Assembly (NCBI GenBank): GCA_017433725.1
Contig: JAFRGQ010000039.1
Span: forward strand, 1 to 44,435
From: Lachnospiraceae bacterium
GTDB taxonomy: Bacteria > Bacillota > Clostridia > Lachnospirales > Lachnospiraceae
Reading direction: 5' to 3'
DNA: 44,435 nt
Shown here: in pieces, positions 1 to 44,435 of the stretch
Position numbering within the stretch: position 1 is the first letter of the stretch
Layout: each line of letters starts with the position of its first letter
Program-made: the position numbers and the translations under genes
The notes under the pieces: generated by a model
What the model saw: only the letters and a program-made list of their open reading frames with translations
Told to the model about the DNA's origin: nothing
Database searches by the model: none

Positions 1-432
1 ATATCGATCTTCAGTATGTCCGGACAGACCTCTCCTTCGTCCAACGGGTTCTCCTATCGGGTAACAGAAAAAATTGTTCATGTTATAGAAATTGTGCGTG
101 ACGGGGACGAGGCAGACGCCGAATATCTAACAAACAAGCTTCACCCCTACGTCCGCAAGGCAGCCCATATGAATGAGTACGCCGTACTATATACTCTGCT
201 GCTCCTGTCCTTCTGCGCATCGACAATCGTGACAAGAGCCATGTTCTACAGCATCCTCGTATCATTAATATATGCATGCACGGACGAGTTCCACCAGACG
301 TTCGTGTCCCTGCGGACGGGCAGCATTCTGGATGTATGTGTTGATATGACGGGTGTACTGGCGGCGGTCGCTATATCGCTCTTCGTGTATTCAGCGTGGC
401 AGTTACATGTGGCAAAGCGTAACGGGGAGTGA
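1..432 (+). CDS. VanZ-family membrane protein, 5' end outside window
   Basis: The reading frame is open to the left window edge, so the first in-frame ATG (base 16) is probably internal. The residues just before and after it read FSMSGQTSPSSNGFS, which matches the early loop of VanZ-like proteins. A central segment with RKAAHMNEYAVLYTLLLLSF, then DEFHQTFVSLRTGSILDVCVD, carries the family hallmarks (conserved H and E, then D-E-x-H-Q and D-x-x-x-D). Two or three membrane segments follow. VanZ-like proteins are named after the teicoplanin-resistance factor, but most have no assigned biochemical activity. It runs opposite to the long glycan/lasso operon, which contains a second, unrelated-looking VanZ copy. 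Confidence 0.8.
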   Translation: MSIFSMSGQTSPSSNGFSYRVTEKIVHVIEIVRDGDEADAEYLTNKLHPYVRKAAHMNEYAVLYTLLLLSFCASTIVTRAMFYSILVSLIYACTDEFHQTFVSLRTGSILDVCVDMTGVLAAVAISLFVYSAWQLHVAKRNGE

Positions 433-457
433 GAATGCTAAAATGAGTGAGACGCAC

Positions 458-486
458 TTGCAGTATTTGATGCTAATTCTTATAAT
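458..486 (+). promoter_or_regulatory. Candidate sigma-A-type promoter of the acidic repeat gene
   Basis: TTGCAG at 458-463, a 17-nt spacer, and a perfect TATAAT at 481-486. This would give a leader of about 155 nt before the start codon at 649, and that leader contains direct repeat copy A (520-566). Confidence 0.6.
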
Positions 487-519
487 GAATTTATAATACT
501 TCCACTCCATACTTCAATT

Positions 520-566
520 CAGTCGAATCATAAGTACCGACGATGCATTTTTTAATGATGAAACTG
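520..566 (+). repeat. Direct repeat copy A in the leader of the acidic gene
   Basis: It starts with cagtcgaatca (520-530) and continues with ccgacgatgcat (537-548) and an aatgatgaaactg end. Both blocks recur downstream of the gene, at 1308-1318 and 1549-1577, but there they are separated by about 230 nt instead of 6 nt. The similarity also extends a little upstream of 520 (acttcc...). Confidence 0.6.
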
Positions 567-648
567 TCAGGATTTATTGCGGAAAATGAAGATTAGATTC
601 CGATCGAACAACACTCTGCCCCTGCACGGCCTGAGAGGAGGTTTCAAA

Positions 649-1137
649 ATGGATGATGAAAAAAAGGTTTATTCTTTCAGCAGCGAAGAGCTTCAGGAAG
701 CGGAGGAGCTGAATGCCCGCGCGAACACGAGAATGACGGAAGAATACAAACAGTTCCTCGAGGAACACTTCGGCGGTGAGGGCGAGCTCTACAATGAGCA
801 CCCCGATCGGAACAACTCCTGCGCTGATCAGGTATTCTCTGGTGAATACGTCGATCGTGGCGGCGTTAATGAGGAGCTCTGCGATGAGTGCGTCGATCGG
901 GGCGACGGTGATGTGGAGTTCTGCGATGAGTTCGTCGATCGGGGCGACGGTAATGAGGAGCCCTGCGATGAGCACACTGATGAGAGTGAATCCGGCGAAT
1001 ACTCCGAGGATGGTTTTACAAGATCCTTCAGCGACGAATATGTGAGCAACCGCTACGAGCCGCCTACATCCGGCAGTTTCGTGATGGACGGTGACTCGGA
1101 AGACGGATATAACAGCGTGGATTCTGACTTTGAGTGA
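649..1137 (+). CDS. Small highly acidic protein with three 14-residue Cys-containing repeats
   Basis: I do not recognise this protein. The start at 649 is chosen because a good AGAGGAGG Shine-Dalgarno lies a few bases upstream; an in-frame ATG at 577 has none. The product is 162 residues. The N-terminal 45 residues look like a charged helix (SSEELQEAEELNARANTRMTE). Residues about 67-108 are three tandem repeats of the type (Y/C/F)VDRGxxNEExCDE, encoded by exact 42-bp units, each with one Cys. The C-terminal third is acidic and rich in Ser, Tyr and Asp. There is no signal peptide or membrane segment. It is probably cytoplasmic. A promoter (458-486) and a hairpin (1228-1260) bracket it as a monocistronic unit. 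Confidence 0.6.
   Translation: MDDEKKVYSFSSEELQEAEELNARANTRMTEEYKQFLEEHFGGEGELYNEHPDRNNSCADQVFSGEYVDRGGVNEELCDECVDRGDGDVEFCDEFVDRGDGNEEPCDEHTDESESGEYSEDGFTRSFSDEYVSNRYEPPTSGSFVMDGDSEDGYNSVDSDFE
847..972 (+). repeat. Three tandem 42-bp coding repeats
   Basis: Units at 847-888, 889-930 and 931-972 each contain a gtcgatcg core near the start and end in tgcgatgag. The period is a multiple of three, so copy-number change keeps the frame. Units 2 and 3 are most alike (tcgtcgatcggggcgacgg versus gcgtcgatcggggcgacgg). Confidence 0.85.
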
Positions 1138-1227
1138 TAACTCAGACTCCTCACTCAACAACCTTTTAATGACAGGATTGACGGAATCTTTCTTGTGGAA
1201 GTCTGCACAAAATACAGCATGAAAATA

Positions 1228-1260
1228 GGAGCTGCTTCGCACCACCATGCGAGCAGCTCC
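1228..1260 (+). terminator. Hairpin after the acidic repeat gene, probable terminator
   Basis: Arms ggagctgc plus tcgca (one bulged t) pair with tgcga plus gcagctcc around a ccacca loop. A short T run begins about 8 nt after the stem (atttttccc). It lies 90 nt beyond the stop of the acidic gene. The T run is not directly attached, so the terminator call is moderate. Confidence 0.5.
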
Positions 1261-1307
1261 CTTCACATTTTTCCCAAACTCAAACTTCCCACTTTGTTTC
1301 TAAAGTA

Positions 1308-1577
1308 CAGTCGAATCAGTAAAAATGCAATCGGAGCGGCGTCGTCGAGCGGCCGGTACGTTAGCAGCTATAATTATCCTTCATCCATGAAGGATAATTT
1401 GCTCAGCATGGAAAAATCCATGCTGAGCTGCCGCTGAAAGCGGCTGCTGCTTATGAGCAAGTAGCGAAGCGGATTGCGAATTACCCCTTACAGCTTTAGC
1501 GATGAATTTTTATTAGTACCGCTGCCAGCGAGACCGAGCGGAAGCGTCCCGACGATGCATTTTAAATGATGAGACTG
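1308..1577. repeat. Split second copy of the direct repeat with hairpin-rich interior
   Basis: This accounts for most of the 464-nt gap between the acidic gene and the yfhO-like gene. The left block, cagtcgaatca (1308-1318), and the right block, ccgacgatgcat through gagactg (1549-1577), match copy A. Between them are three adjacent inverted repeats. The first is 1372-1399 (13-nt arms, aattatccttcat). The second is 1401-1428 (12-nt arms, gctcagcatgga). The third is 1430-1444 (gccgct/agcggc). I found no convincing ORF here on either strand. Confidence 0.55.
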
Positions 1578-1601
1578 CTAATTACCCCCATGTGGGAAGT
1601 T

Positions 1602-3965
1602 TTAGTTACCTTCCTTTCTTTTCTTTCCCCCCAAAACCAGCGGCCCCACAAACACATAAATCAGTATCAAAACCGCCCCGGCCGCCGTCAGCATACACCC
1701 CTGCGCAAGCCCCGGCACTGTGTAGAAGAAACAGATCCGGTTCTCACCCTCACTGACCGGGACCGCCATGAACCCGTTAATGTCGATAATCTCCACAGGT
1801 GCATCATTCACCGTCGCGCTCCACCCGGAATCGTTCGGAATCGAGAAGAAAGCGTATTTGTCTGCATCTGCATCAATTGTGCATTCATACGTGGATGTCG
1901 TCTCGGACACATCCCTCGCACACTCGTTCAAATGCGCACTGCTGATCGCGTTCAGGTACTCCTCCGTCGCATACCCATCCGTAAACGAATCGTAGGGGCG
2001 AAGGACCTGAGACACCTCATCCTCCATCTCATCCGGAATAATCAGCGTCTTTAGCATCAGGATCGCCCTGTCATCCGAATATGTCGTCGCAAAGTCTGAC
2101 GCAGTCATATATGTATCGTATGTAAAACCGATCGGCGGAATACTGTTATTCTCATAAACATAATAAGAGCGATATTTCCCATTCTCCGTCTGAATCGGAT
2201 CCTGCTCTTCCCTCGCTTCCGTCGTGATATCATATTTCGCCGAAATAAGATTGTAAAGTCCCAGCGGTGCTTCCGGACTCTTCACATCGCGCTCAAGCCC
2301 GAGCGATTCATAGAACCGGAAGATAGATCCGGATACCGTGCTGCAGAAATTCGCACTCGCCTTGTGATTATGGCACAGCGTTTCAATGTTATCCCTGCTG
2401 CTGTAGCGGTATTCCGGGCCCTCGTAATCGAGCCGTGCGCTGGTTACGATCTTATCGTGCACCTGATCCGCGTTCAGGCCGTGCGCCTGCTGGTACAGGT
2501 ATATCGTCAGAGTCGTCGTAAAAATCGCACATAAATAAATCGTAAAGAGCAGAACAGTCCTCTGATACTTCTTCAGATAACAGAGCGTGAACCAGGTCAT
2601 GAAAGTTCCCAATAGCGAGACGATACTCCAGATGATAAATATATCCATCCGATAGATCTTGCTCGGCTCACTGTCGTTCCATTTGACTAACACGAGGAAC
2701 AGAATAAATGCTATCGTTACCCCGCCCCAGATAACCGTCCCTGCGGTGATCTGCCTTTTCACGCTCCTGAAAGGATTCACTTTTCTTCTCGCCGTATTCT
2801 CCGCCTGCCATCTCTCCAGGATCATAACGGACGCGAGCACCATCATCAGAGCTGCCATGTAATACCATCGGCAGTAGACTCCGGCGAGCAGTGAAAACGA
2901 TGCGTTCAGGATCGGAACGACTGCGAAGACCAGACAGAATGTCAGCATTCTCGTCAGCCAGTGACGCGGTCTCATTCTCACGAATGCGATAACGAGCACC
3001 AGCCCGACAACCGGCAGATACGCGTTACAGGATGAAAAATTACTCTTAATGACTGCGCACTGGTGCGACATCACCTCACCGGGGAACACAAGTCCTTTCA
3101 GGATATACAGATACCGCTCCGCCGTGTACACAAGCGATGTCGAACCTGTATAATCCACATCGACTCTCGGATTCTGTATCGTGAATAAGAAGGCCGGCAG
3201 CAACAGGAAACATCCGAGCATACAGCCGAGAGCGCCTTCAATCAAAATCTGAGGCAGTCTTCTGATATGAGTCTTAAAATTGAACCCGGGGATGAGATAT
3301 CTGAGGACATAATAGGCCGCCAGGAAGATGATCTCTCCGACCAGGAAAAAGTAGTTCACAAGTGCGTTGATCGTGACCGCAAAAATGAACGGTCCACGCT
3401 TCTTTTCAAGCATAAGACTGTCGAACGTGAGCATGAGCAGCGGAAAAAGAGCAACGACATCGTGGAAATGATAGAACAGCAGATCCTCCGCCATATATCC
3501 GCAGAACGCGTAGAGCATTGAGCCGATCAGTGCATTCTTTTTGTCACGGGTATACCGCTGCAGATACGCGTACGAGGTAAGCCCGGCAACCGCATATTTC
3601 AGCATGTAGATCCATCCGACGACATACATGAACATGCGGGACGGGAACAGCAGGGAGAGCCAGAATGACGGATTGCCCAGAATATAGAATGTCATACCGC
3701 CGATAAAGTTCGACCCCAGATCGAGTGACCAGTCATAGATAATATTCCCGGATTTGATGGCATCGTTGGCAGCCATTGCAAATGTGATCTGCTGCGCATT
3801 GAAATCTCCTGCGAGTGAAAACAAGCCGCCCTGCGTGATGATCGTCCATGCAAAAGAAAAGAAACCGGCAATAAAATTCAGCACAAAAGCTGCCATGTAG
3901 TAGTTTTTCAGTTCCAAATAGAGTTTCTTATTATGTTTCAATATCTGCTCCTTTGCGGAAAGCAT
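1602..3965 (-). CDS. YfhO-family multipass membrane protein
   Basis: A 787-residue polytopic protein. Residues about 25-49 are the first membrane segment, followed by an extracytoplasmic loop with LAGDFNAQQITFAMAAND. This is the arrangement of YfhO/GT-C-like proteins, in which an acidic loop after the first helix is catalytic. A dozen or so membrane helices follow, then a soluble domain (about residues 500-740), and a last helix near residues 755-775 before a basic tail (GGKKRKEGN). In Bacillus and Listeria, YfhO works with undecaprenyl-phosphate sugar donors to glycosylate teichoic acids. It is the last gene of the glycan/lasso operon, 10 nt after the cyclase gene. Start: the first ATG has only a weak AGG upstream. 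A TTG at codon 9 preceded by AAGGAG is an alternative. Confidence 0.85.
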   Translation of the reverse strand: MLSAKEQILKHNKKLYLELKNYYMAAFVLNFIAGFFSFAWTIITQGGLFSLAGDFNAQQITFAMAANDAIKSGNIIYDWSLDLGSNFIGGMTFYILGNPSFWLSLLFPSRMFMYVVGWIYMLKYAVAGLTSYAYLQRYTRDKKNALIGSMLYAFCGYMAEDLLFYHFHDVVALFPLLMLTFDSLMLEKKRGPFIFAVTINALVNYFFLVGEIIFLAAYYVLRYLIPGFNFKTHIRRLPQILIEGALGCMLGCFLLLPAFLFTIQNPRVDVDYTGSTSLVYTAERYLYILKGLVFPGEVMSHQCAVIKSNFSSCNAYLPVVGLVLVIAFVRMRPRHWLTRMLTFCLVFAVVPILNASFSLLAGVYCRWYYMAALMMVLASVMILERWQAENTARRKVNPFRSVKRQITAGTVIWGGVTIAFILFLVLVKWNDSEPSKIYRMDIFIIWSIVSLLGTFMTWFTLCYLKKYQRTVLLFTIYLCAIFTTTLTIYLYQQAHGLNADQVHDKIVTSARLDYEGPEYRYSSRDNIETLCHNHKASANFCSTVSGSIFRFYESLGLERDVKSPEAPLGLYNLISAKYDITTEAREEQDPIQTENGKYRSYYVYENNSIPPIGFTYDTYMTASDFATTYSDDRAILMLKTLIIPDEMEDEVSQVLRPYDSFTDGYATEEYLNAISSAHLNECARDVSETTSTYECTIDADADKYAFFSIPNDSGWSATVNDAPVEIIDINGFMAVPVSEGENRICFFYTVPGLAQGCMLTAAGAVLILIYVFVGPLVLGGKKRKEGN

Positions 3966-3975
3966 CTTCCGTGTA

Positions 3976-5880
3976 TTACCTGCTCTCTTCCAGAAGAAGC
4001 TGCATCTTATATAGTGTTTTTATTATAGATCGCAGAGCATTTCTCTCCACAGCATTATCAGCGTGCAGCAGATGAGATTCCAGCTCATTGAAGTCAATAT
4101 AATCAGCAAACAGATCATGGTCGAGTCTTTCCAAAACAGTTCTGTCCACCCGGCTCTGTGTCACCTCGGTTACCTCATAATAGAAATCCATGCGTCCGGT
4201 GTCGAGTTTTTCAACATTGGATTCCCCGCTGAATTTCGTCAGATAATCGGGCACGATATCCTTCAGCGCCTTCTGCGGCAGGAGCCGCCTTGTGCCGTCT
4301 CTCATATAAAGGCGGCGCGGAACGCCCAGAGCATAGTCAATGAGCAAAGGATCGAGCATCGGAAACATGTAGACCATTCCCGCATCGGCGCCCGCAGATG
4401 CGGCAATCGACGTTCTTGACTCCATTCCTCCCGTGAGCAGGTTTTCTACAGGATCCCACCCGAAGTAGTTATACTTTTTCTCCCGTACTCTGTGTATCCG
4501 CTCTGCATACTCTTCATTTGTGATGTTGAACTTCCATCCGTTCACTGCACGGCCGTCCCATGGAGCATGACTGTCGCGGACTGCCCTAAGAGCCCTCCTT
4601 ATGAATCCGAGATATTTCTTAGGGTTCATGCCGGCTGCATGAAAAGCTTCATGTAAAAATGCAAGATATTCCCCTGATTCCAAAAGGCCCGCGGGACCGA
4701 ACCGCATCGTAACAGCTTCATCTCCGCCCCAGCCGGAAAATACAGTCCTTATTCCTTTCCCTGCCAGAGCCTTCATTGTGTACATGATAATGTCGGAGTC
4801 GAACTCGCAGATATCTTTTCTCTGTAAATTTTTGAGATATATCTCCTGATTCTCCGCATCGCCGCGCGGTCTGTAGACGCAGGGATTTCCCTTATCCGCA
4901 CAGAACTTCCGGATCACTTCCCGCTCGTCGCGGATCACCTCATCCCTCTGCTCACGAATCGGGTATTCCTCCTCGGAAGGCGACCAGGTAGCAAGCAGAG
5001 GCAGTTTCATACCGGATTCCTGTGCATACTCATCGAGCAGGGATACAATGATTCCCGAGTCAAGTCCGCCGGAGAATTCGGCACCGATCGCCTCTCCGCC
5101 TACAGCTTCCGCCCGATTCCTCACCGCATCCCGGATCAGTTTCGCATATATTTTCTCATACTGAACATCCCACTTGCCCTTAGGCACTTTCCGCTTGCCG
5201 GGCGTCCAGAATTTTTCAGATGTAATGATGTTCCCTTTCGACGTCATGCGGGTGACTGCACCGGCCTCGGATTTGCGGATATTTGCAAAAAGCGTCTCCG
5301 TCCTGCTCGCTACAATTCCCATCGTCAGATACTCATAGAGCCTCTCCTCATTGATCGAGATCTGATTCTCCGGAAGATGAAAGAAAGGCCTGTAATCCGT
5401 ACTAATCGTCATATAATGCTCTGATTGCATGATGTAGAGAGGCCTTATGCCCATGTGATCCCGTATGAGAGTGATCCGGCCATTTTCCTTATCTATGAGT
5501 ACTGCGGCAAAATCTCCGCTCAGACTACGAAGTCCGGGAAGCCCTTCCCTCTCATATGTTCTGACAAGCAGCTCTCCGTCACTCAGCATTTCCTGCCCCG
5601 GAAAGCTTTTCCTGTTATAGATCATCGCATCACAGACAGCAATGTGCAAATCGGTGTCGACAACACACTCTGTCAGGGGGACACCCACGTGAGCGTTATT
5701 CTGGATACTTCCCATGACGATTGTAGAGTCCCCTCTCTCGAAACTCGTCTCCCCCTCACAAGGCCCCGAGGCTCCTCCGAGACCGTATGGCATAAGTCCG
5801 TCGTGCAGGATCCTACTCTGAGACAGGATTGTTTGAAAATCCGAATGTGTGTCATGAATCATCGCATAGATAGCACTCAT
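3976..5880 (-). CDS. Asparagine synthetase-like lasso peptide macrolactam synthetase (C protein)
   Basis: A 634-residue protein of the AsnB fold. The N-terminal Ntn-hydrolase-like domain starts MSAIYAMIHD and lacks the Cys2 nucleophile of true glutamine-dependent asparagine synthetases, as usual in lasso C proteins. The synthetase domain has the ATP-pyrophosphatase loop SGGLDS at residues 270-275 and FSGWGGDEA further on. Lasso C enzymes adenylate an Asp/Glu side chain of the core peptide and close the N-terminal macrolactam ring. The start at 5880 overlaps the VanZ stop by ATGA and has GGAGG upstream; a longer frame to 5952 lies inside vanZ and is rejected. Its place in an operon with B1, B2, kinase and exporter genes supports the lasso role over ordinary asparagine synthesis. 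Confidence 0.85.
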   Translation of the reverse strand: MSAIYAMIHDTHSDFQTILSQSRILHDGLMPYGLGGASGPCEGETSFERGDSTIVMGSIQNNAHVGVPLTECVVDTDLHIAVCDAMIYNRKSFPGQEMLSDGELLVRTYEREGLPGLRSLSGDFAAVLIDKENGRITLIRDHMGIRPLYIMQSEHYMTISTDYRPFFHLPENQISINEERLYEYLTMGIVASRTETLFANIRKSEAGAVTRMTSKGNIITSEKFWTPGKRKVPKGKWDVQYEKIYAKLIRDAVRNRAEAVGGEAIGAEFSGGLDSGIIVSLLDEYAQESGMKLPLLATWSPSEEEYPIREQRDEVIRDEREVIRKFCADKGNPCVYRPRGDAENQEIYLKNLQRKDICEFDSDIIMYTMKALAGKGIRTVFSGWGGDEAVTMRFGPAGLLESGEYLAFLHEAFHAAGMNPKKYLGFIRRALRAVRDSHAPWDGRAVNGWKFNITNEEYAERIHRVREKKYNYFGWDPVENLLTGGMESRTSIAASAGADAGMVYMFPMLDPLLIDYALGVPRRLYMRDGTRRLLPQKALKDIVPDYLTKFSGESNVEKLDTGRMDFYYEVTEVTQSRVDRTVLERLDHDLFADYIDFNELESHLLHADNAVERNALRSIIKTLYKMQLLLEESR

Positions 5881-6686
5881 ATAGTTCCTCCGCGAATCTT
5901 TTCCGAATGCCTGCAGATGTAATAATTCCTCACATACAGGGTCAGGAAACACTGCAGCAGAAATCCTGTCAGATAATAAAGTATCGGGGCAGAAAAACGA
6001 TAGGCAGTGAAATACTGAACCAGATACTTCGAAAGTACACTCAGCATATTGGCCAGCATGATGACAGCCGCTGCCTTCACGCCTCTGCTGCCGCGCAGAT
6101 CACCGTACATGTCGAACCGTCTGAAAATGAAATAAGATATGACAGCATGGGCAGGTATGTAGAGAACATATGTCTTGGTAAGCACAGCGGGTACCCTGCC
6201 GAAAGAAAAGCTTCCTGACTGTCTGAATTCCAAAATGACCATTGCCGCACCATACACGATTGTGACCGCCATGGCATCAAAGATCTCAAGTGGCCCATAG
6301 AAACAGAGGATGCCTATCGCTCCGCCCAGGGTATTATTAAAGACGTCGTCAAATTCACACATTCCTCTGCCGGTAATAAGCTGAACGAGTTCAATCGTTG
6401 TCGAATAGCATGCAATGAGCAGAACGATTTTCCACTTTTTTGTGTCCCTGAATGCGGCGGCTCCGAAATATCCCATCGGGATGCAGAGCAGAATATTGAT
6501 AATCAGGAACTGAAATGTGGCCAGTCCTCCGGCAAGGGAATACCGAAGCTCCCAGAAAGGCATCAGATTCCATCTTCTGGGACCGACTGTTCTTGTAAAA
6601 ATCGTATATGTTGCGAAAAACAGCAGATAGAGAACAAAAAGCACTCTTGCCTGCCATTTTCCGATCTCTTTACGTGAATCTTTCAT
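5877..6686 (-). CDS. VanZ-family membrane protein in the lasso/glycan operon
   Basis: A 269-residue membrane protein with about six or seven predicted helices. VanZ hallmarks include RRWNLMPFWELRYSL after the first helix, NILLCIPMGYFG, and ELVQLITGRGMCEFDDVFNNTLGGAIG. The last segment (E-x-x-Q, then D-D-x-x-N-N-x-x-G) is the strongest match. The C-terminal half has extra helices beyond the minimal VanZ core. It sits between the nucleotidyltransferase gene (32-nt gap, no strong RBS) and the cyclase gene (4-nt overlap), so it is probably translated with them. VanZ genes recur in Firmicutes cell-envelope and RiPP clusters without a defined activity. Confidence 0.85.
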   Translation of the reverse strand: MKDSRKEIGKWQARVLFVLYLLFFATYTIFTRTVGPRRWNLMPFWELRYSLAGGLATFQFLIINILLCIPMGYFGAAAFRDTKKWKIVLLIACYSTTIELVQLITGRGMCEFDDVFNNTLGGAIGILCFYGPLEIFDAMAVTIVYGAAMVILEFRQSGSFSFGRVPAVLTKTYVLYIPAHAVISYFIFRRFDMYGDLRGSRGVKAAAVIMLANMLSVLSKYLVQYFTAYRFSAPILYYLTGFLLQCFLTLYVRNYYICRHSEKIRGGTI

Positions 6687-6718
6687 GTATTACAAAATCT
6701 TTCATTTGTCCGGAAAAG

Positions 6719-7864
6719 CTATTTCTCCGGAAAAACCTTTCCTTTAAGAACCCTGTACAGCTTGTAAGGACCTCTCACTACATAATAGAGGAAAAAGAAG
6801 CGGTCACTGAAATGGAACGTCTCAAAATCTTTTTCCGATGGATCAATTCTTCGTGTTTTCTCTTTATCGGTAAGCAGGCCTCTGCGTTCGAGCTCACTGT
6901 CAAGGAACGAGCGATAAGCAATGAAAACATCATCTTTCTGTCCGTTCGATTTTGTGAGGACACCGACCATCTCCTCAGTAAGACGGCTCACAGATGCTGC
7001 TTCCTCATCATCCGCAGACACCAGGTACACCATCGCATAAGATGCCCGAAGCGCCCAGTCAAGTCCCATCTTCGCGGCCAGCTCCATGGCTGCCTTCCTG
7101 TCTACACTTGCGTGTCTTGCCAGGGTATCAAAATCCGTCAGCCACTTCATCCACATATAGCCATGATGGACGCCGTGATAAGCAAGGTAGACGAGCCACG
7201 CTTCCGGAGTATAGGTCGGCAGCTCCTGACCGAAGAATGAGATCGTAGAGTCCGCATTATCACATGTCAGAATCTCTGCGGCCTTGATGTCAGCCACTCT
7301 CCAGTGCAGTTCCAGCTTAATTCCATCCTTCGACTCAAAGTCATAGTCGTGGAATTTGCTCTCGTAGACCTCCATCTGCTTTGCGGTCGCAACATACTCC
7401 TTGTTGGACGTGTAGCCCTGCTCCGCGAGAATCTCCCTCGCCCTGTCAAAATCTTCGCGGCGAATCAGCAGATCAATATCCGTCGCATATCGGTACGTCG
7501 GATCATCGTAAAGCATTTTCGACAGAAGGACGCCTTTCAGAGGCACCGTTCTGACGCCTCTGTCCGTGAAGACCCGATAAAGCCTGACAAGCTCGCCCGT
7601 CTGCTTCATAGAATCAAAGCGGTTCCTGTTCGCTGCCACATACATGGCCTTAACGGCTTCGTTTTCACCTGCCTCCGGAAAATGATCCTTAAGATTTTTT
7701 GCAAAAAGACTGTAGACCTGATGGACATAAGCGATTCTGACAGCCTCATCCAGATCAAGGCCGGATTTAAAAATTTCCTGCGCCTTCTTCAGATACTTCT
7801 TCGGCATCGGAAGAATCGAACATAAATAGACAAATCTCTGTTCTCTCGAAATATCCATACTCAT
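6719..7864 (-). CDS. Nucleotidyltransferase-fold protein (lasso-associated type)
   Basis: A 381-residue protein of the family annotated 'nucleotidyltransferase family protein' (NTP_transf_5 type). The central motif LKGVLLSKMLYDD followed by RYATDIDLLI (residues about 109-134) supplies the D-x-D metal-binding pair of the Pol-beta nucleotidyltransferase fold. A helical C-terminal half follows. Members are recurrent partners of lasso peptide clusters in Firmicutes and proteobacteria; their substrate is not established. The ATG overlaps the B2 stop codon by 4 nt, showing translational coupling. What it transfers (nucleotide, or another group onto peptide or glycan) cannot be read from the sequence. 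Confidence 0.8.
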   Translation of the reverse strand: MSMDISREQRFVYLCSILPMPKKYLKKAQEIFKSGLDLDEAVRIAYVHQVYSLFAKNLKDHFPEAGENEAVKAMYVAANRNRFDSMKQTGELVRLYRVFTDRGVRTVPLKGVLLSKMLYDDPTYRYATDIDLLIRREDFDRAREILAEQGYTSNKEYVATAKQMEVYESKFHDYDFESKDGIKLELHWRVADIKAAEILTCDNADSTISFFGQELPTYTPEAWLVYLAYHGVHHGYMWMKWLTDFDTLARHASVDRKAAMELAAKMGLDWALRASYAMVYLVSADDEEAASVSRLTEEMVGVLTKSNGQKDDVFIAYRSFLDSELERRGLLTDKEKTRRIDPSEKDFETFHFSDRFFFLYYVVRGPYKLYRVLKGKVFPEK

Positions 7865-8292
7865 GCAAATGTAGCGGTGACCGTGAACCGCTCTCTCCCC
7901 TCCTCACCTGTAACAATGATGTCTCCGACCCTCGTCCATGCGTGAGCCTTCATACCGCCGTCTTCCTTTTTCGCGACGCCCATATAGACTGTCGACGGGA
8001 TATCCCCAAGGATTCTTTTTGCGGTGAACGCGCATACGAGGCATTCATTTGAAAAATGCAGTTTCGGAACGACCGCTCTGATCGCTCTTCGTATCTGCAA
8101 AATGTATTCCCTCTGCCCGTCCGGGACAGGTTCTTCGGACGTCACCCTCCCCGCACTGCCGAGCCTGCCCGCTATCGCGGAGAATTTCCGAAATCGAATG
8201 AGCAGCTTATAATACACTGCAAGCAGAAGAACCCGCACGCATAATTTTTTCAGTGCGGGCGGGTAAATTATAAACTTCAACATACTCTTCAT
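7861..8292 (-). CDS. Lasso peptide B2 leader peptidase (transglutaminase-like)
   Basis: A 143-residue protein matching the B2 half of split lasso B proteins. The papain/transglutaminase-like catalytic triad is visible as Cys84 in NECLVCAFTAKRILG, His118 in KAHAWTRVGD, and Asp124. The N-terminal 50 residues are basic and hydrophobic (LKKLCVRVLLLAVYYKLLIRF), as in other B2 proteins. B2 removes the leader peptide after the leader is delivered by the B1 recognition protein. B1 is encoded 3 nt upstream. The stop overlaps the next start (ATGA). Length and residues are normal, so nothing suggests a decayed gene. Confidence 0.88.
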   Translation of the reverse strand: MKSMLKFIIYPPALKKLCVRVLLLAVYYKLLIRFRKFSAIAGRLGSAGRVTSEEPVPDGQREYILQIRRAIRAVVPKLHFSNECLVCAFTAKRILGDIPSTVYMGVAKKEDGGMKAHAWTRVGDIIVTGEEGRERFTVTATFA

Positions 8293-8295
8293 ATC

Positions 8296-8565
8296 TTATT
8301 CCATACTGAACAGGCCATGTTCAAGTCCTGTTTTCAAGAACGCTTCTACCTGCGCCTTGCAGGTCGCACGGTCGACATCATACTTAGCGGTGAGAATATC
8401 AACCAGCTCGTCCAGTGTCTTCGGTGACTCCAACAGGTTCCAGATCGCGCCGCCTGTCCTGCCGAGATTGTAATATTTTCCCGATACAATGTCCATCATA
8501 ACGACCTCGCCGTCCATATCCGCAGCGATAATGTCAGGTTTTCTGGTATACTTTTTTTCATTCAT
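8296..8565 (-). CDS. PqqD-type RiPP recognition element (lasso B1)
   Basis: An 89-residue stand-alone PqqD-like protein. The pattern EVVMMDIVSGKYYNLGRTGGAIWNLLE, followed by a helical TLDELVDILTAKYDVD region, is the winged-helix RRE that binds RiPP leader peptides. The start at 8565 is chosen because GGAGG lies about 9 nt upstream and the ORF then overlaps the end of the kinase gene by 8 nt; a longer frame to 8616 lies within the kinase. It is encoded between the kinase and B2 genes, the usual K-B1-B2 order of Firmicutes lasso clusters. Confidence 0.88.
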   Translation of the reverse strand: MNEKKYTRKPDIIAADMDGEVVMMDIVSGKYYNLGRTGGAIWNLLESPKTLDELVDILTAKYDVDRATCKAQVEAFLKTGLEHGLFSME

Positions 8566-9472
8566 TGATAAATTCCTCCGCTGCCGCAAGCATTTCCGCT
8601 TCGGATGTGTCTTCATAGCGGAACATGTGGGCTATCTTTAATCGTTTTGCTATATCAGCGCAGCTCTGAAAATGCCTCTGTCTGCTCTCATGGTCGACCA
8701 ACATGTATTTTCTGTATGTGTGCAGCTGCATGAGGACTGCTCGCTCCAGGCCCGTGACTTCATCGATCAACGGTCTGCCGTCCCTTATTCCTTCCTTAGG
8801 GATCAGCTGAATAATACCGCACAGGACCGTTTCCTCGTTCAGGAAAGCGTCGTCAACATTCATGGCGAACTTTGTCCGGTCATTTTCATCGTATATCCTG
8901 TGGTCAGTCTTATCCTCTACGCCGCCGCGCTCGACCGCATCCTCCCAAAGTTTCTGTTGCGGGAAGGACGGCTCGGCGACAACCACACCGTTCCGGATCG
9001 ATACCGGCGTCACATCATCCGTGACCAGCCGATATCCCTGACGAATCGCCTCAGCAGCGATGGAGGACTTTCCCGCCCCGGAAACACCGGTAAAGAGAAC
9101 CGCTCTGCCGTCTTTCTGTACACAGCTTCCGTGCATGGGTATCTGCTTCCTCTGATGCATGATTGCGCCGAAAGCCAGGCCGGTAATGTATGCCTGCAGA
9201 AGTCCTTCTTCCTCTTTTCCCGGAGCAGGCTGCACTATGATATCTCTGCCGTGTCCCACGTAGATTTCAGCAATCTCGAGATTGCTCCACATCTCGTCTT
9301 TCCCGAACCTTGCGTCGAGATACGTCTGCAGCGGATCCTGTATCATATCTGCAGAGACTTCCCCATACCGGATGCGTACATCACACCGGTCATCGGAAAA
9401 CTCCGCCGGCAACATCTGTGCAATTTCAAACTCTGATTCAATGTTGAAGCCAAAAGCTCTGTATCGGTACAT
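8558..9472 (-). CDS. HPr kinase-like lasso peptide serine kinase
   Basis: A 304-residue protein. Residues 112-160 hold the HprK-type nucleotide-binding core: MHGS (His114), Walker A GVSGAGKSS at 129-137, and TDDVTPV at 151-157. There is no HprK N-terminal DRTGG-like domain; instead residues 1-100 form a lasso-kinase-type N-terminus. In paeninodin-type clusters such a kinase phosphorylates the C-terminal Ser of the precursor peptide. The gene starts 4 nt after the exporter stop and its stop overlaps B1. A simple metabolic HPr kinase is unlikely given the context and the missing N-terminal domain. Confidence 0.82.
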   Translation of the reverse strand: MYRYRAFGFNIESEFEIAQMLPAEFSDDRCDVRIRYGEVSADMIQDPLQTYLDARFGKDEMWSNLEIAEIYVGHGRDIIVQPAPGKEEEGLLQAYITGLAFGAIMHQRKQIPMHGSCVQKDGRAVLFTGVSGAGKSSIAAEAIRQGYRLVTDDVTPVSIRNGVVVAEPSFPQQKLWEDAVERGGVEDKTDHRIYDENDRTKFAMNVDDAFLNEETVLCGIIQLIPKEGIRDGRPLIDEVTGLERAVLMQLHTYRKYMLVDHESRQRHFQSCADIAKRLKIAHMFRYEDTSEAEMLAAAEEFINE

Positions 9473-9475
9473 ACA

Positions 9476-11266
9476 TTATCCGTCCTTCATTTTAGTCAGG
9501 TAACTCTCCGGATTCTTCAGCAATTCTCCGGCACTCCCCTGTTCCTTAAGCTGTCCGTTTTCAATGACGAGTATATCATCTGCCGACTGAATTGTCGACA
9601 CACGATGCGCAACGAGAATAATCGTCATCTCGCTCTTCAGCCTTTGAAGCAGCCCGGCGATCAGCTTCTCATTTCCGAAATCAAGTGCCGACGTGGCCTC
9701 GTCAAGAATCAGCAGTCTCGGCGTGCCTGCAATCGCACGGGCGAGTACAATTCTCTGCACCTCGCCTCCCGAGAACATGACGCCGTCGTCTCCCATGCGG
9801 AGGTCGAGCGGTGACTGCCCTTCGGTACACTTCCTCTCAAGAAAGCCCATGGCTTCCGTCCTTACAAGTGCTTCCACGATCTCACCGTCCGAAATCCCCG
9901 GGTGGAAACGCGCTATATTTTCCCGGACCGATGCGGTCAGAATCATAGGGCTCTGCGGAACGTACGCAATCTCGCCGTCTTCAGCCTGAATGAAAATATT
10001 CCCGCTGCCGGGCGTAAGAAATCCCAGAATAAGGTCGACGACCGTACTTTTTCCTGCTCCGGACGGACCGGTAAAAGCAGTGATCGTATGTTTCCCGATC
10101 TTGAAGCTCACATCATGAAGAGAGTCCGCAGCTGCATCCTTATATCGGAAGCTGACGTGGTCAAATACCACCGCCAAACCTCCCGTATCTACCTTCCCGT
10201 CATAACTTCCGTAAGTAATGTCGTCCGTTCCTGCTTTCCGGTCCGCAGCCGTACTTCTTTCTCCGGAATCCTTCTTTCTAACGTCCTGCATAACTTTGTA
10301 GGCCGGCAGCGTCTCTTTGATGCCTTGTATGTATTCCTGCGTTGCAGGCAGGAGCGGCCATATCCGGTAAAAAACGTACAGTACAACGATCATGCTCGCA
10401 GTCTCGATGTGAAGCCAGTACTCCGCGCAGAAGAAAATGACAGCGATGAGAATCGCCTCCCCTATCGTGGAGATCATGCGCGGCGCCGATACATTTCCCG
10501 TGGCCTCGATCATCAGATCCCGGAATGTTTCCGTTATGTCTCTGAAACGGCGGGACTCCTCTTCGGCAATGCCGTAGCTTCTGATTTCCTTAAATCCGGA
10601 GAGCTGCGTCTGCACCTCATCCGTGAAAGCTTCATACTGTCTGCTCAGTCTCTTTCCGAGTGTTTCCGATCTCTTTGTGAAACGTCTGAAACACAGGAAG
10701 AATACGCCTCCGACGACAATAACAAATCCCGAAAGCGAAGCAGACAGGGAAAAGGCAATGACAAGATCGATGAGAGCGGTCACGACATTTGTCATCATCG
10801 ACATAAAATAATTGATCGTCGTCGTTAATCGAGGAATCTGTGTAATCAGAGCGTCCGTGTGCGCGGACTGATTATCGGATGAATATCGCTCCCAGCTGCT
10901 GCTCATCAGCTCATCATAGTACTCTTCTCTCATGTCGGCCGTAAATCCCGAAGCAAGCCTCATGGACCGGACTTTGACCATCCGAACGGAAACAGCCTGA
11001 AGTGTCATGATAACGAAAAAGCAGAAAAGAAGAACGAAAAGTCTCAGGCCGAACGACAGACTGAGAAGAAAGGACAGGAACCGGGAGAGGCCGAACGGCA
11101 GATCCGCTGCCTCCCCCACTTCCATAATATTCATGATCGGAACAAGCATAAGAATTGTAACGCCCTGAAGAAAGGATGCGATGACCATGAAAATGATCGT
11201 CGTGATGAACAGTCTTCCGTCCTTCTTCATAAGGTCGCCGAGGAGTTCCCTCAGTCCATTTGCCAT
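9476..11266 (-). CDS. ABC exporter, fused membrane and ATPase domains (lasso D-type)
   Basis: A 596-residue half-transporter. The membrane domain, with about six helices, spans residues 15-320. The ATPase domain has Walker A GPSGAGKST at 400-408, Q-loop VPQSP near 436-440, signature FSGGE at 498-502, Walker B LLILDEATSALD around 518-529, and the H-loop AHRVST. All catalytic residues are intact. There is no N-terminal C39 peptidase domain, so leader removal must be done elsewhere, which fits B2. The ATG follows the licD stop directly (TAAATG), with AAAGGA upstream. In this context it probably exports the mature peptide; export of a lipid-linked glycan is the alternative. Confidence 0.85.
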   Translation of the reverse strand: MANGLRELLGDLMKKDGRLFITTIIFMVIASFLQGVTILMLVPIMNIMEVGEAADLPFGLSRFLSFLLSLSFGLRLFVLLFCFFVIMTLQAVSVRMVKVRSMRLASGFTADMREEYYDELMSSSWERYSSDNQSAHTDALITQIPRLTTTINYFMSMMTNVVTALIDLVIAFSLSASLSGFVIVVGGVFFLCFRRFTKRSETLGKRLSRQYEAFTDEVQTQLSGFKEIRSYGIAEEESRRFRDITETFRDLMIEATGNVSAPRMISTIGEAILIAVIFFCAEYWLHIETASMIVVLYVFYRIWPLLPATQEYIQGIKETLPAYKVMQDVRKKDSGERSTAADRKAGTDDITYGSYDGKVDTGGLAVVFDHVSFRYKDAAADSLHDVSFKIGKHTITAFTGPSGAGKSTVVDLILGFLTPGSGNIFIQAEDGEIAYVPQSPMILTASVRENIARFHPGISDGEIVEALVRTEAMGFLERKCTEGQSPLDLRMGDDGVMFSGGEVQRIVLARAIAGTPRLLILDEATSALDFGNEKLIAGLLQRLKSEMTIILVAHRVSTIQSADDILVIENGQLKEQGSAGELLKNPESYLTKMKDG

Positions 11267-12139
11267 TTATGTTTCCTTTCCATCTTCCGGTGACAGGAAT
11301 TCGATTTTTCGAATATTGTGCTTATCCCTGTTCCCCGCCGGCGGCGGCGTCATGTACTCTCCGTAGAACCGGCTGAGGAATGCATCGTAGTTCTCGGGTC
11401 CCGGAAGTTCAACATCCTCAAAAGGATACAGTGCAAGTTTACTGCCCCACACGTCCTTCGGTACCATCTCCCGGTGGGCGTAGGCGCCGAATACATTGGC
11501 AGCCGTCGAGCTGCCTGCCCAGCGATACTTTTTGAGTTCTTTATCGATGTTGTCGAGGATCTGCTTGCAGTCACGTCCTCGGCCGATCGGAACACGTTTT
11601 GCAAATCCGATGATCAGTCGCTGATACAGCGGGCGGCCCGGTCTGTTCAGATTGACCATGGTATCCATCAGAGAGAGATGGTACCTGAGACGTTTCCACA
11701 TGATCCATGTGTAGCGCAGATTCCTTAATATGTAATTGTTCGGAGAGCCGTCAAGCGGGAAAATGTCGATCCATGCAGCTTCAACGATCTCCTCACCGCC
11801 GGATGCGTTGTAGACCAGCACCCGGTTGTCAACGATCCGGCTAAAATATCTCTTATAGTCGTCTTTAAGCTTGTAATTCAGATATTCGAAGTTCTCCGGC
11901 AGATAGGTTCCATCTTTCAGGAGTTCGAACAGCCGGTCATAATCTTCTCTGGGCATACCGATATCGACATCATCGTCCCAGGGAATAAAACCCTTGTGCC
12001 TTATAGCGCCGAGCATAGTTCCGCCGATCATGAAATACCGCAGATGTTCCTTCTCACAGATCTTCATGAACAGCTTAATGATGTTGAGCTCAGCCAGCTG
12101 CAGCTTTCTCAGAGTTTTCTGTACTTCATCGTTATACAT
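11267..12139 (-). CDS. LicD-family phosphotransferase
   Basis: A 290-residue protein. The family signature MIGGTMLGAIRHKGFIPWDD (residues 37-56), continuing DVDIGMPREDYDRL, is very clear and supplies the D-D-D metal-binding cluster of the nucleotidyltransferase-like fold. LicD proteins transfer phosphocholine or related phospho-alditols from CDP-linked donors onto teichoic acids or capsule sugars. The start at 12139 has a strong GGGAGGA and is preferred over upstream in-frame starts up to 12205, which would overlap the Wzy-like gene. It is followed without a gap by the exporter gene, tying envelope glycan decoration to the lasso block. Confidence 0.88.
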   Translation of the reverse strand: MYNDEVQKTLRKLQLAELNIIKLFMKICEKEHLRYFMIGGTMLGAIRHKGFIPWDDDVDIGMPREDYDRLFELLKDGTYLPENFEYLNYKLKDDYKRYFSRIVDNRVLVYNASGGEEIVEAAWIDIFPLDGSPNNYILRNLRYTWIMWKRLRYHLSLMDTMVNLNRPGRPLYQRLIIGFAKRVPIGRGRDCKQILDNIDKELKKYRWAGSSTAANVFGAYAHREMVPKDVWGSKLALYPFEDVELPGPENYDAFLSRFYGEYMTPPPAGNRDKHNIRKIEFLSPEDGKET

Positions 12140-12168
12140 AAATCCTCCCGCGGTACATACATCCGCCA

Positions 12169-13437
12169 TCAGTATTTTTTCTGTATCATATTCAGCTGTC
12201 CCCATACATCATGACTGTGTGAAAGGCCCTTCGGGGCAGGTATATCTTTTTGGATCTGTTCTGCTTCGGCAGCAGGCTCTTCAACCTTCTCGGCACCCTT
12301 TTTCCTGTAACCCGGAGCATACGGGATTACAGAGAATATGAGCAGAGGGAACGGATCATACCAGAACTCAAGAAAATGATGGTCTACGCAGGAAGAAAGT
12401 CCGATCATGAAAATGATGATCGCCAGATGATGCTGTCCTCTCCGAATAGCCGTAAATGTGATCAGTACGAACATGAGCAGTACTAAGAACATCAGAACAT
12501 AGCCGTACTCCAGAAGAGCCTGGAGGTATCCGCAGTCTACAAAGTTGTATCCGGCCCACGAACTGTAGTTCAGCGCGCCATGACCCTGCTGATATATGTG
12601 GCGTCCGAACGGATGAATGCCGGTATACCAGACATTGTAATATCCGTACATCAGGCGCTTGCTCAGGATCCTGTCAAGATACTTGAAGAACGGCCCTTTC
12701 TTATAAGACATCGTCACGAAGTAGGACAGGAAAAAGAAGAAGGGTACACACACGATCAGCATCCTCTCAATCCATTTTCGCTTAAAGAACCTCGTCTTCG
12801 CGTTCAAGTAAAACAGGATTCCCACTATGACGATCAGAGCTGCATCCAGTCGGGCATCGCAGAAAACCGTTAACAGGGCGGAAATGACACAAAAAATCCC
12901 AAGCATGGCGAGATTATAGCGTTTACCGACCAGAGCACAAAATGCAAGGCTTGTATAGAAAAGTCTGGCACCAAAATCCGTGGGATAGATGAATCCTACT
13001 GAATTTCGGATAACATCACTGTCCGTTCTGGTAAAGGTACGATTCTCTATAACCCCTCCTGCCAGCGCAATCAGCGTTACAGCGATGAGCAGCATACTCA
13101 TAAAGAAATACAGGTTGACAATTCGATTCGCCCTGAAACCGCGTGCTCCGACGATAAGCATGAACATGTCAAGCTGATATATGTAACCTGTGACGTGATA
13201 ACACATAAGGATGGGCAGAGCAATAACCACATAGACCGCAACTCTTTTGAGGGTGAATGTCTCGGCCAGCATCATCTTCACCAGGATAAATCCGTAACAT
13301 GTGAATCGAATGGCGTTTCTCAGGGTATGATTCGACAGCGGAAGGATATCCGCGAACATCGTCGTACTGAGGAACATGAGCGTAAAGTACGCCCCTGCTC
13401 CCAGGTAGTACATAAATTCCGACGGTGTAATCATCAT
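12169..13437 (-). CDS. Wzy/O-antigen ligase-like polytopic membrane protein
   Basis: About 422 residues with some ten membrane helices. A large extracytoplasmic loop lies near the C-terminal half (GIHPFGRHIYQQGHGALNYSS), followed by GYNFVDCGYLQALLEYGYVLM, a pattern typical of Wzy/WaaL-like polymerases that join lipid-linked oligosaccharides. A soluble tail rich in Glu and Ala follows (KVEEPAAEAEQIQKDIPAPK). The start is uncertain: the open frame reaches a TTG at 13479 that overlaps the upstream gene, while the ATG ATG pair at 13437/13434 lies 17 nt after the upstream stop. I use 13437. The context with glycosyltransferases and LicD supports surface glycan polymerisation. Confidence 0.7.
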   Translation of the reverse strand: MMITPSEFMYYLGAGAYFTLMFLSTTMFADILPLSNHTLRNAIRFTCYGFILVKMMLAETFTLKRVAVYVVIALPILMCYHVTGYIYQLDMFMLIVGARGFRANRIVNLYFFMSMLLIAVTLIALAGGVIENRTFTRTDSDVIRNSVGFIYPTDFGARLFYTSLAFCALVGKRYNLAMLGIFCVISALLTVFCDARLDAALIVIVGILFYLNAKTRFFKRKWIERMLIVCVPFFFFLSYFVTMSYKKGPFFKYLDRILSKRLMYGYYNVWYTGIHPFGRHIYQQGHGALNYSSWAGYNFVDCGYLQALLEYGYVLMFLVLLMFVLITFTAIRRGQHHLAIIIFMIGLSSCVDHHFLEFWYDPFPLLIFSVIPYAPGYRKKGAEKVEEPAAEAEQIQKDIPAPKGLSHSHDVWGQLNMIQKKY

Positions 13438-13453
13438 CGAATATTTGCTATTG

Positions 13454-14563
13454 TCATACAGGTAAGATTTCGCTCTCAATCCCGCTCAAAACCTTTCGTG
13501 TGTAATCTCCCCGCCGAAGTCTCTTTCCTACTTTTTCGGCGTTTTGCGCAAGTATATGGTACTCTTCGTAAGTCATTTCTTCAAGTATCTTTGGAATAAT
13601 CGAAATCGATTCGACGGCGATCCCGCACTTTTCCTTTAGAATATATCCCGCTATTGCCGCCTCTTTCCAGACGATGACCGGCATTCCGGCAGAAAGATAC
13701 AGGGACGTTTTATGAGGATTATTGTACCTTAAGTACTCTCCGAAAACGCCTTCGCATGTGTCGACGGAAGCCCCGTCCCAGACCAGTCCGAAACTCCCGT
13801 CGATCCTGTCCGCAATCTCATCGGCGAGGAACGAACCGTGATAGTATACCCCGAAGCTTTCCGGATCTGTATCAGCTCCCGGAAGGAAAGCCTTCCCGGA
13901 AAACTGAATTCCGTACAGATTCCATCGCATATTTCCCGGAAGCTGATACGCATAACCCGACTTGTCCGGTCTCAGGTTTCCGGCAATGGCAACGCCTCGA
14001 CCGAAATTCCTGCTCTTTGTCTCTCCGCAGAGATAATCGAACAGACCGAGACTCCGCATTCTTCCCGACGGTATGCCGCACAGTTCGGCGACAGCTTCCT
14101 TCATAGCCTTGTTGTGGACCACAATGCGGTCAAAATGACCAAGGCAAAGTTGTTCCTCAAAATGCTTTCTCATGCGGTTCTTAAGGCTTTTGTCCTTCCT
14201 TTTGGCTCCGCGCAGGATTTCCACATCGTGCAGAATGGCGACCAGGCTGACCCCTCTCCCCTTTAAGCGGCTGAGCTGCCTTGACAACATCAGACTGTGA
14301 TTCACAGGCGGAAACTGGATGAGGAGCAGATCGCCTTTTGTAAGATGAGCCGTCTTCTTTTCCCATTCACGCAAAGCTTCGCCGTGTTCTCCCAGCTGTC
14401 CGACGATATTCCGGTCCTCAAATCTCGCCGTATCGAATACAATGTCAACAGGAGTATAACCAAGCTGCTCTGTGCAGATTCTGTCAATATCGACTCTGGC
14501 TTTTGCTCCGGCCGTTCGCTTTTCATTTTCTCTGAATGCGGTTTCCCTGGCTATATATTTCAT
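13454..14563 (-). CDS. Gtf3/galactofuranosyltransferase-like glycosyltransferase
   Basis: A 369-residue cytosolic protein with a GT-B-like layout. The N-terminal half contains KGDLLLIQFPPVNHSLMLSR and VSLVAILHDVEILRG. The C-terminal half contains GRGVAIAGNLRPDKSGY, then YLRYNNPHKTSLYLSAGMPVIVWKEAAIAGYI. This resembles sugar transferases of the Gtf3/galactofuranosyl type that extend surface glycans. The ATG at 14563 has GGGAGA 3 nt upstream of a TTT spacer. It lies just downstream of the tandem repeat block that separates it from the GT4 gene. The donor and acceptor sugars cannot be deduced. Confidence 0.75.
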   Translation of the reverse strand: MKYIARETAFRENEKRTAGAKARVDIDRICTEQLGYTPVDIVFDTARFEDRNIVGQLGEHGEALREWEKKTAHLTKGDLLLIQFPPVNHSLMLSRQLSRLKGRGVSLVAILHDVEILRGAKRKDKSLKNRMRKHFEEQLCLGHFDRIVVHNKAMKEAVAELCGIPSGRMRSLGLFDYLCGETKSRNFGRGVAIAGNLRPDKSGYAYQLPGNMRWNLYGIQFSGKAFLPGADTDPESFGVYYHGSFLADEIADRIDGSFGLVWDGASVDTCEGVFGEYLRYNNPHKTSLYLSAGMPVIVWKEAAIAGYILKEKCGIAVESISIIPKILEEMTYEEYHILAQNAEKVGKRLRRGDYTRKVLSGIESEILPV

Positions 14564-14590
14564 AAATCTCCCTGCCGTCTTTCCCAGTGT

Positions 14591-14802
14591 CAGGCGATAC
14601 TGCTTAATTCGCCTGACCTGCTGACCTGCTGCGGCTTCTCAGGACATCAGGATAGACCCGTTATATCAGGCGATACTGCTTTATCTGCCTGACCTGCTGC
14701 GGCTTCTCAGGACATCCGGATAGACCGCGTATATCAGGCGATACTGCTTTATCTGCCTGACCTGCTGCGGCTTCTCAGGACATCCAGATAGACCCGGTAC
14801 AC
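14591..14802 (-). repeat. Three tandem copies of the glycosyltransferase gene's 3' end
   Basis: Units at 14591-14666 (76 bp, with an extra 8-bp ctgacctg), 14667-14734 (68 bp) and about 14735-14802. On the plus strand each begins caggcgatactgctt. Unit 3 contains the last codons and stop of the GT4 gene (…YLDVLRSRSRSGR*). Units 1 and 2 repeat the same coding end, stop codon included, downstream of the gene. Each unit can also form a small caggc/gcctg hairpin. Confidence 0.85.
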
Positions 14803-15876
14803 TTTACCCGCCATCACTTCAGATGTGAATCGCCTGAGCGCTTCCGTATGTGCCCTGTCTACCATCGGTTTCATATCATCCGTTCCGCGTACAGCCACCC
14901 CGTGCAGGATCTCCGTCCATCCGTTCAGATCATCGGCGTCGATACCGATACACAGATCCTTCATTTCAGAATAACCGCCGGTTTTGGAACGTATCACCGG
15001 AACATCCATAAAAAATCCTTCGAGAGCCGACATCATAAAGCTCTCTGTCTGACTCGGACCGAGAAGCAGATCCGAACATCCGAGAATTATTCTCGGATCG
15101 GTCCAACCCGTGAATCTGAACTGCTGTAACACGCCAAGCTCTCTCAACTGTGATACCAGTGGATCATAACCTGGCACATTCCTCATGCCGGAACACAGAA
15201 TCACGAATTTGGATCTCTCGTCGTCCGGAAGGTTTGCCAGTGCTTTTCCGATCATAACATGATTCTTTCTCGGGTCGATCCTTCCGTGGATCGCAGCGAC
15301 GATCTTTCCGTCCGGTATGAGAAAATTCGTGTATGACCAGCGTTTTTCATCTTCACTCAGTTTCCGGAGCTGCGCCGGGTCTACTCCGTTCTCTATCACT
15401 GTAATCTTTTCTTCCGGTATCTTAAGCTCGTGAACCATGAACTTTTTTGTGTCGTCTGAAACGGCAATTGCGGCGTCTCCGGTCGAATTCAGCATGCGAT
15501 GCATTAAATTGGTCTGTACCGACATGGAATGGCATGTATAGATATACGGCTGCTTAGGACCTGCCATTCTGACTGCAAATGCATTGTCCCTGCCATGGCA
15601 GTGAATGATATCAAATGCATGGTTCGAAAGAACTTTCCGGATCTCAGCAGTGTTCATAGCTGTCTGCAGCGGGTTATGGTCACGGAACTCGGTGAAAAAA
15701 AGGTTTTCCTCAGGAATAATACCTGCCATCACCCCCCCTGTCGGATCTGTGGACAGAAGAGATACATCAAGACCTTTTTTTATAAATTCTTTTGCCAACG
15801 CGGTGACATGCGCGGCTTCACCTCCCGCCCTTACCTTTGCGGAGACGAGAAGAACTCTCATTTTTCTTTTTTTCAT
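14749..15876 (-). CDS. GT4-family glycosyltransferase
   Basis: A 375-residue GT-B enzyme. The N-terminus MRVLLVSAKVRAGGEAAHVTALAKEF has the glycine-rich acceptor loop. KIVAAIHGRIDPRKNHVMIGKAL opens the C-terminal donor domain, and GPSQTESFMMSALEG carries the conserved E-x7-E region. The family uses nucleotide sugars to glycosylate lipid-linked glycans. An ATG at 15876 is used; a TTG at 15894 and an ATG at 15861 are also in frame, and none has a strong RBS. It is the first gene of the glycan/lasso operon. Its 5' end abuts a dispersed repeat (15882-15932), and its last 16 codons are repeated twice downstream. Confidence 0.82.
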   Translation of the reverse strand: MKKRKMRVLLVSAKVRAGGEAAHVTALAKEFIKKGLDVSLLSTDPTGGVMAGIIPEENLFFTEFRDHNPLQTAMNTAEIRKVLSNHAFDIIHCHGRDNAFAVRMAGPKQPYIYTCHSMSVQTNLMHRMLNSTGDAAIAVSDDTKKFMVHELKIPEEKITVIENGVDPAQLRKLSEDEKRWSYTNFLIPDGKIVAAIHGRIDPRKNHVMIGKALANLPDDERSKFVILCSGMRNVPGYDPLVSQLRELGVLQQFRFTGWTDPRIILGCSDLLLGPSQTESFMMSALEGFFMDVPVIRSKTGGYSEMKDLCIGIDADDLNGWTEILHGVAVRGTDDMKPMVDRAHTEALRRFTSEVMAGKVYRVYLDVLRSRSRSGR

Positions 15877-15881
15877 ATGAT

Positions 15882-15932
15882 TATTCCCACTCAAGCAGGC
15901 TCGATGTCAGAATGATACCTTTGGCAATGTAA
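15882..15932 (-). repeat. Dispersed ~50-nt repeat, copy upstream of the GT4 gene
   Basis: Read on the minus strand it contains tatcattctgaca, then gagcctgct, then ggaataat. It is close to 90% identical by eye to 27318-27371 on the plus strand. It sits between a candidate -10 box and the GT4 start, so it would be in the operon's 5' leader. Confidence 0.7.
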
Positions 15933-15934
15933 TC

Positions 15935-15962
15935 ATATTAACATAAAGGAAGACTGCTGTAA
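15935..15962 (-). promoter_or_regulatory. Candidate promoter of the glycan/lasso operon
   Basis: On the minus strand TTACAG (15962-15957), a 16-nt spacer, and TAATAT (15940-15935). It is the only plausible pair I see between the LCP gene end and the first gene of the operon. The match to consensus is fair. Confidence 0.4.
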
Positions 15963-16050
15963 CACAGAATTCAAATCTTGCCGGCGCGAAACGAATACCC
16001 GTTCCGGCCCACAGCATGAATTGCCTGTATGCAGCAGTCCCGTATATTCA

Positions 16051-16073
16051 GTATGCAATCATTTCCTGCATAC
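16051..16073 (-). terminator. Hairpin after the LCP gene
   Basis: Perfect 7-nt arms gtatgca/tgcatac lie about 10 nt beyond the LCP stop codon. No T run follows, so this may be a weak or Rho-aided end rather than a strong intrinsic terminator. Confidence 0.3.
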
Positions 16074-16083
16074 TATGATGCTA

Positions 16084-18909
16084 TTAAGTTGTCCAGCTCC
16101 ATGGCGCTTCCGGGGTAATTCTCGGCTCACCGGTCCGGTCCTGTGTACCGGCACCCGAGGACGTTCCGGTCTCACTGCCCGAATCATTACTCTCCGTTGC
16201 GGTACTCACATCAGAATCTGTCGTTGCAGTACTCTCTTCCGAAGGAACCGCCGTATCGGAACTACTCGTATCCGACGCCACAGTTTCAGAAACATCAGGT
16301 CCGGATATAACGACGACCGAAGAGCTCTCTGTACCTGTCGCCACTCCGCTTTCCGTCAGAAGTCCGAGTGCACGATCGGCATTCGTATCACTGAGGATCT
16401 GTTTCACGACAGGAAGTGTCTCAGCAAAGTCAGGAACAGTAAGTGTTCCCTGCATCTCATGATGTCCTTCGAGCGGAAGTGAGAACCCTGCTTTAGCATA
16501 CTTCGGCGAACCGGTAAATACGAAGAGATTTCCGAATACCTGAGATTCCGTGATGTTATGCGTCACATACGGAAGAATCTCCCGCATGATTGATGTCTTC
16601 TCACCGAACCCTGCTGCCTCATATGCTGCCGCAATACTGTTCAGGACCTTCCTCTGTCTTGCGGTCTTTGCATAATCAACCTCATTTTCGCTATCGCTTA
16701 TTCTCGCATAAGCGACTGCCTGATATCCGTCAAGATGTACATCACCCGTCATTCTGAGCTGATGTGTTGCTTCTTCCTCACCGTACGCAGCCGCCATCTC
16801 ATCGATATACTCGTTGGCCTGCTTCATCTCATCTTCCGTGACTTCCGCATCGATGCCGCCGATCCGATCAATAATCTTGATCATTCCTCTGTAGTCGGTC
16901 CATGCATACCCGTTCACAGGAATACCGTACGTCTTCCGGACAATATCTACAAGCGCCGGCATGCCGGCATAAAGCGGAACATCTCCGAGTCTTACGACTC
17001 CCGTTTCTTCGATATCAGCATACAGATTATTCATCAGCGATACGGTCGTGAGACGTTTTGTTGCCTTATTAAAAGAAATAAGTGCGACAGCGTCGCATGG
17101 CGCGTACGTATTTGAGCCGGTGTCTTCGGAGCAGGCTACAAGGATATTAAACATCTTGCTGCCGTCGATTGTTGTCGCTGCAGCTTCCGTTTCATGCTGC
17201 ACCTGCGTCTTTAATGCTAAGGCTACCGTATCATCGATATCGGCCGGTGTTGCATAGTTTTCGATCAAAGCAGCATCTGTGTTGACCGGAATCTGCTTAT
17301 CCGAGACATAATCCGACCTTGCGTAGTTGAAGTGTATCAGAGAAACCGCAGCAGCGAGGAGCGCTGCAAGCAGTATGATCACAACAGAAAGAAGAATCTT
17401 GAAAGGGTTCCTCGGCTTTTTCTGCTTCTGATCCCCAGAGGTGTCAGATATCTTCCATTCGTCCTCTGTTTCAGAGTCAGACCAGCCTTTTTTTCGCGCC
17501 TGATACTCTTCATCCCACTTATCAACTTCCGGATCTTTATCTTTTTTGACAAAGGACGCAGAGTTGTCTGTCTCATGGCTCACAGCTGTTGAAGCAGTGT
17601 CGGATACATCGCGAAAACTCGGCGTATACCCTTTCTTCTTCGACGGTTTGGTCTTTTCCGCATCGCGTTCTTCACTCTCGCCGTTCTTTTCGGCAAGAAT
17701 CGCATTGACGTCTTTATCGAGATCTGCGCCGGAATACCCTGAAAACTCCTTTTCACGAACTGCCCTCATACTGTCACGGGCTTTTTCCTCCGCTTTTCGG
17801 GTCTTCTCTTCGGATTTTTTGTTCTTGCCGCTGTTTATTCTATCGGCATTTCTGTTCCCCTGGGCAACGCTTGCAGCTTCGGCTACATTCTTTGCCACAA
17901 AATTGATGTCCTCGACGCGTCGTCTGGACATAACTCTGTTCGAACCTTCGAGATCCATGCTCTTCGATATGGATTCGACTGATGAGGCTTCACAGGCCTG
18001 CTGCACTGCGTCTACACGCTTCATTCTCTCCAGGTTCTCATGCTGAAGAATTCGAAGCAGCATCATCTGGTAGGTCTCATCATACCATGCTTCCAGTTCT
18101 TCCCTGGACATGGATGCAACATGTTCGACCCTGTCGTCCCCTTCGAAATTATTATTTCGAATATTGAAATTATAGAGCATGAACTCTATATTGCTGAACA
18201 GTTTTACATTACCGGGGCTCCGATTGTCGGTATAGCTCTCGACCATATCCCCCATGTCATTGAGGATCTTTCGTTTACGGTCAAGATTCCCTGCGACGGA
18301 ATAGCTGTTGTATTCCACAATCGCATCCGTTATCGGATCCGATGATGTATTCGTTACTGCATCAGCGGCAACATCTTTCGTCACCAGATAAATAACTTCT
18401 TTTTCTGCTACATACTTAACATCATACTTTAGAATTGTCAGCAACTCTCGTATGCGTGTAAGCAGATTCGTATAACTCCGCAGATCAAAGTAATAACCGG
18501 TCAGCTCGTCACTGTTGAAGTTCCTTCTGCACAATTCGGCAATATTTAACGTATACTGCAGATATGTGAGAACTTCATTGACCGATGGATTCTCTTTTTC
18601 AAGAATACCGTCAATATTGAGTCCCTGCCGCATTGCATCCGTATCGCTGCAGCCCTCCTTGCCTTTCCAGCTGTAGAAATACTTTTTATCGACAAAATTC
18701 TCTATTGAATATTCCTTGAATCCATAAGAGAGAAGGGAACTCTGAAAAATCATCTCGACCTGAAGCATTGCCTCATGAAAATCGAAAGGTTCTCCGTTCT
18801 CTTCTCCTACTCTATCGGCTTTCTTACCATCTGAGCCTGAATAGCTACCGCTCCCCGCAGCATTCGGGAATACATCCTTTCCGGTGTTCATATGGAAATT
18901 GTCTGCCAT
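16084..18909 (-). CDS. LytR-CpsA-Psr (LCP) protein with ~500-residue cytoplasmic extension
   Basis: The product is 941 residues, two to three times the usual LCP size. The layout is: cytoplasmic residues 1 to about 503, of which 50-310 look like a folded helical domain and 365-500 like a charged linker; one membrane helix at about 505-526; the extracellular LCP domain at about 585-765 (NILVACSED, CDAVALISFN, IGGIDAEV, YARISDSENEVDYAKTARQRKV); and a Ser/Thr-rich tail. LCP enzymes transfer lipid-linked glycopolymers to peptidoglycan. The arginines and aspartates of the RxSDSxxDxxRxxRQ-type motif are partly altered (RISDSENEVDYAKTARQR) but present. ATG 18909 is preferred over GTG 18915 because AGGGAG is well spaced. 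Its neighbour is the surface glycan operon, a likely source of substrate. Confidence 0.85.
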   Translation of the reverse strand: MADNFHMNTGKDVFPNAAGSGSYSGSDGKKADRVGEENGEPFDFHEAMLQVEMIFQSSLLSYGFKEYSIENFVDKKYFYSWKGKEGCSDTDAMRQGLNIDGILEKENPSVNEVLTYLQYTLNIAELCRRNFNSDELTGYYFDLRSYTNLLTRIRELLTILKYDVKYVAEKEVIYLVTKDVAADAVTNTSSDPITDAIVEYNSYSVAGNLDRKRKILNDMGDMVESYTDNRSPGNVKLFSNIEFMLYNFNIRNNNFEGDDRVEHVASMSREELEAWYDETYQMMLLRILQHENLERMKRVDAVQQACEASSVESISKSMDLEGSNRVMSRRRVEDINFVAKNVAEAASVAQGNRNADRINSGKNKKSEEKTRKAEEKARDSMRAVREKEFSGYSGADLDKDVNAILAEKNGESEERDAEKTKPSKKKGYTPSFRDVSDTASTAVSHETDNSASFVKKDKDPEVDKWDEEYQARKKGWSDSETEDEWKISDTSGDQKQKKPRNPFKILLSVVIILLAALLAAAVSLIHFNYARSDYVSDKQIPVNTDAALIENYATPADIDDTVALALKTQVQHETEAAATTIDGSKMFNILVACSEDTGSNTYAPCDAVALISFNKATKRLTTVSLMNNLYADIEETGVVRLGDVPLYAGMPALVDIVRKTYGIPVNGYAWTDYRGMIKIIDRIGGIDAEVTEDEMKQANEYIDEMAAAYGEEEATHQLRMTGDVHLDGYQAVAYARISDSENEVDYAKTARQRKVLNSIAAAYEAAGFGEKTSIMREILPYVTHNITESQVFGNLFVFTGSPKYAKAGFSLPLEGHHEMQGTLTVPDFAETLPVVKQILSDTNADRALGLLTESGVATGTESSSVVVISGPDVSETVASDTSSSDTAVPSEESTATTDSDVSTATESNDSGSETGTSSGAGTQDRTGEPRITPEAPWSWTT

Positions 18910-18988
18910 ATGCACTCTCCCTCATATTACGGTTAACATAGACGAAATCAGTATAGCATAAAACAAAATCTATGAAAAGTAGTAACCT

Positions 18989-20830
18989 TTATTCTTTGTT
19001 TTCACTATCCTCAATCGCGACCGCGATTGAAAGCTCCTTCAGCTGCTTTTCCTCAACCGCTGCCGGTGCGTCGATCATGAGATCTGATGCATCTTTCACC
19101 TTCGGGAAAGCTATGACGTCACGGATCGAATCGGAACCCGTGAACAACATAGCCATACGATCAAGGCCGTAAGCAAGTCCGGCATGAGGCGGAACACCGT
19201 ACTTGAAAGCACGAAGCAGGAAGCCGAACTGTTCATTTGCCCGCTCTTTCGAGAAACCGAGCACCTCAAGCATTTTTTCCTGAATGTCATCCATATGAAT
19301 TCTGACAGAACCGCCTCCCAGTTCACAACCATTCAGAACAATATCATAGGCCTCAGCGCGAACGCTGCCCGGATCCTCATCCACATGCTCAAAATCTGAA
19401 AGGACAGGCATCGTGAACGGATGATGCATTGCCATGAAACGATTTTCCTCATCTGACCACTCAAGGAGCGGGAACTCCGTGATCCATACGAAGCAGAGTT
19501 CATTCTTATCATACAGACCCAGCTGATCGCCGAGATACAGACGGACAGCACCCAGAGATGCGCAAACTACTTTAAACTTGTCAGCGGCAAATACAAGCAG
19601 GTCTCCGTTCTGTCCTCCCATCTTTTCGATGAGAGCAGCCATCTGCTCTTCCGTCATGAACTTGGCAAATGAGGACTTGATGTTTCCGTTTTCCTGAATT
19701 GCGATGTAAGCAAGCCCCTTAGCGCCATATGTCTTGGCCACCTCAACGAGCTTATCGATCTTCTTTCTCGGCATGCCGCCCTGCCCCTTCACATTGAGGC
19801 CGCGTACCATACCGCCGCTTTCGATTGCACCGGTGAATACACCGAATCCGCAATCGCAGACAGAATCCGTAACATCAACAATCGGCATACCGAAACGAAG
19901 GTCCGGCTTGTCGGATCCGTAGAGATCCATAGCCTGCTTCCACGGCATCTTTGCGATGCCTTCCGCATTGATCTTCTCTGCGGCGCTTTTTGCTGCCTTT
20001 GCAAGTTCCGAATCGAAACCAAGCTGCTCATACACTTCAGGAAGCCGGGACAGGACGAAGCCGAGGAGTCGTGTATTGACATCCATAACATCATCCTGAT
20101 CTACGAAAGAAAGTTCCATATCGATCTGTGTGAACTCCGGCTGACGATCCGCACGGAGATCCTCATCACGGAAGCATCTTGCAATCTGATAGTAGCGGTC
20201 GAATCCGGAGCACATAAGCAGCTGCTTGAAAAGCTGCGGGCTCTGCGGCAGAGCATAGAAGCAGCCGGGGTGTACACGGCTCGGCACGAGGTAATCTCTT
20301 GCGCCTTCCGGCGTACTTCCGATCAGATCCGGCGTCTCTATATCAAGGAATCCTTCACGATCCATGAACTCTCTGACCAGAGAGACCAGGCGGGAACGGA
20401 ACATGATCTTTTTCTGCAGTTCCGGTCTTCTGAGGTCAAGATATCTGTAGCGGAGACGAAGGTCTTCGCGTGTGTCGATGCCGTCCAGAACATGGAAAGG
20501 CGGCGTCTCCGAGGAACTCAGGATTCTGAGATCCTGACCCTCGATCTCAAGGCTTCCCGTCTTAAGATTCGGATTTACGGCACCTTCTCTCCTGCGGACG
20601 ATACCTGTCGCGGCAATGCAGAACTCGCTGCGCAGCGAACCTGCATTTTCAACTCCTTCATAAATGACCTGCATGATTCCGCTGCGGTCACGCATATCTA
20701 CGAAAACAATACCGCCTTTGTTTCTGCACTTTGCGACCCATCCCATCAGAGTCACTTTCTGTCCGATCATTTCCTCCGTAACTTCCGCACAGCGGCATGT
20801 GCGCCGAAGTCCGCTCATTGATTCTGCCAT
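18989..20830 (-). CDS. aspS: Aspartyl-tRNA synthetase
   Basis: A class II synthetase of 613 residues, normal for the bacterial type. An N-terminal OB-fold (GQKVTLMGWVAKCRNKGGIVFVDMRD) binds the anticodon. Motif 2 is CFRDEDLRADRQPEFTQIDM, the bacterial GAD insertion lies in the middle, and motif 3 is GLAYGLDRMAMLF. The start at 20830 (MAESMSGLRR) has GAAAGG upstream; the frame is open to 20905, but the extra residues overlap hisS and do not look like AspRS. It is cotranscribed with hisS (28-nt gap), the usual order in Clostridia. Confidence 0.96.
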   Translation of the reverse strand: MAESMSGLRRTCRCAEVTEEMIGQKVTLMGWVAKCRNKGGIVFVDMRDRSGIMQVIYEGVENAGSLRSEFCIAATGIVRRREGAVNPNLKTGSLEIEGQDLRILSSSETPPFHVLDGIDTREDLRLRYRYLDLRRPELQKKIMFRSRLVSLVREFMDREGFLDIETPDLIGSTPEGARDYLVPSRVHPGCFYALPQSPQLFKQLLMCSGFDRYYQIARCFRDEDLRADRQPEFTQIDMELSFVDQDDVMDVNTRLLGFVLSRLPEVYEQLGFDSELAKAAKSAAEKINAEGIAKMPWKQAMDLYGSDKPDLRFGMPIVDVTDSVCDCGFGVFTGAIESGGMVRGLNVKGQGGMPRKKIDKLVEVAKTYGAKGLAYIAIQENGNIKSSFAKFMTEEQMAALIEKMGGQNGDLLVFAADKFKVVCASLGAVRLYLGDQLGLYDKNELCFVWITEFPLLEWSDEENRFMAMHHPFTMPVLSDFEHVDEDPGSVRAEAYDIVLNGCELGGGSVRIHMDDIQEKMLEVLGFSKERANEQFGFLLRAFKYGVPPHAGLAYGLDRMAMLFTGSDSIRDVIAFPKVKDASDLMIDAPAAVEEKQLKELSIAVAIEDSENKE

Positions 20831-20858
20831 AAATTTATCCAGCCTTTCGTCACTGTTT

Positions 20859-22064
20859 TTATTTTGCAAAGAACTCCCGGATCTCTGTGTAGCCTTCCGC
20901 TGCAAGCTGATCTTTCTGGAATTTCTTATTCTTCTTCATAATTGAAATTGCAACTGCCTTGCCTGCTGCCCGTTCCTTCTGTGCCTCTTCAAAGACTTCC
21001 GTGAGTCTTTCATCCGGCATCTTCTTTTCAACAAGGAAAGCGATTTTTTCTCTCGCACCCGGAACCTTAAATCCTCTCTCAAGGAGCAGCATGATTATAC
21101 GCTCAAAACCGATCGAAAAACCGACTGCCGGCGTCTGCTGTCCCGTGAACTTTCCGATCATCTCATCATAGCGTCCACCGCCGCCCACGGAACCGCCGAA
21201 CTCATCCATGGCGATCTCGAAGATCGGACCTGTATAGTAGCTCATTCCGCGGACAAGAGTCGGATCGAATTTGACTTTGAAATCAGCTGTCTTGGTGGCT
21301 TCCACAGTGGAAATGATCTGCGGAAGCGGAGAACCTTCCATAAGAGCAGCAGGATCTGCTCCCTCCTCGAACTGAGCGAGATAAGGGGTAACGATTTCTT
21401 CCGGGTAACTCTCAAGAAGCTCTGCTCTGACTCCCTCGAGTCCGATCTTGTCCATCTTGTCAAGAATGATGAAGACCTTGTCATAGTCGGATTCCGCAAA
21501 ACCGGCTTTGGCTGCCATTCCCTTCAGGATCTTTCTGTCGTTAATTCGAATCGTAAAGTTGTGGAAATCCAGTTTTCCGAGAACAGTCGTGGTGGCCAGG
21601 ATCAGCTCTATTTCCGCAAGATAAGTCGGATCCCCGAGAATATCGATATCGCACTGCGTGAACTGGCGGTACCTGCCTCTCTGCGGGCGGTCTGCACGCC
21701 AGACACTGCCGATCTGGAGCGCTTTGAAGGGAGACGGCAGCTCATTTGCATGATTTGCATAATATCTGGAAAGCGGAAGCGTCAGGTCATAGCGCAGTCC
21801 GCTGTCTGTGACGGCGTCTTCCGTAGTCGGCTGAGAGAGATCCAGCTTCTCTCCTCTCTTTAAGATCTTGAAAATAAGTTTTTCATTCTCACCGCCCTGT
21901 TTGGAGAGAAGATTTCCGATATGCTCTACGGCAGGCGTCTCGATGGACGAGAAGCCGAATGCATCATATGTCTCACGGATCAGTCCGATAACATACATGC
22001 GCACAGCCATCTCAGCAGGCAGAATATCTTTCATACCGTTAACAGGTTTTTTCTTGAGTGCCAT
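20859..22064 (-). CDS. hisS: Histidyl-tRNA synthetase
   Basis: A class II synthetase of 401 residues, slightly short of the typical 420. Motif 2 region: FKALQIGSVWRADRPQRGRY, then RQFTQCDIDILG. Histidine-specific signature: LVRGMSYYTGPIFEI. Motif 3: AVGFSIGFERI. The C-terminal anticodon-binding domain is compact (EKIAFLVEKKMPDERLTEVFEEAQKERAAGK). The ATG has GAAAGGA upstream. It follows the HD-GYP gene by 43 nt and precedes aspS, so the two synthetases are probably coexpressed. Confidence 0.96.
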   Translation of the reverse strand: MALKKKPVNGMKDILPAEMAVRMYVIGLIRETYDAFGFSSIETPAVEHIGNLLSKQGGENEKLIFKILKRGEKLDLSQPTTEDAVTDSGLRYDLTLPLSRYYANHANELPSPFKALQIGSVWRADRPQRGRYRQFTQCDIDILGDPTYLAEIELILATTTVLGKLDFHNFTIRINDRKILKGMAAKAGFAESDYDKVFIILDKMDKIGLEGVRAELLESYPEEIVTPYLAQFEEGADPAALMEGSPLPQIISTVEATKTADFKVKFDPTLVRGMSYYTGPIFEIAMDEFGGSVGGGGRYDEMIGKFTGQQTPAVGFSIGFERIIMLLLERGFKVPGAREKIAFLVEKKMPDERLTEVFEEAQKERAAGKAVAISIMKKNKKFQKDQLAAEGYTEIREFFAK

Positions 22065-22107
22065 AATATATTTCCTTTCGTCTTATCTTTCGCAAAGCCT
22101 TCTTGCC

Positions 22108-22758
22108 TTACCGATTCTCGGTATCAGATCCCAGTCGCTTTTCACGTAGAATCCTGTCCACACCCGTCAGACCTTCCAGAAGCATATTGTCAAGATCCGG
22201 CAGGCTAGGCTGGTAGCTCGTGGCAACTTTATGGACGACGTGCTCAAAAGCCAGGAACACGCGCATATCAAAATTATTGATTTCATCGATCATGAGGCTC
22301 AGTGCTTCATCCTTAGTAAAGCTCTTTCTGTAAGGACGATCCGTTGTCAGTGCCGCAAAAACATCACAGACCCGTATGATCCGCGACCCCTCGGGAATAT
22401 CCTCCCCGGAAAGGTTTTCCGGATAACCGGAGCCGTCCATATTCTCATGATGATAAAGAATTGTTTCACATACGCGTGCGTTATACCCTCTGCTCTTGAC
22501 GATATTGTAGGAAAGCAGAGAGTGCATCCTCACATATTTCATTTCTTCTATCATCAGAGGAGATTCCGCGGTAGCTTCACCGTAAATATAATTTGTAAGC
22601 CTCAGCTTTCCGATGTCGTGGAGCATTCCGGCGAGAGCCATGTCGTACTGCATTTCCTCATCATGACCAAGAGCCCGGGTAACATCCCGGGCAAGGCGGC
22701 TCACATAAATGCCGTGCGATATTTCCTCTGTCAGATTATAATCAACAATTTTTCCCAT
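22108..22758 (-). CDS. Stand-alone HD-GYP domain phosphohydrolase
   Basis: 216 residues, almost only an HD-GYP domain. The HD pair is at 47-48 (GMLHDIGKLRL), HHENMDGSGYP is at 103-113, and DVFAALTTDRPYR follows. HD-GYP proteins are usually cyclic-di-GMP or cyclic-nucleotide phosphodiesterases. All metal-ligand motifs appear present, so it may be active. No sensor or receiver domain is attached, so the input signal must come from elsewhere. It lies between hemZ (57-nt gap) and hisS in an otherwise housekeeping operon. Confidence 0.88.
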   Translation of the reverse strand: MGKIVDYNLTEEISHGIYVSRLARDVTRALGHDEEMQYDMALAGMLHDIGKLRLTNYIYGEATAESPLMIEEMKYVRMHSLLSYNIVKSRGYNARVCETILYHHENMDGSGYPENLSGEDIPEGSRIIRVCDVFAALTTDRPYRKSFTKDEALSLMIDEINNFDMRVFLAFEHVVHKVATSYQPSLPDLDNMLLEGLTGVDRILREKRLGSDTENR

Positions 22759-22815
22759 ATAAGTTTACCCAAACGTAAATATTAGCATTCACTACAATCT
22801 TTGTAAAGCGAACAT

Positions 22816-24273
22816 TTAAAGATGTGCAGCTTTCGCGGCGGCAACCCTCTCAAGATATGTCTTCACATCCTTGGGATTTATAATCCGATCAATTCTGCCG
22901 TTCTCGGAAACAGTCTTTGTAGAGGCTCCCGCACCGAAAGCGCGGATTTCCTGCATCTCTTCCATTATAAGGATATTGTACAGGCACTCTTTACCCGGTC
23001 TTGCAAATCCGGTATTTTCCAGTCCACCCTTCATATTCTTCTGCCTGTACAGATAGTAAGGCTCCATTCCCATTCTGAGAGCCGACTCATATGCGCTTCC
23101 GATAATCTCACCGGAATTTACAAATGTCAGTCCTTCATATCTGCTGTAATCCGCAATCTTACCCGCAGCATGCTCTTCCCGCAGCGTCTTTGTAAGCCTT
23201 GAAGCTCTCTTAACTGCGAGCGAATGCACTGTCAGGCTGTCAGGGCCTAACTCCTCGATCTGCCTCAGTGTGTTCTGCACATCCCGAGCCTCCTCACCCG
23301 GAAGCCCGAGTATGATATCCATATTGATATTGTCGAATCCGGCTTCCCTGGCCATCACAAAAGCTCTCTGTGTGTCCTCCACCGTATGATGCCTGCCGAT
23401 CAGGTCCAGCGTCTTTTGGTTCATAGTCTGCGGATTCACCGAGATTCTGGTAATATTATGCTTTTTGAGAACTTCGAGTTTCTCCGTGGTTATCGAGTCA
23501 GGTCTGCCTGCCTCGACAGTTCTTTCGACACATTCGGACAGGTCGTAGTACTCTTCTGCCATGCAAAGCAGTCTGTCGAGCTGTGCGGCCGAAAGGGATG
23601 TAGGCGTTCCGCCGCCGACATAAAAAGTCACCGGCTTTCTGTTCATATCCGGAACAATTTCTGTCCTTTTCACAGATTCCGGAAGCTGTCCCATAGGGCG
23701 TCCGCAAGACAGTTCAAACTCTACGGCATCAAGATATTCGTCCATTCTCTTTTCCCACTGTTTCACGGGAGAAGCGCTGAATGTGCAGTAGAGACAGATT
23801 GACGGACAGAACGGGACATGTATATAGAGGCTGAAAGATTTCGATCCAAGTGAAACGCCTGAGAGGAGACGGCGCTCATTTTCAGCAACGCTTATCATCA
23901 GATCCGTCTTCTGATCGGATACCAGATATGTATCCTGTATTCTTTTTCTGATTACGCTTTCGGGAAGACCTTCCTCGAGCATCTTCATGGGAATTTTGGT
24001 CGGTCTTATACCTGACAGCGTTCCCCAAGGAAGTGTTCTGCCGGTGTAATCCGAAAGCGTCTCGTAAAGCTCCCGCTTGAGAGAATCCTTGACGCGTTTC
24101 CGGTCATCAATCTCCGGAATATGAACGTACAACAAAAGATCGCGGGCGGCTTCACATTTGGCTGTGTCACCGTCCGTGTAGATGCTCACGTCATCATCCG
24201 GGAAGAAACTCTTCACAAGCGAATGTATGTCATATAAAAACTCTTCACGATCGAGCTGTACGCCGATATTCAT
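22816..24273 (-). CDS. hemZ: Coproporphyrinogen dehydrogenase-like radical SAM protein HemZ
   Basis: A 485-residue radical SAM enzyme of the HemN/HemZ family. The cluster motif is C156-x3-C160-x2-C163 in HVPFCPSICLYCTF, preceded by an N-terminal domain (residues 1-145) typical of HemZ rather than HemN. YVGGGTPTSLSAAQLDRLL and LGLPGEEARDV match the family. The enzyme oxidatively decarboxylates coproporphyrinogen III without oxygen, though in many clostridia without heme synthesis the physiological role is unclear. The start overlaps the MBL gene stop (ATGA-like), with AAGGGG upstream. Confidence 0.9.
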   Translation of the reverse strand: MNIGVQLDREEFLYDIHSLVKSFFPDDDVSIYTDGDTAKCEAARDLLLYVHIPEIDDRKRVKDSLKRELYETLSDYTGRTLPWGTLSGIRPTKIPMKMLEEGLPESVIRKRIQDTYLVSDQKTDLMISVAENERRLLSGVSLGSKSFSLYIHVPFCPSICLYCTFSASPVKQWEKRMDEYLDAVEFELSCGRPMGQLPESVKRTEIVPDMNRKPVTFYVGGGTPTSLSAAQLDRLLCMAEEYYDLSECVERTVEAGRPDSITTEKLEVLKKHNITRISVNPQTMNQKTLDLIGRHHTVEDTQRAFVMAREAGFDNINMDIILGLPGEEARDVQNTLRQIEELGPDSLTVHSLAVKRASRLTKTLREEHAAGKIADYSRYEGLTFVNSGEIIGSAYESALRMGMEPYYLYRQKNMKGGLENTGFARPGKECLYNILIMEEMQEIRAFGAGASTKTVSENGRIDRIINPKDVKTYLERVAAAKAAHL

Positions 24274-24887
24274 TCGAACCCCTTCACCGCCTTTTCATAA
24301 CCTATGGTCGTAGTTCTGCCGTGACCCGGCAGGACCTGCACATCCTCCGGAAGCCCGATAAGCAGCTTCGCAAGAGAATCGAACATGTCCTGATCAGAGC
24401 CGGTGGCAAGGTCGGTTCTTCCGTAACTTCTGAAGAACAGAGTATCTCCCGCAACGAGTATTTTCTCCTGTTCGAAGTAATAACATACGCTTCCCGCAGT
24501 ATGTCCCGGCGTGTGGATAACTTTCAGTGTGAGACCGGCAAGTTCAAGGACCTGACCGTCCCTGACCGTATAATCCGCAGTGAGCCCTTCCGAATCTCCG
24601 AACGGGTTGTTCAGGGTCCCGTCTGCCAGAAGATCCGTCTCAAGCTCGCCGATATAGACCGGAAGATCACTGTATCTTTTGCGGAGACCATCTACTCCGT
24701 CGAAATGATCGTTGTGGGCGTGTGTCAGCAGGATCGCGACCGGACGAAGGCCTTTGTTCATGAGCGTACCCGCAATCTTGTGCGCACTGGCACCCGGATC
24801 GACGACCAGAGTCTCATGTGTCTTCTCATTCTCAATCAGATAACAATTGGTCATCAGTTCCCCGACAACACAGACATATATATTCAT
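24270..24887 (-). CDS. MBL-fold metallo-hydrolase (glyoxalase II-like)
   Basis: A 205-residue zinc hydrolase. The metal motif is H56-x-H58-x-D60-H61 in LTHAHNDHFDG. HTPGHTAGSVCYYF supplies the next His ligand, VAGDTLF the bridging Asp, and VLPGHGRTT the last His. Length and motifs fit small Firmicutes glyoxalase II-like proteins of unproven substrate. It starts 6 nt after rel and overlaps hemZ, a context conserved in Clostridia. The upstream RBS is weak (CAGGTT), so translation may depend on rel. Confidence 0.92.
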   Translation of the reverse strand: MNIYVCVVGELMTNCYLIENEKTHETLVVDPGASAHKIAGTLMNKGLRPVAILLTHAHNDHFDGVDGLRKRYSDLPVYIGELETDLLADGTLNNPFGDSEGLTADYTVRDGQVLELAGLTLKVIHTPGHTAGSVCYYFEQEKILVAGDTLFFRSYGRTDLATGSDQDMFDSLAKLLIGLPEDVQVLPGHGRTTTIGYEKAVKGFE

Positions 24888-24893
24888 TCTTAT

Positions 24894-27215
24894 TTAACCT
24901 GTCTTTCTTGTGACATCGACAACATTTTGGATCTTGCGAAGTTCACGGATCACGGCACTGAGCTCATCCTTGGAATGAACGCTGAAGCTCATTTCCAGCG
25001 TTGCCATTCCCTGCTTGTTCGTACGGACAGACATCTGTCCGATATCGATCTTGCGCTCGGTCAGAGTGCGCGAAATATCAACCAAAAGTCCTGTGCGGTT
25101 CTGCGCATAAATCACGACCTCGGCGGCATAAAGGGTTGCATTCTTTTCGTCCTCCGGAAGAAGCCATTCTGCCTCGATAAGTCTTCCTCTGTCCTCATCG
25201 CTCATGTTCATGATGTTGACGCAGTCGGTCCGATGTATCGTGACGCCTCTCCCCCTTGTGACAAATCCGACGATTTCATCTCCGGGGATCGGATTACAGC
25301 ATTTTGCAAAGTGGACTGCGAGGTCGTTAAGACCCTGAACGACAATCCCTCCTTTTCCGTCCTTTTTGACGAGCGGAAGTTTTTCCTTGTTCAGCGTGGT
25401 CGCAGCCATCACTTCTTCATCTGTGATCTTCTTTTTCTTTTCCTTTTCAAGAAGGTCGATCATCTTATTGACGACCTGACCTTCCTTCAATCCGCCGTGT
25501 CCCACGGCGGCAAGGACTGAATTCCAGTCGCGGAACCCGTATTTTCTCATGACGCCTTCCATGTATTCGGTCTTCATGAGGTCGGAGGGCTGATAACCCT
25601 TCTGCTTTGCACAGCTATTGACGAGTTCCTTGCCTTTTTCTATATTCTCAGACTTAAGTTCCTGACGGAACCACTGATTAATTTTATTCTTTGCCTGCGT
25701 GCTTTTGACAATCTTGAGCCAGTCGCGACTCGGACCGCGCGCGTTTTGAGAAGTGATGATCTCAACGCGGTCGCCGTTCTGGAGTATGTATTCGATGGGG
25801 ACCAGTTTCCCGTTGACTCTGGCGCCGACCATCTTATTTCCGACTGCCGAGTGTACACTGTAGGCAAAGTCGACGGTACATGAACCGTTCGGCAGCGCCT
25901 TGACATCGCCGGCCGGTGAAAAACAGTATACATTTTCGTTGAATAGGTCAAGATCCGATTTCAGGAGTGACATGAACTCCCTGTTATCGGACATATCCTG
26001 CTGCCATTCCAGTATCTGCCGGAGCCAGGACAGCTTCTCCTCTTCCTGATTGCCGCTGACCTGTCTTCCGTTCGAAACTTCCTTATATTTCCAGTGTGCA
26101 GCGATACCGTATTCAGCGGTCCTGTGCATCTCGAACGTACGGATCTGGACCTCGAACGGTGTGCCTCCCGGACCGATCAGTGTCGAGTGCAGAGACTGAT
26201 ACATGTTCTCCTTAGGCATCGCAATATAGTCTTTGAATCTGCCGGGTACAGGCGTATACATGTCGTGTATAAGTCCGAGAGACGCATAACACTCCGGCAC
26301 GGAATTGACGATGATCCGAACTGCAAACAAATCATAGATCTCATCAATCGTCTTATCCTGATTCACCATTTTCTTATAAATCGAGAAGAAATGCTTGACC
26401 CGACCTCTGACTTCCGCCTTGATACCGGCATCTTCGACTTTTTTCCAGACTTCCTGAACAATGCTGTCTACAAATGCTTCTCTCTGGGTCTTTCTCGCAT
26501 CTACCTGTTGCACAAGACTGAAATAGATAGACGGCTCCAGATAACGAAGCGCAAGATCATCCATTTCCGTCTTTATGCGTGCAATACCGAGCCGGCCTGC
26601 GATCGGTGAGTAGATATCCATCGTCTCTCGAGCCTTTTCCTTCTGCTTTTCCGGCCTCATATACTGAAGTGTTCTCATGTTATGAAGACGGTCAGCGAGC
26701 TTTATCAGTATGACTCGGATATCCTTCGCCATGGCAAGGAACATTTTTCTGAGATTCTCGGCCTGAACTTCCACCTTATCCGCCTTATAACCGATCTGTC
26801 CCAGTTTTGTAACGCCATCGACCAGTAGCTCAACCTCAGCATTGAACTCTCTCCTGATGTCTTCGTTGGTCATCCCTGTATCTTCCACGACATCATGGAG
26901 GAGTCCGGCAGTGATCGTCTCCTTGTCAAGCTCCAGATCCGCGAGTATAAGTGCGACACAGAGGGGATGGATAATATACGGCTCCCCGGACTTCCTGCGT
27001 TGATCTTTATGAGCGTCTAATGCGATTTTGTATGCTTTTTCGATCATAGTCAGATCGTCAGACGGATGATACTTGAGCACACTTCGAACCAGGATACCGT
27101 ACAGCTCATCCGGACTGGTAAAGTCCTTCGGGTTGTGAAGCTCCTGTTCATTTCGCGTCAGCAGATACCTCTTTCCGCTTTTACCACTATCTGATTTCCT
27201 AATCTCATCTGCCAT
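24894..27215 (-). CDS. relA: Bifunctional (p)ppGpp synthetase/hydrolase
   Basis: A Rel/Spo protein of 773 residues. The hydrolase HD domain is intact: HPLCVA with His83, LLHDVVEDT at 106-114, and RLHNMRTL. The synthetase domain has IYDLFAVRIIV and FEVQIRTFEMHRTAEYGIAAHW. TGS (VYCFSPAGDVKALPNGSCTVDFAYSVHSAVG) and ACT (VVIYAQNRTGLLVDISRTLTERKID) domains follow. Both activities are therefore expected, making and degrading the stringent alarmone. The start at 27215 is chosen for the GGAAGG upstream; the frame remains open to 27434, but that stretch is leader and has a dispersed repeat and hairpins. Confidence 0.95.
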   Translation of the reverse strand: MADEIRKSDSGKSGKRYLLTRNEQELHNPKDFTSPDELYGILVRSVLKYHPSDDLTMIEKAYKIALDAHKDQRRKSGEPYIIHPLCVALILADLELDKETITAGLLHDVVEDTGMTNEDIRREFNAEVELLVDGVTKLGQIGYKADKVEVQAENLRKMFLAMAKDIRVILIKLADRLHNMRTLQYMRPEKQKEKARETMDIYSPIAGRLGIARIKTEMDDLALRYLEPSIYFSLVQQVDARKTQREAFVDSIVQEVWKKVEDAGIKAEVRGRVKHFFSIYKKMVNQDKTIDEIYDLFAVRIIVNSVPECYASLGLIHDMYTPVPGRFKDYIAMPKENMYQSLHSTLIGPGGTPFEVQIRTFEMHRTAEYGIAAHWKYKEVSNGRQVSGNQEEEKLSWLRQILEWQQDMSDNREFMSLLKSDLDLFNENVYCFSPAGDVKALPNGSCTVDFAYSVHSAVGNKMVGARVNGKLVPIEYILQNGDRVEIITSQNARGPSRDWLKIVKSTQAKNKINQWFRQELKSENIEKGKELVNSCAKQKGYQPSDLMKTEYMEGVMRKYGFRDWNSVLAAVGHGGLKEGQVVNKMIDLLEKEKKKKITDEEVMAATTLNKEKLPLVKKDGKGGIVVQGLNDLAVHFAKCCNPIPGDEIVGFVTRGRGVTIHRTDCVNIMNMSDEDRGRLIEAEWLLPEDEKNATLYAAEVVIYAQNRTGLLVDISRTLTERKIDIGQMSVRTNKQGMATLEMSFSVHSKDELSAVIRELRKIQNVVDVTRKTG

Positions 27216-27239
27216 ACTGCACCCGTTACCTTCCAGATA

Positions 27240-27275
27240 CACAACCACAAAAACCGTCCATGCACCCCTATACGG
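27240..27275 (-). promoter_or_regulatory. Hairpin plus T run in the rel leader
   Basis: On the minus strand cgtccgt and atggacg can pair (7 bp with one wobble) and are followed by gttttt, 30-40 nt before the rel start. It resembles a short intrinsic terminator placed inside the leader and could act as an attenuator. The stem is short and the call tentative. Confidence 0.3.
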
Positions 27276-27317
27276 ACGATTTCCCAAGTTCCAACTCATT
27301 AAGAAAATAAGATTTAT

Positions 27318-27371
27318 TACTCTGCCAAAAGTATCATTCTGACACCGAGCCTGCTCGAGTGAAAGGAATAA
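27318..27371 (+). repeat. Dispersed ~50-nt repeat, copy in the apt-rel gap
   Basis: Contains gtatcattctgaca, gagcctgct and ggaataat, matching 15882-15932 in opposite orientation. It is antisense to the rel leader. Confidence 0.7.
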
Positions 27372-27396
27372 TACCTTAATCATAATATTTATAAGA

Positions 27397-27425
27397 CAGC
27401 CAGACGGCCCAAGGCCGTCTGGCTG
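27397..27425 (-). terminator. Strong hairpin after apt
   Basis: Perfect 13-bp stem (cagccagacggcc/ggccgtctggctg) with a 3-nt loop, 20 nt beyond the apt stop. On the minus strand it is followed by tcttataaat, only moderately T-rich. It probably separates apt from rel in part. Confidence 0.6.
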
Positions 27426-27445
27426 CATATGCACATAATTATATT

Positions 27446-27976
27446 TTACTTGCCGTCGTAAGCTATTACGCTTGCCACATCATACTTAGCCAGTTTCTCG
27501 CGTCCGTTAAGTCCTTTGAGCTCCATAAGGAATACCATTTTGACAACTTCGCCGCCAAGCTTCTCGATGAGCCTTGCTGCCGCTTCGACAGTTCCTCCGG
27601 TCGCGATGAGATCGTCGATAATTACGACTTTCTGACCCGGCTCCACTGCATCCTTATGAATCTCGATCGTGGCCTTTCCGTACTCAAGATCGTAGGACTG
27701 TTCTACAGTCTCACAGGGAAGCTTGCCTTTTTTTCTGATAAGAATAAAGGGCTTATGCATATTGTAGGCAATTGCAGCACCAAAAATAAAACCGCGTGAC
27801 TCAGCACCGGCGACTACATCAAAATCGACACCATCCAGAGTATTCTGCATTTCGTCAATGGCCATCTTAAGTCCATCGGCATCGGACAGAACCGTCGTAA
27901 TATCCCTGAACATGATACCCGGCTCCGGAAAATCCGGTATCGTTCTTACGTAATCCTCGAGTTTTTCTCTAATCAT
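27446..27976 (-). CDS. apt: Adenine phosphoribosyltransferase
   Basis: 176 residues, normal length. IPDFPEPGIMFRDITTVL is the family N-terminus. FDVVAGAESRGFIFGAAIAY forms the base-binding region. VVIIDDLIATGGTVEAA is the PRPP loop. The enzyme salvages adenine to AMP. The ATG at 27976 has GGAGGG 7 nt upstream; a GTG at 27991 overlaps that RBS and is rejected. The order recJ-apt-rel is conserved in Firmicutes. Confidence 0.96.
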   Translation of the reverse strand: MIREKLEDYVRTIPDFPEPGIMFRDITTVLSDADGLKMAIDEMQNTLDGVDFDVVAGAESRGFIFGAAIAYNMHKPFILIRKKGKLPCETVEQSYDLEYGKATIEIHKDAVEPGQKVVIIDDLIATGGTVEAAARLIEKLGGEVVKMVFLMELKGLNGREKLAKYDVASVIAYDGK

Positions 27977-28041
27977 AACTGCGCCCTCCACAAATCATAC
28001 TGTCAAGTTCCCGTTAATACCGACTAAAATCTAAGTAAAGA

Positions 28042-28064
28042 AAGCGGATATTCCATATCCGCTT
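28042..28064 (-). terminator. Intrinsic terminator after recJ
   Basis: Perfect 10-bp stem aagcggatat/atatccgctt with a 3-nt loop, followed on the minus strand by tctttactt. It lies 90 nt past the recJ stop and before apt. Confidence 0.65.
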
Positions 28065-28153
28065 CAGCTTAGACGCTATTATAACATTATTTATGCATAA
28101 TGTTCAATGAAAAATAGCAAATATACCTACAATATTATCACCTTTAATCCATC

Positions 28154-29836
28154 TCACAGAAAACTATTGATGACGATTTGAATTGTCCTTCTGCCCATAT
28201 ATTCATTGATCTCCGGATAATACACGATAGACAGCGGCTCTCCCGTACCGATTCTCTCCATAAGCTCATCCACTCTTCTGAAGGCGATTCCGTCGACCGA
28301 TGCGCCTCCGTACATGCGGTCACCCGGAACAGAAAGTCTGGCCTTCAGAACGTTCCGATTCGCGCCGAGAATTCTCACATTTGAAAATACGACGCCCTTT
28401 TGAGCAAATACCGGTCTCGGATTGGCCTTCCCGTACGGCGCCAGTACTTCCATCTCAGTCACGAAGTTCTCCGTAACGTAACCGATCGGCATCGGCACAT
28501 CTATCACGATCTTCTGTATAAACTCCTCTTTTTCAAGCATACACTGCTCATTGATTTCCTTCCGGAACGCATCTACATTTTCCGGCGCGAGCGTAAGGCC
28601 CGCTGCCATCGGATGTCCGCCGAATTTTTGCAGCAAATGTGCCACCCCAACCAGACCGTCAAACATCTTATAGGCTTCGATCGATCTGCCGGAACCTTTC
28701 ACTCCATCCTCACTCTTCGTCAGAACAAATGTCGGGTGATTGTATTTTTCCCGGACTCTTCCCGCAACAATACCTGCCAGAGACTCATGAAGCTCGGGAA
28801 GATATATTACATACACTTTGTCATGCAGTACATCCTTATCTGTTACATATGTCAGAGCATCCTCGACGCCTTTTTCCGTCAGGGCTTTCCGGCTGTCATT
28901 CAGTTCCTTCAGTTCTCTTGCAAGCTTTGCCGCCTCGAATTCATCCGTTGCTTCCAGAAGTGTGCATGCCCTCAGAGCAGTATCCAGACGCCCGCTTGCA
29001 TTCATGCACGGACCGAGTACAAACCCGATTCGGTATGCATCAAGCGTTGTGATATCAATGCCGCAGGCTTCCGCCAACGCCCGAAGACCTGAATTCTCCG
29101 TTCTTCTGAGCTGTTTCAGCCCTTCCTTCACAAGAATTCTGTTCTCACCTGTCAGATCAACGACATCACCGACCGTAGCAAACGCTGCGAACTGAAGGAG
29201 TTTTTTCTCCCGGTCACCTCCCATTGCAAGAATCAGTTTCCATGCAACGGCGGCACCGCAGAGTTCTTTAAAGGGGTACGGACAGTCCTTCTGCTTCTGA
29301 TCTACGACTGCATCGGCAGAATCCGGAATACTCAGGACTTCGTGATGATCCGTCACTATGACTGTCAGCCCCAATTTTTTTGCAAAGCGGATCTGTTCTC
29401 CCGCAGAAATACCGTTGTCGCATGTCACGATGGTGTCAATGCCGTCCTCGGCGGCCTGACGTATCAGATTGATGTTAATCCCGTATCCGTCCGTGATGCG
29501 GTCCGGGATCTTGATGTCCACTTCTGCCCCCAACTCGGTAAAACCTTTTTTCAGGATGAAAGAAGACATGATGCCGTCGATATCATAGTCACCGATGATC
29601 CGTATGCGTTTCTTTTCCGCAATCTTCTTTTTCAGGATAGCGACGGCCTTGTCCATATCTTTGAAGAGCATGGGATCATGGAGATCAGCGATTGATCCGT
29701 TCAGGAATTCCTCGATGGCATCATCTCCTACGACGTCCCGGTTTCTGATGATGCGCGCGATTACCGGGTCGATTCCGAATTTCGCGCTGATTGCTCTGAA
29801 GTCCGCCTTTTTGGCGGAGACGACCCACTTTTCCAT
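28154..29836 (-). CDS. recJ: Single-stranded-DNA-specific exonuclease RecJ
   Basis: 560 residues, the compact Firmicutes form. DHH-family motifs are IIGDYDIDGIMSSFIL, DTIVTCDNGISA, TDHHEVL and VDQKQKDCPYPFKELCGAAVAW. The DHHA1 domain follows with KGSGRS and KFGGHPMAAGLTL, and then an OB-fold. The enzyme degrades single-stranded DNA 5' to 3' with Mn2+ in recombination and repair. The start at 29836 has a GTGGGG only at long distance, but no better start is visible. Confidence 0.95.
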   Translation of the reverse strand: MEKWVVSAKKADFRAISAKFGIDPVIARIIRNRDVVGDDAIEEFLNGSIADLHDPMLFKDMDKAVAILKKKIAEKKRIRIIGDYDIDGIMSSFILKKGFTELGAEVDIKIPDRITDGYGININLIRQAAEDGIDTIVTCDNGISAGEQIRFAKKLGLTVIVTDHHEVLSIPDSADAVVDQKQKDCPYPFKELCGAAVAWKLILAMGGDREKKLLQFAAFATVGDVVDLTGENRILVKEGLKQLRRTENSGLRALAEACGIDITTLDAYRIGFVLGPCMNASGRLDTALRACTLLEATDEFEAAKLARELKELNDSRKALTEKGVEDALTYVTDKDVLHDKVYVIYLPELHESLAGIVAGRVREKYNHPTFVLTKSEDGVKGSGRSIEAYKMFDGLVGVAHLLQKFGGHPMAAGLTLAPENVDAFRKEINEQCMLEKEEFIQKIVIDVPMPIGYVTENFVTEMEVLAPYGKANPRPVFAQKGVVFSNVRILGANRNVLKARLSVPGDRMYGGASVDGIAFRRVDELMERIGTGEPLSIVYYPEINEYMGRRTIQIVINSFL

Positions 29837-29868
29837 ATTGTCTGTTTTACCCCACTTTCACATTTAAC

Positions 29869-30023
29869 TGTATCCGAGAGAGGGATAATCCCACCTCACA
29901 AATTGACCCGCAACCACATTCAAAATGGGTACGGTACGGTATACCCTTTATGAGAGGCGAGGCTTTTCCCCACTTCCCCAAGAGATACTCCACCTCACAT
30001 ATTGAATCAGCAACTACATCCGA
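29869..30023. repeat. Degenerate direct repeats upstream of recJ
   Basis: A block beginning cacctcaca(a/t)attga and including gcaac(c/t)acat occurs near 29893-29923 and again near 29991-30021, about 98 nt apart. Each is flanked by a ccgagagag/ccgagagaa run. The segment between has a gggta/taccc inverted repeat. No ORF is apparent. Confidence 0.45.
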
Positions 30024-30093
30024 GAGAAGGCCGATATATATCCTAAGAGAAGCATTGCGAAGCAGCTTCTCGTGGATATATATCGGCCTTCTC
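30024..30093. repeat. Long perfect hairpin between secDF and recJ
   Basis: Arms of 20 nt, gagaaggccgatatatatcc (30024-30043) and its exact complement (30074-30093), enclose an inner 7-bp stem gagaagc/gcttctc (30047-30053, 30065-30071). No T run adjoins on either strand, so it is not a standard terminator, though it lies 27 nt after the secDF stop. Confidence 0.8.
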
Positions 30094-30119
30094 GAGTCAC
30101 TAGTTACCTACTTAGTGGA

Positions 30120-32507
30120 TTATCTCTTCCTCTTCTTTTTTTTCTTGCGAGGTCCCTCCACCCCACTCTTCACACCTTTCACACTACTCTCACTCTTCGC
30201 AGCCTCTCTCGCCGCCTGAGCCTCCGCCTTAGCCGCATCCCTCGCAGCCTTAGCCTCCGCCTCTTTATACTCGACCGCCGTACTGCCGATCTTTGTTCTC
30301 ATGTAGAACCAAAGTACGCCTGTAAGGAATACGGATGAGTATGCACCGGCAACGATACCGACCATCATCGGAAGTGTGAATTCCTTGATCGATGCGACGC
30401 CGACAATGTACAGCACCATAATGGATGCCAGTGTCGTAATGTTCGTATAGATGCTTCGTGTGAGCGTCTGGTTGACCGCATCATTCACGAGATCTTTAAG
30501 ACCTGTCTGATTCTTAAGGTTCGGCAGCTTCTCACGGATACGGTCAAAGATGACGATCGTGGAGTTAATCGAGTAACCGAGAATCGTAAGCATAACAGCT
30601 ATAAAGGAGTTGCCTACGGAAATTCTCAGTACAGCGTATGCTGTCAGTGTGATCAGCACATCGTGGATCAGAGCAATGACTGCCGATGTAGCAAAACGCA
30701 TATCTCTGAATCTGATGAAAATGTAGAGAAGCATGAGCACGACCGCGATGACTACCGCAAGGAGCGCGTCTCTTCTCATTTCCTTTCCGACTGTAGCAGA
30801 GATATTCTCCGTCGTTACGCTGTCAGCATCAACGCCGAGGTTCTCCTCCAGTTTGTCAGTGAGCTGGATACGTTCCTGCACATCCAGCGTTCTTGTCTTA
30901 ATGATGACCTGTGTGCTTCCGACAACTTTCTGCATGTTGACATTTGCATCACCGGTCACTTCCATTACAAGAGGTTTCACCTCTTTATCCAGCTCTGTCA
31001 GCTCATAATCCTTGCCGAGGTCTACTGTAGTAGCTGTACCGCCGAGGAACTCGAGGGAATAATTGAGAGCACGGTTGCCATTTGCAGCGTTGAAAATCAT
31101 CGCGCCAATACCGATTATGAGAACTGCGGCAGCGATGCAGTAACTGATCTTTGCTTTGCCGATAAAGTCGATGTTTGACTCTTTCTTAGGTCTTGCCCAA
31201 TATTTTGTATCGCGAAGGCCGATACCGTAAACCGCATACACAAGCAGTCTCGAGATGACCAGCGCTGTGAACATCGAGAGTGCAACACCGAGTGCCAGAG
31301 TCATGGCAAAACCTTTGATCGTACCGGATCCGAGGAAGCCGAGAACCGCAGCTGCTATAAGCGTTGTGACGTTACCGTCGACAATCGCGGATGTTGCCTT
31401 GTGGAAACCGGAACGGATCGCTGCGATGAGCGGCGTACCCGATGTAACTTCCTCACGGATACGGGCATAGATGATAACATTGGCATCTACCGCCATACCG
31501 ATAGAAAGGATGATACCTGCGATACCCGGCAGTGTGAGTGTCAGGTCAAATGCATTCAGCAGTACAAGGATCATCGCTGTGTACAGAACCAGTACAAATG
31601 CAGCGATAAGACCAGGCAACAGGTAAATAACGATCATGATGAGGCAGACGATTCCGAGACCTACAGCACCACCGATGAGAGAAGTGCGAAGTGACTCCTG
31701 GCCAAGCTGAGCGCCGACAACATTTGAACGAATCTCATTCAGTGTAAGCTTCAGACCGCCGATACGGATGAAGGATGCCAGCTGCTGTGCTTCTTCGATG
31801 GAATTCATACCTTCGATGACAGCCTTGCCGTTCGTAATTGCAGCGTTAACGGTCGGAACAGAGACAAATTCTCCGTCATAATAGATACCGATCGACTCAT
31901 TGTTCGCGAATGCCTTAGTCGTTGCATCAGCAAATTTTTTCGTTCCTTCATCTGTAAAAGAAAGGGAAACGACATATTTTCTGCCGGACTGGTCGCTTGT
32001 ATCAACGCCACCCTCTGCGGAAGCCACATCAGATCCGGTACATACGATTGCACCGTTCGCTTCGAGATCTTCGATCGTACCGTTAAGCACCCATTTGCTC
32101 TGTGCACTGTCGTACGTATAACAATCATTACCGTCAGCATCGTGCTGTGCGATAAAATACAGGGATCCCGGCGTTCCCAGATCTTCCAGGATCTCATCGG
32201 CGTTCGTTACGCCCGGGATTTCAACGCTGATTCGATTCGTACCTTCCTGATAAACATTTGCTTCAGTCGAATACTCATCGACACGCTTCTGCAGCTTGTA
32301 GATGGTATCGTTCATATCCGCTACCGACGGAGCTGCCTGATCCGCTTCGTATGTGATAGATACACCGCCGGAAAGATCAAGGCCGGTGCTGATATTCTTC
32401 ATCGACCCTCTGCCGTGCTCACCCCACCCGACGAGTGCCGTAAAGCCGGTCACTATCGTGAAGACGACAGCGAGAATAAGCACAATGACGCTAGTTTGTT
32501 TCTTCAT
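30120..32507 (-). CDS. secDF: SecDF fusion, protein translocase accessory subunit
   Basis: A single 795-residue polypeptide joins SecD (residues 1 to about 430) to SecF (about 445-745). SecD marks: first helix, GLDLSGGVSITYEAD, P1 region, and GMAVDANVIIYARIREE in the membrane part. SecF marks: LEFLGGTATTVDL, LGYSINSTIVIFDRIREKL and SIYTNITTLASIM. The C-terminal 50 residues are a coiled AAKAEAQAAREAAK stretch ending in a Lys/Arg run (KKKKKRKR), presumably cytosolic. SecDF uses the proton motive force to complete protein export. AGAGGT precedes the ATG. It follows the SCIFF maturase by 27 nt, a linkage seen across Clostridia. Confidence 0.95.
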   Translation of the reverse strand: MKKQTSVIVLILAVVFTIVTGFTALVGWGEHGRGSMKNISTGLDLSGGVSITYEADQAAPSVADMNDTIYKLQKRVDEYSTEANVYQEGTNRISVEIPGVTNADEILEDLGTPGSLYFIAQHDADGNDCYTYDSAQSKWVLNGTIEDLEANGAIVCTGSDVASAEGGVDTSDQSGRKYVVSLSFTDEGTKKFADATTKAFANNESIGIYYDGEFVSVPTVNAAITNGKAVIEGMNSIEEAQQLASFIRIGGLKLTLNEIRSNVVGAQLGQESLRTSLIGGAVGLGIVCLIMIVIYLLPGLIAAFVLVLYTAMILVLLNAFDLTLTLPGIAGIILSIGMAVDANVIIYARIREEVTSGTPLIAAIRSGFHKATSAIVDGNVTTLIAAAVLGFLGSGTIKGFAMTLALGVALSMFTALVISRLLVYAVYGIGLRDTKYWARPKKESNIDFIGKAKISYCIAAAVLIIGIGAMIFNAANGNRALNYSLEFLGGTATTVDLGKDYELTELDKEVKPLVMEVTGDANVNMQKVVGSTQVIIKTRTLDVQERIQLTDKLEENLGVDADSVTTENISATVGKEMRRDALLAVVIAVVLMLLYIFIRFRDMRFATSAVIALIHDVLITLTAYAVLRISVGNSFIAVMLTILGYSINSTIVIFDRIREKLPNLKNQTGLKDLVNDAVNQTLTRSIYTNITTLASIMVLYIVGVASIKEFTLPMMVGIVAGAYSSVFLTGVLWFYMRTKIGSTAVEYKEAEAKAARDAAKAEAQAAREAAKSESSVKGVKSGVEGPRKKKKKRKR

Positions 32508-32534
32508 GTCACTTTACCTCTTTAAGATTTCTCT

Positions 32535-33941
32535 TTAACTGCCCAAAGCAGCCTTCAGCATAATGCTGCATTCCACACGTTTCCGCTGGAGTTGGCACCC
32601 GATTTCGTAAACATCGTTGATTCCGCCTGTGAAATTATACGAATTAGCTGCACATCCGCCGCTGCAATAGAATCTGGCAAAGCAGCTGCTGCATTCCTTC
32701 TTCGCATAGACATTCACTTTTTTGAATTCTTTTACAATGTCTCCCCTCTCAATGCCGGTATCCGTGTTCCCGAGCAGGAACTTTTCATTTCCCACGAACT
32801 GGTGACACGGATAAAAGTCGCCCCACGGAGTCACAGCGAGATACTCTGTTCCGGAACCACAACCGGAAAGTCGCTTATAGACGCAAGGGCCACCCGTTAA
32901 ATCTATCATAAAATGGAAGAAATTAAAACCCTTTCCTTCCTTTTTACGCTTAATCATTTCGCGTGCAAGTATGTCATACTGTTCGCAGAGAATCGGTACA
33001 TCTTCGGGTCTTATCGCATAATCTTCCTCCGGAGGCGCGACGACCGGCTCCACAGAGATCTGGTCAAAACCAAGGTCAGCCAGATGAAGAACATCCGCAG
33101 CGAAGTCGAGATTCCAGTGCGTATAGGTGCCTCTGACATAATAGGAGATCCCCAGCTCCTGCCGCTGCTTTGCGAACTTCAGAAGCTTCGGAAGAATCAG
33201 ATCATAACTCCCCTGCCCTTTTCTGAAAGGCCGCATGCGGTCATGCACTTCCTTGCGTCCGTCAATCGACAGGACTACATTGTGCATCTCCCTGTTGCAG
33301 AATTCCATAATTTCGTCGTTTAACAGTACACCGTTGGTCGTAAGCGTAAAGCGAAAATGTTTCGGTGCAAATGTATCCTTCGATTTCTCCTCCAGCTCAT
33401 GCCCGTATGCTACCAGCTGTTTAACAACGCCCCAGTTCATAAGAGGTTCGCCGCCGAAAAAGTCAACTTCCAGATTTTTACGAAGTCCGGAATTCTTCAC
33501 AAGAAAATCAAGCGCCTTTTTCCCGGTCTCATAAGACATCAGAGCGCGTCTGCCGTGATATTCGCCTTCCTCGGCGAAGCAATACCTGCAGGCGAGATTA
33601 CAATCGTGTGCTATATGAAGGCAAAGTGCTTTCACTACAGTAGGACGTTTCACGAATTCTTCGATGGCCGGGGCATAAGGTTCCGGTGAGAAGAGCGCAC
33701 CCTGTTTTCTGAGTTCTTCCATCTCCTCGAGCACTTCTTTGATCTCAGTCTGCGCATCCTCGATATCATATTTGCCGCTTTCTGCGTTGGCCATGAGCTG
33801 CCTTTCGGTCTCCTCCGCGCTCTCCGTCTCAGCCATGATACCGGCCGCATCATAGAACAAATCATCCGCAACATGTACCGAGCTGCTCGGTACATCCAGG
33901 ATGATATTGTAGCCGTTACTCCTGTATCGGTGTATCTGCAT
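32535..33941 (-). CDS. scfB: Thioether cross-link-forming SCIFF peptide maturase (radical SAM/SPASM)
   Basis: 468 residues. The N-terminal about 100 residues form the leader-binding region with the usual SVHVADDLFYDAAG. The radical SAM cluster is C114-x3-C118-x2-C121 in HDCNLACRYCFAEEG, followed by FFGGEPLMNW. The C-terminal SPASM/twitch part has cysteines in CVYKRLSGCGSG, YPCHQF, and CSSCFARFYCSGGCAAN. The enzyme installs thioether bonds between cysteines and acceptor residues of the SCIFF precursor. The precursor gene is immediately upstream but separated by a terminator, so the enzyme is probably made at a lower level. AAAGGT precedes the ATG. Confidence 0.95.
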   Translation of the reverse strand: MQIHRYRSNGYNIILDVPSSSVHVADDLFYDAAGIMAETESAEETERQLMANAESGKYDIEDAQTEIKEVLEEMEELRKQGALFSPEPYAPAIEEFVKRPTVVKALCLHIAHDCNLACRYCFAEEGEYHGRRALMSYETGKKALDFLVKNSGLRKNLEVDFFGGEPLMNWGVVKQLVAYGHELEEKSKDTFAPKHFRFTLTTNGVLLNDEIMEFCNREMHNVVLSIDGRKEVHDRMRPFRKGQGSYDLILPKLLKFAKQRQELGISYYVRGTYTHWNLDFAADVLHLADLGFDQISVEPVVAPPEEDYAIRPEDVPILCEQYDILAREMIKRKKEGKGFNFFHFMIDLTGGPCVYKRLSGCGSGTEYLAVTPWGDFYPCHQFVGNEKFLLGNTDTGIERGDIVKEFKKVNVYAKKECSSCFARFYCSGGCAANSYNFTGGINDVYEIGCQLQRKRVECSIMLKAALGS

Positions 33942-33970
33942 TTAATATATTACCTTTCTGACCTGTACTT

Positions 33971-34003
33971 TCTGATAGTTCTATCAGACAGTGAATTGCT
34001 GTC
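33971..34003 (-). promoter_or_regulatory. Two adjacent inverted repeats before the SCIFF maturase gene
   Basis: A perfect tctgatag-tt-ctatcaga palindrome at 33971-33988 is followed by gacag/ctgtc at 33987-34003. They lie between the SCIFF terminator and the maturase start, so they could be an operator or a leader hairpin. No T run follows. Confidence 0.4.
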
Positions 34004-34027
34004 ACAATTTTCTTTCCTTAATCACAC

Positions 34028-34055
34028 TAAAAGAGGTCTGTTTCCACAGACCTCT
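34028..34055 (-). terminator. Intrinsic terminator after the SCIFF gene
   Basis: gaggtctg/cagacctc 8-bp stem with a 6-nt loop, followed on the minus strand by ttttag. It lies about 40 nt beyond the SCIFF stop and before the maturase gene. Partial read-through would set precursor in excess over enzyme. Confidence 0.8.
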
Positions 34056-34096
34056 CACTTAACTCTATTAGATGAGCCCTGATAAATCAGCTGAGC

Positions 34097-34237
34097 TTAC
34101 TTATGCTCGCAGCTCTGATTTCCAACCGTGCAGCTTGTCTTGCATGCGGACTGGCAGGATGTCTGGCACTCGCCGCAGCCACCTTTCTTCAATGTGTTCT
34201 GAAGGTTCTTTGTGTTCAGACTCTTGACATGCTTCAT
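34097..34237 (-). CDS. scfA: SCIFF ranthipeptide precursor (six cysteines in forty-five residues)
   Basis: A 46-residue peptide starting MKHVKSLNTKNLQNTLKKGG, the highly conserved SCIFF leader. The core has six Cys at positions 21, 24, 28, 32, 36 and 43. Residues following the cysteines (Thr, Ser, Gln) are the expected thioether acceptors. The start at 34237 is preferred over the longer frame (34279) because AAAGGAGG lies 10 nt upstream and the family begins MKHV/MKHI. Promoter, strong RBS and terminator indicate high expression. The biological role of SCIFF peptides is not well established; quorum-like signalling has been proposed for ranthipeptides. Confidence 0.96.
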   Translation of the reverse strand: MKHVKSLNTKNLQNTLKKGGCGECQTSCQSACKTSCTVGNQSCEHK

Positions 34238-34269
34238 TGATGAGAATCCTCCTTTAAAATAATGTAAAC

Positions 34270-34298
34270 AGTATAGCATAATGCCCTGACGCAGGCAA
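34270..34298 (-). promoter_or_regulatory. SCIFF gene promoter
   Basis: On the minus strand TTGCCT (34298-34293), exactly 17 nt, then TATACT (34275-34270). The start codon is 33 nt further on. Good sigma-A-type match. Confidence 0.75.
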
Positions 34299-34389
34299 GT
34301 AGCTTATTTCGTCTTTCCCTGTTCTGTTACGTTCGGAATACATCAGAACATTATGTCAATACCTTAATACGGTTTGTCGCAATCTCTTA

Positions 34390-36222
34390 TTACTTCTCGT
34401 TTTTCCTGCTCCGAATACTCTTCTTTCTTCTCTCTGCATGAAGGAATGATTCGAAAAGCACGCCAAGCGAAGCTGCTGCACTGCTGAAGTAAAGTGCGAT
34501 ATTCGAAGTATCTCCTGTTTTCGGCGTAGTCCTGGATGTTCCCGAACTTCCGCTCCTTGAGCTGCTGCCTGATGAACTGCTGCCCGATGAACGGGATGAG
34601 CTGCCACCGGAAGAGCCGCCAGATGAACTGCCGGACGAACTGCCGCCTGAACTGCTGCTCGAAGAGCTGCCTGACGAGCTGCCACCTGAGCTGCTGCTCG
34701 AAGAGCTGCCTGATGAGCTGCCGCCTGAACTGCTGCCCGATGAACTGCCACCGGAAGAGCCGCCGGATGAAGTTCCTGTTGAACTTCCGCCTGTGCTCCC
34801 GCCGCTTGTCGTACCGCTCGTTGTCGGTGTTTTAACAGCTGTCTTCTTATCCGTATCGCCAATCAACTGATTCGTGCCCGGCCCTGCAAGGGATGAATCG
34901 CTATCAACGGTAGTCGTCTTTACGACCTTATCCGCAGATACCATGACAGAATTCTCAGCCGCTGTAGTAACAGCAGACGCTGCTGCGACTGTCTCCTTGG
35001 ACGCTTCGGTTTCCTCCGGGACGGCATCATCAGCGCTTGCACTGTCTGCTGAAAACAGGCTTGCGGCGAATCCGACAGCACTCTCAAGTGCATCGCTCTC
35101 CTCGGTAATTTCCTCAACATCTGTCGCAACATATGCAGGGATTACCGACCTGCTCATCATAAGTGTCAGGCCTACAGCATTTGCCCCCGGTGCACTCTGA
35201 GTATCTTCTTCCTTAACACTGTACTCACCCTGATCATCCGTTATATCTTTATCAGATGATTCTTCAGAGGTATTTGTGTCCGTAAACACTTTTACATTCT
35301 CTGTAGCGTCGCCGGAATCAGCTGCATCCTCTGAAGTCTCGTCACGCAGCGAGGCCGTCTCGTCAGAGTTCTCTGCGACATCTTCTGCATCCGTGTTTGA
35401 TTTATCTTCAGCAATTTCACCATTCGGCGCCGAATTGTCGTCGGCAGCATCAACATCTGCATCAGAATTCTCTTTGGTTGTTTCCCCGTCAGTCTCCGCA
35501 TCATCTTCTGTATTCTCGGAGTTTACTGTATCGTCAGCGCTTTCTGCATCCTCAGAGTTTTCTGTATCGTCAGAGCTTTCCGCTTCCTCAGAGTTTTCTG
35601 CATCGTCGGAACTTTCCACTTCCTCAGAGTTTTCTGCATTTTCGGAGTTCTCTGCTTCCTCAGAGTCACTTTCGCTGTCATAAGAATTCTCTGCACTCTC
35701 GTCATCTTCCGGACTCTGTGGTGCAGGAACAGGCGCTTCATCAGCGTAGGGCTCATCTTCTGAGTCCTCTGAACCTTCCCATTCATCGGAACCATCTTCT
35801 GAGTCCTCTGAACCTTCCCCCTCATCGGACTCATCTTCCGAATCCTCAGAGTCTTCCTCTTCGGAATCCTCAGACCATTCATCGGAATCTTCATCGGACG
35901 ATTCGGATTCCTCATCTTCATCCGACTCCTCATCGGAACTCTCCGCTTCTTCGCTTTCAGAATCCTCGCTGTCCTCCCATTCATCCTCTCCGGCTTTCGG
36001 GATCTCGGTAGGCTTTAATCTGATCTTAAGCGAACTTCCGTCTTCCATTTCAATATCGTAATCGCCGTACAGGATATCCTCCCGTTCACTCTCAGACAGT
36101 GAATATGATTTCCACTGTGAAGAATCAGCCAGAACTTCTCTCTGGCCCGCTGTACCCAGGTTCACCGTAAGAACACCGGCAGCCAGAATCGTGCCGGCGC
36201 GGCAGATTGTCTTTTTGCTCAT
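34390..36222 (-). CDS. Putative cell-wall-anchored acidic Ser/Asp/Glu-rich surface protein
   Basis: 610 residues. A signal peptide spans about 1-33 (MSKKTICRAGTILAAGVLTV, ending near VLADSS). A short domain (residues 34-80) is followed by about 190 residues of repetitive Ser-Glu-Asp sequence, an Ala/Asp/Glu/Thr-rich middle, and a Gly-Ser linker of about 100 residues (SGGSSSGSSSGGSSSGSS type). The C-terminus has TPKTGD at 566-571, a moderately hydrophobic stretch and a basic tail (RRKKSIRSRKNEK), which is a sortase signal with Thr in place of Leu. It probably forms an extended, negatively charged stalk. AGGAGA precedes the ATG. No adhesion domain is recognisable. Confidence 0.75.
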   Translation of the reverse strand: MSKKTICRAGTILAAGVLTVNLGTAGQREVLADSSQWKSYSLSESEREDILYGDYDIEMEDGSSLKIRLKPTEIPKAGEDEWEDSEDSESEEAESSDEESDEDEESESSDEDSDEWSEDSEEEDSEDSEDESDEGEGSEDSEDGSDEWEGSEDSEDEPYADEAPVPAPQSPEDDESAENSYDSESDSEEAENSENAENSEEVESSDDAENSEEAESSDDTENSEDAESADDTVNSENTEDDAETDGETTKENSDADVDAADDNSAPNGEIAEDKSNTDAEDVAENSDETASLRDETSEDAADSGDATENVKVFTDTNTSEESSDKDITDDQGEYSVKEEDTQSAPGANAVGLTLMMSRSVIPAYVATDVEEITEESDALESAVGFAASLFSADSASADDAVPEETEASKETVAAASAVTTAAENSVMVSADKVVKTTTVDSDSSLAGPGTNQLIGDTDKKTAVKTPTTSGTTSGGSTGGSSTGTSSGGSSGGSSSGSSSGGSSSGSSSSSSSGGSSSGSSSSSSSGGSSSGSSSGGSSGGSSSRSSGSSSSGSSSRSGSSGTSRTTPKTGDTSNIALYFSSAAASLGVLFESFLHAERRKKSIRSRKNEK

Positions 36223-36590
36223 ATTTTTTCTCCTATAATTTTACTCATAGATGTTACTATACTATCACATTAAGATATTAAATCATACGCTGTTAGTGTT
36301 TCACTTTTGTTACAAAATTATTATATACGAATTCATAATTACGGATATACGGCATCATGATCCGATTCTTCTTGCACCTGAATGCACACTCATGCATGGC
36401 AGAGCCGAAAAATACTGCTGATTATTGCAAATCTTCGCTGTGCGGAGTAAACTCTATTTTGTTCATGATTCGTTACTTGAGTCAAATGTCAGATTTCGTA
36501 TAGAATTCTATCCAGTGAAACGTTCCGCAGAATTCTTTATTTCATTTTTCGTGCCACATATTCACTGAAAATGCATACAGGGAGGATCTT
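36223..36590. other. Divergent intergenic region
   Basis: A 368-nt AT-rich gap between the divergent surface-protein and lipid-kinase genes. It holds the lipid-kinase promoter candidate (36477-36504) and presumably the surface-protein promoter, for which I see a TATAGT but no good -35. A 48-codon ORF on the plus strand has no RBS and is not called. Confidence 0.5.
36477..36504 (+). promoter_or_regulatory. Candidate promoter of the lipid kinase gene
   Basis: TTGAGT at 36477-36482, 16 nt, TATAGA at 36499-36504, then about 85 nt to the start codon, with GGGAGGA just before it. Confidence 0.45.
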
Positions 36591-37505
36591 ATGTACTATT
36601 TTATCCTGAATCCAAGCTCCCAGTCTTCCGGCAGCCGGAGTATCTGGATCCGCCTGGTCGAAACGCTGAAAAAGAGACAGATCGAATACAAAGTCTTTGC
36701 GACCAAATATCCGGGACACGGAAAAGAAATTGCCTACGCTATTACTGCACGGGATCCGTATGCCACAGTCATTGCGATCGGCGGAGACGGCTCAATCCAC
36801 GAAATTCTCTGTGGTCTTACCAATATCAGTACAATCACATTCGGGGTCATCCCCAGTGGTTCCGGTAACGACTTCGCAAGGGGTATGCATATTATTACGG
36901 ATCCGGACTTTGCAATCGCAGCTGTACTGAATCCACAGCGATATACAAGCATGGATGTAGGTGTCCTGAAAGACAGACCCGGCGAACGGTTCGGTGTGAG
37001 CTGCGGAATCGGCTTTGACGCTGCTATTTGTCACGAAGCGCTCAGCTCTCCGATCAAGGATTTTCTGAACGCGGTTCATCTCGGTAACCTGACCTATGCC
37101 GCTATATGCCTCAAGCAGATCGCGCTGTACGACACCTGCGATCTTACAATCGAGGCGGACGGAAACAGGCATTTTTCTGTTCCCAATGCATATTTCGCAG
37201 CTGTCATGAATCAGAAGTACGAGGGCGGCGGTGTAAAAATGACGCCGGAGGCGAAGCCGAACGACGGTCTTCTCGATATTATTGTGGTCGGTGATATCTC
37301 AAGAGCCAAGATATGCACATTCATGCCGCTTGCTTTCATAGGAAAGCACACCCGTCTTAAGGGCCTTCACTTTATAAAATGTGCGGAAGCAAAAATCACA
37401 GCCGACCGCACATGTGCCATCCATCTTGACGGCGAATCCGGAGGGATGCATCATTCACTTCATGTAGGACTTGAAACAGAAAAACTCCGGGTAATCACCG
37501 GTTGA
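36591..37505 (+). CDS. YegS/BmrU-family lipid kinase (diacylglycerol kinase catalytic domain)
   Basis: 304 residues. The DAGK catalytic motif GGDGSIHEIL starts at 64, and PSGSGNDFARG is at 88-98. NPSSQSSGS at the N-terminus is the phosphate-binding loop region. The C-terminal beta-sandwich carries GGGVKMTPEAKPNDGLLDI. It phosphorylates diacylglycerol or a related lipid, feeding phosphatidic acid back to phospholipid synthesis. GGGAGGA lies 6 nt before the ATG. Its last codons (LRVITG*) are shared, in a 31-nt match, with the following terminator region. Confidence 0.92.
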   Translation: MYYFILNPSSQSSGSRSIWIRLVETLKKRQIEYKVFATKYPGHGKEIAYAITARDPYATVIAIGGDGSIHEILCGLTNISTITFGVIPSGSGNDFARGMHIITDPDFAIAAVLNPQRYTSMDVGVLKDRPGERFGVSCGIGFDAAICHEALSSPIKDFLNAVHLGNLTYAAICLKQIALYDTCDLTIEADGNRHFSVPNAYFAAVMNQKYEGGGVKMTPEAKPNDGLLDIIVVGDISRAKICTFMPLAFIGKHTRLKGLHFIKCAEAKITADRTCAIHLDGESGGMHHSLHVGLETEKLRVITG

Positions 37506-37577
37506 TTGCCCACAGCTCTATTAACCTCATATAGTTCACCAACGAAAAAACTCCGGGTAATCACTGGTTGATTGCCC
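37481..37577. repeat. 31-nt direct repeat at the lipid kinase 3' end
   Basis: Copies at 37481-37511 (covering the kinase stop codon) and 37547-37577 differ at one base. Both begin aaaactccgggtaatcac. The second copy forms one arm of the terminator at 37545-37584. Confidence 0.9.
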
Positions 37578-37584
37578 GGAGTTT
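37545..37584 (-). terminator. Terminator of the GT2 gene, facing the lipid kinase
   Basis: Perfect 10-bp stem (aaactccggg at 37548-37557, cccggagttt at 37575-37584), followed on the minus strand by six T. It ends the mutY-GT2 unit and, lying between convergent genes, may also stop transcripts from the kinase. Confidence 0.85.
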
Positions 37585-37587
37585 GTA

Positions 37588-38607
37588 TTAATTAAATCCG
37601 AAAATGATCTGTGACAGTCGGTATCCGATAATAGACAGCTGTTTTCCAACCGGAGTATGGGTGTTCATTGCCATACCGAGCGGATTGCTTCTGAGCCTTA
37701 AAAACAGTTTCACATCCTTATCTTTCAGATACTTCCACAAATCTTTCTTGGCTTGCATCGATTCCTTTGTCCCCTTCCGCATAAGAAGTATGGACGAAAC
37801 AGTCATCATGATACTCATATAATGAACGAGATGATCCATGTGCCTCTTTTCGACAACAAGGTCAGGCCTGTACTCGTCTATCATCAGATTTGTAACCTTC
37901 AACTGCTGGTCCAGACGTGTGAGCATGACCTTCTCGTTGACGCTCTGGTCATTGCGTCCTATGAAATACATATACAGGTCTACATTCAGATAGTAGAGCG
38001 TCTTAGCATAAATGAGGGGCTGGAAAGCCATCAGATTATCCACATAGAAACAATGCTCAGGAAGGACCGTATTGTTTTCTCTCAGAAGCTGCAGTTTGTA
38101 AGTCAGACTGTGCATAAGCACATACTGGGACATACTAAGAGGCCTCTTTATGTCATTCCATGTAAATACTTGATTTTCCGGAAAACGTCCGGTGTATTTC
38201 ATAACCTTCTTATGTTTAGCCCCCTGCTTATCATACACATAATTTGTGATGACAATATCCGGCTCCTCTTTCTTCTCAATCTGCGTGCGCAGAACGTCAA
38301 GAAGTTGCATATATGCATCATACTCATAATAGTCGTCGCTGTCACATACTTTGAAGTATACTCCGGTCGCCTCTCTGATTCCGGTATTGACGGCTCCGCC
38401 GTGTCCTTTATTTTCCTGATGGATTGCCCTGACAATACTCGGGAATCTGCTCTCATATTCTTTGGCGATTGCCAGTGTATTGTCTTTGGAGCCATCATCA
38501 ATGACAAGGACTTCCACATCATCACCGCCCAGAACAAGGTGATCTATCGTTTTCTTCATGTAAGCTTCTGAGTTATAACTCGGAACCGCAATCGAAAGCA
38601 CTTTCAT
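37588..38607 (-). CDS. GT2-family glycosyltransferase
   Basis: 339 residues. GT-A fold motifs: SIAVPSYNSEAYMKKTIDHL, VLVIDDGSKDNTLAIAKEYE, NKGHGGAVNTGIREATG, and the metal-binding CDSDDYYE. The C-terminal 120 residues lack membrane helices, so it is cytosolic or peripherally bound. It transfers a sugar from a nucleotide donor; the acceptor is unknown. The start at 38607 (MKVLSIA) is chosen because GGAGG lies 8 nt upstream; the frame continues to 38622. It follows mutY by 24 nt and ends at a strong terminator. Confidence 0.9.
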   Translation of the reverse strand: MKVLSIAVPSYNSEAYMKKTIDHLVLGGDDVEVLVIDDGSKDNTLAIAKEYESRFPSIVRAIHQENKGHGGAVNTGIREATGVYFKVCDSDDYYEYDAYMQLLDVLRTQIEKKEEPDIVITNYVYDKQGAKHKKVMKYTGRFPENQVFTWNDIKRPLSMSQYVLMHSLTYKLQLLRENNTVLPEHCFYVDNLMAFQPLIYAKTLYYLNVDLYMYFIGRNDQSVNEKVMLTRLDQQLKVTNLMIDEYRPDLVVEKRHMDHLVHYMSIMMTVSSILLMRKGTKESMQAKKDLWKYLKDKDVKLFLRLRSNPLGMAMNTHTPVGKQLSIIGYRLSQIIFGFN

Positions 38608-38631
38608 GTTATCATCCTCCATAGCTGTATC

Positions 38632-39720
38632 TCACTTATTTGACGGTCCTTTTTTTCCTAAATGTATATTTAAATATTTTGCATAGGCTGCGAAAGCCGA
38701 CGGAATCGGATATTCTCTCTCGATTTCCCCGGCTTCTGCATAAATAAGACCTGACTTCGGACATTTTTCATCTCCCGGCGTCATAACGATCTCATATCCT
38801 TTCATATGCCATTCAACATGGGAAAATATGTGTCTGGCATCAGGAATTCTTTTTATTCTTATGGCCTCCAGATCCGTAATCGTTTCCGCCGCGTGCACAG
38901 CTTCTTCCTCGGACAAAATTCCTGCAGTATTCGGAAATTCATAAAGATTCGGGAGAAGTCCTTTAGCGGGTCTCTTTCTTATCGCCAGTTTATCTCCGTT
39001 ACGGATCAACATAACGGTCATCTGATCAATACGCCTGGGTTTCTTTTCAGTTCTCACCGGATATTCCGTTTCATTACCGCTTTTATGTGCAAAGCAGAAT
39101 TCCATAATCGGACATTCTTCACATCGGGGAGCGGAATTCGGAAGGCAGATACCGGATCCCAGATCCATAAAAGCCTGATTGAGATCACCCCAGTTCTCAT
39201 TTTCGGGAAGTACTAATGTTCTCAGAAATTCCGTCAGATTTCTTTTTTCTTTTGCGGAAGAAAAGTCTTTCTTCAATACTCTGATTCTGGAAACAATCCG
39301 AATTACATTGCCGTCCACCGCAGGCTCAGGCTTACCGAATGCAATCGATGCGATAGCACCCGACGTGTAATCACCTATGCCCGGCAGCTTAATCAGCTCA
39401 TTCTTCTCCTGCGGCATCCTTCCGCCATGCTGCTCTCTTACGGTCCTTGCGGCTTTCTGCATATTTCTGACACGGCTGTAATATCCGAGTCCTTCCCACA
39501 GCTTATTGAGTTCATCTTCCGGACAGTCTGCGAGTGCGTCGATATCCGGCAGCGCCTTAAGGAAGCGCTCATAATAATCCTTAACTGCCTCAACCCGAGT
39601 CTGCTGCAACATGATTTCCGAAACCCATATCCGGTAAGGATCTTTCGTTTTTCTCCAGGGCAAGTCACGTCCCTGCGTATTATACCATAAAAGCAATGGC
39701 TTTACAAAATCAGAACACAT
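38632..39720 (-). CDS. mutY: A/G-specific adenine glycosylase
   Basis: 362 residues. Catalytic Glu35 in SEIMLQQTRV, helix-hairpin-helix LPGIGDYTSGA at 112-122, and catalytic Asp136 in VDGNV. The iron-sulfur ligands are CLPNSAPRCEECPIMEFC, with seven rather than six residues between the first two Cys, a spacing I recall in other clostridial MutY. A C-terminal NUDIX-like domain (about 230-360) recognises 8-oxoguanine. It removes adenine mispaired with 8-oxoG. The start at 39720 has GTGGAG 7 nt upstream; a longer frame to 39777 overlaps the divergent HAD gene and is rejected. Confidence 0.95.
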   Translation of the reverse strand: MCSDFVKPLLLWYNTQGRDLPWRKTKDPYRIWVSEIMLQQTRVEAVKDYYERFLKALPDIDALADCPEDELNKLWEGLGYYSRVRNMQKAARTVREQHGGRMPQEKNELIKLPGIGDYTSGAIASIAFGKPEPAVDGNVIRIVSRIRVLKKDFSSAKEKRNLTEFLRTLVLPENENWGDLNQAFMDLGSGICLPNSAPRCEECPIMEFCFAHKSGNETEYPVRTEKKPRRIDQMTVMLIRNGDKLAIRKRPAKGLLPNLYEFPNTAGILSEEEAVHAAETITDLEAIRIKRIPDARHIFSHVEWHMKGYEIVMTPGDEKCPKSGLIYAEAGEIEREYPIPSAFAAYAKYLNIHLGKKGPSNK

Positions 39721-39729
39721 TGATATACT
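39701..39729 (+). promoter_or_regulatory. Promoter of the HAD hydrolase gene
   Basis: TTTACA at 39701-39706, 17 nt, TATACT at 39724-39729. It overlaps the start of the divergent mutY gene, leaving a roughly 30-nt leader with AAGGAG before the start at 39768. Confidence 0.65.
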
Positions 39730-39767
39730 CCACAATATAACTGAATTGTATAAGGAGATTAAATTAC

Positions 39768-40388
39768 ATGGATTCAATCATCTTTGATGTTGACGGAACA
39801 CTATGGGATTCCACAAACGAGGTCGCCGATGCATGGGTCGTTGCTGCAAAGGAGTGCGGCGCTCCGTATGAACACATAACAGGAGAAAGGCTCCATAAAG
39901 AGTTTGGGAAAACAATGGATGATATAGCTATTTCTATCTATCCGCAATACCCGGTGGAGGAGGCAATTAGAATCGTTCACCGTGCCTGCGTTATTGAAAA
40001 TGAATGGCTGGCAGTCCACCATGCTGTTCTCTACGACGGCGTTTTAGAAACGCTGAAGACACTCTCCGAGAAAATGCCCCTTTTCATCGTAAGCAACTGT
40101 CAGGGCGGATACATCGAGGTCATGCTCGAGACGACCGGCCTTACGCCATACATTACAGATCACCTCTGTCCGGATGATACCGGCAATGCGAAAGCATCCA
40201 ACATCCGTGCAATCGTCGAGAAGCACAATCTGAAATCACCGATTTATGTCGGGGATACGCAAGGCGATCTGAACGCTTCGCGTGAGGCGGGAGTGAAATT
40301 TGTCTTCGCTTCTTACGGGTTTGGTCAGGTGGATTCATACGACGGCGTCATCGAAAAACCCGAGGATTTGCTGGCGCTTTCTGAATAA
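39768..40388 (+). CDS. HAD-superfamily phosphatase (phosphoglycolate phosphatase-like)
   Basis: 206 residues. Motif I is FDVDGTLWDS with nucleophile Asp7 and acid/base Asp9. The helical cap is residues 15-85. Motif II is FIVSNCQGG, and motif IV is PIYVGDTQGDLNASREAG. The layout is of the beta-phosphoglucomutase/phosphoglycolate phosphatase type, but the substrate cannot be deduced. AAGGAG precedes the ATG by 10 nt. It runs alone on the plus strand, divergent from mutY. The structured element at 40393-40614 lies in its 3' trailer before the terminator. Confidence 0.9.
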   Translation: MDSIIFDVDGTLWDSTNEVADAWVVAAKECGAPYEHITGERLHKEFGKTMDDIAISIYPQYPVEEAIRIVHRACVIENEWLAVHHAVLYDGVLETLKTLSEKMPLFIVSNCQGGYIEVMLETTGLTPYITDHLCPDDTGNAKASNIRAIVEKHNLKSPIYVGDTQGDLNASREAGVKFVFASYGFGQVDSYDGVIEKPEDLLALSE

Positions 40389-40392
40389 GTTC

Positions 40393-40614
40393 AAGTCTCG
40401 CTCGCGGGACTTAGCGCGGGATTCGGGTCAGCGTTAGCTGACATCTTCCAAACCGAATCTCTTCGCATCCTCGCGTTCCTAAGCATGCGAAGCAATGCTC
40501 CGGTGGAGCATTGTGTAGCTGAGCGTATATCTCAGTGGGGGATTGACACCCGCCACTGAGACTATTTTGTTGTCCACCGCCTATAGCGGCAGGGCATCTC
40601 ATACTGAGATATAC
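40393..40614 (+). ncRNA. Multi-hairpin structured element, possible free-standing RNA
   Basis: This fills most of the 371-nt gap between the HAD gene and the L,D-transpeptidase gene. Perfect pairings: aagtc/gactt (40393-40412); gattcgg/ccgaatc (40420-40426, 40453-40459) enclosing gtcagc/gctgac (40427-40442); cttcgcat/atgcgaag (40461-40492); caatgctcc/ggagcattg (40493-40513); tctcagtgg/ccactgaga (40530-40561); and ccgc/gcgg (40577-40589). A 12-bp long-range pairing (40525-40536 with 40603-40614) competes with the local 40530-40561 hairpin. A strong terminator follows at once. I cannot assign it to a known RNA family. A decayed mobile-element end is the main alternative. Confidence 0.4.
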
Positions 40615-40615
40615 A

Positions 40616-40658
40616 AATTCCGGCATGCATCACATGATGCTCTGCCGGAATTTTTTTT
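40616..40658 (+). terminator. Strong intrinsic terminator
   Basis: Stem aattccggca/tgccggaatt (40616-40625, 40643-40652), with an inner gcatca/tgatgc stem, then eight T. It ends plus-strand transcripts of the HAD gene or the structured element. Confidence 0.9.
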
Positions 40659-40759
40659 CTTATGGAAGTACATAACTCTGATACTTATCTGACTGAAACG
40701 TGCTTGCACTCAATGTCATTACAGCGCCAAATAGCATTTCAAGAATAAAGATGCTTCTG

Positions 40760-42232
40760 TCAAAATACTATGACCGGCGTCCCGACTTCGCAATTATTCC
40801 AAATCGTTTCCGCAGATCCGTAAGAAAGATTTACACAGCCATGTGAACCGCTGTACTCATAGATAGATCCGCCGAAAGATCCTCTCCATGGTGCATCATG
40901 CAGACCATATCCTTCATAAAAAGGCATCCAGAAATTAACAAATGAGGTATAAGACGGAGTGCCGTCCGGTCCCGCTGCTCCCTTAAGGGTACGGTTCCGT
41001 TCCTTTGTGTAAATATCGAACACACCGGTAACGGTCCTTCTTGACGGTACGGTATTCGTTCCTGAAACACACGGGCAGTCAAAAATTATTGAGTGATCTT
41101 TATACACATACACGGTCTGATTGATGAGGTCGACCTCAATATAATCTCCGTTAAAGCTCTCGTCAATCATATGATTGAGGGCATATGCCGGTTCCCTTTC
41201 CGTCGACGTACTGTTTTCGAGATCCGCAATAATCTGTGCTGTCTCTGCTTCCTGATCAACTTCCCGGCCCCACTTCGGGCAGGACAGTTCAATCGTACCT
41301 CTGTTTGTGGAAGCAAAATTCTGAGTGTAATGGACATCATCAATCCTGGCAGCAATTGCACCGATGTATTCAGCGCTCTTCGTCTCGATATTTGCCGGAT
41401 CCAGATAATAATATCCGTTATCCTGCCTTGTGACCCAGTCTTTAAGTGTTGTCCTGTCAAGAGTCTGTTGTTCACCGTTCGGCAGATCATAGACGATCTT
41501 GGTGTCCAGGAATCTGTTCAGCGAATCCAATCCTGCGTTGAGGTCCGGATTATCGGCATATACCGTTGGAGCTTCATATACTTCCGGGTTCTCAACGAAA
41601 CTCACTTTTTCAACGGTTCCGCTTACAGCTTCTTCAATTTTGCCGTAGGCTTCCTCCATCTTTAGCTTGTTACCTTGCGTTTCCTTTATAATCTCAAATT
41701 TATTGTCATCCTTGAGATTCAGGAATGCATTTGTCGGCGCTTTCTGATTCTTCTCAGCAAATTCCGGGAATCCGTAAACGACCTTATGAAGAAGATCTTT
41801 ATCAAATGTATAGTCTTCACTTACTGTATATTCAAATGTCTCGCCCAATCGGCCGCGAACCCATTCGTAAATATTCTGGTCATCGATTATCTTCTGAGCA
41901 TGATTATCGGAAACATAATGATAACCGATATCCTCTGCTGTGATGAGATGGCTCTTATTACCGCGGAATGTCACTGAAAGTTCATAATCCTCAACTTTCT
42001 CGCGGATCATTTCCTCCACTTCATCAACGGTTTTGAGGCTTACGTCCTCCCCGTTAATAAATGTTCCCTCAAAGTACCTGGTTCGATATTGTTGCGCGAA
42101 CAGAACATACAGTGCAGCATATCCCAAAACAAAAATCAGAAGACCAATCCAGAACTTTCGGCTTTTATACCATGCAACAGGCGTATCTCCTGTCGAAACG
42201 TTCTGTGACGTTACATTAACCTTATCACTCAT
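40760..42232 (-). CDS. L,D-transpeptidase (YkuD) with membrane anchor
   Basis: 490 residues. A short cytosolic segment precedes one membrane helix (about 26-46, FWIGLLIFVLGYAALYVLF). Residues 47-360 hold the peptidoglycan-binding-like region seen in clostridial Ldt proteins (two repeats around GEDVSLKTVDEVEEMI). The YkuD domain is about 365-490, with catalytic motif SGSHGCVNL (His464, Cys466) and the upstream catalytic His in GYGLHDAPWRG. The enzyme makes 3-3 cross-links in peptidoglycan. AAGGGAG lies before the ATG. It is monocistronic, between the HAD terminator and the histidine kinase terminator. Confidence 0.93.
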   Translation of the reverse strand: MSDKVNVTSQNVSTGDTPVAWYKSRKFWIGLLIFVLGYAALYVLFAQQYRTRYFEGTFINGEDVSLKTVDEVEEMIREKVEDYELSVTFRGNKSHLITAEDIGYHYVSDNHAQKIIDDQNIYEWVRGRLGETFEYTVSEDYTFDKDLLHKVVYGFPEFAEKNQKAPTNAFLNLKDDNKFEIIKETQGNKLKMEEAYGKIEEAVSGTVEKVSFVENPEVYEAPTVYADNPDLNAGLDSLNRFLDTKIVYDLPNGEQQTLDRTTLKDWVTRQDNGYYYLDPANIETKSAEYIGAIAARIDDVHYTQNFASTNRGTIELSCPKWGREVDQEAETAQIIADLENSTSTEREPAYALNHMIDESFNGDYIEVDLINQTVYVYKDHSIIFDCPCVSGTNTVPSRRTVTGVFDIYTKERNRTLKGAAGPDGTPSYTSFVNFWMPFYEGYGLHDAPWRGSFGGSIYEYSGSHGCVNLSYGSAETIWNNCEVGTPVIVF

Positions 42233-42321
42233 ATACTACTCCCTTTTCGATGCTCCAATGTTAATAATCATAGAATAACAAAGCATCCTGCAACTTGTAG
42301 GCAGCAAAGTTTCTATGACAC

Positions 42322-42356
42322 AAAAAAAGCACGATAGGCTCAATAAGCCATCGTGC
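42322..42356 (-). terminator. Terminator after the hybrid histidine kinase
   Basis: gcacgat/atcgtgc outer and ggct/agcc inner stems (42329-42356), followed on the minus strand by seven T. It lies in the 305-nt kinase-Ldt gap. A weaker ctgcatt/aatgcag hairpin at 42487-42510 lies closer to the kinase stop. I see nothing else in this AT-rich gap. Confidence 0.85.
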
Positions 42357-42537
42357 AGAATTATATCATAAAGCTTTTTAATTCCGATAAGATTTCATCA
42401 ATCGTAAGAATTCTTAATGTTTTATTATTAGATTCAATATTTATGTAACATTTTTAAACCTAATAACTCGATTATTGACGTCTAAACTGCATTCTTGAAA
42501 CCAAATGCAGAGCTTTTGTATCTGTCAATTAACCAAA

Positions 42538-44151
42538 TTAAGTCCTTTTAATGAGTCTGCCTATTGTCTCATATAAAAGGGACGGATTGATCGGCTTTGC
42601 GAGATGATCATTCATTCCGCTTTCAAAGCTCCTGTGGATATCTTCCTCAAATGCATCCGCTGTCATCGCAATGATTGGAACATCTCTGGAATTCTTCCTT
42701 GCGGACGAACGAATGAGTCGAGTAGCTTCAAGACCATCCATAACAGGCATACGGATATCCATTAAAATTGCATTGATACTGTCGTAGTTCATGTTGAAGC
42801 GCTCAACCGCCTCCTGCCCATTAACAGCAGTGATAACAGTGATTCCGACATTTTCAAGAAGCTTTCTTGCTATGCTCATATTCAGAGGATGATCTTCGAC
42901 GATAAGCACGGTCAGTCCTGTGAAATCATATGCCTTCTGTGTGACCGTATCCTGCGCTTTTTTAGCGGATTCACTTACGATAGGAAGTTCAATCGTTACT
43001 ACAAAATTCGAACCGATGCCTTCTTTGGACTCTGCTATGATAGTACCACCCATCGCATCAACAAAATTCTTGACGAGTGAAAGTCCTATGCCACTTCTAT
43101 GATCTTCAATATTTCTTTCGTCATATACAAAGGGCGTGAATAACTCTGAGATTTTTTCCCTGGTCATTCCACGTCCGGTATCCCGTATATTGATTTCCAG
43201 AGTTGCAATATTTTTACGTTTTATTTCCTCTTTTACAAGGATTCTTATTTCTCCGCCAGCAGCTGTATTTCTGATTGCATTGTCCAGCAACTTTATCATG
43301 ATCTGGTTCAAACGCTTACGATCTCCTATGAGCCTCGGATGGGACATATTCTGTGTCTCATATGAGAATCTGATACGCTTTTCTTCCATCCTGGGCAACG
43401 CAATACGTTCAATTCCATGAAGGAGTTCCCGAATCTCAATAATGTCTTCTTTTAATTCAAGTCTATTTTCATCGATACGACGAATGTCAAGGATATCATC
43501 TATAAGATCATTAATATAGCGGATAGAAGTCTGCATATCGTCAAGGCATTCTTCCACGATATCTGTTTTTGCAATTTCTTTACGGGCGAGCTGTATCGAC
43601 CCCATAACAGAGCTCAAAGGGGTTCTGATTTCTCTGCTGACATGCGTTAAAAATTCACTTTTGGACTTGTCTGCGCTTTTTGCAATCTGCAGAGCTTCCT
43701 CGATCTTCTGTTTCTGTTTTTCAATCTTAATGAAATTCTCCGTTACATCACGGACAGTACAACAGATCCACCTCTTGTTCGCATCTGTATTATAAAATGA
43801 TACTTTTTTGCGCATTCTGCTGCCTTCTGAATTGTAACGAAGGTAATAGACCTGATAGGACGGCGATGCCTTGAGTTCTTCAATTACGTGACACAATGAC
43901 ATACGGTCGAAGACATCATAAAGATTCAAATCAGCACATAATTCGAGAAGGTAATTTCTTATGCCGTCATCATACTTGATGTTTGATAAATCTTCTATAT
44001 CGGTATCGTCGAGGATTTTACTTCCATTATAGATATCTGCAACAGAGCCATCGGTAGAATCGATAAGAACAACTGAGTCATAATCATTTTTGACAATAGC
44101 TCTCAGAATTCTGTCCGCGTCCGATTGGGATTCAGGATACATACTTTTCAT
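42538..44151 (-). CDS. Hybrid histidine kinase with arginine in place of the H-box histidine
   Basis: 537 residues with no membrane segment. Residues about 15-140 are PAS-like, ending RWICCTVRDVTE; a short coiled coil at 140-165 follows. The HisKA region reads FLTHVSREIRTPLSS at 167-181, where the normal S-H-E-(I/L)-R-T-P-L has Arg173 for His; His170 lies three residues earlier. The ATPase domain looks intact: Asn291 in LLDNAIRNT, DTGRGM at 324-329, GIGLSLV at 354-360. The receiver domain keeps Asp465 (LMDIRMPVMDG), Thr497 and Lys519. GGAGG lies 7 nt before the ATG. Autophosphorylation at the usual site is impossible; it could be a phosphatase or ATP-dependent scaffold, or use His170. Confidence 0.9.
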   Translation of the reverse strand: MKSMYPESQSDADRILRAIVKNDYDSVVLIDSTDGSVADIYNGSKILDDTDIEDLSNIKYDDGIRNYLLELCADLNLYDVFDRMSLCHVIEELKASPSYQVYYLRYNSEGSRMRKKVSFYNTDANKRWICCTVRDVTENFIKIEKQKQKIEEALQIAKSADKSKSEFLTHVSREIRTPLSSVMGSIQLARKEIAKTDIVEECLDDMQTSIRYINDLIDDILDIRRIDENRLELKEDIIEIRELLHGIERIALPRMEEKRIRFSYETQNMSHPRLIGDRKRLNQIMIKLLDNAIRNTAAGGEIRILVKEEIKRKNIATLEINIRDTGRGMTREKISELFTPFVYDERNIEDHRSGIGLSLVKNFVDAMGGTIIAESKEGIGSNFVVTIELPIVSESAKKAQDTVTQKAYDFTGLTVLIVEDHPLNMSIARKLLENVGITVITAVNGQEAVERFNMNYDSINAILMDIRMPVMDGLEATRLIRSSARKNSRDVPIIAMTADAFEEDIHRSFESGMNDHLAKPINPSLLYETIGRLIKRT

Positions 44152-44173
44152 CTGGCAACCTCCATTCCCTAAA

Positions 44174-44203
44174 AATATACCATGCCAAGATGCGAGTATT
44201 CAA
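44174..44203 (-). promoter_or_regulatory. Candidate promoter of the histidine kinase gene
   Basis: On the minus strand TTGAAT (44203-44198), 18 nt, TATATT (44179-44174), only about 15 nt before the RBS, so the leader would be very short. An inverted repeat gttacatt/aatgtaac (44222-44245) lies just upstream and could be an operator. Confidence 0.45.
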
Positions 44204-44266
44204 GAAGTGGGTTATTAAATGGTTACATTGTTCCATTAATGTAACAGACATTTATCATTATAACAC

Positions 44267-44293
44267 AAAAAAGAGAGGACTTATAGTCCTCTC
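44267..44293 (-). terminator. Terminator after tRNA-Trp
   Basis: gagaggact/agtcctctc 9-bp stem with a 3-nt loop, then six T on the minus strand, starting 6 nt past the tRNA 3' end. Confidence 0.88.
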
Positions 44294-44298
44294 CGATA

Positions 44299-44369
44299 CA
44301 GGGGAAGCAGGAGTCGAACCCGCATTGACGGTTTTGGAGACCGCTTTCCTACCATTAGAAGATTCCCCT
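44299..44369 (-). tRNA. trnW: tRNA-Trp (anticodon CCA)
   Basis: On the minus strand the 7-bp acceptor stem aggggaa/ttcccct is followed by a D arm with aatggta, an anticodon loop ctCCAaa flanked by gcggt/accgt, and a T arm gcggg-ttcgact-cctgc. The discriminator base is G, as expected for tRNA-Trp. The CCA end is not encoded, so it must be added after transcription. A hairpin (ggaatctg/cagattcc, 44386-44405) lies 16 nt upstream. Confidence 0.93.
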
Positions 44370-44435
44370 ATATATATGAGTATAAGGAATCTGTTGCCAG
44401 ATTCCTCCGTGGTGCTGTACGCACCCTCAAAACCG

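Follow-up and report, generated by a model that had tools for sequence, protein, structure and literature searches.

A proposed split-locus, kinase-tailored lasso peptide system with enzymes built into a surface-glycopolymer operon of a Lachnospiraceae bacterium

We propose that the window (the whole 44,435-nucleotide stretch of DNA that was analysed) carries the enzymes of a split-locus, kinase-tailored lasso peptide system. The enzymes are built into a surface-glycopolymer operon, and their substrates would be two precursors encoded on another contig (C64) of the same genome (G000). We put the probability of this reading at roughly 0.84. What the sequence shows directly is the gene set and how well it is conserved, as well as the precursors with their motifs and the co-occurrence; characterised relatives suggest the individual steps. 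B1 would bind the WxxPxI leader, the kinase would add phosphate to the precursor's C-terminal Ser and the nucleotidyltransferase may modify the Ser phosphate. B2 would cut after TA, C is predicted to join Gly1 to Glu9, and the ABC protein is the predicted exporter of the product.

Maturation enzymes in a conserved 13-gene block

The enzymes lie in a block of 13 genes that includes LCP, glycosyltransferase, LicD and YfhO genes. Synteny is kept in four relatives (L026-L029), across which cyclase identity is 45-83%; VanZ is missing from the block in one of the four (L029, no match). The genes are, from first to last:

16084..18915, minus: LCP (LytR-CpsA-Psr) protein (PF03816, 68.9 bits; orthologues in L026-L029)
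14749..15894, minus: glycosyltransferase (PF13439 and PF00534)
13454..14563, minus: probable glycosyltransferase (PF13439, 26.3 bits, slightly under the cut-off of 28.5)
12169..13479, minus: hydrophobic protein (no Pfam match; orthologues in L026-L029)
11267..12205, minus: LicD-family protein (PF04991, 143.9 bits)
9476..11266, minus: ABC exporter, lasso D-type (PF00005 and PF00664)
8558..9472, minus: HprK-type kinase (PF07475, 38.7 bits, cut-off 33.3)
8296..8616, minus: B1/PqqD, predicted leader-binding RRE (NF033536, 99.1 bits, cut-off 80)
7861..8292, minus: B2 leader peptidase (NF033537, 68.2 bits, cut-off 33)
6719..7864, minus: PsmN-like nucleotidyltransferase, NTP_transf_5 (PF14907, 160.8 bits)
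5877..6686, minus: VanZ-like membrane protein, between nucleotidyltransferase and cyclase (PF04892, 72.4 bits)
3976..5880 (called 3976-5952), minus: AsnB-type protein, predicted macrolactam cyclase C (PF00733; tree)
1602..3965, minus: YfhO membrane protein (PF09586, 221.1 bits; orthologues in L026-L029)

The original prediction described exporter, kinase, B1, B2, nucleotidyltransferase and cyclase as consecutive genes. All of them are present in one run, with intact open reading frames on the minus strand, but the VanZ-like gene (5877-6686) had been left out of that account. The hydrophobic protein (12169..13479) might be a polymerase or ligase, a guess from its position and appearance.

The key residues are in place, as had been claimed. 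Cys84 and His117 of B2 are invariant in all six orthologue sequences, His114, Lys135, Asp152 and Asp153 of the kinase likewise (6/6), and the SGGLDSG and GGDE motifs of the cyclase are invariant in the five orthologues compared. Loss of a third catalytic residue in B2 was considered and dropped; paeninodin-type B2s are alike at that position. The conserved start of B1 is an internal Met at 8565. The cyclase of the relatives starts at the position of ATG 5880 (MSAIYAM), and the GTG start of the called gene is therefore probably too early. The best solved relative of B1 is PbaB1 (9x90; E 9.8e-25); this nearest protein takes W-type leaders, and by our reading of the comparison 9 of the 12 residues of its leader-binding pocket are kept in the window.

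The cyclase exceeds the PF00733 cut-off, scores 124.6 bits against NF033535 (the NCBIfam lasso cyclase family, cut-off 525) and has no N-terminal Cys. In the tree it is not of the paeninodin type and stands in a separate clade, with GGDE retained. Its relatives adjoin a lasso-type precursor at L079 and L081, which were picked by B1, and at L159, L227 and L231, which were reached via precursors; such neighbours occur in other genera and once in a genus member.

The search for a precursor within the window

A strict lasso pattern gave no match in the six frames of the window. The leader scan of the same six frames required [YWF]xxPx[LVIFAM] close to a start that has a purine-rich site; two ORFs remained, the in-frame end of VanZ and one inside the kinase gene, and both lack a lasso core. 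With the core pattern, one ORF of the window was left, antisense to the nucleotidyltransferase gene. Looser matches in cis proved to be antisense or overlapping ORFs, or to fall at the ends of YfhO, LicD or the hydrophobic protein, and were discarded. The claim that no visible precursor gene lies around the operon was confirmed in the six-frame scans of the whole window.

This negative is informative for such leaders because the same scan found leader-type ORFs in all five loci that had been picked by B1 only and have a cyclase BLAST match (L079, L081, L082, L084, L089). Five further B1-picked loci (L078, L080, L083, L085, L086) gave neither a W-type leader ORF with a core nor a cyclase match. 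At L024, a Bacteroidota locus, the cyclase was matched but the scan gave no leader ORF. Loci L090-L094 were chosen by their precursor and serve as a check of the scan only, and L227, L231 and L159, reached through the precursor search, are weaker controls.

The gap ORFs of the block in the window have neither a leader motif nor lasso features. Among gap ORFs of at least 20 aa, recurrence is confined to the window and its near relative L026, plus a single 13-residue match that links L027 with L028; the suggested comparison of small ORFs in relatives gave no gap ORF common to divergent ones. In the gaps of L028 and L029 there are three loose leader matches, each either of low complexity or 20-22 aa long, and none has a lasso core. 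Outside the block, the stretch 433-1601 holds a short acidic plus-strand ORF, retained in L026, in which no lasso features were seen.

Candidate precursors in trans

The candidate precursors form a stand-alone two-gene operon on contig C64, outside the window:

C64 2006-1887, minus: candidate precursor 1 (leader profile A7)
C64 1752-1603, minus: candidate precursor 2 (leader profile A7)

Profile A7 was built from 14 leaders, all from other genera, and was searched in 42 genus genomes. It matched in five (G035, G011, G004, G000 and G030) at E 3.5e-6 to 7.6e-5, the next genome following at 0.278; a weak match on C243 of G011 (E 0.0056) was rejected, since its frame overlaps a longer ORF and looks like chance. 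The C64 peptides carry WxxPxI...ETA|GG. Thr-2, Gly1 and Glu9 occur in all 12 genus precursors, and Glu9 is found even though the A7 model stops at core residue 3. Ser, the expected kinase target, stands at the C-terminal end in 11 of the 12. The tandem pair lies downstream of an EamA gene in G000, G030, G035 and G011. The PadeA-family HMM (NF033524) gave two sub-threshold matches in the own genome (best 14.3 bits, cut-off 27), of which that at C64 1944-1997 (11.6 bits, E 0.959) is a C64 precursor, recognised later. At L159 (4067) the core, read by eye and from alignment A8, is GGTKGDHFE.

Precursors are found in 5 of the 42 genus genomes, all within the seven that have a strong window-type cyclase (Fisher p 2.5e-5 with kinship ignored, a value that overstates the evidence because the genomes are related). 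Contig positions place enzymes and precursors at least 30, at least 34 and at least 126 kb apart in three relatives. In G000 the proven separation is only about 3 kb, since both loci lie near contig starts. The draft genomes G018 and G009 (89% and 64% complete) have the enzymes; the A7 search found no precursor in them, and the flanking EamA gene is also missing. G004 has precursors and cyclases, and B1 and B2 were not found in it.

Three options had been left by the original prediction: a precursor elsewhere in the genome, one hidden inside another gene, or another substrate. The first is favoured because leader, cleavage site and core of the C64 peptides fit B1, B2, C and the kinase, and because their distribution follows that of the cyclase; as far as sequence can tell, a recognisable pair is indeed present in trans, the finding that the original prediction had named as one that would remove the puzzle. 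A precursor overlooked in cis, with the C64 peptides belonging elsewhere, is very unlikely. The two gaps of the block do hold small ORFs (one of 41 aa at 15933-16058, minus strand, partly retained in L026, and one of 102 aa in L027), but none in the window has the leader motif, none recurs across divergent relatives, the loose matches of L028 and L029 have no lasso core, and the C64 precursors already fit. It is likewise highly improbable that the enzymes act on a surface polymer or other molecule without any peptide: the rest of the block is a polymer locus and a precursor was not found in cis, but the B1 pocket and a B2 family score over the cut-off both imply a peptide that carries a leader.

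That the C64 peptides are real lasso precursors served by another, unassembled enzyme set, the window enzymes having a further substrate, is quite improbable. The own genome is 76.8% complete, and a second match to Transglut_core3 is seen in G030, along with two PqqD matches that are weaker. Against this, G035 (97% complete) has one B2, one RRE (the window B1) and one strong window-type cyclase together with a precursor pair, and G011 also has one RRE (again the window B1) and one B2. A PqqD protein at 115.6 kb of C64 was set aside as a partner: its neighbour is a radical SAM protein, and neither G035 nor G011 gave a match to it. A decaying cluster that has lost its precursor would explain the empty search in cis, but is exceedingly improbable: the enzymes are all open, the block is kept in four relatives, and the loss-of-function changes in B2 or C proposed as a sign of decay are contradicted by the invariant residues given above.

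Relation to known systems

The split-locus reading places the system near the paeninodin/pseudomycoidin type (pade, psm, pba), with which it has exporter, HprK-type kinase, B1, B2 and nucleotidyltransferase in common, as well as the W-type leader and the C-terminal Ser. The exporter is 28-30% identical (E about 1e-85 to 1e-90) to those of paeninodin-type loci L090, L091, L092 and L094. The order kinase-B1-B2-nucleotidyltransferase is the same in L090, L092 and L094; in L091, B1 is not among the genes listed. Paeninodin-type loci have their precursor just beside C, whereas here the precursors are unlinked. In the window the exporter precedes the kinase and the cyclase, of its own clade, comes after VanZ; core residue 9 is Glu rather than Asp, and the precursors stay under the cut-off of NF033524, the paeninodin precursor family. 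A capsule-locus setting like that of the window block is reported for paeninodin-type loci of Bacilli in an excerpt of PMC13381572.

The same excerpt (PMC13381572) describes linear polyphosphorylated peptides (LPP), which resemble the block in RRE, HprK-type kinase, NTP transferase, exporter and capsule setting, and have a SipW-like peptidase, no cyclase and YxxPxVLxHQ-type leaders. The window system differs: it has B2 and a cyclase, and its candidate precursors are of the W type. When the block was scanned with Pfam, a B2 and an AsnB protein were found and no signal peptidase family. Prochlorosins are RiPP precursors encoded in trans. Lanthipeptide proteases can also be unclustered, with parts of one RiPP pathway lying apart (an excerpt of PMC8960859). 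Both resemble the window system in that pathway parts are encoded apart, but their enzymes are unrelated and their products are not lasso peptides.

The role of phosphorylated lasso peptides in Bacillota is called unknown in the excerpt of PMC13381572, and the fixed link to a surface-polymer operon makes it testable by gene deletion. A speculative and rather doubtful extension makes surface appendages of the lasso peptides. Kinase and nucleotidyltransferase would provide the C-terminal Ser with a sugar-phosphate handle, and LicD, LCP and YfhO, encoded in the same operon, would tie the knotted peptides to a cell-surface glycopolymer; the enzymes would then be part of the polymer locus, and precursors could be freely exchanged at their separate site.

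Clustering of the precursor gene with lasso enzymes is usual but chemically not required. Since lasso mining usually seeks precursors beside the enzymes, it would rate a conserved system of this split kind as incomplete and discard it. A genome-wide leader-profile search followed by co-occurrence offers a route to recover such orphans, and in this case it yields two specific candidate peptides; one candidate precursor has a CxCxCxC tail.

An enzyme block without a precursor

The window is the entire contig C36 (44,435 bases) of a draft genome, G000, of 2.66 Mb in 98 contigs that is 76.8% complete. The lasso-maturation genes named in the original prediction were all found, all open and in the same orientation. 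They belong to a 13-gene run on the minus strand (the block).

Genes of the block, in transcription order
1-5: LCP, glycosyltransferase, probable glycosyltransferase, hydrophobic protein without family match, LicD
6-13: ABC exporter, HprK-type kinase, B1 (leader-binding RRE), B2 (leader peptidase), NTP_transf_5, VanZ-like, AsnB-type cyclase, YfhO

Two starts were corrected, most likely to ATG 5880 (cyclase) and 8565 (B1), as in relatives. At 577-1137 (+) the window holds a short acidic ORF with repeats mid-sequence; its counterpart in L026, the G030 locus (17365-17799, minus), differs in the repeat part.

The prediction had seen no precursor gene near these enzymes, and this holds: six-frame scans of the window gave no convincing ORF with leader and core. 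The same leader scan recovered clear precursors in 5/5 family loci (L079, L081, L082, L084, L089) chosen by B1 alone, with a BLAST match to the cyclase. PF13471 matches occur in 16 of 42 genus genomes and exceed the cut-off in six, G000 and the five used for block comparison. The block extends from LCP to YfhO in G030, G035, G011 and G018 (L026 to L029, respectively), with LCP extending to the stretch edge in L027 and L028 and VanZ missing from L029; in G009 (L025) it is interrupted by the end of a short contig. Compared with the window, cyclase identity is 45-83% (four relatives) and B2 identity 56-95% (five). Gap ORFs recur in window-L026 pairs and otherwise in a single match of 13 residues, between L027 and L028; no small ORF in the block gaps of the window or relatives resembles a lasso precursor. 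Since the block is retained in relatives, with catalytic residues invariant among those compared, and no gap ORF is precursor-like, the absence of the precursor is an inherited state. This argues against decay, which the prediction had linked to loss-of-function changes of B2 or C in sibling strains.

Candidate precursors in trans

One of the prediction's three options, a precursor elsewhere in the genome, is favoured by candidate tandem genes on contig C64, found with a genome-wide leader profile. This profile, A7, aligns 14 leaders whose lasso loci come from other genera and families; searched against the 42 genus genomes, it matched best in G035 (3.5e-6), G011 (4.1e-6), G004 (2.4e-5), G000 (4.9e-5) and G030 (7.6e-5); the next-best genome reached only 0.278. 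A tandem pair of small genes accounts for the matches in each of G000, G030, G035 and G011.

Candidate precursor genes of G000 (locus L155, contig C64), matched by A7
2006-1887, minus strand, first precursor
1752-1603, minus strand, second precursor

The encoded peptides read MERWTAPEIHELNVQETA before and GGQSTMPIECECGCHCKGGAS after the predicted cut and, from an internal Met, MERWEIPAIQEMNVEETA before and GGHYEDVIENECAHVPYSS after it. Counterparts of both genes lie in L156, L157 and L158. A TTGACT-17-TATACT site and a terminator of 11 pairs mark the G000 operon (shuffled sequences contain such sites too, averaging 2.3 promoters and 0.4 terminators). Inspection by eye added ribosome-binding sites and showed the same promoter again in L156-L158. 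An EamA gene lies upstream in 4/4 loci. EamA is present in 33/42 genomes, and among 30 EamA loci compared, some on incomplete stretches, precursors occur at only these four. The first precursor's core (L155 1887-2006 and its three counterparts) has a CxCxCxC tail, kept in 4/4 genomes; this tail might serve in metal binding or disulfide formation.

Judged from the positions and lengths of contigs, and assuming correct assembly, at least 126 kb separates block and precursors in G030; the corresponding minimum is 34 kb in G035, 30 kb in G011 and about 3 kb in G000, where both lie near contig starts.

Independent evidence for the precursors

The leader model stops at core residue 3, with Glu9 and the C-terminus outside it. 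Thr-2, Gly1, Glu at core position 9 and the leader W of WxxP occur in 12/12 genus precursors (8 orthologous), and a C-terminal Ser in 11; the core at L159:4067 was read by eye and alignment. A profile of these 12 (A8) recovered its own members at E 4e-23 to 2e-14, the next genus match being 0.08. Against 397 family genomes (E up to 0.001) it found seven further places in six genomes: four adjoin a window-like cyclase (G534 and G553 by tree; G791 and G718 by BLAST and motif), another two have a different lasso-type cyclase alongside or close by (G813, G504), and the last (G534:C29) has no cyclase within the 3 kb examined.

The window cyclase (E up to 1e-8) matches 8/42 genus genomes, seven strongly; the weak G016 match (26% over part) was left out of the count. 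Precursors occur in five of the 42, all inside these seven (Fisher 2.5e-5, kinship not corrected). Against B2 presence the value is 6e-4, with G004 the mismatch: in this draft genome B1 and B2 were looked for and neither was found. G004 has four precursors on three contigs (L159, L160, L161, L225) and two window-type cyclases, one adjoining precursors. G018 and G009 have neither precursors nor an EamA match. G035 and G011 each yielded a single RRE, the block's B1, and a single B2. Synonymous to nonsynonymous codon changes were 1:1, 11:10, 9:10, 10:11, 8:11 and 3:3 for six pairs of the first precursor, and 8:2 and 5:4 for two equal-length pairs of the second; against a neutral quarter, 11/21 gives p 0.006 and 8/10 p 0.0004, for these two pairs only.

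Enzymes, likely mechanism and other systems

The best solved relative of B1 is PbaB1 (9x90, E 9.8e-25), which serves as RRE in a paeninodin-type system with a preference for WxxP leaders. By our reading 9/12 pocket residues are kept (Y39, L41, I48, L65, Y69, V71, Q79, F83, L92), and I44, E75 and L87 are changed. The B2 active-site surroundings also resemble those of paeninodin-type B2s. The cyclase retains SGGLDS and GGDE and has no N-terminal Cys; a 25-row tree places the seven genus cyclases together with L079a and L081b in a single supported clade, separate from paeninodin-type cyclases and from AsnB. A window-type cyclase adjoins a lasso-type precursor in L079 and L081 (chosen by B1) and in L159, L227 and L231 (found via precursors).

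According to the available text of PMC9266682, HprK-type kinases act on lasso precursors by phosphorylating their C-terminal Ser via a His-Lys-Asp-Asp set, and PsmN, an NTP-transferase relative, is linked to hexose on the Ser phosphate. L079 2421-4493 (+) encodes a 690-aa protein that combines an HprK-type kinase domain with an NTP_transf_5 domain, suggesting that they act one after the other. A Ser tailored by phosphate and sugar might anchor the peptide on the polymer that the neighbouring genes make.

Neither the enzymes nor the capsule setting is new; what looks new is the conserved precursor split, the CxCxCxC-tailed core and the present cyclase clade. Lasso and LPP clusters with precursors lie inside capsule loci of Bacilli, where the accessible part of the source calls their roles unknown (PMC13381572), and 11 complete and 23 incomplete lasso clusters are given for rumen bacteria in the part available of PMC7533575. 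Searches of open-licence papers, PMC7280977 and PMC4289311 among them, brought up no recognised report of lasso precursors encoded apart from the enzymes.

C64 also carries, at 115587-115847 (L162 10579-11751, 12177-13325), a 390-aa protein whose C-terminal domain is PqqD. It adjoins genes for a radical SAM protein and for an ABC transporter and probably belongs to a RiPP-like system of its own; there is a hint of it in G030 (C3:206508) and no match in G035 or G011. L078 (G779:C49:18000-37999) has B1 (56% identity to the window B1), B2, VanZ and NTP_transf_5 alongside genes for LCP and sortase; its 20 kb contain neither a cyclase match nor a leader-type precursor, and it may be another split set or a reduced one. 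A second Transglut_core3 match above cut-off lies at G030:C59:5858-6079 (L030), with neighbours unlike those of the window block.
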